Assembly: GCA_030145715.1 (NCBI GenBank) | Contig: JAIXHQ010000003.1 | Span: forward strand, 62,001 to 126,000 | Source of the DNA: Sphingopyxis sp. | GTDB taxonomy: Bacteria; Pseudomonadota; Alphaproteobacteria; Sphingomonadales; Sphingomonadaceae | Direction of reading: 5' to 3' | DNA: 64,000 bases | Part shown: positions 1 to 64,000 of the stretch, piece by piece | How positions within the stretch are numbered: position 1 is the first letter of the stretch | Layout of the letters: every line of letters starts with the position of its first letter | Position numbers and translations under genes: made by a program | The notes under the pieces: generated by a model | Seen by the model: only the letters and a program-made list of their open reading frames with translations | What the model was told of the DNA's origin: nothing | Database searches by the model: none

Positions 1-1
1 G

Positions 2-427
2 ACCGAACTCGTCCAACCCGGCGCGGCCCCCGCGATCACCGGCATCGCCAACGGTTTTCACGTCCCCGGCACCCTGCCGGGCGAAGGCGAGACACAGCTT
101 TTCCTGAATACGCGCACGGGCGAGCCGGTGTCGCTGACCATATTGACCGCCGCCGACGGATCGCGCCGCTGGGCCGCGGCGTTTGGCGAGATCGTCGACG
201 GGTCGGCTGCGGTCCCGAAACGGGACACGCTGGCCTGGTATCGGCTCGCTTGCGGCCTGCCCCGCCAACTGCCGCTGAACAAGCTGGCCGGCACCGCGCC
301 CGAAGATCGCCGCAAGGCGGCGTCCGACTATGGCGTCATCTTGGGCGCGTTGGGCGAATGCACCCGCACCCGCAAGCCGCCGGTCGCCGGTCGCCGGGCA
401 GTAAAGCTGAACTTCGGCGGGCCCTAG
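2..427 (+). CDS. Hypothetical protein, 5'-truncated by window edge
   Basis: An open frame runs from the first bases of the window to TAG at 425-427, giving at least 141 residues with no start codon that needs to be the true one. The visible part holds a Gly/Pro-rich stretch, then LTILTAADGSRRWAAAF and a cationic C-terminal tail. No catalytic motif, membrane segment or repeat was recognised, and I cannot assign a family. It lies 87 bp upstream of homoserine dehydrogenase on the same strand, so the two could be cotranscribed. Codon use fits the neighbours, which supports a real gene. Confidence 0.6.
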   Translation, partial: TELVQPGAAPAITGIANGFHVPGTLPGEGETQLFLNTRTGEPVSLTILTAADGSRRWAAAFGEIVDGSAAVPKRDTLAWYRLACGLPRQLPLNKLAGTAPEDRRKAASDYGVILGALGECTRTRKPPVAGRRAVKLNFGGP

Positions 428-514
428 ACGCAGCGGGCTTGTTTCCGTCCGGAAAGCCGATAGGGCGCTGGCACCCGGCGCACCGTTGACGCGCCCTTTA
501 TACGGAGTGTCCGA

Positions 515-1834
515 ATGTCGCCTCATCCCGCGCCCAATGCCCCCCGGCCTCCCCTGCGCGTTGCGCTGGCCGGTATCGGCGTCGTCGGCGGCGGGGTCGT
601 TCGGCTGCTGGAAACGAACCGCGAACTGATCGCTCGCCGTGCGGGGCGCGCGATCGAGATCGTGGCGCTCTCCGCGCGCGATCGGCACAAGGATCGCGGC
701 GTCGACCTGTCGCCCTATCGTTGGGAAGACGACATGGACGCGCTGGTCGCGGCGGACGATGTCGATGTCGTGGTCGAAATGATCGGCGGCGCCGACGGCC
801 CCGCGCTGACGCTGGCCCGCCATACGCTGGGCGCGGGCAAGGCGCTCGTCACCGCGAACAAGGCGATGATCGCGCATCACGGGCTCGACCTGGCCCGAAT
901 CGCCGAGGAAAAGGACACGCCGCTGAAATATGAAGCCGCGGTCGCCGGGGGGATCCCGGTCATCAAGGCAATCCGTGAGGGTGCGTCGGCGAATGAGATC
1001 GCCCGCGTCTACGGCATTTTGAACGGCACCTGCAATTATATCCTGACCCAGATGGAAAGGAACGGCGCCAGCTTTGCCGATGCACTGAGCGCCGCGCAGA
1101 CCGAAGGTTACGCCGAGGCCGACCCGACTTTTGACGTCGATGGCATCGACGCGGCCCACAAATTGTCGATTCTGGCCGCCCTGTGCTTTGGAACCCGGCT
1201 GGACATCGCGGCCGTGACGACGAACGGTATCCGCAACCTGATCGCCGCCGACATCCGCGAGGCGGAGGCGCTTGGCCACCGCGTCCGCCTGATCGGCATG
1301 GCCGAACGCGACGCGAATGGCCTGTATCAGCACGTACAGCCCTGCCTCGTCCCCGCCGATCATCCGCTCGCCTATGTCCCCGGCGCGCTGAACGCCGTGG
1401 TGGCAGAGGGGAATTTCGTCGGGCGCCTGTTCTTTGAAGGCGCGGGTGCGGGCGCGGGACCGACCGCGTCGGCGATCGTCGCCGACATCATCGACATCGC
1501 GCGCGACGAATATGGCCCCGCCTTTGCAATGCCGGTCGATTCGCTCGACGCCGCCCCGCTGGCCGACGCCGGCGCGCGAATCGGCAAACATTATGTCCGC
1601 CTGATCGTACAGGACCGGATCGGCGTCCTGGCCGAAATCGCCACCGCGATGCGCGACGCCGGGGTGTCGATCGAAAGCTTTATCCAGCGCGGAACCGACG
1701 AAGAGGATGGTGTCGTGATTGCGCTTGTCACCCACGAAGGCCCGGCCAGCGCGATCCACGCGGCGCTGGGCATCCTTGCCGCTTCGGATCATGTCGTCGG
1801 CACGCCGATGCACATGCCGATCCTCGCGCTTTAG
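515..1834 (+). CDS. hom: Homoserine dehydrogenase
   Basis: Catalyses NAD(P)H-dependent reduction of aspartate semialdehyde to homoserine, the branch point to threonine and methionine, in the cytoplasm. The protein has 439 residues. It shows an N-terminal Rossmann motif GIGVVGGGV (about residues 20-28), the TANKAM segment with the conserved lysine near 116, the central GGIPVIKAIREG and NGTCNYILTQM motifs, and a C-terminal ACT domain from about residue 359 (HYVRLIVQDRIGVLAEIA), the usual site of threonine feedback control. GGAG at 504-507 sits 7 bases before the ATG. Its stop overlaps the stop of the convergent gene at 1831. The hom-glpX order is familiar in sphingomonads; recJ, which often follows, is not here. 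Confidence 0.96.
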   Translation: MSPHPAPNAPRPPLRVALAGIGVVGGGVVRLLETNRELIARRAGRAIEIVALSARDRHKDRGVDLSPYRWEDDMDALVAADDVDVVVEMIGGADGPALTLARHTLGAGKALVTANKAMIAHHGLDLARIAEEKDTPLKYEAAVAGGIPVIKAIREGASANEIARVYGILNGTCNYILTQMERNGASFADALSAAQTEGYAEADPTFDVDGIDAAHKLSILAALCFGTRLDIAAVTTNGIRNLIAADIREAEALGHRVRLIGMAERDANGLYQHVQPCLVPADHPLAYVPGALNAVVAEGNFVGRLFFEGAGAGAGPTASAIVADIIDIARDEYGPAFAMPVDSLDAAPLADAGARIGKHYVRLIVQDRIGVLAEIATAMRDAGVSIESFIQRGTDEEDGVVIALVTHEGPASAIHAALGILAASDHVVGTPMHMPILAL

Positions 1835-2310
1835 CGCGGGTCCTCGGGCGGCGGGGGCGTCCCCGTTTCGGGGTCGGTCGCGCGCTTCGCCATTTCATAA
1901 AGCGCGTTATATTCGGGGCCCGGCGCATAGCGGCCGCCCAGCGACACCCAATTGTGCGGCAACTGGTCGAGCGGGGTCGGGTTGATCGTCGGCGCGTCGG
2001 GTATCGCCGTCTTCGTCGATCGGCCAACGCCCGCGATCGCGCGCAGTTCGGGCGACAGGCGGTGACGCTCGGTATCGGAGCCGCATACGTTGATCGAACC
2101 GTCGTCGGCGGGGCGGCAGCGCCGGATCGGGTCGATCATCTCCCTGGCATTGGCAACCGCGGTTTCGGCATCGCGGGCGGGCGCAGGCGCTGGCGGTCCC
2201 TGCACCTGTGCCGCGCCGGGGGCGGCCGCCGTCATCGCGATGACACAGCTCATGGCGAAAGCGGCACCGAATCGGGTGAAGCCTTCTCGACAAGTGGCGC
2301 GGGCAACCAT
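1831..2310 (-). CDS. Secreted hypothetical protein
   Basis: A 159-residue protein read leftward from ATG at 2310. The N-terminus carries basic residues and then a hydrophobic, alanine-rich stretch (FGAAFAMSCVIAMTAAAPGAAQ), which looks like a signal peptide cleaved after an AxA-type site, so export to the periplasm is likely. The mature part has two cysteines (in RRCRP and NVCGSD) and a proline-rich C-terminus, with no recognised catalytic motif. The frame stays open further upstream into glpX on the other strand, but that extension has non-native composition and is rejected. A later ATG at MSCVIAM is also possible. The stop overlaps that of hom. Function unknown. Confidence 0.65.
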   Translation of the reverse strand: MVARATCREGFTRFGAAFAMSCVIAMTAAAPGAAQVQGPPAPAPARDAETAVANAREMIDPIRRCRPADDGSINVCGSDTERHRLSPELRAIAGVGRSTKTAIPDAPTINPTPLDQLPHNWVSLGGRYAPGPEYNALYEMAKRATDPETGTPPPPEDPR

Positions 2311-2364
2311 ATGGCGCCCACCATGCCGACCGGGCGGAACAAGTAAAGACGGAGAGTGGCGGAC

Positions 2365-3333
2365 ATGACGAATAGCAGCAACCTCGACCGGGTGCTCGTG
2401 CTCGAAATGGTGCGCGTCACCGAAGCCGCGGCGATCGCGGCCGCCAAGCTGATCGGGCGCGGCGACGAAAAGGCCGCCGATGCCGCCGCTGTCGAAGCGA
2501 TGCGAACCGCGTTCAACACGCTTTATATGGACGGCACCATCGTCATCGGCGAGGGCGAGCGTGACGAGGCGCCGATGCTCTATATCGGCGAAAAGGTCGG
2601 CAACGCGCCGGGCAAGGGACCAAAGATCGACATCGCGGTCGATCCGCTGGAAGGCACGACGATCACCGCAAAGGCCGGTCCGAATGCTCTCGCCGTGCTC
2701 GCGATCGCGGAGGAAGGGTGCCTGCTCAACGCCCCCGACGTCTATATGGACAAGCTGGCGGTCGGTGCCGGTTATTCGCCCAATATCGTCAATTTCGACA
2801 ATAGCGTGCGGCAGAATGTCGAAGCGGTCGCCCGCGAAAAGGGATGCAAGCCCGAAGAGGTCATCGTCTGTGTCCTCGACCGCCCGCGCCACGAGGCGAC
2901 GATTGCCGAACTGCGCAGCATCGGCTGCGGCGTCGCGCTGATCCCCGACGGTGACGTGGCGGGGGTGATCGCGACGACCAACCCCGACACCAACATCGAC
3001 ATCTATATGGGATCAGGCGGCGCGCCCGAGGGCGTGCTGGCCGCGGCGGCGCTGCGCTGCGTCGGCGGCCAGTTCAAGGGCCGTCTGTTGTTTCGCAACG
3101 ACGACGAACGCAAGCGCGCCAAGAAATGGGGCATCGAGGATCTCGACCGCGTTTATGACCTCGAAGACCTGGCCAGCGGCGACGTCATCTTTGCCGCGAC
3201 CGGCGTCACCGACGGATCGCTGCTGCGCGGTGTCAAGCGCCGCCGCGACGGCGTGATGACGACCGAGACGGTGGTGATGCGCGCATCGTCAGGCACGGTG
3301 CGCTGGGTCAAAGGCGAACATCGGTCGCAATAG
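2365..3333 (+). CDS. glpX: Class II fructose-1,6-bisphosphatase
   Basis: Hydrolyses fructose-1,6-bisphosphate to fructose-6-phosphate in gluconeogenesis. This matters in a cell that, to judge from this window, grows on fatty, branched-chain and sugar acids. The 322 residues match the usual GlpX size. Visible motifs are IVIGEGERDEAPMLY (about 55-69), the metal and phosphate-binding VDPLEGTT (about 92-99), and GSGGAPEGVLAAAALRC near 215-230. An in-frame GTG at 2356 exists, but GGAG at 2351-2354 is only one base from it and 10 bases from the ATG at 2365, so the ATG is preferred. It diverges from the secreted protein at 2310, and a short shared promoter region is likely. Confidence 0.95.
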   Translation: MTNSSNLDRVLVLEMVRVTEAAAIAAAKLIGRGDEKAADAAAVEAMRTAFNTLYMDGTIVIGEGERDEAPMLYIGEKVGNAPGKGPKIDIAVDPLEGTTITAKAGPNALAVLAIAEEGCLLNAPDVYMDKLAVGAGYSPNIVNFDNSVRQNVEAVAREKGCKPEEVIVCVLDRPRHEATIAELRSIGCGVALIPDGDVAGVIATTNPDTNIDIYMGSGGAPEGVLAAAALRCVGGQFKGRLLFRNDDERKRAKKWGIEDLDRVYDLEDLASGDVIFAATGVTDGSLLRGVKRRRDGVMTTETVVMRASSGTVRWVKGEHRSQ

Positions 3334-3495
3334 CGGCAGCGATCCGGCGCGGTCGAGGCCCTGAAGATGCACGGCCCCGGCATGTTGCGACGGCGCTCGA
3401 CACAAATGGAAATGGCGTCGATCTGCTGACGCCCGAAAGCGGGAATGCGGGAAGCTTTGCTGCCTTTCGGCATGGCATCGCGCTTCCTGCCGCGC

Positions 3496-4821
3496 CTATT
3501 CGTCGTTCGAGACATCCTTTGGCGCGCTGATTTCGGCGACGAGCAATTTGTCGATCTTGCGGCCGTCCATATCGACAATCTCGAACTTCCAGCCCTTGTC
3601 GACGAAGCTTTCGCCTTCCTTGGGCAGGCGTTTCAGGATCGCGAGCGCATGGCCCGCCGCGGTTGCATAGTCGCGGTCGTCGCCCAGTTCGATGCCCAGC
3701 CGTTCGGCCATCTGGTCGGCGGGCATCGACCCGGCGATCAGCAGGCTGCCGTCGTCGCGTTCGGTGACGAAAGGCTCGCTGCCAATATCCTGATCCGACG
3801 CAAATTCGCCCGCGATCGCGGACAACAGGTCGGCGGGCGTCACCAGCCCGTCGAAATGACCATATTCGTCGTGGACGAGCAGCATCGGCACTTCAGCGAC
3901 GCGCAGAGCCTCCAGCGCGTCCATGGCGTCGATCTGATCATGGATAACCTTCGCGGGGCGCATGAGTTGTTCGAGATCCAGCGTGTCGCCCTGAAACAGC
4001 GCCGCCGCGATGTCGCGCGCCTGGACGACGCCGACAATATCATCGACCGACCCGCGCGCGACCGGCAAACGGCTGTGCGGCGTTTCGAGCAGCTTGTCGC
4101 GCACCCCGCGCGCGTCGAGCGCGATGTCGATCCAGTCGACATCCTTGCGCGGGGTCATCACCTCGCGCACCGGCCGGTCGGCCAGCCGCACGACGCCCGA
4201 AATGATCGCGCGCTCGCTTTCCTCGATGACGCCCGATTTCGACGCCTCGGCGACGATCAGATGCAGTTCCTCGGCCGTGACGCGATCTTCCGATTCGCGG
4301 TTGAGGCCAAGCAGGCGAAAGACGAGCGCCGAACTATTGTCGAGCAGCCAGACGAGCGGCGCGGCGATTTTCGACAGCCAGAACATCATCGGTGCGACGA
4401 TGATCGCGATGCGTTCGGGCGCGCGGAGGGCGAATTGTTTGGGAACAAGTTCGCCCGCGATCAGCGACACATAGGTCGTGAGCGCGATGACGAGGGCGAA
4501 AGCAATCGACAGGGCCGATTCTTCATCGATTCCGAATGCCGCCTCCAGCCGTTCGGCCACCGGATGGCCCAGGCTGGCCCCCGAATAGGCGCCGGTCAGC
4601 ACGCCGATCAGCGTGATCCCGACCTGAACCGTCGAGAGAAAGCGCCCCGGATCGGAAGCGAGCTGGCGCGCGATCTTTGCACCGCGACTGCCGCGCTTTT
4701 CCGCGGCCTGAAGTCGCGGATCGCGCGACGAGACGATCGCGAGTTCCGACATGGCAAAGACGCCGTTGAGGAGGATGAGGATCAGGATGATCGCGACATC
4801 CGACCAGGGAAAGGGGCTCAT
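3496..4821 (-). CDS. DUF21/CBS-pair membrane protein (CorC/HlyC family)
   Basis: A 441-residue inner-membrane protein. It has a DUF21 domain with several transmembrane helices in about the first 190 residues (starting SDVAIILILILLNGVFAM), then a pair of CBS domains (about 205-330, including REVMTPRKDVDWIDI) and a C-terminal CorC/HlyC-like domain (about 350-430). Relatives (CorB/CorC, YfjD, TlyC) take part in magnesium or cobalt efflux or tolerance; 'hemolysin' is a historical name. An in-frame ATG ten codons upstream exists, but MSPFPWSD starts just before the first helix, as is usual. It stands alone between glpX and the divergent OmpA-like gene. Confidence 0.88.
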   Translation of the reverse strand: MSPFPWSDVAIILILILLNGVFAMSELAIVSSRDPRLQAAEKRGSRGAKIARQLASDPGRFLSTVQVGITLIGVLTGAYSGASLGHPVAERLEAAFGIDEESALSIAFALVIALTTYVSLIAGELVPKQFALRAPERIAIIVAPMMFWLSKIAAPLVWLLDNSSALVFRLLGLNRESEDRVTAEELHLIVAEASKSGVIEESERAIISGVVRLADRPVREVMTPRKDVDWIDIALDARGVRDKLLETPHSRLPVARGSVDDIVGVVQARDIAAALFQGDTLDLEQLMRPAKVIHDQIDAMDALEALRVAEVPMLLVHDEYGHFDGLVTPADLLSAIAGEFASDQDIGSEPFVTERDDGSLLIAGSMPADQMAERLGIELGDDRDYATAAGHALAILKRLPKEGESFVDKGWKFEIVDMDGRKIDKLLVAEISAPKDVSNDE

Positions 4822-5040
4822 TGGGCGATCATATGGCGCGTCGGCACCCATCCCCTGTCAGCTTTGATCATGTCCCCCTATAGTCGCAAGACGCGGCATT
4901 GCACAATGGTACGCGGCGCGGCGTCGCTCAGCCGCCGTTCAGATGAATTTTGGAACCAGTCCGGCGGCCATATGTTATCGGCAGACGAGGGCGCGATGCG
5001 TAGGACAAGACAGCATTCGCCGGACAAAGGGAGCGACAAG

Positions 5041-5730
5041 ATGAACAACAAAGCGATCAAGCTCAGCATTTTGACCAGCATCGGCGCGATTGTGCTGACC
5101 GGTTGCGTTACCGACCCGGTGACGGGCGAGCGCAAGATTTCGAAAGCCGCGATCGGCGGAGTCGGCGGCGCGCTGGGCGGCTATCTGCTTGGCGACCTGA
5201 TCGGCGGCCGCAACAGCCGTACCGAGGAGATCGTGGGCGCGGGCATCGGCGCCGTCGCGGGCGCCGGCGTCGGCTATTATATGGACCAGCAGGAAAAGAA
5301 GCTGCGCGAACGCACCGCGGGCACCGGCATCGGTGTCGAACGGCAGGGCGACCAGTTGGTGCTCAACATGCCCGGCGACGTGACCTTCGACCTGAACAGC
5401 GCGATGGTGAAATCGCAGTTCCGCAGCGCGCTCGACAGCGTCGCATCGACCCTGTCGGAATATCCCAGCACCTATATCGACGTGTACGGCCATACCGATT
5501 CGACCGGCAGCGACACTTATAACCAGGGCCTGTCGGAACGCCGCGCGGCGTCGGTCGCCGACTATCTGGGCGGTCGCGGCATCCAGCGGGCACGCATGGC
5601 GACACTGGGTTACGGCGAATCACAGCTCAAATGTTCGCCCGAACGCAGCGAGGCCGATTATCAATGCAACCGCCGCGTCGAAATCCGCATCGCGCCAGTC
5701 ACGCAGGCGGATGTGAACGCGGCACGATGA
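5041..5730 (+). CDS. OmpA-family outer-membrane lipoprotein
   Basis: A 229-residue lipoprotein. The N-terminal signal ends in the lipobox LTGC with cysteine 22, so it is predicted to be lipidated. Residues about 36-80 form glycine-zipper repeats (GGVGGALGGYLLGDLIGG and GAGIGAVAGAGVGYYMD), and the C-terminal half is an OmpA peptidoglycan-binding domain with the signature VYGHTDSTGSDTYNQGLSE and a final RRVEIRI strand. Family members tether the outer membrane to the cell wall. AGGGAG at about 5028-5033 fixes the ATG. The frame is open far upstream, antisense to the CBS protein, but that part is a shadow. A strong terminator follows directly. Confidence 0.93.
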   Translation: MNNKAIKLSILTSIGAIVLTGCVTDPVTGERKISKAAIGGVGGALGGYLLGDLIGGRNSRTEEIVGAGIGAVAGAGVGYYMDQQEKKLRERTAGTGIGVERQGDQLVLNMPGDVTFDLNSAMVKSQFRSALDSVASTLSEYPSTYIDVYGHTDSTGSDTYNQGLSERRAASVADYLGGRGIQRARMATLGYGESQLKCSPERSEADYQCNRRVEIRIAPVTQADVNAAR

Positions 5731-5735
5731 TTCCG

Positions 5736-5774
5736 GCGGGCCGGTGCCGCGCAACGGCACTGGCCCGCTGTTTT
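5736..5774 (+). terminator. Rho-independent terminator after OmpA-like gene
   Basis: A 14-bp stem, GCGGGCCGGTGCCG against CGGCACTGGCCCGC with one G-T wobble, closes a 5-base loop and is followed by TGTTTT. It begins 6 bases after the stop of the OmpA-like gene and lies just before the convergent MarC gene, so it may serve both sides. Confidence 0.85.
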
Positions 5775-5790
5775 CCACCGGGCGGAAGTC

Positions 5791-6420
5791 TTAGCTCAGG
5801 CTGGGGAAGCTGGCTTTCAGCCCGTCGATCACGAATTGCGCGGCGAGCGCCGCCAACAGCACGCCCAGCAGACGGGTAATCACCGCCTCACCCTTGTTGC
5901 CGATCAGCCGCATCAACGGCCCCGCCGACAGGAGCGCGCCAAGCGTCATCAACAGCACGAGCAGCAGCGCGCCGAAAATGACGAAGGCCCTGTCGATTCC
6001 GCTGTTTTGCGACACCAGCAGCATCACCGACGCGATCGACCCCGGCCCGGCGAGCATCGGCATCGCCATCGGGAACACCGACACATCCTCTATTTCTGGC
6101 GTGGCGATCAGCTTTTCGGCGCGCTGTTCGCGCCGTTCGGTGCGTTTTTCAAACACCATGTCGATCGCGATGATGAACAGCATGATGCCACCCGCGATAC
6201 GGAAACTGTCGAGGTCGATGTGCAGGAAGCTGAGCAATGCTTCGCCGAACATCGCAAAGAAAACAAGGATCAGCCCCGCGATGATCGTCGCACGGATCGC
6301 CATCGAACGGCGTTGCTGCGCGCTGGCCCCGGTGGTCAGGCTGGCATAGATCGGCGCGCAACCCGGCGGGTCGATCACGACGAACAGAGTCACGAAGGCC
6401 GAGACGAAAAGGTCGATCAC
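5791..6420 (-). CDS. MarC family integral membrane protein
   Basis: A 209-residue protein with about six hydrophobic helices, for example LFVSAFVTLFVVIDP, AGLILVFFAMFGEALLSFL, FRIAGGIMLFIIAIDMVF and the C-terminal LLGVLLAALAAQFVIDGL. The VIDPPGCAPIYASLT segment and the FPMAMPMLAGPGSIASVM motif are typical of the MarC/YchE family. MarC proteins were once linked to multiple antibiotic resistance, but that role was not upheld and the substrate is unclear. The start codon is GTG, overlapping the TGA of the upstream lipoprotein gene by four bases (GTGA), so translational coupling is likely. It is the last gene of the leftward run that begins at 9915. Confidence 0.9.
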   Translation of the reverse strand: MIDLFVSAFVTLFVVIDPPGCAPIYASLTTGASAQQRRSMAIRATIIAGLILVFFAMFGEALLSFLHIDLDSFRIAGGIMLFIIAIDMVFEKRTERREQRAEKLIATPEIEDVSVFPMAMPMLAGPGSIASVMLLVSQNSGIDRAFVIFGALLLVLLMTLGALLSAGPLMRLIGNKGEAVITRLLGVLLAALAAQFVIDGLKASFPSLS

Positions 6421-7088
6421 GGCTGGCGGGGTGCCGCGACCTGATCGTCAATGACGGCCGCCATCGTCTTGCCGTCCCACAGGCGGACGGTGATGCGGCG
6501 CGATGCATCGGCGCGGACGGTCGAGGTCCAGCTCAATGTCTGGTCGGGCGACAGGCCGACCGCCATATCCTCACCCTCCCCGCCCGCTTCGATCGGCACG
6601 GCGGGACGCGAACCGCAAACCGCCTGTTTCGAACCGATAAATTCGGGCGCCTCGCGCGGGGTGGTCAGCGTGTCGGCATGATCGAGGATCCAGTTGATCC
6701 GGCCGCGTTCGTCGCGCACCCACGCGGTCGTGAAATAGCCGTTCGCCGGACCCTTTTGCCACGCCCCTGTCGTGACGCCGGCATTGCCGTCACAACTGAC
6801 ATAGACGGCATGGGGCTGCCACTTCACTGCTTCTGCGGGGTCCTTTTGCGATTTCAGCCAGTCGCGCGCCTTCACGCGCTGCGGCACGAACATCACCGCT
6901 TCGGGATGCGCGGTTTCGCGAAAGGCGGTCCATTGCCCCTTGTCCTGCGCCAATCGGGCGAAGGCAATTTCTGCAGCAATGAATGCGCTGGGGTTGGCCG
7001 ATAGCGGCCCGCTATGCCGATTACCGGACGATCCGGCACAGCCCGCCAGCAGCGACAGGGCGAACAGGGGAAGGATGAAACGGCGCAT
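6417..7088 (-). CDS. Putative lipoprotein with SnoaL/NTF2-like fold
   Basis: A 223-residue protein with a signal peptide ending in the lipobox LLAGC (cysteine 17), so it is predicted to be lipidated. The mature part (AFIAAEIAFARLAQDKGQWTAF, then HPEAVMFVPQ and YFTTAWVRDERGRINWILDHADT) reads like the SnoaL/DUF4440 NTF2-like fold, though this is by eye. It overlaps folD by one base at its start and MarC by four bases at its end, so it belongs to the same transcript. Substrate and role are unknown. Confidence 0.75.
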   Translation of the reverse strand: MRRFILPLFALSLLAGCAGSSGNRHSGPLSANPSAFIAAEIAFARLAQDKGQWTAFRETAHPEAVMFVPQRVKARDWLKSQKDPAEAVKWQPHAVYVSCDGNAGVTTGAWQKGPANGYFTTAWVRDERGRINWILDHADTLTTPREAPEFIGSKQAVCGSRPAVPIEAGGEGEDMAVGLSPDQTLSWTSTVRADASRRITVRLWDGKTMAAVIDDQVAAPRQP

Positions 7089-7987
7089 CAGAAACCTTCC
7101 GGATCGGCAAGGCCGACGCGGCGATGCGCGGCGACCAGCGTGTTGCGCAGCAGGCAGGCGATGGTCATCGGCCCCACCCCGCCGGGAACCGGCGTGATCG
7201 CATCGGCGACACGAGCGACATCGGCATAGTCGACGTCGCCGACCAGGCGGCCCTTCGCTTCGCCTGCGGTAGGCGGCAGGCGGTTGATGCCGACGTCGAT
7301 CACGATCGCGCCAGGCTTGATCCAGTCGCCCTTTACCATTTCGGCGCGGCCGACCGCCGCGACGACGATGTCGGCGCGGCGGACCAGGTCGGGCAGATCC
7401 CTGGTCCGGCTGTGCGCCATGGTGACGGTCGCATTGGCGCCGAGCAAAAGCTGGCCCATCGGTTTGCCGACCAGAATCGAGCGGCCGACGACAATCGCGT
7501 CCTTGCCCGACAAGTCGCCAAGCCGGTCCTGCAACAGCAGCAGACAGCCATAGGGCGTACAGGGCACCATTCCCGGAATGCCGAGCGCGAGCCGCCCGGC
7601 GCTGACCGGGGTCAGGCCGTCGACATCCTTGTCAGGATCGATCGTCGCCACCGCCCGCTGTTCGTCGAGATGATCGGGGAGCGGCAATTGCAACAGGATG
7701 CCGTCGACCGCGTCATCGGCGTTGAGTTGGGCCAGCAACGCTTCGACTTCGTCCTGCGTCGCGGTGGCGGGCAGGCGATGTTCAAAGCTTTCCATACCGG
7801 CGGCGACGGTCGCCTTGCCCTTTGAGCCGACATAGACCGCGCTTGCGGGATCGTCGCCGACCAGCACGACGGCCAGGCCGGGGGCGCGGCCGGTCGCCGC
7901 CCGAAACGCCGGAACCGCCGCGGCGATCCGCGCCCTCAATCCGGCGGCAAACGCCTTGCCGTCGATCACCTGCGCGGCGTCCGCCAT
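7088..7987 (-). CDS. folD: Bifunctional methylenetetrahydrofolate dehydrogenase/cyclohydrolase
   Basis: Interconverts 5,10-methylene-, 5,10-methenyl- and 10-formyl-tetrahydrofolate in the cytoplasm, supplying one-carbon units for purines and formyl-methionine. The 299 residues match the family length. Clear FolD signatures are YVGSKGKA with the conserved Tyr and Lys (about 52-58), [13 protein letters not shown] (about 95-107), the NADP-binding [17 protein letters not shown] (about 165-181) and the C-terminal [11 protein letters not shown] (about 265-275). It follows YggT with a one-base gap and runs into the lipoprotein gene, inside a leftward operon. Confidence 0.97.
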
Positions 7988-7988
7988 G

Positions 7989-8297
7989 TCAGATCGCTCC
8001 GCTGTTCATGCCAAGCGAATAGAGGTAGGAAATCACCGGTCCCCGCAGAATGATGATGAGAATCAGAACCACCATCGGCGTCAGGTCGAGGCCGCCGAAA
8101 TCGGGCATGATGCGCCGGAAGGGGCGATAGAGCGGCTCGGTAATCCGTTCGAGGACATTCCAGAGCTGGCCGACGAAATCATTATGCGTGTTGATGACGT
8201 TGAATGCGATCAGCCACGACATTACCGCCTGAACGATGATGATCCACCACAGGATATTGAGCAGGATCGACAGGATTTGCAGAATCATCAGGTACAT
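7989..8297 (-). CDS. YggT family membrane protein
   Basis: A 102-residue protein with two hydrophobic segments, [26 protein letters not shown] and [18 protein letters not shown], separated by the family motif [18 protein letters not shown]. YggT proteins are small inner-membrane proteins with proposed roles in osmotic stress or in placing envelope proteins. An in-frame TTG one codon upstream is possible, but GGAG is 4 bases from it and 7 from the ATG at 8297, so the ATG is chosen. It sits between argB (32-35 bp gap) and folD (1 bp gap). Confidence 0.9.
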
Positions 8298-8332
8298 CAA
8301 GGTCTCCGGCCAGCAGGGTCGCTGGATGCTTC

Positions 8333-9241
8333 TTAGCGGTGAATAAGCGTACCCGCACCCCTTGCGGTGAAAATTTCCAGCAGCATCGCATGGGGGATGC
8401 GACCGTCGAGAATGACCGCCGCCTCGACCCCGGCATCGACCGCGGCGACGCAGGTTTCGACCTTGGGAATCATGCCGCCGGTGATCGTCCCGTCCTGTTT
8501 CAGGCCGTCGATCGCGGGGCGATCAAGGTCGGTGAGCAGCGCCCCCGCCTTGTCGAGAACCCCCGCCACGTCGGTCAGGAGGAAAAAGCGTTTCGCGCCC
8601 AGCGCCCCGGCGATCGCGCCAGCCATGGTGTCGGCGTTGATATTATAGGTCGCGCCGTCGGCGCCCAGTGCGACCGGGGCGACGATCGGGATGAAATTGT
8701 CGTTGGTCAGGTTGACGAGGATGGTCGGATCGACCGCGACCGGTTCACCGACAAAGCCCAGATCGACATGACGTTCGATCCCCGAATTGGGATCGGGTTC
8801 GGTACGACCGACCTTTTCGGCCAGAACCAGATTGGCGTCCTTGCCCGAAATGCCGACCGCGCGGCCGCCGAGTCCGGCGATCCAACTGACGATTTCCTTG
8901 TTGATCTTGCCCGCCAGGACCATCTCCGCGACCTCTGCGGTCGCGGCATCGGTGACGCGAAGTCCGCCGACGAAGGTCGATTCAATCCCAAGCTGTTTCA
9001 GCATCGCCCCGATCTGGGGCCCGCCGCCATGAACAACAACGGGGTTGATCCCGACCGCCTTCAACAGCACGACATCCTCGGCGAAATCGCGCTGCGCCTC
9101 TGGGTCGCCCATCGCATGGCCGCCATATTTTATCACGAAGGTTTCGCCGGCGTAACGCTGCAGATAGGGCAGCGCCTCAACCAGCGTTTCGGCCTTGGCA
9201 AGCAGGTCGGGCATTTTCGAGGGGTCGGTCATTGACATCAT
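8333..9241 (-). CDS. argB: Acetylglutamate kinase
   Basis: Phosphorylates N-acetyl-L-glutamate at the gamma-carboxylate, the second step of arginine synthesis. The protein has 302 residues. Motifs are [11 protein letters not shown] (about 32-42), [10 protein letters not shown] (about 70-79) and the ATP and substrate loops [13 protein letters not shown] and [16 protein letters not shown]. The chosen ATG overlaps the TGA of the upstream transporter gene as ATGA; ATGs one and three codons later are alternatives. The frame stays open upstream, but that part is a shadow of the transporter gene. An ArgB-type regulatory N-helix is present ([18 protein letters not shown]), which suggests arginine sensitivity. 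Confidence 0.96.
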
Positions 9242-9915
9242 CCGGCGTTCTTTGCGTCCAGGTTGCGGCCAAGTGCGACAAGGCCGGTGATTACGAAGGG
9301 AATGACGACGACCGACAGCGTCACCTTGGCAAGCATCTGCCCGCCCATCAGGTTCGCGATCGGAAAGACGCCGTAAAAGGCGATGGTGACGAACAACAGC
9401 GTGTCGACGACCTGGCTCAAGGCGCTGGCGATCGCGCCACGGATCGCCAGCCATGTCGTGCCGGTTCCGGCGCCCGCGCGCCCGCGCAGCCTTGAAAAGA
9501 TGGTGACGTTCAGGAATTGCGACGTGCCATAGGCGACGATGCCGGCGGCCATAAGGCGCGGGCTTTGGCCCAGGACCATGTCGAACGCGGCAAGCCGTTC
9601 GGGCTGCATTTCGGGCGAGGCCGGCAGCGCGAGCACCAGGGCGGTAAGCATGATCGACAGCACCAGGGGCACGAACCCCCACAGCACCAGCCGGTTAGCG
9701 GCCGATTGCCCATGCAGTTCGGACACCGCGCTCGACAGGGCGACGAGCAGGAGGAACGCAAAAATCCCCGCCTCGACCGCAAGCCAGCTTCCCAGCGCGA
9801 CCTGCTTGTTCCCGAGCACCCCGGCCAGCACCACCATCCCGCCATAGACGATCGAGAAAAGAAAGAAGGACGGAGATAGGCTGCGCGGCAACGCCGCCGA
9901 TGTCGGTTCGGTCAT
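9238..9915 (-). CDS. Queuosine precursor transporter (VUT/YhhQ family)
   Basis: A 225-residue integral membrane protein with about six helices ([60 protein letters not shown] and others). The motifs [22 protein letters not shown] and [26 protein letters not shown] are characteristic of the YhhQ/VUT (DUF165) family, which imports 7-cyano-7-deazaguanine type precursors for queuosine in tRNA. It is the first gene of the run to MarC and overlaps argB by 4 bp. gluQRS, which glutamylates queuosine in tRNA(Asp), lies elsewhere in this window at 17,656, so the pathway appears to be in use. Confidence 0.9.
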
Positions 9916-9957
9916 GCCGCCCGATAGTCGGTTTTGCGCGCGCTGGAAAGATGCTGG

Positions 9958-11907
9958 TCAGTCGGGCGGATTATGCTTTGCCAGGAAGGTTTCGATCGAG
10001 GTGAGCAGGGTCATCCGGTCGGCCTCGCGCGTGAAATAATGATCGGCGAGCGGCACCGAAACAAAGTCGACCAGCTTGCCCGCCCTCTTCATCGCCGCAT
10101 ACATGCGCGACGATTGGCCATGATCGACGGTAACGTCCTTTTTGCCGTGGATCAAAAGCAGCGGCGCCTTTATCCGGTCGATCGCGTTGATCGGCGACAC
10201 GGCGGCGAAATCGGGCGTCATTCTTTGCCATTGCCCGCGATAGAGCCGTTCGCGCATCACGCCGCCAAAGTCGTTCACCTCGCGCCGCAGGTTGGCGACC
10301 CCGTTGATCGAGATCGCACAACGATAAAGGTCGGGGTCCTTTACAATCCCCCACATCGCCGCATAGCCGCCATAGGATGCGCCGACGATGCAGACACGCC
10401 GGGGATCGGCGATACCTTCGGCCACCGCCCAGCGCACCCCGTCGGTGATGTCGTCCTGCATCGCAAAACCCATCTGTCCCTGCCCGGCCTTTTCAAATTC
10501 GGCGCCATAGCCGGTCGAGCCCCGGAAATTGGGCTGAAGAACCGCGTAGCCGCGCTCGGCCAGAAATTGCGCCCAATAGTCATAGGTCAGCTCGTCATGT
10601 CCCCATGGGCCGCCGTGCGGCATGACGATGAACGGCAGATTTTTCGCGGCGCGGCCGCGCGGCATGGTCAAGATGCCCTCGATCTCCAGCCCGTCGCGCG
10701 CCTTGTACTGCACCGCCTTGGCGCGCGACAGACGCTTGCCCCCGATCGCGTCGTTCATCGCGGCGAGGCGGACCAGATTTTCGGTTGTCGCGTCGAAATA
10801 GAATAATAGCCCCGGATTGTCGGGCGTGCTGAACCGGACAAGCAGCTTGGTAAGATCGTTGCTATAGCTTTCGATCCGCACCACCGACTGCGGCGATGCC
10901 GCCTCAAGCCTTGCCTGATGCGCCGCCATGGTCGGATCGATCCAGCGCAGCGGCGCCTTGCGGTCGCTCGTCGAGACACCCAGCAGCCGTGATCCGTTGA
11001 AGGCCAGCAAGGCATTTTCGATGTCGCCATCGTCGGCGGCATAGACGGTCCGGATGTCCTTGCCGGTCGGAATCTCCACCTCGACCACCGCCGACCGTCC
11101 CTCGGCATTTTTCTTGATGACAAAACCGCGGTCGCTGTCGGGAACGAAATGAAAGGGAATGGTCAGTTCCTCGTCTTCGCTGAGCCGCGCGCTGTCGATC
11201 ATCCGCATCAGGCCTTCGCCGCCGGACCGATAGAGCAGGGTCGATTTGGTGGTCGCATCGCGATAGCCGATGCCGAACCGCACCCGGCCAAGATGGTCGG
11301 CGCCCCAATCGAAGATGTTCGGCCGCCCCCTTTCCTCCACCCGCTTGCGTCCCGTCGTGACATCGACGCGATACACCGCAGGCCAGAACTCGGGATCATT
11401 GGTATAGATCGAGTTCTGGGCCGCGACCAGAATCTCCTTGCTGCCGTCGGTCGGCACCCACAGCACACTGGACGCATTTTGGCCGCCGGAATCCCAGAGC
11501 AGCCTGGTGAGCTTTCCCGTCTTGCGGTTGATCGAAATCAGCCGCGAAACATACCAGCGGTCGGTTTCCACCGGCATCAGGGTGTAAAGCCCGACGATGA
11601 CGTCGTCGTTGCCGACCCAGCGGATCCACGCGATCTCGGTCTGATCGGGAACCGCAATCGCGATCATCCCCGACCGGTCGCCCGCAACCGGCGTGACCAG
11701 GATGCGCTGTTCGCCGCCAACCCCGAACAGCCCCGCCATATGCGATCCGTCCGCCGACAGATCGACCTTTTCGACAAAGGGAAGCTGAGCAAAGGCGCTG
11801 GTCGGCAGCGGCACGAAAGCCGCGGCGGCGGCCGGCCGGGCTTCCTCCGCCCGCGCCGGCAAAGCGGCCAGAATCAAAAGAAAAAGCGCCGCGACAATCG
11901 AACGCAT
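9958..11907 (-). CDS. S9 family prolyl oligopeptidase-like peptidase, secreted
   Basis: A 649-residue exported serine peptidase. Residues 1-20 (MRSIVAALFLLILAALPARA) form a signal peptide. The N-terminal half is a probable beta-propeller that gates the active site. The C-terminal alpha/beta-hydrolase half has the nucleophile motif GASYGGYA with Ser511, the acid in HGKKDVTVDHG (Asp591) and the base in LADHYFTRE (His623), so the triad is complete. The PHGGPWG segment forms the oxyanion side. Family members such as dipeptidyl and acylaminoacyl peptidases cut short peptides in the periplasm. It is monocistronic and divergent from the nucleoside transporter. Confidence 0.93.
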   Translation of the reverse strand: MRSIVAALFLLILAALPARAEEARPAAAAAFVPLPTSAFAQLPFVEKVDLSADGSHMAGLFGVGGEQRILVTPVAGDRSGMIAIAVPDQTEIAWIRWVGNDDVIVGLYTLMPVETDRWYVSRLISINRKTGKLTRLLWDSGGQNASSVLWVPTDGSKEILVAAQNSIYTNDPEFWPAVYRVDVTTGRKRVEERGRPNIFDWGADHLGRVRFGIGYRDATTKSTLLYRSGGEGLMRMIDSARLSEDEELTIPFHFVPDSDRGFVIKKNAEGRSAVVEVEIPTGKDIRTVYAADDGDIENALLAFNGSRLLGVSTSDRKAPLRWIDPTMAAHQARLEAASPQSVVRIESYSNDLTKLLVRFSTPDNPGLLFYFDATTENLVRLAAMNDAIGGKRLSRAKAVQYKARDGLEIEGILTMPRGRAAKNLPFIVMPHGGPWGHDELTYDYWAQFLAERGYAVLQPNFRGSTGYGAEFEKAGQGQMGFAMQDDITDGVRWAVAEGIADPRRVCIVGASYGGYAAMWGIVKDPDLYRCAISINGVANLRREVNDFGGVMRERLYRGQWQRMTPDFAAVSPINAIDRIKAPLLLIHGKKDVTVDHGQSSRMYAAMKRAGKLVDFVSVPLADHYFTREADRMTLLTSIETFLAKHNPPD

Positions 11908-12069
11908 TCCACATCCCCCCAGTATGACGGCGGATGATTATGCAGAAAATCCGCGCGCGCCAAGAGGATGCTGTGCCATTTCTGATGCATTGGCGGCTTC
12001 GGCTTTCGCTTGTGCGGCCCATAAAGCCCGTTAGACAGGCGGCTTGGATTGCGGGGGACGCGAAGAATA

Positions 12070-13398
12070 ATGGAACGGCTTATCGGTCTGCTCGGCATCG
12101 TCGCACTATTTGCGATCGCCGTGCTTTTTTCATCCAACCGACGCTGGATTCGTCCCCGCATCGTCATCCCCGCCTTTTTGCTCCAGGCCGGTTTCGCGGT
12201 GCTGGTCATCGGCACACCGTGGGGCCGCGCGGCGATCCAGGCGATGTCGAACGGCGTATCGAACCTGCTCGGCTATGCCGACGAGGGCACGAAATTCCTG
12301 TTTGGCGAAGTGCTGACGCAAGCCCCCTATGGCAAGGCGGTGTTCGCGATCGGCGCGCTGCCCGTCATCATCTTTTTCGCGTCGCTGATTTCGGTGCTCT
12401 ACTATCTGGGCATCATGCAGCTCATCATCAAATGGGTCGGCGGCGCGATCCAGAAAGTCACCGGGATCACCAAGGTCGAAAGCCTGGGCGCCGCCGCGAA
12501 CATTTTTGTCGGCCAGTCGGAATCGCCGCTGGTCATCCGGCCATATCTGGCCGCGCTGACCCCGCCGCAACTGTTCACCGTGATGACGGTCGGCATGGCA
12601 GGGGTCGCCGGGACGATCCTGGGCGCCTATGCGGGGATGATCGGCCCGCACCTCCTTCCCTATCTGCTCGCCGCCAGTTTCATGTCGGCGCCGGGCGGCA
12701 TCCTGATGGCCAAGATCATGATGCCCGACGACCCCAAGGACATCGGCATCGAACCGATCGTGATGCCCGAGGCAAGCCATGATGAGGAAAAGCCCGCCAA
12801 TATCATCATGGCGGCGGCGCAGGGCGCCCAAACCGGCGTCAAGCTGGCGGTCGCGGTCGGCGCGATGGTGATGGCCTTTGTCGCGCTGGTCGCGCTCGCC
12901 AACGGCATCCTTGCCGGGATCGGCGGCTGGTTCGGGATCGACGGCCTGTCGTTTCAGGCGATCATCGGCACGATCTTTCGCCCGGTCATGTGGCTGATGG
13001 GCGTCCCATGGGACGAAAGCGCGACGGTCGGCGGGCTGTTCGGCAGCAAGGTCGTGCTCAACGAATTCGTCGCCTTTATCGACCTCGGCCGGGCACAGGG
13101 CGACATGTCGATGGCGGCGGTCGCGATCGCGACCTTCGCGCTTTGCGGTTTCGCCAATTTCAGTTCGATCGCGATCCAGATGGCGGTGACGGGCGGACTT
13201 GCCCCGAATCAACGGCCGGTGATCGCCAAGCTGGGGCTGAAGGCGCTGCTGGCCGGCAGCCTGTCGAACCTGATGTCGGCGGCCCTCGCCGGGCTGATGC
13301 TGGGCATCGCGCCGCCGCTGGCTCCCCCGCCCGCCGCCGCGGTCGCGGCCCCGACAGTCCCGGCAGCAACACCCACGCCGACGCCGACGGCGCCCTGA
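12070..13398 (+). CDS. NupC-type concentrative nucleoside transporter
   Basis: A 442-residue inner-membrane protein of the CNT family, which imports nucleosides using the proton or sodium gradient. It shows the N-terminal helices, the core NIFVGQSESPLVIRPYLA, the LTPPQLFTVMTVGMAGVAGTILGAY stretch, and the C-terminal NEFVAFIDL and LCGFANFSSIAIQMAVTGGL motifs. An in-frame ATG seven codons upstream exists, but MERLIGLLG begins right at the first helix. The last 30 residues are an unusual alanine/proline/threonine-rich tail (ending TPTPTPTAP) whose purpose is unknown. Confidence 0.94.
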   Translation: MERLIGLLGIVALFAIAVLFSSNRRWIRPRIVIPAFLLQAGFAVLVIGTPWGRAAIQAMSNGVSNLLGYADEGTKFLFGEVLTQAPYGKAVFAIGALPVIIFFASLISVLYYLGIMQLIIKWVGGAIQKVTGITKVESLGAAANIFVGQSESPLVIRPYLAALTPPQLFTVMTVGMAGVAGTILGAYAGMIGPHLLPYLLAASFMSAPGGILMAKIMMPDDPKDIGIEPIVMPEASHDEEKPANIIMAAAQGAQTGVKLAVAVGAMVMAFVALVALANGILAGIGGWFGIDGLSFQAIIGTIFRPVMWLMGVPWDESATVGGLFGSKVVLNEFVAFIDLGRAQGDMSMAAVAIATFALCGFANFSSIAIQMAVTGGLAPNQRPVIAKLGLKALLAGSLSNLMSAALAGLMLGIAPPLAPPPAAAVAAPTVPAATPTPTPTAP

Positions 13399-13415
13399 TC
13401 CACCGCTGACCGCGT

Positions 13416-13441
13416 CCGACCTGTCGCAACCTGCGGGTCGG
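13416..13441. terminator. Possible terminator between convergent genes
   Basis: CCGACC and GGTCGG form a 6-bp inverted repeat around a 14-base loop in the 51-bp gap between the nucleoside transporter and the convergent hydroxybutyryl-CoA dehydrogenase. No T-run follows on either strand, so the call is weak and rests mainly on position. Confidence 0.3.
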
Positions 13442-13449
13442 GGGCGAGG

Positions 13450-14316
13450 TCAGCGCGTCGGCACGGGGTCGGGCCCGGTCCAGTCGTAAAAGCCGCGTCC
13501 CGCCTTTTTCCCGACCCAGCCGGCATCGACATATTGGACGAGCAGCGGCGCGGGGCGGAACTTCGGATCGCCGGTGCCGCTGTAGAGTACGCGAATAATT
13601 TCAAGGCAGGTGTCGAGCCCGATGAAATCGGCAAGGGTGATCGGACCCATCGGATGGTTGAGGCCAAGGCGGCACCCGGCATCGATGTCCCGCATCGTCG
13701 CGACACCTTCGCCAAGAGCGAAAATCGCCTCGTTGATCATCGGCATCAGCACGCGGTTGACGATGAAGCCCGGCGCGTCGTTCGCGTGGACGATTTCCTT
13801 GCCCAGCCCGCGGCCAAAGGCTTCGACCGCCTGGAGCGTCGCATCGCTTGTCGCCAGTCCCCGGATCAGTTCGATCAGCCCCATGACGGGCACCGGGTTA
13901 AAGAAATGAACGCCGATGAAGCGTTCCGGGTCGGGCGCAGCCTGCGCGAGGCGGGTGATCGGGATCGAACTGGTGTTGCTGGCGAGGATGGCGGTCGCCG
14001 ACAGATGCTGGCCGACGCTGGCGAAGATCGCGCGCTTGACGTCCTCGCGCTCGGTCGCGGCCTCGATGACGAGGGCGGCGGGCGCGAAGGCGGCGTGATC
14101 GGCAACCGGCGTGATCCGGCCCAGCAAGGCGTCGGCGTCGTCCTGGCTTAACTTTTCCTTGGCGACGAGGCGGCCCAGCGCCTTTGCGATGCCCGCCTTG
14201 CCCGATTCGGCGCGCGCAAGGTCGATGTCCGACAACAACACGTCATGACCGGCCACCGCCGACACCTGCGCGATGCCCGCGCCCATCTGTCCCGCGCCGA
14301 TAACCCCGACGATCAT
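13450..14316 (-). CDS. 3-hydroxybutyryl-CoA dehydrogenase
   Basis: NAD-dependent oxidation of 3-hydroxybutyryl-CoA, or the reverse reduction of acetoacetyl-CoA. The 288-residue protein has the Rossmann motif VGVIGAGQMGAGIAQV at residues 3-18, the active-site region SNTSSIPITRLA followed by IGVHFFNPVPVMGLIELI with the conserved His, and the dimerisation domain motifs PGFIVNRVLMPMINEAI and GLNHPMGPITLADFIGLD. There is no hydratase domain, unlike the fused protein at 34,972. No companion acyl-CoA gene adjoins it. Confidence 0.93.
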   Translation of the reverse strand: MIVGVIGAGQMGAGIAQVSAVAGHDVLLSDIDLARAESGKAGIAKALGRLVAKEKLSQDDADALLGRITPVADHAAFAPAALVIEAATEREDVKRAIFASVGQHLSATAILASNTSSIPITRLAQAAPDPERFIGVHFFNPVPVMGLIELIRGLATSDATLQAVEAFGRGLGKEIVHANDAPGFIVNRVLMPMINEAIFALGEGVATMRDIDAGCRLGLNHPMGPITLADFIGLDTCLEIIRVLYSGTGDPKFRPAPLLVQYVDAGWVGKKAGRGFYDWTGPDPVPTR

Positions 14317-14398
14317 AACTTGCCCTTTCGCATGGAATATATGCGCGGCCCTAGGGTTTTGGGGCGATGCGTCAAGGCCCCCGCGTCAAAACCCCGCA

Positions 14399-15385
14399 TC
14401 AGGGGGCCGAGCGGAAAGCGGTGGCCTGGGCAAGGATGAGGGCAAAGGCGGGATCGGCGTCATCCCAGGTCATCAGCGGGGTCCATCCCCCCGAACGCAA
14501 CAACAGGTTCGCATCGCGCGGGCCGTATTTATGGCTGTTTTCGGTATGGATCGTTTCGCCCGCGGCCATGTGATGACGGCGGCCATCGACGGTGAAATCC
14601 ATGTCGCAGGCGGCAACGAGATGCATTTCGATCCGGGCATGAACATCGTCCCAGATCGCCCGATGGGTGAAATTATCGACCGGAATATCGCCGTCCAGTT
14701 CGCGGTTTATCCGTTCGAGCAGGTTGAGGTTAAAGGCGGCGGTGACCCCCGCCGGGTCGTCATAGGCGAGTTCCAGCGTAGCCACATCCTTGATCCGGTC
14801 GATACCGATCAGGAGCAGCGACCCTTCACCCAACGCACAGCGCCAGTTGCGCAAAAGATCGACAGCGGTGCGCGCAACCATATTGCCGATCGTGCTGCCG
14901 GGAAAAAAGCCGAGCTTGGGCAGATCGGCGATTTCGTCGGGCAGCGTCACGCGCTGGGTAAAGTCGGCCTCTACCGGATAGACGGGCAGGCCCGGCAACC
15001 GCGCGGCAAGCGCCAGCGCACTGTCGCGCAGAAAATCGCCCGAAATATCGACGGGCACATAGGCCGCCGGATCGATCGCATCGAGCAGCAGCGGCGTCTT
15101 CATCGAACTGCCCGACCCCAATTCGACCACTGCGCGGCCGCCGCCGACCATCGCCGCAATGTCGGCCGCGTGGCGCCGCAACAGATCGGTTTCGCTGCGC
15201 GTCGGATAATATTCGGGAAGCGCGGTAATATCTTCGAACAGCGCCGACCCGGTCGCGTCATAGAACCAGCGCGCGGGCACCGCCTTTTGCGGCTGGGCGA
15301 GGCCGCTATGGGTGTCGGCGCGAAAGGCGATGTCGACGCCCGCATCGTCGGCGTCGATCTGGCGAAGTTGACGAATAACGCTCAT
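14399..15385 (-). CDS. egtD: L-histidine N-alpha-methyltransferase
   Basis: Transfers three methyl groups from S-adenosylmethionine to histidine to make hercynine, the first committed step to ergothioneine. The 328 residues fit EgtD. Visible are ARWFYDATGSALFEDITALPEYYPTRSE (spanning about 38-65), the SAM-binding VELGSGSSMKTPLLL near 85-99 and the later FPGSTIGNM, all typical. The ATG overlaps the TGA of egtB (ATGA), so the two are translationally coupled. No egtA, egtC or egtE follows, in line with the shorter alphaproteobacterial gene set. Confidence 0.95.
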   Translation of the reverse strand: MSVIRQLRQIDADDAGVDIAFRADTHSGLAQPQKAVPARWFYDATGSALFEDITALPEYYPTRSETDLLRRHAADIAAMVGGGRAVVELGSGSSMKTPLLLDAIDPAAYVPVDISGDFLRDSALALAARLPGLPVYPVEADFTQRVTLPDEIADLPKLGFFPGSTIGNMVARTAVDLLRNWRCALGEGSLLLIGIDRIKDVATLELAYDDPAGVTAAFNLNLLERINRELDGDIPVDNFTHRAIWDDVHARIEMHLVAACDMDFTVDGRRHHMAAGETIHTENSHKYGPRDANLLLRSGGWTPLMTWDDADPAFALILAQATAFRSAP

Positions 15386-16689
15386 GTCAGGTCCTTGGCG
15401 AGCCGGACGCCGGTGAATTGCCAGCGTTGGTGGGGGTAAAAAAAGTTGCGATAGGATGCGCGCACATGGCCGCGCGGGGTCGCGCAGCTACCGCCGCGCA
15501 GCACGAACTGGCCGCTCATGAACTTGCCATTATATTCGCCGACCGCACCGGGGGCGGCGCGAAAGCCGGGATAGGGACGATAGGCGCTGCCCGTCCATTC
15601 CCACACGCCGCCGAACATCTGTTGCAGCCCGGCATCCGCATCGCCCGGCGGTGCCGGATGAACCGGCCCGGCGGCATCGAGTTGCTGGCCACCGCGCGGA
15701 TCGAAGGTCGCCGCCGCCGCTTCCCATTCAAATTCGGTCGGAAGCCGCGCGCCGGCCCAGGTGGCAAAGGCGTCAGCCTCGAAAAAACTGATGTGCGTCA
15801 CCGGGGCCGCGAGGTCGATGTCCTGCCACCCCGCCAGCGTGAACTGCCGGTCGCCGTCCCAATAGGCGGGCGACTCCACCGATTCGCCGCGCACCCAGGT
15901 CCAGCCGTCGCTGAGCCAGAGCGCGGGCGTGTGATAGCCGCCGTCGTCGATGAATTGCCGCCATTCGCCATTGCTGACCGGACGGCTGGCGAGCGCGTGT
16001 GGCGTCAATAGCGCAGAAAAGCGCGGAACTTCACAGTCGAATGCAAAATCGTCGCCGTCATGGCCGACCGAAACCACCCCTTCGGCGCCCCTGATCCATC
16101 GCATCGCCCCCATGTCGCTGCGAGGCGGCGCATCGGCGGAAAACTGCGCAACTTCACACCGGATTCGCCTGTCGGGCGCCCAGACGGCGGGGCCGATCGG
16201 GTTTTGCGCGAACAGATGCTTGATGTCGGTCAGCAGCAATTCCTGATGCTGTTGTTCGTGATGGATGCCGAGTTCGACCAGCGCCCGCGCGGCGGGCGGC
16301 AGATCGGGCAGCGCGATCTGAACCGCCGCGTCGACATGAGTGCGCCAAGTGCCTATTTCGTCGAGCGACGGGCGGGTAAGCAGGCCGCGCTGCGGGCGCG
16401 CGTGGCGCGGCCCCTCTGCCTCATAATAGGAATTGAAAAGATAGGGATAGCGGTCGTCGAACAGCGCATAGCCCGGCACATGATCGCGCAGGACAAAGGT
16501 TTCGAAAAACCATGTCGTGTGCGCCAGATGCCATTTCGCGGGCGAGGCGTCGGGCATCGACTGTGCGCTGGCATCGGCGTCGGACAGGGTGGCGACTAGA
16601 TCGAGCGAAAGGCGCCGGGTGGCCGCGAAACGACCCGCCAGATCGGCCACCGCATCAGTGCGGTTCGAAACATCGGTGCGGCTGGCCAT
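15382..16689 (-). CDS. egtB: Ergothioneine biosynthesis protein EgtB (sulfoxide synthase)
   Basis: A non-haem iron enzyme that joins hercynine to a thiol (gamma-glutamylcysteine or cysteine) using oxygen. The 435 residues hold an N-terminal DinB-like domain with the iron ligands expected in KWHLAHTTWFFE (His54/His57) and GIHHEQQHQELLLTDIKH (near 143-160), then a formylglycine-generating-enzyme-like C-terminal domain (about 200-430, with ARLPTEFEWEAAA, VWEWTGSAYRPYPGF and LRGGSCATPRGHVRASYRNFF). The thiol partner cannot be read by eye. A selenoneine-type role is possible but no senB or senC neighbour exists. It is first in a two-gene operon with egtD. Confidence 0.94.
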   Translation of the reverse strand: MASRTDVSNRTDAVADLAGRFAATRRLSLDLVATLSDADASAQSMPDASPAKWHLAHTTWFFETFVLRDHVPGYALFDDRYPYLFNSYYEAEGPRHARPQRGLLTRPSLDEIGTWRTHVDAAVQIALPDLPPAARALVELGIHHEQQHQELLLTDIKHLFAQNPIGPAVWAPDRRIRCEVAQFSADAPPRSDMGAMRWIRGAEGVVSVGHDGDDFAFDCEVPRFSALLTPHALASRPVSNGEWRQFIDDGGYHTPALWLSDGWTWVRGESVESPAYWDGDRQFTLAGWQDIDLAAPVTHISFFEADAFATWAGARLPTEFEWEAAAATFDPRGGQQLDAAGPVHPAPPGDADAGLQQMFGGVWEWTGSAYRPYPGFRAAPGAVGEYNGKFMSGQFVLRGGSCATPRGHVRASYRNFFYPHQRWQFTGVRLAKDLT

Positions 16690-16828
16690 GACAAGACAAT
16701 CCCCCGAGAGGCGATTCGGTTTCGCGTCGCGTGAGATTATGGGTAGGCGGCGATGGAATGCCTAGAACAATAGGGGAACAAACTGGAGGCGCTGCTGCGA
16801 TCTGGCCCGGCCCGATCCGCCAATAGGA

Positions 16829-17410
16829 TTACCGCGTCGCGCCGGGTTTCCACAGGATGTCGCCGCCGGCAGCGGCATTCAGGTGGCGGGTAAAGACGAA
16901 CAGATGGTCGGACAGGCGATTGAGATAGGTGAGCGCCAGCGGGTTGAGGTCGCGGTTCGCGGCGGCGGCGACCGCAGCGCGTTCGGCGCGGCGCGTCACG
17001 GCCCGCGCGAGGTGGAGGCGCGCAGCAGCTTCGGTGCCGCCGGGCAGAATGAAGCTTTTGAGCGCGTCGAGCGCGCCGTTCATGCCGTCGATTTCATCCT
17101 CCAGCCGCGCGACCTGGCTGGGAACGATGCGCAGCGCCATGTCGCTGGGGCCGAAACCGAACTGGATGTCGGGCGGCGTCGCCAGGTCGGCGCCCAGGTC
17201 GAACAATTCATTCTGGATTCGCGCGAGCATTGCGGCCTCTGCGATGTCGGGGGCCAGCGCCGCGGCGGCGATGCCGATCGCGCTGTTCGCTTCGTCGACG
17301 TCGCCGATCGCCGCCATCAGCGCATCGGATTTGGCGATGCGCGACCCGTCGACCAGCCCCGTCGTGCCGTCGTCGCCGGTGCGCGTGTAAATCTTGTTAA
17401 GCTTGACCAT
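16829..17410 (-). CDS. PduO-type cob(I)alamin adenosyltransferase
   Basis: Transfers the adenosyl group of ATP to cob(I)alamin or a corrinoid to make adenosylcobalamin. The 193-residue protein has the N-terminal ATP loop KIYTRTGDDGTTGLVDGSRI, the VDEANSAIG motif, and the C-terminal YLNRLSDHLFVFTRHLN region, where PduO enzymes hold conserved Arg and Asn residues. The frame is open upstream of the ATG at 17410, but MVKLNKIYTRTGDDG is the standard family start. It follows the HIG1 gene by 11 bp. A methylmalonyl-CoA mutase that might use the cofactor is not in the window. Confidence 0.94.
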   Translation of the reverse strand: MVKLNKIYTRTGDDGTTGLVDGSRIAKSDALMAAIGDVDEANSAIGIAAAALAPDIAEAAMLARIQNELFDLGADLATPPDIQFGFGPSDMALRIVPSQVARLEDEIDGMNGALDALKSFILPGGTEAAARLHLARAVTRRAERAAVAAAANRDLNPLALTYLNRLSDHLFVFTRHLNAAAGGDILWKPGATR

Positions 17411-17421
17411 GGCGCTGCCGT

Positions 17422-17646
17422 TTACTTGCCCGCAGCGAGGAGGCCGATGAGCACGAGCAGGATGATGGTGATCGCCTGCCATTTGACGCGCGACATCATC
17501 ATCCGGTTCTGCATCACCTGATTTTCATGCGCGGTGCCGTCCATCTGGGCCTTGTGCCCCTGCGAGAAATAGAACAGCCCGCGCGCAAGCGAGAAGAGGA
17601 CGAAGCCGGCGGCAATCACGACGCCAAGGATGAGCAGGATTTCCAT
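17422..17646 (-). CDS. HIG1-domain twin-transmembrane protein
   Basis: A 74-residue protein with two hydrophobic segments, ILLILGVVIAAGFVLFSLARGLFYF and WQAITIILLVLIGLLAAG, joined by a polar loop (SQGHKAQMDGTAHENQVMQNRMMMSRVK). The loop with its conserved N-x-x-M-x-x-R pattern resembles the HIG_1_N domain found in small alphaproteobacterial and mitochondrial membrane proteins associated with the respiratory chain. Its exact role in bacteria is not known. It sits between gluQRS and the adenosyltransferase on the same strand, with gaps near 10 bp. Confidence 0.82.
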   Translation of the reverse strand: MEILLILGVVIAAGFVLFSLARGLFYFSQGHKAQMDGTAHENQVMQNRMMMSRVKWQAITIILLVLIGLLAAGK

Positions 17647-17655
17647 AGGCCCTAT

Positions 17656-18507
17656 CTAGGGATTTTGCAGCGAATAGCCAGCGGGAAGCCTTCCGGCCGC
17701 CAAATCGGCAGCGAGCGCCGTGCCATCGATCCCGGCGGCGCGGAGCGAGGCGAGCGAGGCGGCGGCGTCCCGCTTTGCCAGCCGCTTGTCATCAGGGCCA
17801 CAGACGATCGTATGATGCCGGTAAAGCGGCGTCGGCAGACCGAACAAGGCCTGGAGCAGGCGGTGGACGTCGGTCGAGGCGATCAGGTCCGCGCCGCGCA
17901 CGACATGGGTTACGCCCATCATCGCATCGTCGATCGTGCTGGCGAGATGATAGCTGGCGGGCGCATCCTTGCGCGCCAGCACGATGTCGCCATGCGCCGC
18001 CGGGTCGGCGACGCGCATTCCCTGCCCAACCTCTTCCCACCCAATCTCCCCCACCTCTGCCACCGCGCGCGCCATGGCGAGCCGCCAGCAATGCGGCCGG
18101 GACACAAGGTGGTCTTCGCGGATCGAATCCGGCAGGTCGCGGCAGGTGCCCGGATAGATGGCGCCGGACGGCCCGTGCGGGGCCGACAGGCTGGCGGCAA
18201 TATCGGCGCGGGTGCAGAAACAGGGATAGACCAGCCCGCGCGCGCGCAAATGGTCGAGCGCCGCGGCATAATCGCCAAGCCGTGCCGACTGGCGCAACGG
18301 ATCGCCGTCCCAGCCGATCCCGAGCCATGCGAGATCGGCGAGCGCGGCGCCGACAAATTCCTCGCGCGAGCGGCTGCCGTCGATGTCGTCGATGCGGATC
18401 CGAAACTGGCCGCCCGCCCGGCGCGCGACGTCATGCGCAAGCACGGCGCTATAGGCATGACCCAGGTGCAGATCGCCCGTCGGGCTGGGGGCAAAGCGCG
18501 TCAACAT
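17656..18507 (-). CDS. gluQ: Glutamyl-Q tRNA(Asp) synthetase
   Basis: Attaches glutamate to the queuosine base at position 34 of tRNA(Asp). It is a shortened relative of GluRS without the anticodon-binding domain. The 283 residues start with LTRFAPSPTGDLHLGHAYSA, containing the HIGH-like signature, and include YPCFCTRADI and the GLPTPLYRHHTIVCGPDDKRLAKR segment with the KRLAKR (KMSKS-like) motif. The frame extends upstream to possible starts at 18528 and 18555, but neither has a clear ribosome site, and family members start close to the LTRFAPSPTG block. It likely heads a run of gluQ, HIG1 and adenosyltransferase. Confidence 0.92.
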   Translation of the reverse strand: MLTRFAPSPTGDLHLGHAYSAVLAHDVARRAGGQFRIRIDDIDGSRSREEFVGAALADLAWLGIGWDGDPLRQSARLGDYAAALDHLRARGLVYPCFCTRADIAASLSAPHGPSGAIYPGTCRDLPDSIREDHLVSRPHCWRLAMARAVAEVGEIGWEEVGQGMRVADPAAHGDIVLARKDAPASYHLASTIDDAMMGVTHVVRGADLIASTDVHRLLQALFGLPTPLYRHHTIVCGPDDKRLAKRDAAASLASLRAAGIDGTALAADLAAGRLPAGYSLQNP

Positions 18508-18678
18508 GATTTTGCGCCATGAATCCATATGCTGTGCCGAGTCAAAGGCAATCATTCCATATCTTGCGGGCATTAGCCCCCTTGACGCCAGATTCTGATG
18601 CGGCATGTAATGATGGTGTCATGCAGGAACGGCAGTGGCGCGCCATCCCGCGAACATAGGGGGCAGCGTTACCAAGCC

Positions 18679-19245
18679 ATGTTCCATCCTGATCTTGCCC
18701 GGCATCCCGATAGCTGTCCGGCCCTCGTCCTCAACGCCGACTATACGCCGCTGAGTTATTACCCATTGAGCCTGTGGCCCTGGCAGACGGCAGTGAAGGC
18801 CGTTTTCCTCGACCGCGTCACCATCGTCGAAAATTACGAGCGCGAGATTCATTCGCCGACGCGGACGATGCCGATCCCCAGCGTCATCGCGCTGCGCCAA
18901 TATGTGAAGCCGTCGGAACATCCGGCCTTCACCCGGTTCAACCTGTTCCTGCGCGACCGCTTTGCGTGTCAATATTGCGGGTCGGGCAAGGATTTGACCT
19001 TTGACCATGTCGTGCCGCGCCGGCTGGGCGGACGCACGACATGGGAAAATGTCGCCACCGCCTGTGCGCCATGCAACCTGAAAAAGGGCGGGCGGACGCC
19101 GCAACAGGCGCATATGCCGCTGTATCGCCAGCCCTGGCGCCCGACGAGCTGGCAATTGCAGGACAATGGCCGCGCCTTTCCCCCGAACTATCTGCACACG
19201 AGCTGGATCGACTGGCTGTATTGGGACGTCGAGCTGGAGGGGTAA
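18679..19245 (+). CDS. HNH endonuclease
   Basis: A 188-residue HNH nuclease domain protein. Residues about 95-145 contain the zinc-binding and catalytic frame CQYCGSG, then LTFDHVVPRRLGG and CAPCNLKKGGRT, so the two CxxC pairs and the DHV histidine are all present. The N-terminal part (PALVLNADYTPLSYYPLSLW, then VTIVENYE) matches a widespread group of housekeeping HNH proteins in alphaproteobacteria with no known biological target. The frame is open 27 codons upstream, but the ATG at 18679 gives the standard family start. No restriction or phage genes lie nearby, so a mobile origin is not suggested. Confidence 0.9.
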   Translation: MFHPDLARHPDSCPALVLNADYTPLSYYPLSLWPWQTAVKAVFLDRVTIVENYEREIHSPTRTMPIPSVIALRQYVKPSEHPAFTRFNLFLRDRFACQYCGSGKDLTFDHVVPRRLGGRTTWENVATACAPCNLKKGGRTPQQAHMPLYRQPWRPTSWQLQDNGRAFPPNYLHTSWIDWLYWDVELEG

Positions 19246-19360
19246 CGGGCGGCGATGGCGGACCGACGGCGGTGGCCACGCGCGCAATAAAGTTACGCTC
19301 GGGCGCCAACCCGGGAAGGCGATGGGCGCTGCGTTCCCTATATGGTGAATGGATATGACA

Positions 19361-19378
19361 GGCGCATAGCTATGCGCC
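19361..19378. promoter_or_regulatory. 18-bp perfect palindrome upstream of ppc
   Basis: GGCGCATAGCTATGCGCC is its own reverse complement across all 18 bases and ends 40 bp before the probable ppc ATG. No T-run follows, so it is a better candidate for an operator or an RNA hairpin in the ppc leader than for a terminator of the HNH gene. The regulator is unknown. Confidence 0.5.
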
Positions 19379-19418
19379 GCTTGACCCCGCGCCTTCGCAG
19401 GTGCAGCAAGCTGGCTTC

Positions 19419-22097
19419 ATGGGCCCGCCTATCCAGATCTCGCAAAATCCCGACATCCGCTATCTGGGGCGGATATTGGGCGATGTCATCCGCATATATG
19501 GCGGCGACAAATTGTTCCGGCAGACCGAATATATCCGCTCGTCGAGCGTCGACAGGCATCGCGGCGTCGCGGGGGCCGAGGCGATCGATCCGGGGCTGGA
19601 CGCGCTGAGTCTGGACGACACGATCGCTTTCGTGCGCGGTTTCATGCTGTTTTCGATGCTCGCCAACCTGGCCGAGGACCGGCAGGGCGTGGCGGCCGAG
19701 CCGGAAGCGACGGTCGCGGCGGCGATCGAAAAGCTGCGCGGCGATGGCATCGACAGCGACGCCGTCGCGGCGCTGCTCAGCGCCTCGCTTGTCGCACCGG
19801 TGCTGACCGCGCACCCGACCGAGGTGCGGCGCAAATCGGTGCTGGACCACAAGAACCGCATCGCCGCGCTGATGCTGCTGCGCGATGCGGGGGCAAACGA
19901 AACGCCGGAAGGCGACATGGTCGAAGATGCCATCAGGCGGCAGATCGTCCTGTTGTGGCAGACGCGGCCGCTGCGCACCGAAAAATTGTTCGTGGCGGAC
20001 GAGATCGACAATGCGCTGACCTATTTACGCGACGTGTTCCTGCCGGTCGTCCCCAAACTCTATGCGCGCTGGGAAGCCGAACTGGGACAGCGTCCCGCGA
20101 GTTTCCTGCGCGTCGGAAGCTGGATCGGCGGCGACCGAGATGGCAACCCCTTTGTCACCGCAGAGACGATGCACATGGCCTGCGGGCGCAACGCCGCGGC
20201 GGTGCTGGGCCATTATATCGACGCCGTTCACGGGCTGGGCGCCGAACTGTCCGTTTCGGCGAGCCTTGCCGCCGTGCCCGACGCAGTCGCGGCGCTGGCC
20301 GAGGCAAGCGGCGATGCGGCACCGAGCCGCCGCGACGAACCCTATCGCCGCGCCCTGTCGGGCATCTATGCCCGGCTGTGCGCGACCTATGCAGAAATCG
20401 TCGGGCGCGCGCCGCCGCGTCCGTCGGCGCTGTCGGGCACCCCCTATGCCACCCCCGCCGATTTCCGCCGCGACCTGGTGACCATCGCGGCCGCCCTGTC
20501 GGCGAACAGCGAAGGCCAGTTCGGCGGCATCGGCGCGCTGGGCCGGCTGATCCGCGCGGTCGAGGTCTTCGGATTCCACCTCGCGACGCTCGACATGCGC
20601 CAGAACAGCGCGGTGCACGAACGGGTGCTGGCCGAACTGCTGGCGGTATCGGGCGTGTGCGCCGATTACCGCGCGCTGGACGAGGACGCGCGCGTCGCGC
20701 TGTTGACCGCCGAACTGAAAAGCGACCGGCCGCTGGCAGCGCCATGGCACCAGTGGAGCGACGAGACTGCGGGCGAGCTGGCGATCGTTCACGCCGCCGC
20801 CGACGTTCGGGCGCGGCTGGGCAATGACGCGATCTGCCAGTGGATCATCAGCATGGCGCAGGATCTGTCCGACCTGTTGGAGGTCCATGTCCTGGCACGC
20901 GAAGCCGGGCTGTGGCGGAGCGGCGAGGAAGCGGGACGGTCGAACCTGATGGTTGTGCCGCTGTTCGAGACGATCGCCGATCTGGACAAGGCCCCCGCGA
21001 TCATGGCGCGTTATTTCGCGATGCCCGAAATCGGCCCGCAGGTCGGCCAGCGCGGGCATCAGGAAGTAATGATCGGTTATTCGGATTCGAACAAGGACGG
21101 CGGCTACCTGACGTCGACATGGGGATTGCACCAGGCATCGCAGGCGCTGACCCCGGTGTTCGAGGACGCCGACACCGCGATGCAATTGTTCCACGGGCGC
21201 GGCGGCGCGGTCGGGCGCGGGGGCGGCAGCGCCTTTGCCGCGATCCGCGCGCAGCCCGCTGGAACGGTGCAGGGCCGCATCCGCATTACCGAACAGGGCG
21301 AGGTGATCGCGGCGAAATATGGCACCGCGGCGAGCGCCGCGACGAATATCGAGGCGATGGTATCGGCCAGCCTGCTCGCGAGCCTGGAGCCGGAGGCGTT
21401 GAGCGCCAGCGATGCGGTGCGCTTTACCGCCGCGATGGACCAGCTTTCGGGCAGCGCCTTTGCCGCCTATCGCGGGCTGGTTTACGAAACGCCGACGTTC
21501 AGGGATTTCTTTCGCGCGATGACTCCGATCGCCGAAATCGCGACACTGAAGATCGGATCGCGCCCATCAAGCCGCACCAAATCGAGCGCGATCGAGGATT
21601 TGCGCGCGATCCCATGGGTGTTCAGTTGGGCGCAATCGCGCGCGATGCTGCCCGGCTGGTACGGCACCGGCGAAGGCTTTGCGGCGTTCGAGGACAAGGC
21701 CTTGCTGACCGACATGGCGGCAGGCTGGCCCTTTTTCGCCGCGCTGCTGGGCAATATGGAAATGGTGCTGGCGAAATCGGACATGGGCATCGCGGCGCGA
21801 TATGCCGAACTCGCGGCGCATATCGACGGGCATGATGCGATCTTCGCCCGCATCCGCGACGGGTGGCACCGCGCGCATGACGGATTGCTGGCGATCACCG
21901 GACAGACGCGGCTGCTGGACAAGAATCCGGCGCTCGAAGCGTCGATCCGGCTGCGGCTGCCCTATATCGAGCCGCTCAATCTGCTCCAGATCGAATTGAT
22001 GAAACGCCACCGCGCGGGTGAGACAGACCCGCGCATCGCCGAGGGCATCCAGTTGACGATCAACGCGATCGCGACCGCGCTTAGGAACAGCGGTTAG
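19419..22097 (+). CDS. ppc: Phosphoenolpyruvate carboxylase
   Basis: Carboxylates phosphoenolpyruvate with bicarbonate to form oxaloacetate, replenishing the TCA cycle. The 892-residue protein is full length. Signatures are the catalytic VLTAHPTEVRRKS (about 128-140), ASFLRVGSWIGGDRDGNPFVT (in the 220s), HLATLDMRQNSAVHE, GYSDSNKDGGYL, FHGRGGAVGRGGG (the catalytic glycine-rich loop) and RAIPWVFSWAQSRAMLPGWYG. An alternative GTG start at 19401 adds six residues; the ATG at 19419 gives the shorter, more usual N-terminus (MGPPIQISQNPDIRYLGR). A hairpin just after the stop probably ends the transcript. Confidence 0.97.
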   Translation: MGPPIQISQNPDIRYLGRILGDVIRIYGGDKLFRQTEYIRSSSVDRHRGVAGAEAIDPGLDALSLDDTIAFVRGFMLFSMLANLAEDRQGVAAEPEATVAAAIEKLRGDGIDSDAVAALLSASLVAPVLTAHPTEVRRKSVLDHKNRIAALMLLRDAGANETPEGDMVEDAIRRQIVLLWQTRPLRTEKLFVADEIDNALTYLRDVFLPVVPKLYARWEAELGQRPASFLRVGSWIGGDRDGNPFVTAETMHMACGRNAAAVLGHYIDAVHGLGAELSVSASLAAVPDAVAALAEASGDAAPSRRDEPYRRALSGIYARLCATYAEIVGRAPPRPSALSGTPYATPADFRRDLVTIAAALSANSEGQFGGIGALGRLIRAVEVFGFHLATLDMRQNSAVHERVLAELLAVSGVCADYRALDEDARVALLTAELKSDRPLAAPWHQWSDETAGELAIVHAAADVRARLGNDAICQWIISMAQDLSDLLEVHVLAREAGLWRSGEEAGRSNLMVVPLFETIADLDKAPAIMARYFAMPEIGPQVGQRGHQEVMIGYSDSNKDGGYLTSTWGLHQASQALTPVFEDADTAMQLFHGRGGAVGRGGGSAFAAIRAQPAGTVQGRIRITEQGEVIAAKYGTAASAATNIEAMVSASLLASLEPEALSASDAVRFTAAMDQLSGSAFAAYRGLVYETPTFRDFFRAMTPIAEIATLKIGSRPSSRTKSSAIEDLRAIPWVFSWAQSRAMLPGWYGTGEGFAAFEDKALLTDMAAGWPFFAALLGNMEMVLAKSDMGIAARYAELAAHIDGHDAIFARIRDGWHRAHDGLLAITGQTRLLDKNPALEASIRLRLPYIEPLNLLQIELMKRHRAGETDPRIAEGIQLTINAIATALRNSG

Positions 22098-22112
22098 GCC
22101 CGAAAGATTGCG

Positions 22113-22134
22113 CTCCGTCGCCATGGCGACGGAG
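22113..22134. terminator. Hairpin between convergent ppc and lipoprotein gene
   Basis: CTCCGTCGCC and GGCGACGGAG form a 10-bp inverted repeat around only two bases (AT), so the RNA stem would be about 8 bp with a CATG loop. It starts 15 bases after the ppc stop and is followed by GGGTTCAGCTTTT, giving a modest T-run on the ppc strand. It also lies just past the stop of the convergent gene. Confidence 0.6.
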
Positions 22135-22138
22135 GGGT

Positions 22139-22642
22139 TCAGCTTTTGGTGATCTTTACCTCACCCTTGGCGTTGGCGCCATCGGGGGCAAAGCTGATCG
22201 TGAAGTCGCTGCCGTCCTTGTCCTTGCCCGCCAGCGTGTCGCCGCTGCGCGTTGCCTGGACGCCCTTTTTTGCGAACTCGGCCGCCATCCAGTCGGCGGC
22301 CTTGGTCGGGGTGGCGGGAGAGGTGAAGCCGAGTTTCACCACCGCCTTGTCGGCGCCGTTGCGGTCGCTGGCGTTGACGTCGACCTTGGTGACCTTGCTG
22401 CCGGGATAGAGTTTCACGCCGTCGATGTCGAAATCACTTTCGACGTCGAGGTCGACCAGATCGGGGATGTCGATGTTGATCGCCGCGCCGCCGTCGCCGC
22501 CGATCTTGACGCTGCCGCCATCCTTGCCCGCGCTGACCTGCACCGAACCGCCATCACCGTCAGCGCCGCTGTCGGTTTTCTTTTCGCTCGTCCCACAGGC
22601 GGCGAGGAGCATCATCGGGGCAATCAGGAAGGCGAGGCGCAT
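22139..22642 (-). CDS. Putative lipoprotein, repeat-rich N-terminal region
   Basis: A 167-residue protein. The signal peptide ends in the lipobox LLAAC (cysteine 16). Next comes a low-complexity Gly/Asp/Lys region with repeated phrases (DGDGGSVQVSAGKDGGSVKIGGDGGAA), and then a folded C-terminal part (NIDIPDLVDLDVESDFDIDGVKLYPGSKVTKV spans the junction). The repeated G-G-S-V pattern suggests short beta strands. AAGGAG about 8 bases before the ATG supports the start. No family or function is recognised. It is read convergently with ppc and appears monocistronic. Confidence 0.75.
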   Translation of the reverse strand: MRLAFLIAPMMLLAACGTSEKKTDSGADGDGGSVQVSAGKDGGSVKIGGDGGAAINIDIPDLVDLDVESDFDIDGVKLYPGSKVTKVDVNASDRNGADKAVVKLGFTSPATPTKAADWMAAEFAKKGVQATRSGDTLAGKDKDGSDFTISFAPDGANAKGEVKITKS

Positions 22643-22706
22643 GGACAATCTCCTTGGTGAATTATCCGAATAATACACCTGCGCGGTTGGGGAGTCAATT
22701 GCTCCT

Positions 22707-22765
22707 CCCCCCTCCGTCATTCCCCTGACGGAGGGGGGCTTATAAAGTTAGGGTCCTGACCCTAA
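22707..22765. terminator. Tandem hairpins after the SDR gene
   Basis: Two inverted repeats lie side by side. CCCCCCTCCGTC and GACGGAGGGGGG (12 bp, 8-base loop, 22707-22738) are followed at 22748-22765 by TTAGGGTC-CT-GACCCTAA, which overlaps the stop codon of the SDR gene at 22762. Read leftward, the second is met first and the long GC stem next. The pair probably ends the SDR transcript, though no good T-run follows, so a repeat-family element remains possible. Confidence 0.55.
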
Positions 22766-23565
22766 GCGTCGATGCTGGTTTTGAGATCGCCGTGGACCAG
22801 GCCGCCATCGACGGTGATCGTGTCGCCGACGACATAGTCACCCGCCTTTGACGCCAGGAAGATCGCCGCGCCGGCCATGTCCTCGGGCACGCCGATGCGT
22901 TTCACCGGGATGCTTTTGGCAACCGCATCGCCATGGTCCCGCGCCGCCTTGTTCATGTCCGACTGGAAAGCGCCCGGCGCGATTGCGGTCACGATGATAT
23001 TGTCGGTCACGAGCCGCGCGGCGAGGCGCTTGGTCAGGTAGAGAATCGCGGCCTTTGACGCATGATAGCTGTATGTTTCCCACGGGTTCAGCCGCTGGCC
23101 GTCGATCGAGCCGATGTTGATGACCTTTGCCGGGTGATCGTGCGATCCGCCCGCCTTGAGCAGACCGTGCAGCGCCTGGGTCAGGAAGAAAGGCGATTTG
23201 ACGTTGATGTCCATCACCTTGTCCCACCCCGCTTCGGGGAAGCCTTCGAACGGTTCGACCCATGCGGCGCCGGCATTGTTGACGAGGATGTCAAGCCGTT
23301 CCTCGCGCGCTTCGAGTTCCTTGGCGAGCGTGCGGCACCCCTCGACCGTCGCGAGATCGACGGGCAGGCCGATAACCTTGCCCGGATAGCGCGTTTCGAA
23401 ATCGGCGACGGCTTCGTCGATCTGCGCGGTCTTGCGCGCCGAAATATAGACGCGCGCAGCACCTGCGGCGAGATAGCCCTCGACGATCATCTTGCCGATC
23501 CCGCGCGAGCCGCCGGTGACGAGTGCGATGCGGCCGTCGAGGCCAAACATATCATTGAGGTTCAT
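22762..23565 (-). CDS. Short-chain dehydrogenase/reductase
   Basis: A 267-residue classical SDR that probably oxidises a hydroxyl group of an acyl or alcohol substrate using NAD(P). Visible are the cofactor motif VTGGSRGIGKM (about 16-26), the NNAGAAW segment, a serine in INIGSIDG, the catalytic YSYHASKAA (Tyr and Lys), and the C-terminal IFLASKAGDYVVGDTITVDGG. The frame is open upstream, but AGGAAGG lies 9 bases before the ATG at 23565. Two acyl-CoA dehydrogenase genes lie upstream on the same strand, separated by a 130-bp palindromic repeat, so a link to acyl chain breakdown is inferred only. Confidence 0.88.
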   Translation of the reverse strand: MNLNDMFGLDGRIALVTGGSRGIGKMIVEGYLAAGAARVYISARKTAQIDEAVADFETRYPGKVIGLPVDLATVEGCRTLAKELEAREERLDILVNNAGAAWVEPFEGFPEAGWDKVMDINVKSPFFLTQALHGLLKAGGSHDHPAKVINIGSIDGQRLNPWETYSYHASKAAILYLTKRLAARLVTDNIIVTAIAPGAFQSDMNKAARDHGDAVAKSIPVKRIGVPEDMAGAAIFLASKAGDYVVGDTITVDGGLVHGDLKTSIDA

Positions 23566-23579
23566 TGTCTCATCCTTCC

Positions 23580-23711
23580 TAAAGCCCCTCTCCTTCAGGG
23601 GAGGGGTTGGGGTGGGGTTTGTCGGAGCAGCGCGAGGCTGCGAGACCCCACCCACTGCGATTAGGCAGCAAGCTGCCAAATCTCGTAACCCTCCCCTGAA
23701 GGGGCGGGTCA
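23580..23711. repeat. Composite palindromic intergenic element
   Basis: A GC-rich gap of nested inverted repeats. The left end (CCCCTCTCCTTCAGGGGAGG) and right end (CCTCCCCTGAAGGGG) are near reverse complements. Inside are GGGTGGGGT facing ACCCCACCC, and GGCAGC-AA-GCTGCC. Such elements recur between genes in sphingomonad genomes. It fills nearly all of the gap between the SDR and acyl-CoA dehydrogenase genes and could fold into a long hairpin in the transcript. Confidence 0.6.
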
Positions 23712-23717
23712 AAATGA

Positions 23718-24836
23718 TTAGTAACCGTTCATCCGGGCGACCTGGTCGATATGGTAATGCACATCGCCCATATATTCGGCGAGCGCGCGGTCGCGTTTCA
23801 TATAAAGGCCGATGTCATATTCGTCGGTCATGCCGATGCCGCCGTGCATCTGCACGCCTTCGCGCACGGCGAGGTTGGCGGCGCGGCCAGCCTTGGCCTT
23901 GGCAACCGAGACCATCAGTTTCGCGCCCTCGCTGCCCTCGTCCAAAAGCTGCTGCGCCTTCATCACCGTGGCGCGCGCGACTTCCATTTCGCCATAAAGA
24001 TGCGCGGCACGGTGCTGAAGCCCCTGAAATTCGCCGATCAGCTTGCCGAACTGCTTGCGTTCCTTGAGGTAGGTGACGGTCATATCCATCGCGCCCTGTC
24101 CGACGCCGACCATCTCGGCGGCGGCGCCGGTGCGGGTCGCGGCAAGCAGCGCGTCGAGGATGTCGCCGCCGGCGTCGACCTCTCCGATCACGGCATCGGC
24201 ATCGAGTTCGACGCCATCGAAGGTCACATGGCTGGCCAGGCTGCTGTCCACCAGTCGGCGCGGGTCGGCGGTGACGCCCTTTGCATCGCGCGGCACCGCG
24301 AACAGGGTGATGCCGCCGTCAGTGCGCGCGGCAACGATGCTCATGTCCGCGACATGGCCATGCAGAACAAAGCTTTTCCTGCCGTCGAGGCGGAAGCCGT
24401 TGCCCGCGCGCGTCGCGGTGGTGGCGATGCGGTCGGGGCGATGCTTGGCGCCCTCGTCGATCGCGAGCGCGACGATCGCTTCGCCGCTGGCGATCGCGGG
24501 GAGCCAGCGGCCCGCCTGCGTACCGCCCGCCTTTGCCAGCGCGGCGACCGCGCCGACGCTGGTCGCGAGGAAGGGCGACGGGGTCAGGTTGCGGCCGATT
24601 TCTTCGAGCACGATGCCCGCCTCCATATGCCCCATGCCCAGCCCGCCATGCGCCTCTGGCACCAGCATCCCGGGCAGGCCCATTTCGGTGAACTGCACCC
24701 ACAGATCGCGCGAGAAGCCGGTGGCGTCGGCACCGTCGCGCAGTTTGCGAAGGTGCGACACCGGCGCCTGTTCGGTCATGAAGGGCGCGACGCTGTCCTT
24801 GAGCATCGCCTGGTCGTCATTGTGATAAAGGGGCAT
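23718..24836 (-). CDS. Acyl-CoA dehydrogenase (small subunit-like)
   Basis: A 372-residue flavoprotein of the acyl-CoA dehydrogenase family, which introduces a 2,3 double bond in acyl-CoA. Seen are the N-terminal helical part (DLWVQFTEMGLPGMLVPEAHGGLGMG), the central beta domain (GFRLDGRKSFVLHGHVADM), and the C-terminal helices with TYLKERKQFGKLIGEFQGLQH and the REGVQMHGGIGMTDEYDIGLYMKR block. The mid-domain FAD motif is poorly kept, as in partner chains of two-subunit dehydrogenases that act on steroid side chains. Its stop-to-start gap with the next dehydrogenase is 3 bp, so an alpha2-beta2 heteromer is plausible. Confidence 0.9.
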   Translation of the reverse strand: MPLYHNDDQAMLKDSVAPFMTEQAPVSHLRKLRDGADATGFSRDLWVQFTEMGLPGMLVPEAHGGLGMGHMEAGIVLEEIGRNLTPSPFLATSVGAVAALAKAGGTQAGRWLPAIASGEAIVALAIDEGAKHRPDRIATTATRAGNGFRLDGRKSFVLHGHVADMSIVAARTDGGITLFAVPRDAKGVTADPRRLVDSSLASHVTFDGVELDADAVIGEVDAGGDILDALLAATRTGAAAEMVGVGQGAMDMTVTYLKERKQFGKLIGEFQGLQHRAAHLYGEMEVARATVMKAQQLLDEGSEGAKLMVSVAKAKAGRAANLAVREGVQMHGGIGMTDEYDIGLYMKRDRALAEYMGDVHYHIDQVARMNGY

Positions 24837-24839
24837 GGA

Positions 24840-26021
24840 TCAGGCTCCGGGCAGGTCGAGGATACGCTTGGCGATGACGTTGAGCATGACTTCGCTCGTC
24901 CCGCCTTCGATCGAATTGGCCTTGGTGCGCAGCCATGCGCGCGGCCGCGCCCCGCCCTTTGTCGCTTCGCTGTCCCATTCGAGCGCGTCGCTGCCGCCCC
25001 CCGACATGACGAGTTCGTGGCGCCGCTTGTTCAGTTCGGTGCCGACATATTTCATCATGTTCGACGATGCGGGGTGCGCCCGTCCGGTTTTCCACATGTC
25101 CATGAAGCGTTCGCCCATCGCGCGATAGGCAAAGACGTCGACGTCGAACGCGGCCATTTCGGCGCGCAGGATCGGATCGTCGAGTTCGCCCGCCGCATTC
25201 TTGCCGAACGCCTTGGCAAAGGCGCCGCCGATGCTGACCATATCGCCGCCCGCGCCGCCGCCCGAAATCATCTCGCGTTCGTGGCCGAGCAGATATTTGG
25301 CGACGTCCCAGCCACGGTTGATTTCGCCGACATATTGCGTCTTGGGCACTTCGACATCGTCGAAGAAGGTTTCGCAGAACGGGCTGTTACCCGAAATCAG
25401 CAGGATCGGCTTGGTCGTGACGCCCTTGCTCTCCATGTCGAACAGCATGAAGGTGATGCCCTGATATTTATTCGCCTTGTCGGTGCGGACGAGGCAGAAA
25501 ATCCAGTCGGCCTTGTCGGCGTAGCTGGTCCATATCTTGGACCCGTTGACGACCCAATGATCGCCCTTGTCTTCGCCAAAGGTTTGCAGGGACACAAGGT
25601 CGCTGCCCGAGCCGGGTTCGCTATAACCCTGACACCAGCGGATTTCGCCGCGCGCGATCGGGTTCAGATATTGGACCTTTTGCTCCTCGGTGCCGAATTG
25701 CAGCAGCGCGGGGCCGAGCATCCAGATGCCGAAGCTGTCGAGCGGCGAGCGCGCCTTGATGCGCTTCATTTCCTGTTTCAGAATCTTGGTCTGTTCGGCC
25801 GTCAGCCCGGCACCGCCATAGGGTTTTGGCCAGTCGGGGACGGTATAGCCCTTTGCCGCGCAGGCATCGAGCCACTGTTTCTGGGCCGCATTCTTGAATT
25901 TGAAATTGCGCCCGCCCCAGCAAACATCGTCCTCGTCGCGGATCGGTTCGCGCATTTCGGGGGGACAATTGGCTTCCAGCCACGCGCGCACTTCGGCGCG
26001 AAAGGCGTCCAGATCGCTCAT
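24840..26021 (-). CDS. Acyl-CoA dehydrogenase (large subunit-like)
   Basis: A 393-residue acyl-CoA dehydrogenase. The N-terminal part includes VPDWPKPYGGAGL, and the FAD and substrate motifs YSEPGSGSDLVSLQTF and WVVNGSKIWTSYADKADW are intact. The C-terminus includes SIEGGTSEVMLNVIAKRILDLP. AGGAG 8 bases before the ATG supports 26021; an upstream in-frame ATG is rejected. It leads the pair with the smaller dehydrogenase at 23,718 and resembles FadE26/FadE34-like or FadE-type enzymes acting on branched or steroid acyl-CoAs, which is a family resemblance rather than proof. It diverges from the SDR at 26,189, with an operator-like site between. Confidence 0.92.
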   Translation of the reverse strand: MSDLDAFRAEVRAWLEANCPPEMREPIRDEDDVCWGGRNFKFKNAAQKQWLDACAAKGYTVPDWPKPYGGAGLTAEQTKILKQEMKRIKARSPLDSFGIWMLGPALLQFGTEEQKVQYLNPIARGEIRWCQGYSEPGSGSDLVSLQTFGEDKGDHWVVNGSKIWTSYADKADWIFCLVRTDKANKYQGITFMLFDMESKGVTTKPILLISGNSPFCETFFDDVEVPKTQYVGEINRGWDVAKYLLGHEREMISGGGAGGDMVSIGGAFAKAFGKNAAGELDDPILRAEMAAFDVDVFAYRAMGERFMDMWKTGRAHPASSNMMKYVGTELNKRRHELVMSGGGSDALEWDSEATKGGARPRAWLRTKANSIEGGTSEVMLNVIAKRILDLPGA

Positions 26022-26065
26022 TTTCAGGCTCCTCTTCTGCGCCAAATCTAGGACCTGTCCGCCGC

Positions 26066-26081
26066 CTTACGCAAGCGTCAA
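26066..26081. promoter_or_regulatory. Degenerate copy of the TTTACGTAAACGTAAA operator
   Basis: CTTACGCAAGCGTCAA matches 12 of 16 positions of the near-perfect inverted repeat at 28,582. It lies 45 bp before the ATG of the acyl-CoA dehydrogenase and about 107 bp before the divergent SDR start, where an operator for both would be expected. The shared half is ACG...CGT. Assignment is by similarity only. Confidence 0.4.
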
Positions 26082-26188
26082 CTTGGCGCGTTCAACCGAC
26101 GCTACGGCGCCGTAACGGAAGGTCGACGGCCGTTGACGGGGGCGGCTTCGCCCCTAAGCTAGGTGGCAAAAGAAAACGGGAGCATGAT

Positions 26189-27046
26189 ATGCGATTCGCA
26201 GGCAAGATCGCCGTCGTCACCGGCGCGGCGTCGGGCATCGGCAAGGCAGCGGTGCTGAAACTGGCGGGCGAAGGCGCGCATGTCTTTGCCGCCGACATCG
26301 ACGAAGCGGGCGGGCGGACGCTGGCCGAACAATCGAACGGCAGGATCAGTTTCGTGCGATGCGACGTCACCCGGCCCGGCGACATCCAGGCGCTGATGAC
26401 CGAAGCGGCGGCGAAGGACGGAGGGATCGACATCCTGTTCAACAATGCCGCGGCGGGCGGCGACCGCGCCCCGATCGACGAGATCAGCCCCGAGGGATGG
26501 GACCGGACGATGGACCTGGTGCTGAAATCGGTCGCGATGGGCATCCGCTATGCCGCGCCGCACATGAAGGGCCGCAAGGGCGCGAGCATCGTCAACACCG
26601 CGAGCGTCGCGGCGCTGGGCGCGGGTTATTCGCCCATCGCCTATGCGGTGGCAAAGGCGGGGGTGCTGCACCTGTCAAAGGTCGCGGCGGCGGACCTGGC
26701 GCAATATGGAATCCGCGTGAACGCGATCTGCCCCGGTTTCATCAACACCAATATCTTTACCGCGTCGCTGGACGTGCCGGGCGAGGTCAAGGCACAGGCG
26801 AATGCGGTGATCGCGCAGATGAGCGCGAACGCGCAGCCGGTCGCGCGCGGCGGCCAGCCCGACGACATCGCCAGCGCCGTCGCCTATCTGGCCAGCGAGG
26901 AATCGAGTTTCATGACCGGCACGCACCTGCTGATCGACGGCGGGCTGACGATCGGCCAACGCCATGCGTGGGACAAGGAAACACCGGGCATTTTCGACGC
27001 CCTGCTGGCGATGGAGGAAGCGGCGAAAGCCGGAGCGTCCGCGTGA
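26189..27046 (+). CDS. Short-chain dehydrogenase/reductase
   Basis: A 285-residue SDR. It shows VVTGAASGIGKAAVLKL near the N-terminus, FNNAAAGGDRAP (NNA motif), IVNTASVAALG, the catalytic YAVAKAGVLHLSK, and the C-terminal YLASEESSFMTGTHLLIDGG. The extra C-terminal 30 residues (IGQRHAWDKETPGIFDALL) are longer than in the shortest SDRs. GGGAG sits 7-8 bases before the ATG. The TGA overlaps the GTG start of the transporter gene by four bases, so the two are coupled: an oxidoreductase paired with a transporter for what may be its substrate. Confidence 0.88.
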   Translation: MRFAGKIAVVTGAASGIGKAAVLKLAGEGAHVFAADIDEAGGRTLAEQSNGRISFVRCDVTRPGDIQALMTEAAAKDGGIDILFNNAAAGGDRAPIDEISPEGWDRTMDLVLKSVAMGIRYAAPHMKGRKGASIVNTASVAALGAGYSPIAYAVAKAGVLHLSKVAAADLAQYGIRVNAICPGFINTNIFTASLDVPGEVKAQANAVIAQMSANAQPVARGGQPDDIASAVAYLASEESSFMTGTHLLIDGGLTIGQRHAWDKETPGIFDALLAMEEAAKAGASA

Positions 27047-28503
27047 GTTCGGCCGAAATGACGGCGCCGAAAGCGTCGCGCCTGCCCGTGTGGCTGAAAA
27101 CCACGCATGGGCTGGGCAGCATCGCATACGGCATCAAGGACAATGGTTTTTCGACCTTTTTGCTGTTGTTCTATAATCAGGTGATCGGGCTGGACGCCGG
27201 CGTCGTCGGCGCCGCGATCATGATCGCGCTGATCGCCGACGCCTTTGTCGATCCGATCATCGGGGAACTGACCGACCGCACGCGCAGCCGCTGGGGCCGC
27301 CGCCTGCCCTGGCTTTATGGCGCGCCCGTCCCGCTCGCGATCATGTGGATGCTGTTGTGGAGCCCGCCCGAAATGAGTGATGCGATGACGGTCGCATGGC
27401 TGATCGGTTTCGCGATCATCGTGCGGTCGCTGGTGTCGATGTGCGAAGTGCCATCGGTGGCGATCGTGCCCGAACTGACCGCCGATTATGACGAGCGGAC
27501 CGCGGTGATGCGCTATCGCTACCTGTTCGGATGGGGCGGCGGCCTGGTGATCCTGTTGCTGGCCTATGGCGTGTTTTTCGGCGGCGCAAAGGGGCTGGTC
27601 GACCCCGAAGGCTATTTCCCATATGCCCTGACCGGCGCGCTGCTGATGTCGGGCGCGGTGATGGTGTCGGCGGCGGGCCAGCATCGCCGCATCGCGGTGT
27701 CGAACTTGTCCGACGTCAATCCAAAGACGACGTTGCGGCAGGTCTTGAGCGAAATGCGCCACACGCTGTCGAACCGCGCCTTTCTGTGGCTGACGTTCGC
27801 CGCGCTGTTCGGTTTCATCAATCAGGGCATCACCTTTTCGCTCAACAATTATCTGCTGGGATTTTTCTGGCAGTTCACGCAGACCGAAATGGTCGCCTAT
27901 GTCTTTCTGCTGTTCGGGACGATGATCGCCGCCTTTTTGATCGTGGCGCCGATGTCGGCGCGGCTGGGCAAGCGCAACGGCGCGATCGTCGCGGGCGCGA
28001 TCGCCCTGCTCGTCAACAGCGGCGTCTATTTCATATGGATATTGGGCCTGTTCCCCGGTCTGCCCGGCAAGCCCAACGTCGCGGCGATGTTTGCGCTGAT
28101 ATTCGTCAGCAACAGTTTTTCGATCATCCTGATGATCCTGTCGTCGTCGATGATGGCCGATGTGGTCGAAGCATCGCAAAGCGAAACGGGCCGCCGATCG
28201 GAAGGGCTGTTCTTTGCCGGATATTTCTTCATGCAGAAATGCGCGACGGGCATCGGCATTTTTGTCGCGGGGCTGATCCTGTCGCTTGCGGCCTTTCCGG
28301 CGAACGCGAAACCGGGGGAGGTCGGCGGCGACGTGCTGGGCAATCTCGCGCTCGGCTATGCGCTCGCGATCCTGATCATCGGGACGCTCGGGCTGATCGT
28401 GATGCGCCGGTTCCCGATCTCACGCGCCGATCATGAAGCGCGACTGGCGCTGCTCGACGATGCCGCGCGCAGCGAACCGGACGCAAGCGGGATGCACCCG
28501 TAA
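27043..28503 (+). CDS. MFS transporter, GPH (sugar/cation symporter-like) type
   Basis: A 486-residue protein with about 12 hydrophobic helices. The motifs IADAFVDPIIGELTDRTRSRWGRR (loop 2-3) and the DVNPKTTLRQVLSEMRHTL central loop are typical of the glycoside-pentoside-hexuronide:cation symporter family, but many alphaproteobacterial members sit in lipid or steroid clusters and their cargo is unknown. I chose GTG at 27043, which overlaps the upstream TGA and has GGAG 7 bases before it; an ATG five codons later is possible. Downstream, 110 bp later, come the dehydrogenase genes of the 4-hydroxyacyl-CoA group. Confidence 0.87.
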   Translation: MSSAEMTAPKASRLPVWLKTTHGLGSIAYGIKDNGFSTFLLLFYNQVIGLDAGVVGAAIMIALIADAFVDPIIGELTDRTRSRWGRRLPWLYGAPVPLAIMWMLLWSPPEMSDAMTVAWLIGFAIIVRSLVSMCEVPSVAIVPELTADYDERTAVMRYRYLFGWGGGLVILLLAYGVFFGGAKGLVDPEGYFPYALTGALLMSGAVMVSAAGQHRRIAVSNLSDVNPKTTLRQVLSEMRHTLSNRAFLWLTFAALFGFINQGITFSLNNYLLGFFWQFTQTEMVAYVFLLFGTMIAAFLIVAPMSARLGKRNGAIVAGAIALLVNSGVYFIWILGLFPGLPGKPNVAAMFALIFVSNSFSIILMILSSSMMADVVEASQSETGRRSEGLFFAGYFFMQKCATGIGIFVAGLILSLAAFPANAKPGEVGGDVLGNLALGYALAILIIGTLGLIVMRRFPISRADHEARLALLDDAARSEPDASGMHP

Positions 28504-28581
28504 CGATGATGTCGCCAATCGGCGGGATGATGGAATTTTAGGATCGTCGGGCTTGGCAAGGCGCGCGAAACGGTCCAAGGG

Positions 28582-28597
28582 TTTACGTAAACGTAAA
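28582..28597. promoter_or_regulatory. 16-bp inverted repeat operator upstream of ACAD11-like gene
   Basis: TTTACGT-AA-ACGTAAA is a perfect inverted repeat with 7-bp arms, ending 17 bp before the ATG of the dehydrogenase at 28,614. From memory it resembles operators of MerR-type LiuR regulators, which control branched-chain and fatty acid degradation in proteobacteria, but no such regulator gene lies in the window. A purine-rich stretch (GGGAAAGGAAG) between it and the ATG serves as the ribosome site. Confidence 0.65.
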
Positions 28598-28613
28598 GGG
28601 AAAGGAAGCATAG

Positions 28614-29903
28614 ATGGACTTCGACCTCACCGACCGGCAGGTCTATTGGCGCGACCGGGTTCGCGATTTCGTCGAGCGCAAGGTCCGCCCCGCCATACCC
28701 ACCTATGACGAGCAGGACAAGGCGGGCGATCGCTGGAAGGTGCTGCCCATACTCGAAGAGTTGAAGGCCGAGGCGAAGGACGCCGGCATCTGGAACCTGT
28801 TCATGCCGCCGCGCAGCGCCGCGCACCATCATGTCGACGAAACGTTCGAGTTCGAGGGGCCGGGCTTGACCAATCTGGAATATGCGCTGTGCGCCGAGGA
28901 AATGGGCCGCATCGGCTTTGCGAGCGAGGTGTTCAACTGTTCGGCGCCTGACACCGGCAATATGGAAGTGTTCCACCGTTATGGCACGCGCGCGCAGAAG
29001 GACAAATATCTGGGCCGGTTGATGAACGGCGAAATCCGTTCGGCGTTCCTGATGACCGAGCCGCGCGTGGCGTCGTCCGACGCGACGAACATCGAGACGC
29101 GGATCGAGCGCGACGGCGACGATTATATCATCAACGGCACCAAATGGTGGTCGTCGGGCGCGGGCGATCCGCGTTGCGAAGTGGCGATCGTCATGGGCAA
29201 GACCGATTTCGCCGCCAAGCGCCATGCACAGCAGTCGATGGTATTGATGCCGCTGAACGCGCCCGGCGTGACGATCCTGCGTCACCTGCCCGTATTCGGT
29301 TATGACGACGCGCCGCACGGCCATATGGAAATCGAACTGAAAGACGTGCGCGTCAATGCCGAGGACGCGATGCTGCTGGGCGAGGGTCGCGGCTTCGAAA
29401 TCGCGCAGGGGCGCCTTGGCCCCGGCCGCATCCACCATTGTATGCGCACGATCGGCGTGGCCGAAGAAGCGATCGCCAAGATGGCAAGGCGCCTTCAGTC
29501 GCGCGTCGCATTCGGCAAGAAGGTCGCCGAATACAGCATTTGGGAACATCGCCTGGCGCGCGCGCGCATCGACATCGAAATGACGCGGCTGCTGTGCCTG
29601 AAGGCCGCCGACATGATGGACAAGGTGGGCAACAAGACCGCTGCCGCCGAAATCGCGATGATAAAGGTTCAGGCGCCGAACATGGCGCTGAAGATCATCG
29701 ACGATGCGATCCAGGCGCATGGCGGCGGCGGGGTGTCGGAGGATTTCGGGCTGGCCAGGGCCTATGCGCACCAGCGCACCCTGCGGCTTGCCGACGGGCC
29801 CGACGAAGTCCACGAACGCGCAATCGCGCGGATCGAATTCGCCCGGCACAGCGAAGCGAGCGATCCCGGCTTTTCATCCGGTGACATTGGCGTTTCACGT
29901 TAA
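28614..29903 (+). CDS. Acyl-CoA dehydrogenase of the ACAD10/11 (LvaC) type
   Basis: A 429-residue flavoprotein. Unlike ordinary acyl-CoA dehydrogenases it has the ACAD10/11 signatures: [42 protein letters not shown] (in pieces), the long [21 protein letters not shown] and the C-terminal [18 protein letters not shown]. In humans ACAD11 and in Pseudomonas LvaC, such enzymes work on 4-phospho-acyl-CoA made by a partner kinase domain, leading to 3-hydroxyacyl-CoA. Here the kinase is a separate gene at 31,015 in the same run, with a Zn alcohol dehydrogenase between. The role in 4-hydroxyacyl-CoA breakdown is inferred from these matches. Confidence 0.92.
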
Positions 29904-29926
29904 AGGCCCAAAGCAGGAGAGCAAGA

Positions 29927-31018
29927 GTGAGCAAAGCCGCGATTCTGATCGAGCCGGGCCAGCCGCTGTCGATCGAGGATGTCGTCGTCGCCGATTGCGG
30001 CCCGCACGAGGTGCGGATTCGCACCGCCGCCTGTGGGCTGTGCCATTCGGACCTGCATTTCATCGATGGTGCCTATCCGCACCCGCTGCCCGCGATCCCC
30101 GGCCATGAGGCCGCCGGGATCGTCGAGGCGGTCGGCAGCGAAGTTCGCACGGTGAAGGTCGGCGACGCGGTCGTCACCTGCCTGTCGGCCTTTTGCGGCC
30201 ATTGCGAATTTTGCGTCACCGGCCGCATGTCATTGTGCATGGGCGGCGACACGCGTCGTCCGGCGGGATCGGCGCCGCGCATCGCACGGCCCGACGGGTC
30301 GCCGGTCAACCAGATGCTGAACCTGTCGGCCTTTGCCGAAACGATGCTGGTCCACGAACATGCCTGCGTCCGCATCGACCCCGCCATGCCGCTGGATCGC
30401 GCCGCGGTCATCGGATGCGCGGTGACGACGGGCGCGGGGACGATATTCAACGCCTGCAAGGTGACGCCGGGCGAGACGGTGGCGGTCGTCGGTTGTGGCG
30501 GCGTCGGGCTGGCAACGATCAACGCCGCGAAAATCGCGGGCGCGGGGCGCATCATCGCCGCCGACCCGGTTCCTGAAAAGCGCGAGCTGGCGAAAAAGCT
30601 GGGCGCGACGGACGTGGTCGACGCGCTGGCCGACGATGCCGCGAAACAGATTGTCGATCTGACGAAAGGCGGCGTCGACCATGCGATCGAGGCGGTCGGG
30701 CGGCCCGCATCGGCCAGCCTTGCGGTCGCATCGCTGCGCCGCGGCGGCACCGCGACGATCCTTGGCATGATGCCATTGTCGGAAAAGGTCGGCCTGTCGG
30801 CGATGGATTTGCTGTCGGGCAAGAAATTGCAGGGCGCGATCATGGGCGGCAACCGCTTTCCGGTCGACATCCCGCGCCTGGTCGATTTCTATCTGCGCGG
30901 CCTGCTCGACCTTGACAGCATCGTCGCCGAAACGATCCCGCTGGCCAAGGTCAACAAAGGTTTCGACAAGATGCGAAAGGGCGATGCCGCGCGGTCGGTG
31001 ATCGTGTTCGATCAATGA
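29927..31018 (+). CDS. Zinc-dependent alcohol dehydrogenase
   Basis: A 363-residue medium-chain dehydrogenase of the class III/NDMA type. Catalytic zinc ligands appear in CGLCHSDLHF (Cys37 region) and GHEAAGIVEAVG, and structural zinc ligands in CGHCEFCVTGRMSLC. The NAD-binding motif VAVVGCGGVGLATIN follows. It oxidises or reduces an alcohol/aldehyde with NAD. The start is GTG at 29927 with AGGAG about 8 bases upstream; no in-frame ATG lies nearby. It sits 23 bp after the ACAD11-like gene and overlaps the kinase-like gene by four bases. In this setting it could act on a hydroxy or keto acid side chain, which is inference. Confidence 0.93.
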   Translation: MSKAAILIEPGQPLSIEDVVVADCGPHEVRIRTAACGLCHSDLHFIDGAYPHPLPAIPGHEAAGIVEAVGSEVRTVKVGDAVVTCLSAFCGHCEFCVTGRMSLCMGGDTRRPAGSAPRIARPDGSPVNQMLNLSAFAETMLVHEHACVRIDPAMPLDRAAVIGCAVTTGAGTIFNACKVTPGETVAVVGCGGVGLATINAAKIAGAGRIIAADPVPEKRELAKKLGATDVVDALADDAAKQIVDLTKGGVDHAIEAVGRPASASLAVASLRRGGTATILGMMPLSEKVGLSAMDLLSGKKLQGAIMGGNRFPVDIPRLVDFYLRGLLDLDSIVAETIPLAKVNKGFDKMRKGDAARSVIVFDQ

Positions 31019-32082
31019 CTCTCGATGCGCAAAAGGCGTTTAGCGGCACCGTCGCGCCGGAAGGTGCCGACCGGCTGGACGAGGTGAAGCTGACCCGGTG
31101 GATGGACGCGAATGTTGAGGGCTTCGAAGGGCCGTTGACGCAGGGCAAGTTCGCCGGCGGTCAGTCGAACCCGACATACAAGATTTCCGCGCGGTCGGGC
31201 AATTATGTGCTGCGCCGCAAACCCTTTGGCCCGCTGTTGCCGTCGGCCCATGCGGTCGACCGCGAATATAAGGTGCAGGCGGGGCTGCACCGGATGGGCT
31301 TTCCCGTCGCGCGCCAATATGGCCTTTGCACCGACGACAGCATCGTCGGCAGTTGGTTCTATGTGATGAGCATGGTCGATGGCCAGACGATCTGGGACGG
31401 GTCGATGCCGGGATCGACCCCCGAAAATCGCCGCGCGACATATAAGGCGATGATCGACACGCTCGCCGCGCTGCACAGCGTCGATGTCGAAGCCGCGGGC
31501 CTGTCCGATTTCGGCAAGCCCGGCAATTATTTCGGTCGCCAGATCGATCGCTGGACCAAGCAATACCGCCTCTCCGAGACCGAAAGGATGGAGGAGATGG
31601 AGCGGCTGATCGCGTGGCTGCCCGCGACCCAGCCCGAACAGACGCGCACCAGCGTCGTCCATGGCGATTACCGTATCGACAACATGATCTTCGCCAAGGA
31701 TCGGCCGCAGGTGCTGGCCGTGCTCGATTGGGAGCTTTCCACGCTGGGCGATCCGCTGGCCGATTTCACCTATGTGGCGATGGCGTGGGTCACCGAAAAT
31801 GGCGGGCGGTCGGGGGTGTTGGACGTCGATCGCGCGGCGCTGGGCATTCCCGAACTGGACGAGGTAATCGAATGGTATTGCCAGGCGACGGGGCGCGATG
31901 GTGTGCCCGACATGAACTGGTATTTCGCCTATAATTTCTTCCGCCTGACAGGAATCATCCAGGGGATCAAGAAGCGCGTGATCGAGGGCACCGCGTCGTC
32001 GCAATATGCCAAGGATATGTCGGAACGCGTGTTGCCGCTGGCCCAGAAAGCGTGGGAGTTCGCGCGAAAGGCCGGCGCATGA
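31015..32082 (+). CDS. Aminoglycoside-phosphotransferase-fold kinase, ACAD10/11 N-domain (LvaA) type
   Basis: A 355-residue APH-fold protein. FAGGQSNPTYKI (nucleotide-binding loop), YVLRRKPFGPLLPSAHAVDRE, the catalytic VVHGDYRIDNMIF (Brenner-like HGDxxxxN) and LAVLDWELSTLGDPLADF (DWE motif) match the N-terminal half of human ACAD11 and Pseudomonas LvaA. Those phosphorylate 4-hydroxyacyl-CoA, so this is probably an acyl-CoA kinase and not an antibiotic-resistance gene. The ATG overlaps the TGA of the alcohol dehydrogenase and its own TGA overlaps the ATG of the next SDR. Confidence 0.92.
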   Translation: MTLDAQKAFSGTVAPEGADRLDEVKLTRWMDANVEGFEGPLTQGKFAGGQSNPTYKISARSGNYVLRRKPFGPLLPSAHAVDREYKVQAGLHRMGFPVARQYGLCTDDSIVGSWFYVMSMVDGQTIWDGSMPGSTPENRRATYKAMIDTLAALHSVDVEAAGLSDFGKPGNYFGRQIDRWTKQYRLSETERMEEMERLIAWLPATQPEQTRTSVVHGDYRIDNMIFAKDRPQVLAVLDWELSTLGDPLADFTYVAMAWVTENGGRSGVLDVDRAALGIPELDEVIEWYCQATGRDGVPDMNWYFAYNFFRLTGIIQGIKKRVIEGTASSQYAKDMSERVLPLAQKAWEFARKAGA

Positions 32083-32855
32083 GCCTGTTCGACATGAGCG
32101 GCGAGGTCGCGCTGATTACCGGGTCGTCGCGCGGCATCGGCCGGGCGATCGCCGAGGCAATGGCCCAACAGGGCGCCAAGGTGGTGATTTCAAGCCGCAA
32201 ACAGGATGCCTGCGATGCGGCCGCGGCAGAGATCAACGACGAGTTTGGCGCGGGGACGGCGATCGCGGTCGCCGCCAACATCTCGTCGAAAGAGGATTTG
32301 CAGACGCTGGCCAACGAGGCGCGCGCCGCGTTCGGCAAAGTCAGCGTGCTTGTCTGCAACGCGGCGTCCAGCCCCTATTATGGGCCCGGCCTGGGGATCA
32401 GTGACGAGCAGTTCCGCAAGACGATGGACAATAATATCCTGTCCAACCACTGGCTGATCGCAATGGTCGCGCCCGAAATGCTGGAACGCGGCGCCGGATC
32501 GATCATCATCATCAGTTCGATCGGCGGACTGAAGGGATCGCCGATCATCGGCGCATACGGGATTTCCAAGGCCGCCGACATGCAGATCGCGCGCAATTTC
32601 GCGGTCGAGTTCGGGCCGCGGGGCGTGCGCGTCAATTGCGTCGCGCCGGGCCTGATCCGCACCGACATGGCGCGCGCGCTGTGGGAAGACCCGGAGAATC
32701 TGAAACGATCCACCGCCAGTTCGACACTGAAGCGGATCGGCGAACCGCACGAAATCGCGGGCGCCGCCGTCTTCCTTGCCAGCAAGGCGGGGGCATTCAC
32801 CACCGGCCAGACCATCGTGTGCGATGGCGGGGCCACGATTTCGGGAGGCGTATGA
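32079..32855 (+). CDS. Short-chain dehydrogenase/reductase
   Basis: A 258-residue SDR with ITGSSRGIGRAIAEAM (about 14-29), the NAASSPYYGPG segment where the usual NNAG is CNAA, ISSIGGLKGSP, catalytic YGISKAADMQIA (Tyr and Lys) and the C-terminal FLASKAGAFTTGQTIVCDGG. The NNAG to CNAA change is seen in some DHRS4-like carbonyl reductases, which this resembles. The start overlaps the upstream kinase stop as ATGA. A frame open ten codons further upstream is rejected. It likely reduces or oxidises a keto or hydroxy acyl-CoA in the same pathway. Confidence 0.9.
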   Translation: MSLFDMSGEVALITGSSRGIGRAIAEAMAQQGAKVVISSRKQDACDAAAAEINDEFGAGTAIAVAANISSKEDLQTLANEARAAFGKVSVLVCNAASSPYYGPGLGISDEQFRKTMDNNILSNHWLIAMVAPEMLERGAGSIIIISSIGGLKGSPIIGAYGISKAADMQIARNFAVEFGPRGVRVNCVAPGLIRTDMARALWEDPENLKRSTASSTLKRIGEPHEIAGAAVFLASKAGAFTTGQTIVCDGGATISGGV

Positions 32856-33658
32856 TGGGCGCGTTGGACGGCAAGGTTGCGATCATCACAGGAGCTGGCA
32901 GCGGAATCGGCCGCGCAAGCGCGCTGCGTTTCGCGGCGGAGGGCGCAAAGCTGGTCATCGGCGACAAGACCGCCGCGGTGCATGAGACCGCCGGACTGGT
33001 AAAGGATGCGGGCGGCAGCGCCGTCGCACTGGAGATCGACGCGGGCGTCGAGGCGGATGTCGCCGCGCTGGTCGCGGCGGCGAAGGATAATTTCGGCGCG
33101 ATCGACATCGCCTTTGCCAACGCCGGGATCATCGGCGACATGGGTGGCATTTTCGATTTCGATCCCGATGCGTGGGCCGAAACGCTGCGCGTCAATTTGA
33201 TCGGCCCGGCGCTGATGGTGAAACATGCCGGCAAGGCGATGGTCGATCAGGGACGCGGCGGCGCCATCGTCCTGACCGCCAGCGTCGCGGGGATTAATTC
33301 GGGGGCCGGACCGGGCGCCTATTCCGCCTCGAAGGCGGGTGTCATTAACCTTGCCAAGGTCGCGGCACAGCAATTGTCGACCAGCGGTGTGCGCGTCAAC
33401 GCCATTTGCCCCGGCCTGACCGAAACGGGCATGACCAAGCCGACGTTCGATTATGCCAAGGCCAAGGAGGTCACGCACAAGCTGGGCCAGCTCAATCCGC
33501 TGCGCCGCGCCGCGCAGCCCGATGAGCTGGCGAATGTCGCGCTGTTCCTGGCCAGCGATCAGGCAAGCTATGTCAACGGACAGGCGATCGCGGTCGACGG
33601 CGGCCTGACCAGTTCGCATCCGGTGACGCGCCAGTTGCTCGGCCAGACGTCGCACTGA
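32852..33658 (+). CDS. Short-chain dehydrogenase/reductase
   Basis: A 268-residue SDR with IITGAGSGIGRASAL (about 11-25), FANAGIIGDMGG, VLTASVAGINSGAGPG, the catalytic YSASKAGVINLAK, and FLASDQASYVNGQAIAVDGG. Two ATGs in a row (32852 and 32855) can start it; the first overlaps the upstream TGA as ATGA, and GGAGG at about 32844-32848 fits the second better. It ends 12 bp before the beta-lactamase-fold gene. With two SDRs and a zinc dehydrogenase the operon has three redox enzymes, consistent with sequential hydroxyl oxidation. Confidence 0.9.
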   Translation: MMGALDGKVAIITGAGSGIGRASALRFAAEGAKLVIGDKTAAVHETAGLVKDAGGSAVALEIDAGVEADVAALVAAAKDNFGAIDIAFANAGIIGDMGGIFDFDPDAWAETLRVNLIGPALMVKHAGKAMVDQGRGGAIVLTASVAGINSGAGPGAYSASKAGVINLAKVAAQQLSTSGVRVNAICPGLTETGMTKPTFDYAKAKEVTHKLGQLNPLRRAAQPDELANVALFLASDQASYVNGQAIAVDGGLTSSHPVTRQLLGQTSH

Positions 33659-33670
33659 TAGGGCGGTTGC

Positions 33671-34873
33671 ATGACACATGGTTTCGACACGGCGCGGCTG
33701 GACCGCATCCCCGCATTTCTGGCCGCCAAATATGTCGATTCCGGCCGCCTGCCGCACGCGGCGACGCTGGTGTCGCGACGCGGCGAGATCGCGCACCTGT
33801 CATGTATCGGCGAGGCACGGCCGGGCGCGGCGCTGAAAGAGGATGCGATATTCCGCATCGCCAGCATGACCAAGCCGATCACCAGTGTCGCCTTCATGAT
33901 GCTGGTCGAGGAGGGCAAGGTCGCGCTGTCCGACCCGCTGGTCAAATTCTGCCCCGAGTTTCGTGATACCGGCGTGTTCGTCGCGGGCGGCGGCAACGTC
34001 CCCTTTCTGACGCGGCCGCCGACGCAGCCGATCCGTATGATCGACCTGCTGCGCCACACGGCGGGGCTGACCTATGGCTTTCAGGAACGCACCCCGGTCG
34101 ATGCCGCCTATCGCAAGGCGCGGATCGACGATTTCGACGCCGATTACACGATGGACAGCTTTATCGCGAACCTTGCGAAAATGCCGCTTCAGTTCGATCC
34201 CGGCGCGCACTGGAATTATTCGATGGCGACCGACGTGCTGGGCGCGGTGATCGAACGGATCGAGGGCAAGCCCTTTGCCGAGGTGTTGCAGAACCGGATA
34301 TTTGGCCCGCTGGGCATGGTCGATACCGGGTTTCAGGTTCCCGCCAACCAGCAGCACCGCCTGACCGACTGCTATGCCTTTGACCCCAGGGAAAAGATGA
34401 AGGGGTTTGACGAAGGCGCGCGCAGCCGCTGGGCCAAGGATCGCAGCTTTCATTCCGGCGGCGGCGGGCTTGCCTCTACCCTTCACGACTATCACCGTTT
34501 CTGCCTGATGCTGCTGGGTGGCGGCAAGATCGGCGATACACGCATCGTCAGCCGCAAGACGATGGAGCTGATGACGGCGAACCATCTGCCCGGCGGCGGC
34601 GACCTGACCCAGCACAGCGTCGGTATTTTCAGCGAGGATGAAAATGCCGGGGTCGGTTTCGGGCTGGGCCTTGCCGTCACGCTGGACCCGGCGGCCGCGG
34701 GGATTCCGGGTTCGGCGGGCGACTTTTACTGGGGCGGCATGTTCTCCACCGGCTTTTTCGTCGATCCGGTCGAGGAAATCTGCATGGTCTTCATGACCCA
34801 GCTCATGCCATCTTCCACCTATCCGGTGCGGCGCGAGGTCAAGACATTGATCCATGCCGCGATCGACGATTAA
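33671..34873 (+). CDS. Serine hydrolase, class C beta-lactamase fold (EstB-like)
   Basis: A 400-residue protein. The nucleophile motif SMTK (in [16 protein letters not shown]) and the YxN-type motif in [12 protein letters not shown] are present. The HTG-like block in [12 protein letters not shown] and the C-terminal [15 protein letters not shown] complete the fold. There is no signal peptide, so it is cytoplasmic. Relatives are carboxylesterases (EstB), 6-aminohexanoate-dimer hydrolases and similar enzymes, and antibiotic resistance is unlikely. Its place between the SDR genes and the multifunctional FadJ-like gene suggests ester or thioester cleavage in the same pathway. No Shine-Dalgarno of note precedes the ATG. 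Confidence 0.9.
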
Positions 34874-34895
34874 AGCCGCCATGGTTCCAATCCGG

Positions 34896-34929
34896 CACCG
34901 GCCGGTGATGGATTCCCGCCTTCGCGGGG
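34896..34929. repeat. Short palindromic intergenic elements
   Basis: CACCGGCCGGTG (34896-34907) is a perfect 12-bp palindrome. It is followed by GATTCCCGCCTTCGCGGGGA, whose CCCGC-CTTC-GCGGG can form a tight hairpin. The latter phrase recurs between genes in sphingomonad genomes, as I recall. The element lies in the 98-bp gap before the FadJ-like gene. Confidence 0.5.
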
Positions 34930-34971
34930 ACGCACCCTTTCTGATCAATCTTTAGTTTAAAGGAGCCCAAT

Positions 34972-37005
34972 GTGTCCGAAGAAACCCCCGTCAGCGTCAC
35001 GATGGAAAAGGACGGCGACGTCGCCGTCATCATCGTCAACAATCCGCCCGTCAACGCGCTAAGCTGGCACGTCCGCCAGGGACTGGAAGATCATTTCGCC
35101 GCGGCGATCGCCGATGACAGCGTCAAGGCGATCGTGCTGCGCTGTGCCGGGGCGACCTTTATCGCGGGCGCCGACATCAGCGAGTTCGGCAAGCCACCGC
35201 GCGGCCCCGATTTCAACGCCGTGCTGAACAGCATCGAGGCGGCGCCGAAGCCCGTCGTCGCCGCAATCCATGGCACGGCGCTGGGCGGCGGTCTGGAAAC
35301 CGCGCTCGTCTGTCATTATCGCGTCGCCGTACCGTCGGCAAAGCTGGGCGTGCCCGAAGTCAAGCTGGGCCTGCTGCCCGGTGCGGGCGGCACCCAGCGC
35401 CTGCCGCGGGTCGTCGGCGTCGAAGCCGCAGCGACAATGACATCGACCGGCGATCCGCTGCCCGCCACAAAGGCCAAGGAGATCGGCCTGGTCGACGAAC
35501 TGGCGGGTGAGGACAGCCTGGCCGCCGACGCCATCGCCTTTGCCCGCGCCAAAATCGCCGCCGGTCCGCGCCCGACGCGCGAACGCCCGGTGTTCGGCGA
35601 CGTCGCGGTGATCGAACAGCTCAAGACCGCAAACGCCAAACGCTGGCGCGGGTTCGAGGCGCCCTATGCCAATCTGGCCTGTGTCGAGGCGGCCACCCGC
35701 CTACCGTTCGACGAAGGGCTGGCATTCGAACGCGAGCAGTTCATGAAGCTGATGTTCGGCAGCCAGTCGGCGGCGCAGCGTCACATATTCTTTGCCGAAC
35801 GCCAGGCGGCAAAGATCGACGGCCTGCCCAAGGACACGCAGCTTCGCGACATCAAAAAGGTCGGCGTGATCGGCGCGGGCACGATGGGCGGCGGCATTTC
35901 GATGAATTTCCTGCAAAAAGGCATTCCGGTCACGATCGTCGAGATGCAGCAGGACGCGCTGGATCGCGGCATCGGCGTGATCCGCAAGAATTACGACGCT
36001 TCGGCGGCGAAGGGCCGATTCAAGCCCGAACAGGTCGATCAGATGATGGGCATATTGACCCCGACGCTCAGCCTTGACGATTTGGCCGACTGTGACCTCA
36101 TCATCGAGGCGGTCTATGAGGATATGGACGTCAAGAAGGACATCTTCGGCAAGCTGGACGCCATCGCCAAGCCCGGCGCGATCCTGGCATCGAACACCAG
36201 CTACCTTGACGTCGATGAAATCGCGACCGCGACGAGCCGCCCCGGCGACGTGCTGGGAATGCATTTCTTTTCTCCCGCCAATGTCATGAAGTTGCTGGAG
36301 GTCGTGCGCGGCGAAAAGACCGCCCCCGACGCGCTGGCGACGGCGATGGCGATCGGCAAGAAGATCGGCAAGGTCGCGGTGGTCGCGGGCGTGTGCGACG
36401 GCTTTATCGGCAACCGGATGCTGAAACCGCGACAGGTCGAGGCGATGAACCTGTTGATGGAGGGCGCCACCCCGGCGCAGGTCGACAAGGTGCATGTCGA
36501 TTTCGGAATGCCGATGGGTCCGTTCCAGATGAGCGACCTGGCGGGCGTCGACATCGGTTGGCACCGCGACCCCAACCGCATCGAGACCATCCGCGACGCG
36601 CTGTGCGCCGAGGGGCGCTGGGGGCAAAAGAAACAGGCCGGCTTTTACGATTATGACGACAAGCGCACCCCGTCGGAAAGCGCCCGTGTCGCCGAAATCA
36701 TCGAGCAGTTCCGCGCCAAGGCGGGCGTCGAAAAGCGCGCGATCAGCGATCAGGAGATTATCGAACGCACCCTGTATCCGATGGTCAACGAAGGCGCGCT
36801 GATCCTGTCCGAAGGCAAGGCACAGCGCGCGTCGGACATCGATGTCGTGTGGATCTATGGCTATGGCTGGCCGGTCTATCGCGGCGGGCCGATGTTCTGG
36901 GCCGGGCTGGAGGGCACCGACAAGATCGTCGCGGCGCTGGAACAGCACGGATTCACCGTCGCGCCGCTGCTGAAGGAAAAGGCGGAGGCCAAGACGGGCT
37001 TTTGA
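34972..37005 (+). CDS. Enoyl-CoA hydratase/3-hydroxyacyl-CoA dehydrogenase (FadB/FadJ family)
   Basis: A 677-residue two-domain beta-oxidation enzyme. The N-terminal crotonase domain has [15 protein letters not shown], the oxyanion loop [15 protein letters not shown] and the catalytic glutamate region [14 protein letters not shown]. The 3-hydroxyacyl-CoA dehydrogenase domain begins near residue 300 with [15 protein letters not shown], followed by [27 protein letters not shown] and the C-terminal [15 protein letters not shown]. Start is GTG with AGGAG 6 bases before it; an ATG two bases upstream is out of frame. It may handle 3-hydroxyacyl-CoA made by the upstream pathway. A terminator follows. 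Confidence 0.95.
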
Positions 37006-37030
37006 TCGCTCCGTCGGCTTACCTTATGCG

Positions 37031-37070
37031 GGCCGCCTGTTCCAAACATGGGGCAGGCGGCCTTTCCTTT
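37031..37070 (+). terminator. Terminator after the FadJ-like gene
   Basis: GGCCGCCTG and CAGGCGGCC form a perfect 9-bp stem around a 14-base loop, followed by TTTCCTTT. It begins 25 bases after the stop and ends the rightward run. The remaining bases to 37,221 hold no gene that I can see, only short frames. Confidence 0.75.
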
Positions 37071-37221
37071 GTCGCGCGGGCGGCACAGGAATGATCGGGA
37101 AGCCCCGATGCAGGGTTAAAGTGCTGGCCAGACCCGCCGTCAGGACGGAGCATGAACGCCATGTCGGCCCTTTCCATATTGTTGCCGGCCAGCGCCGCGA
37201 CGGCGGCGAGACCGCCGATTT

Positions 37222-38094
37222 TTACTGAAGCGTCTGGATGATCGCGGAAAAGTCGCGCCCGTTCTTGTCGGCCTCGACGAACGCTTCGTAGAGTTCGCGC
37301 GCTTTTGACCCCATCGGGACATCAGCATCGACGCTGGCCGCCGCCTCCATCGCGAGGCGGAGATCCTTTAGCATCAACGCGGCGGCGAACCCGCCCTTAT
37401 AGTCATTGTCGGCGGGGGTGGTCGGGCCGACACCGGGCAGCGGCGCATAGCTGGTGAGCGACCAGCATTGCCCCGACGACACGCTGGCGATGTCGAAGAA
37501 TGTCTGCGGATCGAGGCCGAGTTTCTGCGCGAGCGCCAGCGTCTCGCACGTTGCCACCATCGACGCGCCGAGCAGCATGTTGTTGCAGATTTTCGCGCCC
37601 TGCCCCGCGCCCGCATCGCCCGCGTGGATCACCGCCTTGCCCATTTTGGCGAGGATCGGTTCGGCGCGCGCGAAACCCTCGTCGGTCCCGCCGACCATGA
37701 AGGTGAGCGTGCCGGCGTTGGCGGCGGCGATGCCGCCCGACACCGGCGCGTCGACCGCGACAAGGCCCTTGGCGGTCGCGGCCTCGATATTCGCGCGCGC
37801 GGTGGCGACGTCGATCGTCGAGCAGTCGAGCAACAGGGTGCCGGGCGCGGCGTTCGAAAAGACGTCGCTTTCATAGACCGACGCGACATGCTTGCCCGCG
37901 GGGAGCATCGTCACGACCGCTTCGGCCCCGGTGACGGCTTCGACCGCCGATGCCGCGCGGGTGCAACCCGCTTCCACGGCGCGCGCCAAGGCCTCCTCGC
38001 TGAGGTCGAAAGCGCGGACATCGTAACCGGCCTTCGCAAGGTTCGCGGCCATGCCGCCGCCCATGTTGCCGAGGCCGATAAAGGCGATTTTCAT
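37222..38094 (-). CDS. mmsB: 3-hydroxyisobutyrate dehydrogenase
   Basis: NAD-dependent oxidation of 3-hydroxyisobutyrate to methylmalonate semialdehyde in valine breakdown. The 290-residue protein has the family signature IAFIGLGNMGGGMAANLAKAG, the substrate motif VDAPVSGGIAAANAGTLTFMVGG and the catalytic lysine in GAGQGAKICNNMLLG. It is the last gene of the leftward valine operon. Its ATG is overlapped as CTATGA by the end of the interrupted small membrane protein frame. The pathway partners are the genes at 38,345, 39,161, 40,204 and 43,637. Confidence 0.95.
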   Translation of the reverse strand: MKIAFIGLGNMGGGMAANLAKAGYDVRAFDLSEEALARAVEAGCTRAASAVEAVTGAEAVVTMLPAGKHVASVYESDVFSNAAPGTLLLDCSTIDVATARANIEAATAKGLVAVDAPVSGGIAAANAGTLTFMVGGTDEGFARAEPILAKMGKAVIHAGDAGAGQGAKICNNMLLGASMVATCETLALAQKLGLDPQTFFDIASVSSGQCWSLTSYAPLPGVGPTTPADNDYKGGFAAALMLKDLRLAMEAAASVDADVPMGSKARELYEAFVEADKNGRDFSAIIQTLQ

Positions 38095-38348
38095 AGCAGT
38101 TCCAATTCACTGATGATGGCAACAATTCCCACGAGCGTGAAGAAAGAGCCGAAGAGAAAACCAAGCGCAGCCTATAGATATTTGAGAAACCAATCGAGTT
38201 TTGTCAGCGGAAGCGGCTCGCCATCGGTGGTGTTCAGAATCGCGGATTCAAGAAGGTTGATCGTTTCCTTTCGCCGGTATCTCCAATGATTCCAGCCAAC
38301 CCCAAAAAGCAGCAGACCTATCGCCAAGGCGATGAAACCGACAATCAC
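38091..38348 (-). pseudogene. Two-helix small membrane protein interrupted by in-frame TAG
   Basis: Read leftward, a GTG at 38348 overlaps the TGA of the enoyl-CoA hydratase as GTGA. The frame gives 58 residues (first helix [18 protein letters not shown], then NHWRYRRKETINLLESAI and KLDWFLKYL) and stops at TAG (38172-38174). The same frame continues for 26 sense codons with a second hydrophobic helix, ALGFLFGSFFTLVGIVAIIS, ending in TGA that overlaps the mmsB ATG as ATGA. Both junctions look like normal coupled operon joints, so the original product was probably about 85 residues. GC is visibly lower than around it. Function unknown. It could be a broken gene, an assembly error or readthrough. 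Confidence 0.6.
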
Positions 38349-39127
38349 CGCCCCTTCCACACGCCTTCGCGCTTTTCGATAAAGGCGGCCATGCCTTCGG
38401 CTTTGTCTTCGGTCGCGGCGAGGATCTGGAACAGGCGGCGTTCGTATATCAGCCCCTGGTCGAGCATGGTTTCGAACGCCGCGTTGACCATGTCCTTGTT
38501 CACCATCGCCGCCATCGGCGGCATCGACGCGATCGTCGCGGCGGTCTTTACCGCTTCATCGACCAAAGTTTCATGCGGTACGACGCGCGCGACAAGGCCC
38601 GCGCGTTCGGCTTCGGCGGCGTCCATCATCCGGCCCGTCAGGCACATTTCCATCGCCTTTGCCTTGCCGACCGCGCGCGTCAGCCGCTGGGACCCACCCA
38701 TGCCGGGGGCGACGCCCAGCTTGATTTCGGGCTGGCCGAATTTCGCCTTGTCCGACGCGATGATGAAATCGGCCATCATCGCGAGTTCGCAGCCGCCACC
38801 GAGTGCAAAGCCGTTCACGGCGGCTATCCACGGTTTGCGGACCTTTTTCACGAAATCGCTCGTCCATTTCGAGAAGAAATCCTGAAGATAGAAATCGGCA
38901 GCGGGCTTGTCGGCCATTTCCTTGATGTCGGCGCCCGCCGCAAAGGCCTTGTCGCCCGATCCGGTCAGGACGGCGCACCGCTGGCCGTCGTCGGCCTCGA
39001 ACGCCGCAAAGGCCGCGATCAGGTCGTCGAGCACACCCGAGTTCAGTGCATTGAGCGCCTGCGGGCGGTTGAGCGTCACGAGCGTGACGGCGCCGCGCTG
39101 TTCGACGAGGAGGGTTTCATAGGTCAT
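38345..39127 (-). CDS. Enoyl-CoA hydratase (probable methacrylyl-CoA hydratase)
   Basis: A 260-residue crotonase. It has [18 protein letters not shown], the acyl-CoA pocket motif [13 protein letters not shown] (about 58-70), the oxyanion loop [22 protein letters not shown], and the catalytic glutamates near [19 protein letters not shown]. Such enzymes hydrate 2-enoyl-CoA; within this operon methacrylyl-CoA to 3-hydroxyisobutyryl-CoA is the likely step. It lies 33 bp after the hydrolase gene and overlaps the interrupted small membrane gene by 4 bp. Confidence 0.94.
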
Positions 39128-39160
39128 GCAGCTAATCTCCAGATGGTCGCTTCCCCGAAA

Positions 39161-40207
39161 TCAGGTGAGCGGAGTCCATTTTTCATTTTCGGGAAGCGGT
39201 TCAAAGATCGCGTCGATCCAGTCGTCGGTGACGGCTTCGGGGGTCGGCGGGTTCCATTGCGGGCTGTTGTCCTTGTCGACGATCAGCGCGCGGACGCCTT
39301 CAATGAAATCATGCATCGCGACGACGCGGCTCCCGATCGCATATTCCTGTGCCATCTGCGCCGCGAAATCATGCATTTCGCTGCCTTCCCTGAGCTGGCG
39401 GAGCGCGACCTTGCACGTCTGCGGCGATTTGCCGTGGAGCGTCGCGAGTTCCTTTGCCGCCCATTCGCCGCCGTCCGATTCTAGCGCGGCGAGGATGTCC
39501 TCATAGGTGTCGCTGGCGAACAGGCGGTTGATCCGGTCGACATGCTGCGTAATCGCGGCGGGCGGCGCGGTGACCGACAATTCGCCCAATATGCCGCCGA
39601 TGCGGGTCGGATCGGCGGCGATCCGTGCCTTGGCCTCGGCCAGATTTTCGGACGGCAGATAATGGGTGGCAAGGCCCAGCGCGAGGCATTCCGCCCCGTC
39701 GAGCCGCGCCCCGGTGAGCGCGAGATAGGCGCCGACCCGGCCTTCGAGGCGCGGCAGATACCAGCCGCCACCAACGTCAGGAAACAGACCGATCCCGGTT
39801 TCCGGCATCGCAAAGCGGGTGTTTTCGGTCGCCACGCGATATTTCGCCGGCTGTGAAATGCCGACGCCGCCGCCCATCGTGATCCCGTCCATGAAGGCGA
39901 CGACGGGCTTTGGATATGTGAACAGCAGGTGGTTGAGCCGATATTCGGTGTGGAAGAACAGCCGGGCGTCGCGGCCGTCCTTTGCCCCGCTGTCGGCGAG
40001 CATCCGAATGTCGCCGCCCGCGCAAAAGCCGCGACCCTCGGCATGGTCGATGAGCACGGCCTCCACCGCTTCGTCATCGCGCCATTTGAGCAGCGCATCG
40101 ATCATCGCCTGGCACATCGGCAGGTTCAGGGCGTGGATCGCCTTGGGACGGTTCAGCGACAGGCGGCCGACATGGCTGTCGGTGCTGATGATGACATCTT
40201 GACTCAT
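39161..40207 (-). CDS. 3-hydroxyisobutyryl-CoA hydrolase
   Basis: Hydrolyses 3-hydroxyisobutyryl-CoA to free 3-hydroxyisobutyrate, the step that commits valine carbon to the MmsB oxidation. The 348-residue length is longer than hydratases and typical of HIBCH. The crotonase core is clear: SLNRPKAIHALNLPMCQAM, GRGFCAGGDIRMLADS, MDGITMGGGVGISQPAKYR and MPETGIGLFPDVGGGWYLPRLEG (quoted in pieces), where the E-x-x-I-G-L-F-P-D-V-G-G block is the HIBCH signature. The ATG overlaps the TGA of the acyl-CoA dehydrogenase gene. Confidence 0.94.
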   Translation of the reverse strand: MSQDVIISTDSHVGRLSLNRPKAIHALNLPMCQAMIDALLKWRDDEAVEAVLIDHAEGRGFCAGGDIRMLADSGAKDGRDARLFFHTEYRLNHLLFTYPKPVVAFMDGITMGGGVGISQPAKYRVATENTRFAMPETGIGLFPDVGGGWYLPRLEGRVGAYLALTGARLDGAECLALGLATHYLPSENLAEAKARIAADPTRIGGILGELSVTAPPAAITQHVDRINRLFASDTYEDILAALESDGGEWAAKELATLHGKSPQTCKVALRQLREGSEMHDFAAQMAQEYAIGSRVVAMHDFIEGVRALIVDKDNSPQWNPPTPEAVTDDWIDAIFEPLPENEKWTPLT

Positions 40208-41355
40208 TGGCGCAGCAGGTCCCTTCCCACGATCATCCGCATCACCTGATTGGTCCCCTCCAGAATCGAATGGACGCGCAGGTCGCGCCAGAAACGTTCG
40301 ATCGGATAATCCTTCAAATAGCCATAGCCCCCGAACAATTGCAGCGCGTCGTTGACGATCTTGCTGCCATTGTCGGTCGCCAGCCGCTTTGCCATCGCGG
40401 AAAAGCGCGATTTGTCGGGGGCGTTCGCGGTGACCTTTGCCGCCGCGAGATAAAGGAGCGCGCGCGACGCCTCCAGATCGGTCGCCATGTCGGCAAGCAT
40501 GAACTGGGTATTCTGGAAATCGGCAATCGGTTGGCCGAACTGCTGGCGGTCACGGCAATAGACAATCGCCTCATCAAGGCATCGCTGTGCGCCGCCGAGC
40601 GAGCAGGCGCCGATGTTGAGACGGCCGCCGTCGAGCCCCGCCATCGCAAAACGGAAGCCGTCGCCCTCTGCCCCGACCAGATTCTCGACCGGCACGCGGC
40701 AATCCTCAAAGATCACCTGCGCGGTGGGGGATGCGTTCCAGCCCAGTTTCTTTTCGGGCGCGCCGAACGACAGACCCGGCATATCCTTTTCAACGACCAG
40801 GCAGGAAATGCCCCTTGATTTCTCTTCGCCGGTGCGGACCATGCAGACATAGATGTCGTTATAGCCGGCGCCCGAAATAAACTGTTTGGTGCCGTTCAGC
40901 ACATAATGGTCGCCGTCTTTCCTCGCCGTCGTCTTGAGCGCGGCGGCGTCGGAGCCCGAGCCCGGTTCGGTCAGGCAATAGCTCGCGATCTTTTCCATGC
41001 TGACCAGTTGGGGCAGCAAGCGCGCCTTGATCTCTGTCCCGCCAAAGCGGTCGATCATCCACGTCGCCATATTGTGGATGGAAACATAGGCGCTGGTCGC
41101 GGGGCAGCCATAGGCCATCGCCTCCATGATCAGCGCCGCCTCCAGTCGGCCAAGGCCGATGCCGCCCGATTCCTCGGCCACGTAAATGGCGCCAAAGCCA
41201 AGCTCGCCCGCCGCTTTCCAGACATCGACGGGATAATGGCCATTCTCGTCCCATTCGGCGGCGAAGGGCGTGATGCGATCGGCGGTGAATTTCCGCGCCA
41301 TATCCTGAATGGCAAGCTGATCGTCGGTAAGCTGGAACTGGTCGGTCATGGTCAT
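40204..41355 (-). CDS. Acyl-CoA dehydrogenase (probable isobutyryl-CoA dehydrogenase)
   Basis: A 383-residue acyl-CoA dehydrogenase with intact SYCLTEPGSGSDAAALKTTA, YVLNGTKQFISGAGYNDIYV, YCRDRQQFGQPIADFQNTQF and the C-terminal YGYLKDYPIERFWRDLRVHSILEGTNQVMR (in pieces), where a catalytic glutamate is expected in the ILEGTNQ motif. Its place beside HIBCH and MmsB points to isobutyryl-CoA as the substrate, and ACAD8-like enzymes share this pattern. The ATG at 41355 overlaps the RidA stop as ATGA; a second ATG two codons later is possible. Confidence 0.94.
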   Translation of the reverse strand: MTMTDQFQLTDDQLAIQDMARKFTADRITPFAAEWDENGHYPVDVWKAAGELGFGAIYVAEESGGIGLGRLEAALIMEAMAYGCPATSAYVSIHNMATWMIDRFGGTEIKARLLPQLVSMEKIASYCLTEPGSGSDAAALKTTARKDGDHYVLNGTKQFISGAGYNDIYVCMVRTGEEKSRGISCLVVEKDMPGLSFGAPEKKLGWNASPTAQVIFEDCRVPVENLVGAEGDGFRFAMAGLDGGRLNIGACSLGGAQRCLDEAIVYCRDRQQFGQPIADFQNTQFMLADMATDLEASRALLYLAAAKVTANAPDKSRFSAMAKRLATDNGSKIVNDALQLFGGYGYLKDYPIERFWRDLRVHSILEGTNQVMRMIVGRDLLRQ

Positions 41356-41750
41356 TTCTCGATGATGATGGCTTCTGCTTCGATTTCGACTTTCCATTCG
41401 GGGCGGATCAGCGCGGGCACAACCAGCATCGTCGATGCCGGACGCACATTTTCAAATGCCGATCCGTGCGCGCGTCCAACGAGGTCGGCGTCGGTGGGGT
41501 CGGTGATATACATGCGGGTGCGCACGACGTCGGCATAGCTGCCGCCAAGCGCCGCCAGCGCATCCCCGATAATCGCGATGCAGCGCGCCGCCTGTACCCC
41601 GGCGTCACCCGGAGTCGAACTGCCGTCGGGTTCGATCGGCGCGCAGCCCGCGACGTCGATGCGGTTCCCCACCCGGACCGCGCGGCTGTAGCCATAAAGC
41701 GGTTCGAAGGGGGACGCCGAACCATGATTGCGGCGGCTGGATTCAGCCAC
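41352..41750 (-). CDS. RidA (YjgF/YER057c/UK114) family protein
   Basis: A 132-residue RidA-fold protein. Family members hydrolyse reactive enamine and imine intermediates released by pyridoxal-phosphate enzymes, which can damage branched-chain aminotransferases and other enzymes. The conserved arginine is in VVRTRMYITDP, and the core strands (RVGNRIDVAGCAPIE, STMLVVPALIRPEWKVEIEAEAI) are present. No ATG gives a full fold, so the GTG at 41750 is chosen; it overlaps the end of the I78 inhibitor gene by 8 bp. It fits a role guarding valine transamination. Confidence 0.85.
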   Translation of the reverse strand: MAESSRRNHGSASPFEPLYGYSRAVRVGNRIDVAGCAPIEPDGSSTPGDAGVQAARCIAIIGDALAALGGSYADVVRTRMYITDPTDADLVGRAHGSAFENVRPASTMLVVPALIRPEWKVEIEAEAIIIEK

Positions 41751-42072
41751 AGTTGATCTGCGCGATCTTGTAGGCGTCGTCATACATCACGTTCACGCGG
41801 TCGATGCGATAATCCTGTGTCACCGCCGAACGCGGGGGAACCCAGCGCAGCGTGCGGGCGCCCGCGGCCTTCAGGATCGCGCCGCCCAGTGCGGGGCTCG
41901 CCGTCTGTCCGACATAGGATTGCGCCGCGTCGGCCTTGCACGTCATTTCCTTATCGGACGTAGCAGGGGGACTGGCAGGCGCCGGGGCCGGCGTCGATTC
42001 AACGGGCGGCGCATCCTGCGCACAGGCGGCAAGCGGCAGGGCGGCGGCGATGGCCAGCAAGCGAAACTTCAT
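41743..42072 (-). CDS. I78 family peptidase inhibitor, lipoprotein
   Basis: A 109-residue protein with a signal peptide ending in the lipobox LAAC (cysteine 17) and a proline/alanine linker (ESTPAPAPASPPATS). The C-terminal I78-like domain has the conserved Cys near CKADAAQSYVGQ, VTQDYRIDRVNVMYD, and a final INCG with the second cysteine, matching the Elastase-inhibitor AFLEI type family. It would restrain peptidases in the envelope. AAGGAG lies 8 bases before the ATG. It sits inside an operon of catabolic genes and is flanked by two other envelope proteins. Confidence 0.87.
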   Translation of the reverse strand: MKFRLLAIAAALPLAACAQDAPPVESTPAPAPASPPATSDKEMTCKADAAQSYVGQTASPALGGAILKAAGARTLRWVPPRSAVTQDYRIDRVNVMYDDAYKIAQINCG

Positions 42073-42097
42073 CGGGACTCTCCTTTTCAAAAATCGG

Positions 42098-42628
42098 TCA
42101 GCCAGCACAGCGCGTATATCGCATCGCATTGGAGGCGGCACCCTCCCCCTCGTCACGGCGCACCAGCGTCCGGCCGCCGTCGGCCAGTTCCAGCCGCATC
42201 CGGCGGCCCCATTCGACCCCCTCGCCACTGAACCGGTAGTCGGCGACGATGCGGCCGGCATCGCTGTCGCGGACGCGGGCGAGTTCGCCGTGCGATTCAT
42301 AAAAGCGCAAATTGGTCGCATCGATCGTCAGCGCGGTCAGGTCGGTGCCTTTCCTGGCCTGGCAATCCGCCGCCTTGAGCGCCCAACGGCCACGGATCGC
42401 GGACGGGATCGCGCCGTGGTCGGTGTTCGGTCCGGTTACGCCCGGCGCAGCGGAAACATCGGTTGCCTTGGGCAAGCCGGCGTCGACCGCAGTTTCGCGG
42501 GGCGCGGGCGGCGCGGCCTTTTGCGGCGCTCCGATCGTCGTGCTCGCTTCGGGGCCCGATTCATCGTCCCCGCCGCCGCCGCACGCGGCGAGCAGCAACA
42601 GCGTCGCGGGAAGCATCAGGCGGGCCAT
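42098..42628 (-). CDS. Putative lipoprotein with conserved C-terminal domain
   Basis: A 176-residue protein. The signal peptide (MARLMLPATLLLLAAC) ends in the lipobox at cysteine 16, followed by a Gly-rich, then Pro/Ala-rich linker of about 60 residues, then a folded region: IPSAIRGRWALKAADCQARKG, FYESHGELARVRD and YRFSGEGVEWGRRMRLELADGGRTL. The IRGRWALKAADC phrase is shared by many small alphaproteobacterial envelope proteins. The fold may be a lipocalin-like barrel, which I infer from alternating hydrophobic strands. AAGGAG is 7 bases before the ATG. Confidence 0.8.
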   Translation of the reverse strand: MARLMLPATLLLLAACGGGGDDESGPEASTTIGAPQKAAPPAPRETAVDAGLPKATDVSAAPGVTGPNTDHGAIPSAIRGRWALKAADCQARKGTDLTALTIDATNLRFYESHGELARVRDSDAGRIVADYRFSGEGVEWGRRMRLELADGGRTLVRRDEGEGAASNAMRYTRCAG

Positions 42629-42690
42629 CTGTCGTCTCCTTCGACAGGAAAAATGCGCGGCGCGGGGCGCGGGTTTCATCGTCCGCCGGA

Positions 42691-43629
42691 TCATTTCGCG
42701 GCTCCCCGGCCGAGAACGACGTCCTGAAAGACGGTCGTCGCAAGATCGGTGTCATTATAGCGATACCAACGCGGCGCGGGGACGCCCGCCTGCCATGCCA
42801 GCGCCTCGGTCAGCGTGCCCTGTGCCCATGGCACGTCGGGCATTTCCGTGCCGATCGGATCGGCATAGGCGGCGTCGGCGCTGACGATGATCCAGCCGTC
42901 CCGGCGCAGCGCGCGGACCAGATCGCCGATGTAGAGCGCGGCGAGGTCGGTTTCGTGGAGCAGCATCATCTGCACCGGCTGGCGGCCCGCGACCTTTTGC
43001 AGCAGCCCGTCGGCGAAGTTCGCGGCCTCGACATGCCAGCGCACATAAAGTCGGCCAAGCGCCTTGCGATCGATCCGCTTTTTCGCCTGCACCGCGTCCC
43101 GCGTCAGGCTTTCGAGATGCCAGTCCGACGATTCGGCGGTGACATAGCCGTTACGCAGTCCACGCGCGGCCAGACCGGCGCGGATCGCATCGCGCTTTAC
43201 CTTGTCCTTGCCGCCTTCGTCGAGGAAGGGGAAGCGGAACCATGGGCGATAGCCGGGACGATCCTTTAGCCATGCCTCGGCCGCGTCGATGTCGGCAAGA
43301 TAGGCCTCGGCAGTCGTCGTGCCCAGTCGCGGGTGCGTATTGCCATGGTTGGCGATGACATGGCCCGCCGCGACATAGGCGGCGATGCGCCGATCGCCGC
43401 CGACGCCATCGCCCTGCCCGATCGCGGCGGGATTGACGAAGAAGGCGGCCTGCGGTGCCCGTGCCCGGTTCAGTTCGGCGATGATGCGCCGGGTGCGGTC
43501 GTCGGCCGTGAAAAAGGCGCCCCGCGCGCGCGGCACATCGTCGAACGACAGCGCGATCATTTTCTGCGCCGCCACCGGGACCGGCAGCAGCAGCAGGATC
43601 ATCAGGGGGAGAAGCAGCCGCCGCAGCAA
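42691..43629 (-). CDS. Polysaccharide deacetylase (NodB-like) family protein, secreted
   Basis: A 312-residue exported protein. The signal peptide (LRRLLLPLMILLLLPVPVAAQ) is followed by a NodB-like domain: KMIALSFDDVPR carries the conserved Asp pair, and HVIANHGNTHPRLG supplies the two metal His residues (HxxxH type). The later motifs RFPFLDEGG and LLHETDLAAL are in place. It would remove acyl groups from a glycan in the envelope. I chose TTG at 43629 because GGGGTGA lies 7 bases upstream and gives a compact signal peptide; a TTG at 43659 is open but has no ribosome site. The stop of mmsA lies just upstream of the start. Confidence 0.84.
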   Translation of the reverse strand: MLRRLLLPLMILLLLPVPVAAQKMIALSFDDVPRARGAFFTADDRTRRIIAELNRARAPQAAFFVNPAAIGQGDGVGGDRRIAAYVAAGHVIANHGNTHPRLGTTTAEAYLADIDAAEAWLKDRPGYRPWFRFPFLDEGGKDKVKRDAIRAGLAARGLRNGYVTAESSDWHLESLTRDAVQAKKRIDRKALGRLYVRWHVEAANFADGLLQKVAGRQPVQMMLLHETDLAALYIGDLVRALRRDGWIIVSADAAYADPIGTEMPDVPWAQGTLTEALAWQAGVPAPRWYRYNDTDLATTVFQDVVLGRGAAK

Positions 43630-43636
43630 CGCCGCA

Positions 43637-45130
43637 TCACCCCATCGTCGGAATGACAAAGGCGTTGCCGCCGTCCGGCGAGCCGTCGGGCCAGCGCGCG
43701 GTGACGGTCTTGACCTTCGTCCAGAATTTCACGCCTTCCATGCCGTGCTGGTTGGTGTCGCCGAACGCTGAACGTTTCCATCCGCCAAAGCTGTGATAGG
43801 CGACAGGCACCGGAATCGGCACGTTGATGCCAACCATGCCGACATTGACCCGCGCCGCAAATTCACGCGCCGCGTGACCGTTGCGGGTGAAGATCGCGAC
43901 GCCATTGCCATATTGGTGCTTCGACGGCAGTTCGAGCGCGGTTTCGAAATCCGGCGCACGGACGATCTGCAGCACGGGGCCGAAGATTTCCTCCTTATAG
44001 CTTTCCATGTCGATCGTGACATGATCGAACAGGGTCGGGCCAACGAAAAAGCCCTTTTCATGCCCCTGCAACGTAAAGCCGCGCCCATCGACGACCAGTT
44101 CGGCGCCTTCGTCGGCGCATTTCGTGATCCAGCCTTCGACCTTTTCCTTGTGCGCCTGAGTCACCACCGGGCCATAATGCGCCTCGGCATCGGTCGATAC
44201 GCCGACGCGCAGCGCCTCGATCGCGGGGATCAGCTTTTCGCGCAGGCGGTTGGCGGTGTCCTCCCCCACGGGGACGACGACCGGCAGCGCCATGCAGCGT
44301 TCGCCCGCCGAGCCGAAGGCGGCACCGGTCAAGTCATTGACCACCTGGTCGAGGTCGGCATCGGGCATGACGATGCCGTGATTCTTGGCCCCGCCCATCG
44401 CCTGCACCCGCTTTCCGTTCGCGACGCCGCGATTATAGACATAATGGGCGATGTCCGACGAACCGACGAAGCTGACCGCGCCGATGTCGTGATGATCGAG
44501 GATCGCGTCGACCATTTCCTTGTCGCCATGCACGGTCTGAAAAATCCCCTCGGGCATTCCCGCCTCCAGAAACAGTTCCGACAGGCGCACCGGAACCGAC
44601 GGATCGCGCTCGCTGGGTTTCAGGATGAAGGCGTTGCCCGTGGCGGTCGCGACGCCCCCCATCCACAGCGGGATCATCGCCGGGAAGTTGAAGGGCGTGA
44701 TGCCAGCGCCGATGCCGACCGGCTGGCGCATCGAATAGACGTCGATGCCGGGGCCCGCGCCCTGTGTATATTCGCCTTTCAGCACATGCGGGATGCCGCA
44801 GCAGAATTCGATAACCTCCAGCCCGCGCTGAATGTCGCCCTTTGAATCGGCGATCACCTTGCCATGTTCGCTCGACAGCATTTCGGCGAGCTCGTTCATA
44901 CTGGCTTCGACCAGCCGTTTGAATTCGAACATCACGCGGGCGCGGCGCTGCGGATTGGTCGCGGCCCAAGCCGGCTGCGCGGCTTTTGCGGCGGCGACGG
45001 CGCGGTCGAGGATCGCGCGATCGCCCAGCGCGACCCGTGCCTGCACACCGCCATTATTGGGGTCGAGAACATCGCCAAGCCGGGTGCCGCCGCCGGCACC
45101 GCCGACAATATGGTGGTCGATCTGTCGCAT
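43637..45130 (-). CDS. mmsA: CoA-acylating methylmalonate-semialdehyde dehydrogenase
   Basis: Converts methylmalonate semialdehyde to propionyl-CoA with NAD and CoA, the last step of valine (and part of inositol and thymine) breakdown. The 497-residue protein has the MMSDH pattern: KVIADSKGDIQRGLEVIEFC, GITPFNFPAMIPLWMGG, LKPSERDPSVP, VGSSDIAHYVYNRG, MGGAKNHGIVMPDAD, and the catalytic cysteine 279 in GSAGERCMALPV. GAG(A) upstream of the ATG and the divergent LysR gene give a regulated promoter. It leads the leftward operon to mmsB. Confidence 0.96.
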   Translation of the reverse strand: MRQIDHHIVGGAGGGTRLGDVLDPNNGGVQARVALGDRAILDRAVAAAKAAQPAWAATNPQRRARVMFEFKRLVEASMNELAEMLSSEHGKVIADSKGDIQRGLEVIEFCCGIPHVLKGEYTQGAGPGIDVYSMRQPVGIGAGITPFNFPAMIPLWMGGVATATGNAFILKPSERDPSVPVRLSELFLEAGMPEGIFQTVHGDKEMVDAILDHHDIGAVSFVGSSDIAHYVYNRGVANGKRVQAMGGAKNHGIVMPDADLDQVVNDLTGAAFGSAGERCMALPVVVPVGEDTANRLREKLIPAIEALRVGVSTDAEAHYGPVVTQAHKEKVEGWITKCADEGAELVVDGRGFTLQGHEKGFFVGPTLFDHVTIDMESYKEEIFGPVLQIVRAPDFETALELPSKHQYGNGVAIFTRNGHAAREFAARVNVGMVGINVPIPVPVAYHSFGGWKRSAFGDTNQHGMEGVKFWTKVKTVTARWPDGSPDGGNAFVIPTMG

Positions 45131-45149
45131 ATCCGAGTCTCCCATAAGA

Positions 45150-45165
45150 TGTTGCCGTTGCAACA
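45150..45165. promoter_or_regulatory. Inverted repeat in mmsA-lysR intergenic region
   Basis: TGTTGC-CGTT-GCAACA is a perfect 6-bp inverted repeat with a 4-base spacer, lying 20 bp upstream of the mmsA ATG. It contains the T-rich-to-A-rich symmetry typical of LysR sites and is a candidate for the activation or recognition site on the mmsA side. Confidence 0.5.
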
Positions 45166-45198
45166 GCCGAGTTACCGGGCGATTGCAAGGGATAGACT

Positions 45199-45215
45199 TG
45201 CAGGAACATCCTGCA
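45199..45215. promoter_or_regulatory. Inverted repeat near the LysR gene start
   Basis: TGCAGGA-ACA-TCCTGCA is a perfect 7-bp inverted repeat with a 3-base spacer, ending 12 bp before the LysR ATG. It overlaps a second repeat CTGCA-TATT-TGCAG (45211-45224). Such placement is usual for LysR autoregulation. The regulator and site link is inferred from adjacency. Confidence 0.55.
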
Positions 45216-45227
45216 TATTTGCAGCCT

Positions 45228-46115
45228 ATGGACTGGGATAAGCTGCAATATTTCCTGTTCGTCGCGCGCCACGGCACCCTTGCGCGCGCCGGGGCGGCGC
45301 TGCATGTCGATGCGACGACGGTCAGCCGCCGGATCAGTGCGCTGGAAGCGGCGCTGGGGCAGACGCTGTTCGAACGCGTGCCGAAGGGATTTGTTCTGAC
45401 CGCCGCAGGCCGGGCGCTCGTCCCGCACGCCGAAGCGATGGCGGCATCGGCGACGCGCATCCATTCGGCGCAGGCGGGAGGTTCGGCGCTGTCGGGGCAA
45501 TTGCGCGTCAGCGTGTCCGAAGGGTTCGGCAACAGCTTTATCGCGCCACGACTGGGCCGTTTCGTCGCCGCGCATCCCGAACTGGAGATCGACCTTGTCG
45601 CCTCGTCAGGCTTTTTAAACCCTTCGCGGCGCGAGGCCGATATGGCGATATTGCTGGCGCGGCCGCGCAAGGGCCCACTGATCACGCGCAAGCTTTCGGA
45701 CTATAGCCTTGGCCTCTATGCCCCCGCCGACCGTCCCGACTGGCAGGCGGCGGTCGCGGCCGCGCCACTGACACGCGCGGGGATTCCGGTGATCGGTTAT
45801 GTGCCGGACATCCTCTATGCCCCCGAACTCGACTATCTGGGCGAGATCGAGCCGGGGCTGCGCGCCAATGTGCGATCGTCGTCGATCCTTGCACAGCGGC
45901 GGATGATCGCGGGCGGCGCGGGTGTCGGCGTCCTTCCCTATTTTCTGGCGAGCGGCGATCCCGCGCTGGTGCGGGTGCGGCCCGAACAGACGGTGGCGCG
46001 CGCCTTCTGGCTCGCGCTTCACCGCGAAGTCGCGCCGCAGCCCCGCATCCGCGCGTTCATCGACTGGCTTGACGCCGAGGTCCGCGAGAGCCGCGGCCTG
46101 TTGGTGGCGGGCTGA
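45228..46115 (+). CDS. LysR family transcriptional regulator
   Basis: A 295-residue LysR regulator. The N-terminal winged helix (MDWDKLQYFLFVARHGTLAR, then AALHVDATTVSRRISALEAALG and LFERVPKGFVLTAAGRALV) is complete, followed by a type 2 periplasmic-binding-like effector domain (about 90-290). It diverges from mmsA with 97 bp between the two ATGs, so it is a good candidate for control of valine catabolism, perhaps with an acyl-CoA or branched-chain acid as effector. In Pseudomonas the equivalent MmsR is of the AraC family, so the wiring differs. Confidence 0.93.
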   Translation: MDWDKLQYFLFVARHGTLARAGAALHVDATTVSRRISALEAALGQTLFERVPKGFVLTAAGRALVPHAEAMAASATRIHSAQAGGSALSGQLRVSVSEGFGNSFIAPRLGRFVAAHPELEIDLVASSGFLNPSRREADMAILLARPRKGPLITRKLSDYSLGLYAPADRPDWQAAVAAAPLTRAGIPVIGYVPDILYAPELDYLGEIEPGLRANVRSSSILAQRRMIAGGAGVGVLPYFLASGDPALVRVRPEQTVARAFWLALHREVAPQPRIRAFIDWLDAEVRESRGLLVAG

Positions 46116-46120
46116 GCGCG

Positions 46121-46206
46121 CGTGATTGCGAGCGTAGCGGAGCGATCCAGAGCGAGTTTCCGCGCACGCTGAATTGTCGCGTCGCCTTCGGCTCCTCGCA
46201 ATGACG
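46121..46206. repeat. REP-like intergenic palindrome
   Basis: An 86-bp element whose ends, CGTGATTGCGAG (46121-46132) and CTCGCAATGACG (46195-46206), are reverse complements at 11 of 12 bases. The inner text GCGTAGCGGAGCGATCCAG and GTCGCGTCGCCTTCGGCTCC keeps the symmetry loosely. This is the common alphaproteobacterial repeat of the ATTGCGAG type. It fills the gap between the convergent LysR and UxuB-type genes. Confidence 0.75.
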
Positions 46207-46209
46207 GAT

Positions 46210-47538
46210 TTAGGTAGCGGGGTCGGGTCGCCACTCTGAAGCGATCAGGCCGCCCTCGCCGAACAGTCGTACCATCGCGCCCGGCCCGGCCGCCGCTTCG
46301 CGCAGCCTGTCCGCGAGTGGATCATCGATCCGATGATCGCTCTGCAGAAAGGCGATCCACGCCGCAATCGCCGCCTCCAGCGACGGACAGCGGCTTCCCC
46401 GCGCCTGATGCCACGCCAGCGTTTCCAGCCAGCGTTGCGGAATCTTCTGGCTGCCGTCCATTGCAATCTGGATCAGCCGGTGGTGGAGCGCCGGGTTCGC
46501 GAAGCGGCCGAGCAGCGCCGCGGCATAGGCGCGCAGATCCTGTCCCGGCGCGACGTCGATCGTCGGCGCGGCTTCGTCCAGCATCAACCGTTCGATCGCC
46601 GGGCGGATCGCCGGATCGGCAATCGCCTGGTGGACAAATTCATGCCCGTGCCCCAGCCCGATATAGGCGAGCGCCGAATGCGCGCCGTTGAGCATCCGCA
46701 GCTTTGCGGTTTCATAGGGCGCGACGGCGGCGACCAGTTCCGCCCCCACCGCTTCCCAGCACGGGCGCGGCCCGGCAAAATCATCCTCGATCACCCATTG
46801 GCTAAAGCCTTCGGTGACCACCGCGCCTTCATCGCGCACGCCGAGCACGGACGCGACCGCGGCGCGATCGGCTTCGGTGGTGGCAGGGACGATACGGTCG
46901 ATCATCGATGCGGGGCAGCGGCAGTTGGCGTCGAACCAGTCGATCAGGCCGGGATGGTCGGCGGCCAGATATTGACGCATCAGCACGTTCAATGCCGCCC
47001 CATTGTCCGCCAGATTGTCGCAACTGAGCAAGGTCAATCCGGGCAGACCCGCCGCCTTGCGCGCGGCAAGGCCCGCGCCGACGAAGCGGTAAAGGCTCGA
47101 CGGCCCCCTTACCGCCGCAAGGTCAAGCAGGCCGTCGATGCCACGCAAATAACCCTTTTCCGTGACGGTGAAGCTGACGATATGCGTCGTCGGCGCGGCG
47201 ATCGCGGCGATCACGGCCTGGGGTTCATCGGCGGCGACGAGCACCTTCTGCACCGCGCCGATTACCCGCAACTCGGCCTTTGCCGCGCTCCGCGCGCTGA
47301 CCGTATAAAGCCCGTCCTGCGGATTTAGCTGTGCGGCGACATCACCCGAGCGCAGCGACACGCCGACGATGCCCCAGTCGCGGTCGCCCGCGCCCATGGC
47401 ATCGTCGGTATAGACCGCCTGATGCGCGCGGTGAAAGGCGCCGATGCCGATATGGACGATGCCCGCCGCCTGCGCCGCGCGGTCATAGCCTGGCGCCGTT
47501 ACCGGGGCCGGGAGCGGTACGTTCGCCGTCAGCCTCAA
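46210..47538 (-). CDS. Mannitol dehydrogenase family reductase (UxuB-type fructuronate/tagaturonate reductase)
   Basis: A 442-residue polyol dehydrogenase. The N-terminal IVHIGIGAFHRAHQAVYTDD, the central VSFTVTEKGYLRGIDG and MIDRIVPATTEADR, and the C-terminal LRMLNGAHSALAYIGL with the active-site KLRMLNG lysine, and then ALLGRFANPALHHRLIQIAMDGSQKIPQR, match E. coli UxuB far better than UxaB. The start is TTG, overlapping the TGA of uxaC as TTGA, so there is no independent ATG. In the locus it reduces a hexuronate isomer, but whether fructuronate or tagaturonate is open (see finding). Confidence 0.9.
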   Translation of the reverse strand: MRLTANVPLPAPVTAPGYDRAAQAAGIVHIGIGAFHRAHQAVYTDDAMGAGDRDWGIVGVSLRSGDVAAQLNPQDGLYTVSARSAAKAELRVIGAVQKVLVAADEPQAVIAAIAAPTTHIVSFTVTEKGYLRGIDGLLDLAAVRGPSSLYRFVGAGLAARKAAGLPGLTLLSCDNLADNGAALNVLMRQYLAADHPGLIDWFDANCRCPASMIDRIVPATTEADRAAVASVLGVRDEGAVVTEGFSQWVIEDDFAGPRPCWEAVGAELVAAVAPYETAKLRMLNGAHSALAYIGLGHGHEFVHQAIADPAIRPAIERLMLDEAAPTIDVAPGQDLRAYAAALLGRFANPALHHRLIQIAMDGSQKIPQRWLETLAWHQARGSRCPSLEAAIAAWIAFLQSDHRIDDPLADRLREAAAGPGAMVRLFGEGGLIASEWRPDPAT

Positions 47539-48947
47539 AGCCTGTACGCCGCCTTGGCGAGATTATAGCTGAGGTCGGTTGCGAGTTCGGCGGCCTCCCA
47601 CTCCTCCATCCGATGTTCCGCGACGAGTTGGGCGAGGAAGCCGCAGTCGATGCGCCGCGCGACGTCGTGGCGCGCCGGGATCGACAGAAAGGCGCGGGTA
47701 TCGTCGTTGAAGCCGACCGTGTTGTAGAAACCCGCCGTCTCCGTCATCGCCCCTCGGAACCGCCGCATCCCTTCGGGACTGTCGTGAAACCACCAGGCGG
47801 GACCGAGCTTCAACGCCGGATAATGACCGGCGAGCGGAGCCAGTTCGCGCGCATAGCTTGTCTCGTCCAGCGTGAAGAGGATGATCGTCAGGTCCGCCGC
47901 ATTGCCATATTTGCCGAGCAGCGGGCGCAGCGCATGAACATAATCGGTCCGGGTCGGAATATCGGCGCCCTTATCGCGGCCATAATGGTCGAACAGCCAG
48001 GGGTTGTGGTTGCGGAAAGCGCCAGGATGGATCTGCATCACCAGCCCGTCGTCGATGCTCATCCCTGCCATGATCGTCAGCATATGGGCACGAAACAGCT
48101 CGGCATCGGCGGCGCTGATGCTCCCGCTCGTCACCCGCGCAAACAGCGCCTCGGCCTCTGCCGCCGACAGATCGGCGGTCGCCGCGGTCGGATGACCATG
48201 ATCGGTCGAGGTCGCGCCCATTTCGGCGAAAAAGGCGCGGCGTTTGCGGTGCGCGGCAAGATAGCCCGCATAGGAAAAGGCATCTTCGCCCGACAGGTCG
48301 GACAGGCGCTGAAGATTGCCGCGAAAGCCCTCGAACTCCGGATCGATCACCGGGTCGGGGCGATAGGCGGTGACGACCCGCCCGCCCCATTCGCCGCTGG
48401 CATTGGCGGCGCGGATGATGGCGTGATGCTCCAGCGTGTCGACCGGGCTTTCGGTCGTGGCGATCACCTCGATCCCGAAACGGTCGAACAGCGCGCGCGG
48501 ACGAAAGGCGTCGGTCGCCAACGCGTCGGTGATATGGTCGTAATAAAGGTCGGAAGTCGCGGCCTCGAACTGCACGTCGATCCCGAATGCTTCGGCGAAG
48601 ACCCAATCCATCCACATCCGCGACGGGGTGCCGCGAAACAGATGATAGTTTTGCGCGAATATCCGCCAGCTTTCGCGCGGATCGGCATCGCGGTTGCGGA
48701 TACCGAGCGCATCCAGCGATATGCCCTGCGAATAGAGCATCCGGAACACATAATGATCGGGATGGAGTAACAGTTCGGCCGCGTTGCCGAACGGCGCATT
48801 GCCCGCGAACCAGCGCGGGTCGGTGTGACCGTGCGGGCTGATGATCGGCAGGCCCGCGACCTCCGCATATAGGCGGCGCGCGATGTCCCGCTGAGCCGGC
48901 TCGGAGGGAAAGAGGCGGTCGGGGGAGAGCTGCAGCGGACGCGGCAT
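47535..48947 (-). CDS. uxaC: Glucuronate/galacturonate isomerase
   Basis: Interconverts D-glucuronate with D-fructuronate and D-galacturonate with D-tagaturonate in the cytoplasm. The 470-residue length and the N-terminal LPIISPHGHTDPRWFAGNAPF motif (with the HGH metal ligands), WRIFAQNYHLFRGTPSRMWMD, VIATTESPVDTLEHHAII and the C-terminal DDTRAFLSIPARHDVARRIDCG are typical UxaC features. It follows the transporter gene by 4 bp. It would work on monomer uronates delivered by the ExuT-like transporter. Confidence 0.95.
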   Translation of the reverse strand: MPRPLQLSPDRLFPSEPAQRDIARRLYAEVAGLPIISPHGHTDPRWFAGNAPFGNAAELLLHPDHYVFRMLYSQGISLDALGIRNRDADPRESWRIFAQNYHLFRGTPSRMWMDWVFAEAFGIDVQFEAATSDLYYDHITDALATDAFRPRALFDRFGIEVIATTESPVDTLEHHAIIRAANASGEWGGRVVTAYRPDPVIDPEFEGFRGNLQRLSDLSGEDAFSYAGYLAAHRKRRAFFAEMGATSTDHGHPTAATADLSAAEAEALFARVTSGSISAADAELFRAHMLTIMAGMSIDDGLVMQIHPGAFRNHNPWLFDHYGRDKGADIPTRTDYVHALRPLLGKYGNAADLTIILFTLDETSYARELAPLAGHYPALKLGPAWWFHDSPEGMRRFRGAMTETAGFYNTVGFNDDTRAFLSIPARHDVARRIDCGFLAQLVAEHRMEEWEAAELATDLSYNLAKAAYRL

Positions 48948-48951
48948 GATG

Positions 48952-50259
48952 CTATTTCGTGCTTTCTACGCTAACCGGCGCAAGGCGCGGGCTGAGGGTG
49001 TGGATCGCCAGCACGGCGAGGAAATAGACGGTGGTGCAGGCGGCAAAGATGACCGTGTAATTGCCCCCCGTCGCGTCGAGGACGAGCCCGGTCGATTTCG
49101 CCATGATCATGCCGCCGACCCCGCCAGCGAAACCGCCGAGCCCGATGACCGAACCCACCGCGCGTTTCGGGAACATGTCGGGCGGAATCGACAGGATCGT
49201 CGATGAAAAGGCCTGATGCCCCGCGAGCGCGATCCCGATCAGGACGACCGCGAGCCACATATTGTCGAGGCCGGAAACGAACAGCAGCGGCAGCACGCAA
49301 AATCCGGCGCCTAGCATCGTCGCCTTGCGCGCGAAATTGACGCTGTGCCCGGTCTGGATCAGTTTCGACGACACCCAGCCGCCGAGGATGCTGCCGACAT
49401 CGGACAGAAGATACATGACGATCATCGGCAACAGCACGACCTTAAGATCGACGTCATAGGTCGTGCTGAAATATTTGGGCAGCCAGAACAGCATCAGGAA
49501 CCAGACCGGATCGGTGAGAAACTTGCCAAGCGCATAGGCCCAGGCTTCGCGTTTCGTGACGATCGCGCCCCAGCCGAGCCGTTCGATCTTTTCCGGTGGG
49601 TCATGTTCGATCCAGGCCAGTTCGGCCTCGCTGACCTTTCCGCTTTCGCGCGGATTGCTGTAAAGCCAAAGCCAGAGGACCAGCAGGATGACGCCAAAGG
49701 CGCCGGTGACAATGAAGGTCTCTCGCCAGCCAAAGCCGAGGACGCGCATGAACAGCGCAATCGTCGGCGCGGTCAGGATGACCCCGATCGTCGTCGCGCT
49801 GTTCACCCAGCCGATCGCGTAGGAGCGTTCCTTTTGCGGAAACCATTCGCTCGACGCACGGACGACCGACGGAAAATGTCCTGCTTCGCCAATCCCCAGC
49901 ACGACGCGCGCAAGCATGAAGGAGGCGACCGAGGATGCAAAGCCGTGCGCAACATGGCCGATCGTCCAGATCGAGATCGCAACCGCATAACCGATTTTCG
50001 GACCGAAACGGTCGATCATCCAGCCCATGAGCAAAAAGCCGAGCGCATAGGCGGCCTGGAAGGCGGTGACGATGTTGCCATAGTCATTCTCGCTCCACCC
50101 CAGTTCGTCGCCAAGCGTCGGCGCCAGCAGCCCGAGCATGGTCCGGTCGATGTAATTGACCGTCGTCGCGGCAAACAGCACCGCGACGATCAGCCAGCGA
50201 TACCGGCCCGATTTCGGCACCGGCGGCGCCGTACTTCCGCCCGCGAATGCCTGTGCCAT
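48952..50259 (-). CDS. MFS hexuronate transporter (ExuT/GudP-like)
   Basis: A 435-residue permease with about 12 helices. NYIDRTMLGLLAPTLGDELGWSENDYG at the N-terminus and the ARVVLGIGEAGHFPSVVRASSEWFPQKERS motif are hallmarks of the ACS (anion:cation symporter) family that includes ExuT and GudP. The central loop FSTTYDVDLKVVL and a hydrophobic C-terminal half complete it. It probably imports D-galacturonate or D-glucuronate by proton symport. It sits 21 bp after the MhpD-type gene and 4 bp before uxaC. Confidence 0.9.
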   Translation of the reverse strand: MAQAFAGGSTAPPVPKSGRYRWLIVAVLFAATTVNYIDRTMLGLLAPTLGDELGWSENDYGNIVTAFQAAYALGFLLMGWMIDRFGPKIGYAVAISIWTIGHVAHGFASSVASFMLARVVLGIGEAGHFPSVVRASSEWFPQKERSYAIGWVNSATTIGVILTAPTIALFMRVLGFGWRETFIVTGAFGVILLVLWLWLYSNPRESGKVSEAELAWIEHDPPEKIERLGWGAIVTKREAWAYALGKFLTDPVWFLMLFWLPKYFSTTYDVDLKVVLLPMIVMYLLSDVGSILGGWVSSKLIQTGHSVNFARKATMLGAGFCVLPLLFVSGLDNMWLAVVLIGIALAGHQAFSSTILSIPPDMFPKRAVGSVIGLGGFAGGVGGMIMAKSTGLVLDATGGNYTVIFAACTTVYFLAVLAIHTLSPRLAPVSVESTK

Positions 50260-50280
50260 AACCCTCTCCCGTTATTCGCT

Positions 50281-51072
50281 CTAATAGCTTTTGATGGTGC
50301 AGCTGACGCGGATTTTTCCGTCGAACAGTGCCTCGGCGCGCTGGCCGGGCCTGATTTCGTGAATGCCCGTGATCGCACCCGCCGACACCCAGGTGCCGGG
50401 TGGAATGGCGATGCCCCGTGCGCGCAATATGTCGATCAGGAAAAGTGCTGATCCGAAGGGGCCGTCGAGCATTCCCTCCATCGTCGCTGCGCCGACCCTG
50501 TCACCGTCGATCGCCATTTCCACGGGCATATGAATCAGGTCGGCGCGCCGCCAGTCCGCGATCGGCGGACCAAGCACCAGCCCCTTGTTATTGCCATAGT
50601 CGGACGCGGTGACCGCAGGGCCGTGACGGTTGATTTCGGGAAAGGGCGAACTGGCGATCTCGATCCCCGTGCGGACATCGACGATACAGTCGCGTACGCT
50701 GTCGATGTTATAATCGCGCGTGCCCACGTCGCCGAGGCATAGCAGCACCTCTGCCTCCGCCGCGGCAAAGCCTTTGGCATAGACGGGCATCACCGGCAGG
50801 GTGGCGCCATCGTGGATTTCATCGGTGAAGATCGGGCCCGTCAGGCGATTGCCGCCGAACTGTTCCACCAGGTGGGGCGCGATCCGGCCCACCTTCCAGC
50901 CACCGATGCGGCGACCGTCAAGCGCGATCGCGCCGTCCTGAATCGCATAGGCGTCAATCATCGTACGCGGCATCGCGCCGGGATAGACGGTAAGCGGTGT
51001 CTTTCCCGCTCGTGCGTCGATCAGCGCCCGTGCCACATTCTCCTGATCGCTTGTCGCCGGCATCTTTGTCAT
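50281..51072 (-). CDS. 2-keto-4-pentenoate hydratase/fumarylacetoacetase-fold protein (MhpD-like)
   Basis: A 263-residue FAH-superfamily protein. Seen are AVALDGRRIGGWKVGRIAP (the IGxKVG-type motif; here GWKVG), the GPIFTDEIHDGATL region, AEAEVLLCLGDVG (the E-x-E metal ligand motif), and DVRTGIEIASSPFP. In known pathways MhpD-type hydratases add water to 2-oxopent-4-enoate. Here the gene heads a hexuronate operon, where such a step has no canonical place, so action on a 2-keto-3-deoxy sugar acid is an inference only. Its ATG is 28 bp from the uxaA operator. Confidence 0.85.
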   Translation of the reverse strand: MTKMPATSDQENVARALIDARAGKTPLTVYPGAMPRTMIDAYAIQDGAIALDGRRIGGWKVGRIAPHLVEQFGGNRLTGPIFTDEIHDGATLPVMPVYAKGFAAAEAEVLLCLGDVGTRDYNIDSVRDCIVDVRTGIEIASSPFPEINRHGPAVTASDYGNNKGLVLGPPIADWRRADLIHMPVEMAIDGDRVGAATMEGMLDGPFGSALFLIDILRARGIAIPPGTWVSAGAITGIHEIRPGQRAEALFDGKIRVSCTIKSY

Positions 51073-51099
51073 TTCCCTCTTCCATCAAGTTGTGTAAGA

Positions 51100-51111
51100 G
51101 ACACCGGTGTC
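51100..51111. promoter_or_regulatory. GACACCGGTGTC operator between MhpD-like and uxaA genes
   Basis: A perfect 12-bp palindrome with the ACCGGT core shared with the GTAACCGGTGTCA sites at 56,851, 56,997 and 63,596. It lies 28 bp from the MhpD-like ATG and includes the GTG start codon chosen for uxaA (51107-51109). A repressor here would block both the leftward and rightward promoters. Confidence 0.75.
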
Positions 51112-52672
51112 AAAGGCAAGCGAATATCCCTTGGAGACCGAATCCATTCATCGCATCGAGCCCCGGCGGGGGGCGAGCGACGACGCCGTCGTCCGCGCGG
51201 TTCGCGTCCATGGCGCGGACAATGTGGCGACCGCCATCGTCGACATCGACGCCGGAGAGACCCTTTTTCCCGCGCAGGACGCAGCCTACGCCGCGGTCGC
51301 CATTGGGCGCGGACACAAGGTCGCGCTGGCGGACATTCCGCGGGGTCAGGCTGTCATCAAATATGGGTTTCCGATCGGCACCGCGACCGCCGACATCTCC
51401 GCCGGTGAGCATGTCCACAGCCACAATCTGGCAACCGCGCTGAACGGCGATGGCGATTATCGCTATACGGCAAGGTCGGCCGAGCCAGCGCAGATGGCCG
51501 CGCCGCCGCGCAGCTTCGACGGCTATGTCCGCGACGACGGCCGGGTCGGAACGCGCAACGAAATCTGGATCATCCCGACGGTCGGCTGCGTCGGCAATCT
51601 GGCGGCGCGGGTCGCGAAAATCGCGGGTGCGCGCCACGCCGGGCGGATCGATGGCATCCACGCGTTCAAACATCCCTTTGGCTGTTCGCAGCTTGGCGAC
51701 GATCTAGGTCATACGCGCGCGGTTCTCGCCGCGCTGGCGCAACATCCCAATGCCGGAGGCGTGCTGATCGTCGGGCTTGGCTGCGAGAGCAACCAGCTTG
51801 GTGCGCTGATCGACCTGATCCCAGCAGAACGCCGCGCATCGATCCGCACCTTGTCGGCGCAAGATGTGGAGGATGACGAGGCAGCCTGTCTGGCGCTGGT
51901 CGACGAAATGGTGATGGCGTGCGCCGATGTGCCGCGCACCCCCGTCCCGCTGTCGAAACTGGTCCTCGGGGTGAAATGCGGGGGCTCCGACGGCTTTTCA
52001 GGGCTGACCGCCAATCCGCTCGTCGGGCGCATGGCGGACGCTGTCGGTGCGGCGGGTGGCAAGGTCGTGTTGACCGAGATCCCCGAAATTTTTGGCGCCG
52101 AACAGATATTGATGGACCGTGCGGTGTCGCGCGCCATTTTCGATGAAAGCGTCGCTCTGGTCCGCGACTTCAAGCAATATTTCCTTCGCAACGGCGAACC
52201 GATTAGCGAAAATCCGTCGCCCGGCAACATCGCCGGCGGCATCACGACGCTGGAAGAAAAATCGCTCGGCGCGGTGCAAAAGGGCGGCAAGGTGCCCGTT
52301 GTCGATGTCCGGCGTTATGGCGGTCAGGCGACCGTGCCGGGCCTGACCCTGCTCGAAGCGCCAGGCAATGACGCCGTGTCGTCGACCGCGCTGACCGCCG
52401 CGGGCGCGACGATGATCCTGTTCACGACCGGTCGGGGCACGCCGCTGGGCTTTCCGGCGCCGACGCTGAAGATCGCGTCGAACGGCACGCTGGCAGCGCG
52501 CAAGACCGGGTGGATCGATTTCGACGCGGGAAAGGTTCTGGATGCGGGGTTCGACGCCGCGTCGGACGCGCTGATCGACTTGATCACCGCCACGGCGTCG
52601 GGTCGGCCGACAAAAGCCGAACGCAATGACGAGCGCGACATCGCGATCTGGAAATCGGGCGTGACGCTTTAA
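51107..52672 (+). CDS. uxaA: Altronate dehydratase
   Basis: Dehydrates D-altronate to 2-keto-3-deoxygluconate. The 521-residue length equals full UxaA with an N-terminal SAF domain (about 15-95, VHGADNVATAIVDIDAGETLF and IKYGFPIGTATADISAGEHVHSHN) and the catalytic UxaA/GarD domain (VGTRNEIWIIPTVGCVGNLA, HPFGCSQLGDD, GCESNQLGAL, GVKCGGSDGFSGLTANPLVG, LMEAPGND-like LLEAPGNDAV). No ATG fits the SAF start, so GTG at 51107 is used, with AAGAG about 6 bases before it. It converges with the pectate lyase gene by a 4-bp overlap at the stops. Confidence 0.93.
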   Translation: MSKASEYPLETESIHRIEPRRGASDDAVVRAVRVHGADNVATAIVDIDAGETLFPAQDAAYAAVAIGRGHKVALADIPRGQAVIKYGFPIGTATADISAGEHVHSHNLATALNGDGDYRYTARSAEPAQMAAPPRSFDGYVRDDGRVGTRNEIWIIPTVGCVGNLAARVAKIAGARHAGRIDGIHAFKHPFGCSQLGDDLGHTRAVLAALAQHPNAGGVLIVGLGCESNQLGALIDLIPAERRASIRTLSAQDVEDDEAACLALVDEMVMACADVPRTPVPLSKLVLGVKCGGSDGFSGLTANPLVGRMADAVGAAGGKVVLTEIPEIFGAEQILMDRAVSRAIFDESVALVRDFKQYFLRNGEPISENPSPGNIAGGITTLEEKSLGAVQKGGKVPVVDVRRYGGQATVPGLTLLEAPGNDAVSSTALTAAGATMILFTTGRGTPLGFPAPTLKIASNGTLAARKTGWIDFDAGKVLDAGFDAASDALIDLITATASGRPTKAERNDERDIAIWKSGVTL

Positions 52673-53868
52673 CGTCCGGTCGTCAGGTCGGGCCAGCCGC
52701 CGACCTGATCCTCGCTGTCGATGATCCGGCCGCGACGATCGATCACGTCGGCGACAACCCGCGCATCGACCGCATCGCGCGGCGCCGACGCGCCGCTGCC
52801 CGTCAGCACCGCCGCGCATCCGCCGGTCGCGGGATCGCTGCTTACCGGCGCGATGTCGGGCGCGGCGGCAAGCGGGTTACGCAAGCCCTTGACCAGACTC
52901 CACGGATCGGCGGGAATCGCTCCATTCAGGCTGTTGCCCGCGAACCAGCTTTTCGCATTCGGATTTTCCTCGCGGAAAATATAGGTTCCCTGTGTGTCGG
53001 GGCCGGTGATGTAGCAATTGTCGATAAAGGCATAGGTGGCGGCGCTGTCCTTGTCGGCATTGTATCCGGCCGCCGTGCCGCCCCAATTATAAAAGATGTT
53101 CGAACGAAATTCGATCAGCGGTCCTTCGGGATCGATGGCGGCGGGCGTGTAATTGCCGGGGCGCGGCATACGCTGGACATGGTGCGCCCACAGATTGTGG
53201 TGAAAGCTGAAACGCGACCCACGCCCCCCGCGGATCAGGCTGCCATAGCCATGTTCGCCCTTGCTGTGCCCGGCCCGCCGTAGCGATTCCGAGATGATCG
53301 ACCATTGTACGGTGACGTCATAGATGCCCGGCGTCCGGTCGTAACGCGCCGATACCGACAGGGTTTCGTCCACCGACCAACTGGCCGATACATGGTCGAG
53401 GATGATGCGCCGCCCACCGGCGATGGAGATCGCGTCGCCCTCTTCCCCCGATCGACTGCCCAATCGCGATCGAATATAGCGGATGACAACATCGTCGGCG
53501 TTGACGATCAGGCTGCGATCGGCAAGCGCGATGCCGCCGGCGGGCGCGCCCAGCCCGCTGATCGTGATGCGCGGATTACGGATCACCAGATCTGTCTTGA
53601 GCCGGATCGTTCCCGCGACGTCGAACCGGACGATGCGGGGAAAATCCTGTTCGATCGCGTGGCGCAGGCTGCCCGGACCATCATCGTCCAGATTGGTGAC
53701 CCGCAGCACCTGTCCGCCGCGTCCGCCCGCCGCGAAACGGCCGGCCCCTTCCGCCCCTTCGAAAGCAAGCTGCGGTTCGGGATCGGGCGCCGCGACGGCG
53801 ATGGCGGGGCAAAGAAGAAGGGCGCAGACCGGAAGCTGCGCCCCCCTTCGTCCAGCGAAGAGGGTCAT
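52669..53868 (-). CDS. Pectate lyase family protein (PL1-like), secreted
   Basis: A 399-residue exported protein with a signal peptide (residues about 1-27, ending AIAVAAP). After GGRGGQVLRVTNLDDDGPGSLRHAIE come the parallel beta-helix rungs: RIVRFDVAGTIRL, RIILDHVSASWSVDETLSV and RFSFHHNLWAHHVQRMPRPGNY. The DHVSASWSVDE stretch and the Arg-Pro-Gly near RMPRPG fit PL1 pectate lyases, which cleave polygalacturonate by beta-elimination. Its ATG is 3 bp after the TonB receptor stop, so it probably shares the receptor's transcript. The stop overlaps the uxaA stop by 4 bp. Confidence 0.88.
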   Translation of the reverse strand: MTLFAGRRGAQLPVCALLLCPAIAVAAPDPEPQLAFEGAEGAGRFAAGGRGGQVLRVTNLDDDGPGSLRHAIEQDFPRIVRFDVAGTIRLKTDLVIRNPRITISGLGAPAGGIALADRSLIVNADDVVIRYIRSRLGSRSGEEGDAISIAGGRRIILDHVSASWSVDETLSVSARYDRTPGIYDVTVQWSIISESLRRAGHSKGEHGYGSLIRGGRGSRFSFHHNLWAHHVQRMPRPGNYTPAAIDPEGPLIEFRSNIFYNWGGTAAGYNADKDSAATYAFIDNCYITGPDTQGTYIFREENPNAKSWFAGNSLNGAIPADPWSLVKGLRNPLAAAPDIAPVSSDPATGGCAAVLTGSGASAPRDAVDARVVADVIDRRGRIIDSEDQVGGWPDLTTGR

Positions 53869-53870
53869 CG

Positions 53871-56807
53871 CTAGAATTTGAAGCGCACGCCCGCGAGAAA
53901 TTCGCGGCCCGTGTTGTTATAGACGACAACGCTGTTGCGGGCGCGGCTGATGAACTGGTCGTTGAATTCGTTGGTCAGATTGACCCCTTCCAGCGTCAGT
54001 TCGAACTGGTCGTTGAGCTTGTATGTCAACTGCGCATCGACATTCAGCGTGCTGTTCTTCCCCTCGACGTCATTGTTGTTCTGGCCCGGCACACGCTGAA
54101 GATAGGACGAGCGATAGGCCACCGATCCGCGCGCGCTAAACCGCCCGTCATCATAATAGAGGGTGCCGTTCCAGGATTCGGGCGACAGGTTGAGCAGATC
54201 GTCGCGGATCAGCGTCGCGGCGGTTGGTGACACCTGGTAACTGATCTTTGACTGGACGCGAGTGTAGTTCGCCGTGACGCCAAAATGTCGCAGGAAACCG
54301 GGCAGGAAATCGAACGGTTGCTGAACGTTGATTTCAAATCCCTTGAGCGGCCCGCCGCTGGTGTTGATCGGCGTCGTGACCTGGAACACTTCCGCCCCGG
54401 TGAAGTTCGACGGCAGCAGGCTTAGCGGCAGGCCCGTCTGATTGTACGGAATATTGTTGCGCAGGCTTTGAATATAGGTGCCGATGTCCTTGTAAAAGAG
54501 ACCGATGCCGATGAACGCGCCCCTGCCATGATACCATTCGAAGCTGGCATCGAGCGTATTGGCGCGGAAGGGTTTGAGGAACGGATTGCCGTTCGTCACC
54601 GACAGCGTGCCCGTCGTGCTGATCGTGCCGCCGGGGTTGAGATTGCCAAGCTGCGGTCGTGCCATCACCCGCGCCGCGGCAAAGCGAACGATGAGTTCGT
54701 CGGTGATATTCGCCGACAGGTTCAGCGAGGGAAGCCAGTCTTCATATTGGTTGTTGACGGTGACGAGCGTACCGCCGCCGGTCGCCAGATAGCCCTGCGC
54801 CATGATGTCCGTCTTGACATAGCGGACGCCGAAATTGCCCTTTACCGGCATCCCGAACCAGTCTTGCTTGAAATCGAACATCAGGAACCCCGATGTGTCC
54901 TTTTCGACGATCCGGCGGTTATTGCCGCGCGCGTTCCCGTTGGTGATCGACGACAGGGTGAAGTCGCCGGGACCACCCGCCAGGCCGCTCTTGATGCAAT
55001 TGCAATAGATGTCATAGGCGGCGGCAATCGCGTTGAGGTCGGGAATGACCCATCCCGTCACCGATCCGGCCGGCAGGTTCATTCCCTTGCCGAAACCGGT
55101 CACGCTGGTGGTCAGTCCGCCCATTCCGCCCGCAGGGGCAAAGATGGTGTCGTTCTGATTGACGCGGCGAAATTCATAGGTGTCGAACGTATATTTCTTG
55201 AAATCGGCGCCAACATTGACCGTGAATTCGCCGGGAACCACATCCCAAGCCATATCGAAATGCAGCACGTCGTTGCGGTTGCTGGCACCCTGTGGGCGAA
55301 TACGAATTTCGCTGGTCGTCGTGTTGGTGACCGTCGAGGGCTGTGTACCGCCGGGCGCCACCACCGGCACGCCGACGATCTGGAGCCCGCCATTGGGATT
55401 GGTCGGATCGAGCCCATAGTTGATTGCGGGCAGACGATCATTGTTGCGAAAGTCGATCGAATAGCCGTTGACGTTGAGCGCATCGAGCGTGGTCGTCGTC
55501 TGAACCGGATTGCGGAATTTCGAATCCGCGCGGCCGATTCGCGCATTGAACCGCAACCGGTCGCTGAAAGCATGTTCGATCGTGAGCGTCGGCTGAGTAA
55601 AGGTCGTCGACAACTTGTCGAATCGCGATTCGGAACGAATATCGACGCCGTTGTAAACGCCATAGAGGAGCGCGCCATTGCTGCCATATGCGGTATCGAC
55701 GACGCTGGTCTGCGGCTTGCCGCCCGCCGACGCGGTGCGGCTGAACGAGATCGCCTGAATGAAATCCTCCTGCCGCGTGGCTTTCAGCTTGGCATAGAGG
55801 AATTCGGCGGTGATCGTTGTATCGTCGCCCGGCGCCCATTGCACCGACGCGGTGATGCCAAGGCGATCCTGGTCGTGGGTCAGGCGGCCGTAACGCGGCA
55901 GGCGCGGGAAATTATTGGGGTCGCTGGCGGCAAGATAGGCGGCGCGGTTCGCAGGCGTATCGGGCAGGCGCGCGACGCCCTGCGCCGCCGGACCGCAAGT
56001 TGCCTGTGTTGCGTTGGTGCCTTGCGACGTCAGCCCGATCGGCGCGCAAAAGCCCTGAGACGAGGGGCCATTGTCCCAGCGAACGGTGCTGAAACCTTCC
56101 TCGTAAAGCCGCCGCTTCGAATAAGCGGCGGACACCAGAACCCCGAACCGTCCGTCGGCGAAGGTGTTCGAAATCATCAGCGCGGCGCGCGGGTCGAATT
56201 TCTGGTTCAGGTCGTTATAGCGGCCCTTGATCGACCCGGCGATGCGAAAGCCATCGATGTCGAACGGCCGCGCGGCCTGCAAATCCACCGTCGCGCCCAG
56301 CGATCCTTCGTCGACATTGGCCGACGCGCTTTTCCGCACCGTGATCGAGTTGAAGAGTTCAGAAGCGAAGACGTTGAAGTCAAAGCCGCGCGAACGGTTC
56401 GCGCCGCCCGAACTGTCGGTGCCGCCCGTCGTCGCCAGCGCCTCGATCCCGTTGATGCGGATGCGGGTGAAATCCTGACCCAGCCCGCGCACGACGATCG
56501 ATCGGCCTTCACCGGCATCACGATCGATCACGACGCCCGGAATGCGTTGCAGCGATTCAGCGAGGTTGGTGTCGGGGAATTTGCCGATGTCTTCGGCCTT
56601 GATGACGTCGACGATCCCTCCGTCGGCCCGCTTGGCGTTAAGCGCGGCGTCGAGCGATGCGCGAAAGCCGGTGACGACGATTTCCTCCTCGGGTGTGCCG
56701 CCCGCTGCATCCTGCGCATAGGCCGGGGCGACAGCGAGCGCGGCAAGCGAAGCCCCATATGCCAGCCTGGTCAAAGCGCGAGCGCCATGCATTGCATGAA
56801 TAGCCAT
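53871..56807 (-). CDS. TonB-dependent receptor (Xanthomonas-Caulobacter type)
   Basis: A 978-residue outer-membrane receptor. It has a signal peptide (MAIHAMHGARALTRLAYGAS, then LAALAVAPAYAQ), the TonB box EEIVVTGFRASLDAALNAKR, a plug (KAEDIGKFPDTNLAESLQRIPGVVIDRDAGEGR, in pieces) with NGIEALATT, and a long beta barrel ending in the aromatic GREFLAGVRFKF. The TIGR01782 type often takes up plant oligosaccharides. Two ATGs in frame (56813, 56807) follow GGGAGG; the second has 6-7-base spacing and is chosen. Beside two pectate lyases, oligogalacturonide is the inferred cargo. Confidence 0.95.
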   Translation of the reverse strand: MAIHAMHGARALTRLAYGASLAALAVAPAYAQDAAGGTPEEEIVVTGFRASLDAALNAKRADGGIVDVIKAEDIGKFPDTNLAESLQRIPGVVIDRDAGEGRSIVVRGLGQDFTRIRINGIEALATTGGTDSSGGANRSRGFDFNVFASELFNSITVRKSASANVDEGSLGATVDLQAARPFDIDGFRIAGSIKGRYNDLNQKFDPRAALMISNTFADGRFGVLVSAAYSKRRLYEEGFSTVRWDNGPSSQGFCAPIGLTSQGTNATQATCGPAAQGVARLPDTPANRAAYLAASDPNNFPRLPRYGRLTHDQDRLGITASVQWAPGDDTTITAEFLYAKLKATRQEDFIQAISFSRTASAGGKPQTSVVDTAYGSNGALLYGVYNGVDIRSESRFDKLSTTFTQPTLTIEHAFSDRLRFNARIGRADSKFRNPVQTTTTLDALNVNGYSIDFRNNDRLPAINYGLDPTNPNGGLQIVGVPVVAPGGTQPSTVTNTTTSEIRIRPQGASNRNDVLHFDMAWDVVPGEFTVNVGADFKKYTFDTYEFRRVNQNDTIFAPAGGMGGLTTSVTGFGKGMNLPAGSVTGWVIPDLNAIAAAYDIYCNCIKSGLAGGPGDFTLSSITNGNARGNNRRIVEKDTSGFLMFDFKQDWFGMPVKGNFGVRYVKTDIMAQGYLATGGGTLVTVNNQYEDWLPSLNLSANITDELIVRFAAARVMARPQLGNLNPGGTISTTGTLSVTNGNPFLKPFRANTLDASFEWYHGRGAFIGIGLFYKDIGTYIQSLRNNIPYNQTGLPLSLLPSNFTGAEVFQVTTPINTSGGPLKGFEINVQQPFDFLPGFLRHFGVTANYTRVQSKISYQVSPTAATLIRDDLLNLSPESWNGTLYYDDGRFSARGSVAYRSSYLQRVPGQNNNDVEGKNSTLNVDAQLTYKLNDQFELTLEGVNLTNEFNDQFISRARNSVVVYNNTGREFLAGVRFKF

Positions 56808-56850
56808 TATCATCCTCCCTTGATCGCCGCCAGTTCCGCCCCTGCGAAAA

Positions 56851-56863
56851 TGACACCGGTTAC
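56851..56863. promoter_or_regulatory. ACCGGT operator upstream of TonB receptor (TGACACCGGTTAC)
   Basis: TGACACCGGTTAC is the exact reverse complement of GTAACCGGTGTCA found at 56,997 and 63,596. It lies about 44 bp upstream of the receptor ATG. On the same (leftward) strand a TTGACG starts at 56902, some 40 bp further upstream, so a repressor here would block the receptor promoter. Confidence 0.75.
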
Positions 56864-56996
56864 TTTCATTGACGCAACAAAGCCGCAAAAGTCGGGCGTC
56901 AAATATTCCAGAGAGTATGATGGCGCCGCCGCAAATATGCGGCCGGTCTGTCCAGGCCCTCTCCCTTATAAAATATTTTCTCGTTGACCGTTTTGG

Positions 56997-57009
56997 GTAA
57001 CCGGTGTCA
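56997..57009. promoter_or_regulatory. ACCGGT operator upstream of pectate lyase (GTAACCGGTGTCA)
   Basis: The same 13-mer as at 56,851 and 63,596. It ends 58 bp before the ATG of the pectate lyase at 57,067 and is preceded by TTGACC (56984-56989), which could be part of the promoter. Confidence 0.75.
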
Positions 57010-57027
57010 GGAAGATTGAAGGATATA

Positions 57028-57039
57028 GACACATGTGTC
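57028..57039. promoter_or_regulatory. GACACATGTGTC palindrome in pectate lyase leader
   Basis: A perfect 12-bp palindrome whose arms (GACAC/GTGTC) match the operator at 51,100, but with an AT centre replacing CG. Its centre is 31 bp from the ACCGGT site centre, close to three helical turns, so it may be a second, weaker site for the same regulator or a site for another. Confidence 0.45.
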
Positions 57040-57066
57040 AATACCCCAATGAATGTGGAGAGATAA

Positions 57067-58440
57067 ATGTCCCCAAAGCCCTGGTTGGCCGCGCTTTTTC
57101 TGGCATCTTCGGTAACGTCGGTTCCCGTGGCGGCAGCGAGTTCGGCGCCGCTCGCCTTTCCAGGCGCGGTGGGTCCAGCGGCACAAACGCCCGGAGGGCG
57201 CGGTGGCCAGATCCTGCGCGTCACGACCCTGGCCCCCGACGGGCCGGGATCGCTGAAGGCGGCGATCGAGACGGAAGGGCCCCGCATCATCGTGTTCGAG
57301 ATCAGCGGCGTTATCGACATGGGGCGCCGGACGATCGAGATAAAGCATCCCTATCTGACGATCGCGGGCCAGACCGCGCCGGGGCCGGGCATCACGCTGA
57401 TCCGCACCGGCATCGACGTAAAGACGCACGACGTCATCCTGCGCCATCTGCGCATTTATACCGGTGTCGATGGACAGCCCAAGCGCAGCGGGTGGGAAGC
57501 CGACACATTTTCGACCGTTGCTGCGCAGAACGTCATCGTCGACCATTGCACATTCATGTGGGGAATCGACGAGAATATGTCGGCGTCGGGGCCGCGCTTC
57601 ACCGGCAAGAATGTCGAAGAATGGCGCAAAGGCACCAGCCGCAACATCAGTTTTTCGAACAATCTGGCCGCCGAAGGTCTGGCCGACGCAAGCCATCCGA
57701 AGGGCGAACATAGCAAGGGGTCGCTGATTCACGACAATGCGACCGGGATCGTTTTCTATCGCAACGTCTGGGCGCATAATGTCGAACGCAACCCGCTGAT
57801 CAAGGGCGGTGCGCAGGCGCTGATGATAAACAATCTGATCTATAATCCCCAGCACCGCGCGGTGCATTATAATCTGATGAACCTTGAATGGGTCGGGCAT
57901 GATTATGTAGCGGGCCAGATCACCGCGATCGGCAACGTCATGCGCGGCGGCAACGACACCGACAAGGATCTGCCGTTCCTGATGCTTGGCGGCGACGGCG
58001 ACCTGGAATATTATGGCAAGGATAATCTGCACGTCGACCGCCACGGCGCCGCGTTGCCCGAATTCGGCCGCTATGGGGAGACGAAGGCGAAGCTGATCCG
58101 CGCGAAAGCCCCGCTGGCTTCGACCCAGGGGTATCGCATTCTGCCGGTGCGCGACGTCGAAACATCTGTTCTTTCGACCGCGGGCGCGCGGCCCTGGGCG
58201 CGCGATGCCGAAGAAATCCGCGTCCTGTTTTTCATCGCTGAAGGGCGCGGCCAGGTGATCGACGACGAAAAGCAGGTGAGCGGCTATCCCAAGGTCAAGG
58301 AAGTGCGCGCGCCCTTTGTCGACGCCGAATGGGATCTGGCGACGATGGAACCGAAATCGGGTGTCTATCCCGGCCAGACCGCGCCCCTGCCACAGGAAAA
58401 TCTGTCGGCACGCGACCGCGCATCGCGCACGGGCAATTGA
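57067..58440 (+). CDS. Pectate lyase family protein, secreted
   Basis: A 457-residue exported protein with a signal peptide (residues about 1-24, ending VPVAAASSA). GGRGGQILRVTTLAPDGPGSLKAAIE mirrors the N-terminus of the pectate lyase at 52,669. The beta-helix rungs include RIIVFEISGVIDM, NVIVDHCTFMWGIDENMS, RNISFSNNLAAEGL and IVFYRNVWAHNVERNPLIKGG, with the DHCTFMWGIDEN block at the expected active site. It probably cleaves pectate into unsaturated oligomers. GGAG 6 bases before the ATG supports the start. The esterase gene follows after 13 bp. Confidence 0.88.
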   Translation: MSPKPWLAALFLASSVTSVPVAAASSAPLAFPGAVGPAAQTPGGRGGQILRVTTLAPDGPGSLKAAIETEGPRIIVFEISGVIDMGRRTIEIKHPYLTIAGQTAPGPGITLIRTGIDVKTHDVILRHLRIYTGVDGQPKRSGWEADTFSTVAAQNVIVDHCTFMWGIDENMSASGPRFTGKNVEEWRKGTSRNISFSNNLAAEGLADASHPKGEHSKGSLIHDNATGIVFYRNVWAHNVERNPLIKGGAQALMINNLIYNPQHRAVHYNLMNLEWVGHDYVAGQITAIGNVMRGGNDTDKDLPFLMLGGDGDLEYYGKDNLHVDRHGAALPEFGRYGETKAKLIRAKAPLASTQGYRILPVRDVETSVLSTAGARPWARDAEEIRVLFFIAEGRGQVIDDEKQVSGYPKVKEVRAPFVDAEWDLATMEPKSGVYPGQTAPLPQENLSARDRASRTGN

Positions 58441-58453
58441 CGATGAGCGCGCC

Positions 58454-59437
58454 ATGACGCCGAACCGCCGCGAGCTGCTGACGGCTGGACTGACGTTTTC
58501 CTTTGGGAGCGCGGTTGCACAAACGGCATGGAAACGCCCGGCCGGACTCGCCCCCGACGCCAGCGTCGCACTGTGGCCCGATGGTCACATCCGGCCGCCG
58601 CCCGGCCTGACCGAAACCGTCGTACAGCGCAGCGCCGACCCCGACGCCAGCGACCGGATGGTACAAGCCATCACGCGCCCCCGTCTCGACATTTTTCGTC
58701 CGGCCAGGCCTAATGGCGCCGCGGTGATCATCGCCCCCGGCGGCGGCTATCGTTATGTCGTGATCGACAAAGAGGGATATGAACTCGCCCGCTGGCTGAC
58801 GGAACGCGGCGTTACCGTCTATGTCCTCTTCTATCGCCTGCCCGGCGACGGGTGGATGGACGGTTCCGACGTGCCGCTCGCCGATGCGCAGCGCGCGGTC
58901 CGGCTGGTACGCAGCCGCGCGAAGATCGACGGGATCGATCCGGCGCGCGTCGCCTTTGCCGGCTTCTCTGCCGGCGGTCACGTCGCGGCCAGCCTGCTGA
59001 CGCGATTCGATGCCCAAATCGACGAGCCCGTCGGCACCGACGATGCGCTGTCGGCGCGGCCCGACGTGATCGCCGCCATCTATCCCGTCGTATCGATGGA
59101 CGCGGCGATTGCCCATGCGGGCAGCCGCGAACGGCTGATCGGCGCAAGCCCCGACGCGGCGCGCGAGGCGATTCATTCGCCCGAACGCAACACGCGCGCC
59201 GACCAACCACCGCTCTGGCTGCTCCATGCCGAAGACGACAGCGTCGTGAAGGTTGCGAACAGCGTGCGGTTACGCGAAGCGAGCCGCGCCGCCGGAGCGT
59301 CGGTCGAGGCGCATTTTTTCGAGCGGGGCGAGCATGGTTTCGGATTGATGAAGACCACGGGTTTGCCCGTCGCGATCTGGCCCGAACTGCTGTGGAACTG
59401 GCTGGGCGCGCGCCGGATCGTTCAACTGCCCGGCTGA
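58454..59437 (+). CDS. Alpha/beta-hydrolase esterase (possible pectin or xylan acetylesterase)
   Basis: A 327-residue alpha/beta-hydrolase with a Tat-like signal (PNRRELLTAGLTFSFGSAVA) at the N-terminus. Catalytic features are the oxyanion loop IAPGGGYRYV, the nucleophile elbow AFAGFSAGGHVAASL, the Asp in HAEDDSVVK and the His in GEHGFGL. Such BD-FAE/XynZ-type enzymes remove acetyl or feruloyl groups. In a locus with pectate lyases, de-esterification of pectin is a fair guess. An out-of-frame ATG just upstream runs into a stop. Its stop overlaps the convergent carboxylesterase by 16 bp. Confidence 0.86.
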   Translation: MTPNRRELLTAGLTFSFGSAVAQTAWKRPAGLAPDASVALWPDGHIRPPPGLTETVVQRSADPDASDRMVQAITRPRLDIFRPARPNGAAVIIAPGGGYRYVVIDKEGYELARWLTERGVTVYVLFYRLPGDGWMDGSDVPLADAQRAVRLVRSRAKIDGIDPARVAFAGFSAGGHVAASLLTRFDAQIDEPVGTDDALSARPDVIAAIYPVVSMDAAIAHAGSRERLIGASPDAAREAIHSPERNTRADQPPLWLLHAEDDSVVKVANSVRLREASRAAGASVEAHFFERGEHGFGLMKTTGLPVAIWPELLWNWLGARRIVQLPG

Positions 59438-60939
59438 ATATAGGGCACCCGCGCAAACAATTTGCGTTCCCATTGGCGCGGATCGTCCTCGACGCGGCTG
59501 ACGCGGTCAAAGATCATCGTCTGTCGCCTGACCAGATCATAGGTCGGCCACCCCGGATCGCCAGTGCGCGCAAAGCGGACAAAGGCGCCCATCACTCGCT
59601 CGCTCATCGCCCGCCGCGCGGGATCCCCACCGGGCATCGTCCCGAAAGCAAGCCCGATGTCATCGCCGTGCTGAGCCTGTTCGAAATCGAACTGATAGAC
59701 GAACGCCGGATGCCCGGCACGCGCACGCGCCTCCGCTTCCTCCACCTGTCCGCGCCAACTGCGCGCCGCCGTGACGATGCGGTGGAACAGGTCGAGCGGC
59801 GCGGCGTCGGGATAGCGGGCACGGAACCGTTCGACCACCCATGCCGGCGCGATGTCGATCCGCATTTCGGGCGCAATGCGCGCCGCGAGATTGTCGAAAT
59901 CAAGCCCGGCCAATTGTTTGCCGTGGGGGGCATAAAAGGCGCGCGTTTCCATAACCATATTGCCGAGCATCATCGGAATATCGAGCGACTGCGGCGCCGC
60001 ATCGGGCCAGAACGGGTGTCGCGTCAGGTGCGTCATGTCGAGCACCGGTCCCATATAGATGCCACCGCCAAGGATCGGATCGGTTGCCGACAGCGCGGCG
60101 ACCATCCGTTCGACCGGCGCTGTCGCGGGGTCGACGCCGGTCCCGAGCCGGTCCAGAAAGGCCGCTGCCCGCCGCGCCGCGTTGATCGGGCCCGAAGCGG
60201 TCACCTGTTGCCCGCTCATCGTGATCGCCTTGTGGAAAAGGCCGCGCGCCGGCGCCATCGCCATCAGCGTCGCGATTTTCGCGCCGCCGCCCGACTGGCC
60301 GAACAGGGTGACATTGCCGGGGTCGCCGCCAAAGGCCGCGATATTCCGCTGAACCCATTGAAGCGCGGCGATCAGGTCGAGTTGGCCCGCGTTGCCGCTG
60401 TCGGGAAAACGCGGATCGCGCGCAGCGAGATAGAGATAGCCAAGAGCGTTCAGCCGATGATTGACCGTGACGACGACGACGTCGCCGCGGGCGGCCAGCC
60501 GCGCGCCGTCGTTGATCGGGTCGGTCACCGACCCGGTCGAATAAGCGCCGCCGTGAAAATAGACCATCACCGGGCGCTTCGCCGGGGCCGCTGTGCCCGG
60601 CGTCCAAACGTTAAGGAACAGGCAGTCCTCCGACTGCGGGCGGTAACGATCGCCCGGCTGCGGACAGGCGGGACCGAACCGGCCGCCCGCCGCCTGTTCG
60701 GCGCGCCGCACGGAAATCGGCGCCTGGAACCGTGCCGCGCGGGCATAACGGATGCCGGCATAGCAATCGGCACTCACCCGGTCGGCATCCCCACCCCGGC
60801 TGTAATAATCGCCGTCGGGAGCGGTCAGCCGGCGCGGCGCACCATCGCCGCGATCCATCCCGGACGCGGGTCCGGCAGCCGCAAGCGCGATGCCGCCAGC
60901 CAGAACGGCACGGCGGCCGACGCCGTCACCGCCGGACAT
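59422..60939 (-). CDS. Type B carboxylesterase, exported
   Basis: A 505-residue carboxylesterase with a Tat-like signal (GVGRRAVLAGGIALAAAGPASG). The fold is clear: RFGPACPQPGDRYRPQSEDCLFLNVW (in pieces), FHGGAYSTGSVTD, and the nucleophile motif NVTLFGQSGGGAKIA (GQSGG in place of the usual GESAG), with a likely His in FEQAQHGDDIGLAFG. It cleaves ester bonds outside the cytoplasm, maybe pectin methyl or acetyl esters, but the substrate is unknown. The ATG at 60939 overlaps the end of kdgK by 14 bp, so it belongs to the kduI-kduD-kdgK run. An ATG further upstream lies within kdgK and is rejected. Confidence 0.87.
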   Translation of the reverse strand: MSGGDGVGRRAVLAGGIALAAAGPASGMDRGDGAPRRLTAPDGDYYSRGGDADRVSADCYAGIRYARAARFQAPISVRRAEQAAGGRFGPACPQPGDRYRPQSEDCLFLNVWTPGTAAPAKRPVMVYFHGGAYSTGSVTDPINDGARLAARGDVVVVTVNHRLNALGYLYLAARDPRFPDSGNAGQLDLIAALQWVQRNIAAFGGDPGNVTLFGQSGGGAKIATLMAMAPARGLFHKAITMSGQQVTASGPINAARRAAAFLDRLGTGVDPATAPVERMVAALSATDPILGGGIYMGPVLDMTHLTRHPFWPDAAPQSLDIPMMLGNMVMETRAFYAPHGKQLAGLDFDNLAARIAPEMRIDIAPAWVVERFRARYPDAAPLDLFHRIVTAARSWRGQVEEAEARARAGHPAFVYQFDFEQAQHGDDIGLAFGTMPGGDPARRAMSERVMGAFVRFARTGDPGWPTYDLVRRQTMIFDRVSRVEDDPRQWERKLFARVPYIQPGS

Positions 60940-61936
60940 CCAGCCCGCCGGCGTGAAAGGCATCGATGTCGCCCTGGCCAAAGCGGCTGGCATCGCCCGG
61001 CAGCGAATGTTTGAGGCAGGTGAGCGCCAGCCCTGTTTCGGCCATCACCCGCGCATCGCCACCCAACAGATGGGCGTGCAGCACCCCGGCGGCAAAGGCA
61101 TCGCCCGCCCCGATGCGGTCGACGATACCGGTGACGTCGACCTCGTCGGTCTGATGGCTGCCGCTGCGCAGATCGACCCGCGCCGCGATGCGGTTATGAT
61201 CGGCGGTGACGACATGGCGCGCGGTCGACGCAATCAGCGCAAGGTTGGGGAAGGCGGCAAATCCCGCCTCCGCCGCTTCGCGCCGCCGCTCGGCGCCTTC
61301 GCCGCTGAAATCCTGTCCCAGCACCAGCGACAGGTCGCGGTGATTGCCGAACAATATGTCGGCGCTGCCGATCAGTTCGGACAGGATCGCGCGCGGATCG
61401 CTGTCCCACGCATCCCACAACATCGCGCGATAATTGCCGTCAAAGCTGACCGGCACGCCGATCCGCCGCGCCGCGCGTGCCGCCGCCAGCGCCGCTTCGG
61501 CCGAGCGCGGGCCGAGCGCGGGGGTGATCCCCGACAGGTGGAGCAGATTTGCACCGGCAAGCAGATGGTCGAAGTCATAGTCTTCGGCGCCGGTCGCCGC
61601 GAAGCTGGACCCAGTGCGGTCATAGACGATTTCCGAGGCCCGCAACCCCGCGCCGACGCTGAGGAAATAAAGCCCCATCCGCCCCGGATGGGGTGTGACG
61701 GCGGCGCAGTCGACGCCCGCGCCGCGCACTGCCGCCACCGCTCCGCGACCCAGAGCATTCGAAGGAACCCGGCTGATCATCGCGCAGGCATGGCCCAGAT
61801 GCGCAAGGCCGATAGCGACATTCGCCTCTGCCCCGCCGACGTGCAGCGACAACGACGGCGACTGCATCAACAGTTCGTTGCCAGACGCGGTCAGGCGGAT
61901 CAGCAATTCGCCGAAAAAAACGAGGCGCGGTGCCAT
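60926..61936 (-). CDS. kdgK: 2-keto-3-deoxygluconate kinase
   Basis: Phosphorylates 2-keto-3-deoxygluconate to the 6-phosphate, ready for Entner-Doudoroff aldolase. The 336-residue PfkB-family protein has GGAEANVAIGLAHLG near the N-terminus, RTGSSFAATGAEDYDF, SFDGNYRAMLWDAWD (the DGN-R substrate site), and the catalytic GIVDRIGAGDAFAAGVLHAHL with Asp in GAGDAF. It follows kduD by 9 bp. It takes the product of both the KduD route and the UxaA route, so it joins the two halves of the locus. Confidence 0.94.
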   Translation of the reverse strand: MAPRLVFFGELLIRLTASGNELLMQSPSLSLHVGGAEANVAIGLAHLGHACAMISRVPSNALGRGAVAAVRGAGVDCAAVTPHPGRMGLYFLSVGAGLRASEIVYDRTGSSFAATGAEDYDFDHLLAGANLLHLSGITPALGPRSAEAALAAARAARRIGVPVSFDGNYRAMLWDAWDSDPRAILSELIGSADILFGNHRDLSLVLGQDFSGEGAERRREAAEAGFAAFPNLALIASTARHVVTADHNRIAARVDLRSGSHQTDEVDVTGIVDRIGAGDAFAAGVLHAHLLGGDARVMAETGLALTCLKHSLPGDASRFGQGDIDAFHAGGLDVRR

Positions 61937-61945
61937 CGCGCGACG

Positions 61946-62701
61946 CTACCGCGCGAGCCAGCCGCCGTCGACGGCGAGAATATGGCCCTGAACATAGTCC
62001 GACGCCGCAGACGCCAGAAAGACTGCCGCGCCGCCGATGTCGGCGGGATCGCCCCAGCGCCCGGCGGGGATACGTTCCATGATCTGCCGGTTGCGCGCTT
62101 CGTCCGATTGCAGCGCGGCGGTGTTGTTCGTCGCGATATAGCCCGGCGCGATCGCGTTGACCTGAACCCCCTTTGCCGCCCATTCGTTCGCGAGCAACTT
62201 GGTCAGCCCGCCGACGCCCGATTTCGAAGCAGTATAGCTTGGTACGCGAATGCCGCCCTGAAAGGTCAGCATCGACGCGATATTGATGATCTTGCCGTTA
62301 CCGCGTGCGATCATGTGGCGGCCGACGCCCTGGCACAGGAAGAACAGGGTCTTGAGATTGGTGTCCATCACCGCGTCCCAATCCTCTTCCGTGAAATCGA
62401 CCGCATCGGCGCGGCGGATAATCCCCGCATTGTTCACGAGAATATCGATGCGGCCATAGGCGCCAAGCACGGCGTCGATGAGCGGCTGTACCGCGCCGAC
62501 GCTCGCCAGGTTGGCGGCGAAATTTTCCCCCCGGCGCCCCAGTTCGCGCACCCGGCGAACCGTGTCGTCGGCAGGCGAGCGGCCTGCGGCGGCGATGTCG
62601 GCCCCCGCCGCGGCGAGCGCGAGTGCAATCCCCTGCCCAATGCCCGTATTGGCGCCGGTGACCAGCGCGACCTTGCCCGAAAGATCGAAGAGCCCCGCCA
62701 T
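61946..62701 (-). CDS. kduD: 2-deoxy-D-gluconate 3-dehydrogenase (KduD)
   Basis: Reduces 2,5-diketo-3-deoxygluconate (DKII) to 2-keto-3-deoxygluconate with NADH. The 251-residue SDR matches KduD length. Motifs: VTGANTGIGQGIALALA, LVNNAGIIRRADAVDFTEEDWD, IINIASMLTFQGGIRVPSYTASKSGVGGLTKLLANEW (in pieces) and IAPGYIATNNTAALQ. The PAGRWGDPADIGGAAVFLAS block is the typical KduD C-terminus. The ATG overlaps the kduI TGA as ATGA. Confidence 0.93.
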   Translation of the reverse strand: MAGLFDLSGKVALVTGANTGIGQGIALALAAAGADIAAAGRSPADDTVRRVRELGRRGENFAANLASVGAVQPLIDAVLGAYGRIDILVNNAGIIRRADAVDFTEEDWDAVMDTNLKTLFFLCQGVGRHMIARGNGKIINIASMLTFQGGIRVPSYTASKSGVGGLTKLLANEWAAKGVQVNAIAPGYIATNNTAALQSDEARNRQIMERIPAGRWGDPADIGGAAVFLASAASDYVQGHILAVDGGWLAR

Positions 62702-63543
62702 CAGGACAACTGACAAATGTCGAGGACGTTCATGTCGGTATAGTCCTGATTCTCACCCGCCATTGCCCAGATGAACGCATAGGATTTCGTGCCCGCGCCC
62801 ATGTGGATCGACCAGGGCGGCGAAATCACCGCTTCCTCGTTCTGCATCACGATATGACGGGTCGCCTCGCCCTCGCCCATGAAATGCATGACACGGTCGG
62901 TATCGACATTGTCGAGTTCGAAATAGAAATAAATCTCGCTGCGGCGTTCGTGGATATGCGGCGGCATGGTGTTCCAGACGCTGCCTTCCTTGAGCACGGT
63001 CAGCCCCATGACAAGCTGGGCGCTGTCGCACACGCCGGGAATGACGAGTTGATAGATGGTGCGCGCATTCGATTCGGCGAGGCTGCCGCGGTCGAGCGCA
63101 TTGGCGTCGGCGATGCCGAGCTTGCGCGTCGCAAATCCCTTGTGCGCCGGACATGACGCCAGATAATAGCGCGCGCCCTCACCCGCGAAGCTGACGTCCT
63201 TTGCGCCCATCGTGACATAGAGGCAGTCCTTGTTGCCAAGCGTATAGCTCTCCCCATCGACGGTGACGGTGCCTTCAACCGACGAGACATTGACGATCGC
63301 GAGTTCGCGGCGCTCAAGGAACGGGTGGCCCGCGGCCGAGGGCGGTTCGCTCTGCGTCGGCAACTTGACCGGCGCCGAACCGACGGCGACCCCGCCGATC
63401 ACGAAACGGTCGGCGTGGGTATAGTTGAGGACGCATTCGCCGGTACGAAACAGGTTCTGGATGAGGTAGCGGTCGCGCAGTTCCGCGTTCGACGCCTCTT
63501 CCATCATCACGGGATGGGTAGCGTAATAGGTCTTGGAAAACAT
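62701..63543 (-). CDS. kduI: 5-dehydro-4-deoxy-D-glucuronate isomerase
   Basis: Isomerises 5-keto-4-deoxyuronate, formed from unsaturated galacturonate, to DKII. The 280-residue protein matches E. coli KduI in length. The cupin motif [18 protein letters not shown] supplies two His and a Glu for the metal, and [18 protein letters not shown] gives the last His. The N-terminal [24 protein letters not shown] (in pieces) is typical. ATG at 63543 has GAGG about 9 bases before it; ATG at 63552 is possible. It heads the leftward operon under the ACCGGT sites. Confidence 0.95.
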
Positions 63544-63595
63544 CGGTGGCATCCTCGCTTCAGATTTCTGGCTTGCCGCCTTGCTAGATTTGATG

Positions 63596-63608
63596 GTAAC
63601 CGGTGTCA
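63596..63608. promoter_or_regulatory. ACCGGT operator upstream of kduI (GTAACCGGTGTCA)
   Basis: A third exact copy of the 13-mer, 52 bp upstream of the kduI ATG and about 106 bp before the divergent lacI gene. A further palindrome AAGGGT-TGTC-ACCCTT (63608-63623) follows it directly. Confidence 0.75.
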
Positions 63609-63628
63609 AGGGTTGTCACCCTTCCCAG

Positions 63629-63638
63629 CAACCGGTTG
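63629..63638. promoter_or_regulatory. CAACCGGTTG palindrome between kduI and lacI
   Basis: A perfect 10-bp palindrome with the ACCGGT core. Its centre is 32 bp from the centre of the 63,596 site, about three helical turns on the same DNA face. This spacing suits cooperative binding or autoregulation of the lacI gene. Confidence 0.6.
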
Positions 63639-63714
63639 ATTTTACCGTTACGAGCAGCCATCAGAGGAAAAAGGCGGGGTCGGCCTTGGCCGCACTCGCA
63701 GAGGAAAGACGAAT

Positions 63715-64000
63715 ATGGCGGCACAGGACAGCGGGCCGGGAGGCAAACAGCCTACGATCAACGATGTGGCGGCGCTGGCGGGCGTTTCGAAAAAGACGGT
63801 GAGCCGGGTCATCAACCGGTCGCAATTCCTGACCGACAAGACTCGCGCGGCAGTCGAACAGGCGATCGAGCAACTGGGCTTCGTTCCCAATCCACAGGCC
63901 CGCGCGCTTGCTTTTCGCCGCAATTTCCTGATCGCGCTGCTTCACGACAATCCGAACGCCCAGACAGTGCTCAATTTCCAGCGCGGTGTGCTCGACGCGA
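63715..64000 (+). CDS. LacI family transcriptional regulator, cut by window end
   Basis: The first 95 residues of a LacI regulator. The helix-turn-helix block PTINDVAALAGVSKKTVSRVINR (about 13-35, in pieces) and the hinge VPNPQARALAFRRNFLIALL are complete, and the periplasmic-binding effector domain starts at HDNPNAQ. AGGAAA lies about 9 bases before the ATG. It diverges from kduI and adjoins the ACCGGT sites, so it is the likely repressor of the pectin/hexuronate genes, with 2-keto-3-deoxygluconate or a related acid as a plausible inducer. The rest lies outside the window. Confidence 0.92.
   Translation, partial: MAAQDSGPGGKQPTINDVAALAGVSKKTVSRVINRSQFLTDKTRAAVEQAIEQLGFVPNPQARALAFRRNFLIALLHDNPNAQTVLNFQRGVLDA

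Follow-up and report, generated by a model that had tools for sequence, protein, structure and literature searches.

A conserved 14-bp operator outlines a predicted LacI-type pectin/hexuronate regulon in Sphingopyxis and related Alphaproteobacteria

The window analysed here, a 64,000-nucleotide stretch of a Sphingopyxis sp. contig, carries near its end a set of pectin and hexuronate genes, four supported operator sites and the start of a gene for a LacI-family regulator:

46210–51072, minus strand: predicted operon mhpD-like/MFS/uxaC/uxuB-like, with abutting frames
46210–47538, minus strand: mannitol-dehydrogenase-type oxidoreductase, uxuB-like, in that predicted operon
47535–48947, minus strand: uxaC, same predicted operon
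48952–50259, minus strand: MFS transporter, same predicted operon
50281–51072, minus strand: mhpD-like gene, first of the predicted operon
51099–51112, minus strand: operator 1, TGACACCGGTGTCT, with a 12-bp perfect palindrome at 51100–51111; conserved upstream of mhpD-like genes
51107–52672, plus strand: uxaA-like altronate/galactarate dehydratase (SAF and GD_AH domains)
52669–53868, minus strand: second pectate lyase, PelZ-like, after the TonB receptor
53871–56813, minus strand: TonB-dependent receptor (TIGR01782)
56851–56864, plus strand: operator 2, TGACACCGGTTACT, including the 13-mer at 56851–56863
56996–57009, minus strand: operator 3, TGACACCGGTTACC, immediately after a candidate promoter for the TonB receptor
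57067–58440, plus strand: pelA, PelZ-like pectate lyase
58454–59437, plus strand: alpha/beta-hydrolase esterase, after pelA
59422–63543, minus strand: predicted operon kduI/kduD/sugar kinase/carboxylesterase
59422–60993, minus strand: carboxylesterase, in the predicted kduI operon
60926–61936, minus strand: PfkB-type sugar kinase, likely KDG kinase, same predicted operon
61946–62701, minus strand: kduD, same predicted operon
62701–63543, minus strand: kduI, first of the predicted operon
63595–63608, minus strand: operator 4, TGACACCGGTTACC, about 60 bp from kduI
63629–63638, no strand assigned: CAACCGGTTG, unsupported as an operator
63715–64000, plus strand: lacI, LacI-family regulator of 351 aa, running about 770 bases past the window (L004:17715-18770)

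The first-pass annotation had proposed three exact copies of the 13-mer GTAACCGGTGTCA and two related palindromes as five operators of one LacI-type regulon. Scanning the window places the exact copies as described, at 56851–56863 (minus strand), 56997–57009 and 63596–63608 (both plus strand), and the palindromes GACACCGGTGTC and CAACCGGTTG at 51100–51111 and 63629–63638. That three copies are hard to obtain by chance is borne out: with up to two mismatches the window holds five matches against 0.70 expected, and none of 100 shuffles gets to five. Moreover, the 13-mer is not widespread; its exact copies in the organism's own genome (a 2.83-Mb assembly, 88% complete) number three, all in the pectin locus, and the reversed-sequence control has no exact match in the same 2.83 Mb. 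The genome-wide signal lies only in exact copies, since at up to two mismatches there are 29 matches versus 42 for the control, and loose own-genome matches were therefore rejected as further regulon members. A match within two mismatches at 50990 falls within the mhpD-like frame and is treated as noise. The bare ACCGGT core is mildly enriched in the window (19 versus 11.9; 4 of 100 shuffles get to 19).

What is conserved across loci of LacI orthologs is an operator of 14 bp with unlike halves, TGACACCGGTTWCC, with a symmetric variant, TGACACCGGTGTCA/T. Strict sites number 243 in 77 of 80 such loci, where 0–1 would be expected (Markov sequence: 1, 0, 0); 210 lie within 450 bp upstream of a locus gene or lacI, 33 have no assigned gene, and at least one other of the 13 locus genes is present in 78 of the 80 loci. 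On the strength of the shuffles, the genome uniqueness and these Markov counts we reject a chance origin of the copies. Among 260 listed hits to the pattern TGACACCGGT, the commonest forms are TGACACCGGTTACC (114), TGACACCGGTTTCC (57) and TGACACCGGTTACT (33), and the symmetric ones are TGACACCGGTGTCT (22) and TGACACCGGTGTCA (4, with both strands read and hence 2 sites). All four supported sites of the window have an even length and a central CG, as do the common forms among the 260 hits; the search pattern itself already includes the CG. The description of the sites as LacI-type palindromes with a central CG is thus right about the CG but not about symmetry for most operators.

Four of the five sites proposed are backed by conservation. 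The fifth, at 63629, was rejected: it looks like chance, with the ACCGGT core in 0 of 13 orthologous gaps, and it overlaps a conserved sequence, GTTGATTTTA, which is a piece of a candidate lacI promoter (−35 TTGATT at 63636–63641, 17 bp, CATCAG at 63659–63664). This candidate promoter sits just beyond operator 4, and control of lacI, one of the targets proposed, is not established in the window.

Candidate promoters were called from spacing and conservation; a scan of two regions for consensus promoters gave no hit. Operator 1, its centre 34 bp from the mhpD-like ATG, lies between the −35 (TTGCCT at 51119–51114) and the −10 (TACACA at 51096–51091) of a candidate mhpD-like promoter on the minus strand, within its 17-bp spacer. 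The longest-frame GTG of the uxaA-like gene falls inside this operator, so translation probably begins further into the frame. The first bases of operator 4 make up a candidate kduI −35 (TTGACA at 63609–63604, 17 bp, −10 TAGCAA at 63586–63581). From the TonB-receptor start, operator 2 is some 44 bp away and operator 3 190 bp; from pelA the distances are some 210 and 64 bp, respectively. Operator 3, at 56997, is nearer to pelA, yet it probably serves the TonB receptor, just past whose candidate promoter it stands (−35 TTGACA at 57041–57036, 17 bp, weak −10 CAATCT at 57018–57013). Among 44 listed pairs of such sites, 23 are 143–146 bp apart and the others are spaced differently (67–69 in 6, for example); considering this variation, and that no C-terminal tetramer helix was seen by eye in the LacI protein, we do not favour DNA looping between 56851 and 56997.

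In the mhpD-like register, 59% of the 56 distinct contexts have TTG at −7 and the same share have TA at +16, and TonB-receptor sites are preceded by TTGAC[AC], 15 nt or more away, in 51/61 cases; at pelA sites TTG reaches at most 19% at any single offset. The uxaC and mhpD-like operators lie within the candidate promoter spacer and the kduI operator across the candidate −35; in all, the 14-mer occupies three different candidate promoter registers. With start codons extrapolated from tblastn, same-strand distances from operator centre to start are 34–84 bp at 21 of 24 kduI sites (the rest 148, 150 and 190) and at 49 of 56 mhpD-like sites, and 48–52 bp at 9 of 10 uxaC sites. LacI-family sites mostly lie 30–140 bp from the start codon (PMC4052901, in the part available); TonB-receptor sites are often beyond this range (190 bp in 17/61).

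The regulator scores 67 bits against a cut-off of 27 for the LacI helix–turn–helix (PF00356) and 121.5 against 26.5 for the periplasmic-binding-protein-like ligand domain (PF13377). It falls below every cut-off of 18 listed NCBIfam models (GntR, IdnR, RbsR, PurR, CcpA and others), with 58 versus 433 bits for E. coli-type GntR and 73 versus 500 for IdnR. Its recognition-helix segment, SKKTVSRVIN, is identical in 78 of 80 orthologs.

Site and regulator occur together. In the genus, the site is found in 63 of 64 genomes with the LacI ortholog and 2 of 16 without it (Fisher 1e-12); in the family, the exact 14-mer is found in 52/53 and 11/146, respectively (1e-35). The reversed-control 14-mer occurs in 3 of 199 family genomes and 4 of 289 class genomes. 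At least two exact 14-mers are present in 8 of the 289 class genomes, each with LacI at E <= 1e-60, and none of the 15 class genomes with a single copy has the ortholog. The two genus exceptions are G059, with a single 13-mer that falls within long frames, and G068, a genome 85% complete in which three 13-mers but no LacI ortholog were found. Genomes with LacI and no exact site are G055 in the genus (13-mer), G169 in the family, and G169, G278, G312 and G455 in the class. Allowing one mismatch removes the discrimination: in 17 genomes, 16 of them LacI-less, the 14-mer has 30 matches and the control 22, and such matches were rejected as extra regulon members.

Copies unlinked to the locus point the same way, lying at uxaC/uxaA in G012, at a pectate lyase, an MFS gene and uxaC/uxaA in G130, at an apiosidase in G023 and at a TonB receptor in G036. 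The predicted targets, in the locus and at unlinked sites alike, are pectin/hexuronate pathway genes, as befits a regulon. Nine of the twelve G150 sites, all nine unlinked, and one in G018 fall inside long frames; these and the G059 match were set aside as probably chance, a decision that is weakly based, since long frames are common in GC-rich DNA and were judged by eye. Genome uniqueness, locus conservation, co-occurrence with LacI and unlinked copies together uphold the central proposal of the first-pass annotation, one operator for a LacI-type pectin/hexuronate regulon.

We consider it highly probable, judging from sequence comparison, that the LacI protein encoded beside kduI binds the 14-bp operators and represses pectin/hexuronate units until a pathway intermediate releases it. 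The protein, probably as a dimer, would bind TGACACCGGTTWCC in or just after the promoters. The site at 51100 would govern mhpD–MFS–uxaC–uxuB and perhaps uxaA, that at 56997 the TonB receptor and second lyase, and that at 63596 kduI–kduD–kdgK–esterase; pelA and its esterase may come under 56851 and/or 56997. Bound repressor would exclude RNA polymerase, and an intermediate of pectin/hexuronate breakdown would bind the sugar domain and cause the repressor to leave. From the pathway, we would guess at 2-keto-3-deoxygluconate or an unsaturated or keto uronate as ligand.

It is improbable that the operator is real but read by another regulator, say a paralog of this LacI or a regulator of carbon use in general, with lacI a mere neighbour. 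The own genome does have six matches to the LacI protein (itself included), TVSR in the recognition helix is common to paralogs (SIKTVSRVLN and TPKTVSRALN in two of them), and the 11 family genomes lacking the ortholog keep at least one site; in one of these, G130, a relative of 50% identity is spread over two frames, and the other ten have relatives of at most 40% identity, or none. However, site presence tracks the ortholog and not the 39% paralog, which G053 and G063 possess without any 13-mer, and exact sites stay beside LacI proteins of 44–47% identity in other families (L155–L159). Quite improbable, too, is that the protein chiefly activates or acts dually, as its position across the candidate kduI −35 and the activation possible for some family members (FruR, PckR; PMC4052901, in part) might suggest: placement over candidate 17-bp-spacer promoters (kduI, mhpD-like, uxaC) or after the −10 (TonB receptors) suits repression, the spacer and post −10 sites fitting polymerase exclusion. 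That the 14-mer is a mere core-promoter piece or conserved by descent, given that TTGACA is formed by the operator at 20/24 kduI and 43/56 mhpD-like sites and that Sphingopyxis loci are closely similar, is extremely improbable, since it stands in three candidate registers and at unlinked genes, its flanks vary between genera, and its absence accompanies that of LacI.

Returning to repression by the adjacent LacI protein, the proposed circuit resembles known systems. Local sugar regulons of the LacI family include ExuR, KdgR, UxaR and UxuR for glucuronate/galacturonate, with UxaR/UxuR/KdgR named for Bacteroides, and the main text of PMC4052901 has no match to ‘Sphingomonad’. As in those regulons, as far as that source describes them, a LacI helix–turn–helix is joined to a sugar-binding domain, the site is even with a central CG, and hexuronate genes near the regulator gene are controlled, here by prediction. 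The operators there are palindromes with conserved inverted repeats, mostly 16–22 nt; compared by description, ours differ in being a 14-mer with two unlike halves and lack that inverted-repeat form. Xanthomonas CUT loci combine a TonB receptor, degradative enzymes, an inner-membrane transporter and a regulator, and among their receptors is one that is induced by polygalacturonate and encoded next to a pectate lyase (PMC1790865, in part); the present locus has the same combination of genes, and one operator spans receptor and lyases to sugar-acid kinase, whereas no such operator was met in the part available of that paper.

Hexuronate control in E. coli and Dickeya uses UxuR/ExuR of the GntR family and KdgR of the IclR family; the pathway logic is the same and the ligand perhaps related, but the DNA-binding families are unrelated to LacI. 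The E. coli gluconate repressors GntR and IdnR have an operator core similar to TTACCGGTAA; they share the LacI family, a similar central core and the GGTAAC half with the present system, and serve different genes. The available parts of PMC4052901, PMC5507952, PMC1790865 and PMC5343134 describe neither this operator nor the regulon, and we found no description in print, part of the sequence-search literature being covered by title; RegPrecise and supplements lay outside the search, so that a database entry may exist. The regulon is a well-supported example, and apparently a new one, of a familiar type of control circuit.

Finally, the conserved asymmetry poses a minor puzzle, LacI operators being usually pictured as symmetric. 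We suggest, tentatively and as something that may well prove wrong, that the unlike halves double as promoter parts, a TTGACA-like −35 in one register and the TA of a −10 in another, making the 14-mer a portable directional operator–promoter cassette that can shift in 6-bp steps against a 17-bp-spaced promoter and still be recognised by a single LacI protein across several alphaproteobacterial families. Through the operator, a LacI protein so far uncharacterised can be linked with a class of substrates, and attention is drawn to new pathway members (the mhpD-like protein, TonB receptors, esterases and the apiosidase). Since all eight class-sample genomes with at least two exact copies have the regulator, the 14-mer would offer a testable marker, readable from the genome, of pectin/hexuronate use among bacteria of the Sphingomonadaceae type and in some other Alphaproteobacteria.

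The locus to which the predicted operator belongs was defined by family searches against Pfam and NCBIfam models and their cut-offs, which named the following genes.

mhpD-like protein, 50281-51072: weak NCBIfam hydratase matches only, no Pfam match
MFS transporter: top model D-galactonate transporter, score under that model's cut-off
UxaC: named by family search
Mannitol-dehydrogenase-type oxidoreductase: named by family search
UxaA-like dehydratase: under the TIGR03248 cut-off, over the Pfam cut-off
Two PelZ-like pectate lyases: both under the PelZ cut-off
TonB receptor: TIGR01782
Two esterases: named by family search
PfkB kinase: named by family search
KduD and KduI: both over NCBIfam cut-offs
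LacI-family regulator (LacI), 351 aa: extends beyond the window's end

From the orientation of its genes the locus appears to hold five transcription units besides lacI, and every one of the five predicted units starts beside site 51100, 56851, 56997 or 63596 (operators 1-4). The three exact 13-mers and two palindromes reported by the first-pass annotation are all present at the stated positions. An exact search of the own genome (2.83 Mb, 89 contigs, 88% complete) for the 13-mer returned these 3 copies, none outside this locus, and 0 for the reversed control. With two mismatches allowed there were 29 matches versus 42 for the control, so the signal resides in the exact 13-mer. Since the regulator's best matches come from Sphingopyxis, the host is taken to be Sphingopyxis. 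The longest uxaA frame begins with a GTG at 51107, inside operator 1, which makes that automatic start call doubtful.

Operator and LacI tend to occur together. In the genus sample, where a best match at least 59% identical counted as an ortholog (64 of 80 genomes), the 13-mer was found in 63/64 genomes with LacI (the other being G055) versus 2/16 without (Fisher 1e-12), and the reversed control gave 3 matches across the 80 genomes. In the family sample (ortholog at E <= 1e-90 in 53 of 199 genomes) the 14-mer, the extended asymmetric consensus, was present in 52/53 versus 11/146 others, with the control in 3/199. Among 289 genomes of the class (LacI at E <= 1e-60), eight had at least two exact 14-mers, all eight with LacI, and 15 had a single copy, none with LacI at that threshold; the 14-mer was absent from four LacI-bearing genomes (G169, G278, G312 and G455), and the control was present in 4. 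Of the family exceptions, genome G130 has five exact sites and a 50%-identical LacI relative in two frames, and the other ten have relatives at most 40% identical, or none. The split G130 gene (G130:C2:170373-171375, L150) adjoins conserved sites; the split may be a frameshift or an assembly error. In genome G059 the 13-mer lies within long frames. In genome G068 (85% complete), contig C31 (L136) carries a kduI of 59% identity with a predicted operator, adjoining an efflux-type gene resembling that 3' of the window's lacI, with no lacI between; this may reflect repressor loss, or a lacI sited elsewhere as in other Sphingopyxis.

The neighbourhood is likewise conserved. Among the best 80 of 166 loci from the LacI protein scan, tblastn with the 13 other locus proteins found at least one partner in 78, and in 77 when the TonB receptor, second lyase, short-chain dehydrogenase and MFS transporter were left out as too general. 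Partner genes lie beside LacI in Sphingopyxis, Sphingomonas, Erythrobacter-like genera, Novosphingobium, Stakelama and others, LacI being merely 57-69% identical in such loci outside Sphingopyxis. The same best 80 loci hold 243 strict sites (matches to the operator pattern), in all but L043, L054 and L069 (77/80), against 1, 0 and 0 in equal-length Markov sequences; 210 fall in the 450 bp that precede lacI or another locus gene, and 33 were assigned to none. The operator had been described as a palindrome, but its usual form is asymmetric: among 260 matches to TGACACCGGT the commonest forms were TGACACCGGTTACC (114), TGACACCGGTTTCC (57) and TGACACCGGTTACT (33), and the symmetric TGACACCGGTGTCT/A accounted for just 26 (24 sites). 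In eight Sphingopyxis loci (L019, L021-L026, L030) kduI was not found beside lacI; the six of these that were translated encode, under the operator and divergent from lacI, a 217-aa RpiB/LacAB-type isomerase (in L021 matching NF006753, PDB 4u8e at E 6e-82 and PDB 3c5y at E 1e-123), likely a non-orthologous replacement.

Within LacI, the recognition-helix segment SKKTVSRVIN is identical in 78 of the 80 orthologs (best 80 of 166), with one change each in L054 and L080 (VL, VV); the following helix is variable, and the segment differs in two own-genome paralogs. Exact 14-mers also stand beside LacI proteins 44-47% identical in other families (L155-L159). Scanning of eleven loci (L152-L162) found a site in six (L152, L155-L159) and none within the ~4 kb scanned at L153, L154, L160, L161 and L162; the genome of L154 has two 14-mer copies a few kb from lacI.

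We suggest that the operators may overlap or directly follow promoters, the candidates in the window being as follows.

Candidate TonB-gene promoter: TTGACA-17-CAATCT, ahead of site 56997
Candidate kduI promoter: TTGACA-17-TAGCAA, spanning 63596
Candidate mhpD-like promoter: TTGCCT-17-TACACA, around 51100

Counting from the operator's first base, TTG and TA stand at -13 (10/10) and +10 (100%) for uxaC, where only TTG is independent since TA at +10 is part of the operator consensus, at -1 (82%) and +22 (73%) for kduI (n=22), and at -7 (59%) and +16 (59%) for the mhpD-like gene (n=56), each giving a 17-bp spacer. The operator is preceded, at a distance of 15 nt or more, by TTGAC[AC] at 51/61 TonB sites, against 0/24 kduI, 0/56 mhpD-like, 0/10 uxaC, 3/35 pelA and 10/70 unassigned sites. 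All of these counts carry shared ancestry within Sphingopyxis, the candidate -10 elements are weak, and a consensus promoter scan made no call in either of two regions tested. A LacI dimer on the operator would be placed to block polymerase at the TonB, kduI and mhpD-like candidate promoters, any ligand assignment being guesswork based on the pathway. A second conserved element, CGG(0-2 nt)CAACG, occurs at 56981-56990 (minus strand) and in TonB-receptor leaders elsewhere; it follows the operator within 22 nt at 22/61 TonB and 7/70 unassigned sites, and at none of 35 pelA, 24 kduI, 56 mhpD-like and 10 uxaC sites.

The palindrome at 63629, proposed as a fifth operator, did not hold up. All 13 orthologous kduI-lacI gaps keep the 13-mer site; none has ACCGGT at the position equivalent to 63629, where GTTGATTTTA is conserved instead, so that the palindrome at 63629 most probably arose by chance. 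GTTGATTTTA with CATCAG 17 bp further on looks like a candidate lacI promoter.

Unlinked sites also occur. G012 has one 1.8 Mb from lacI, between uxaC and a uxaA-like gene, and G130 has separate sites ahead of a pectate lyase, an MFS transporter, kduI plus lacI (with KDPG aldolase further along) and a uxaC/uxaA pair. In G023 a site lies ~20 bp before an ATG of an apiosidase (PF13204), inside the longest frame, apiose being a sugar of branched pectin; in G036 a site is similarly placed, preceding the conserved portion of a TonB receptor. The unlinked sites examined in G150, nine in all, and the G018 site fall within long frames and look like chance.

Finally, two published accounts describe hexuronate use under LacI-family control in six orthologous groups (PMC4052901), the same kind of control as in this predicted regulon, and TonB-receptor loci for pectin in Xanthomonas (PMC1790865). 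In open papers, the RegPrecise database apart, searches turned up no printed description of either this operator or the regulon. The mhpD-like gene, which remains in this neighbourhood across many genera, is a candidate unrecognised enzyme of uronate use. The conserved asymmetry of the operator is the least expected feature.
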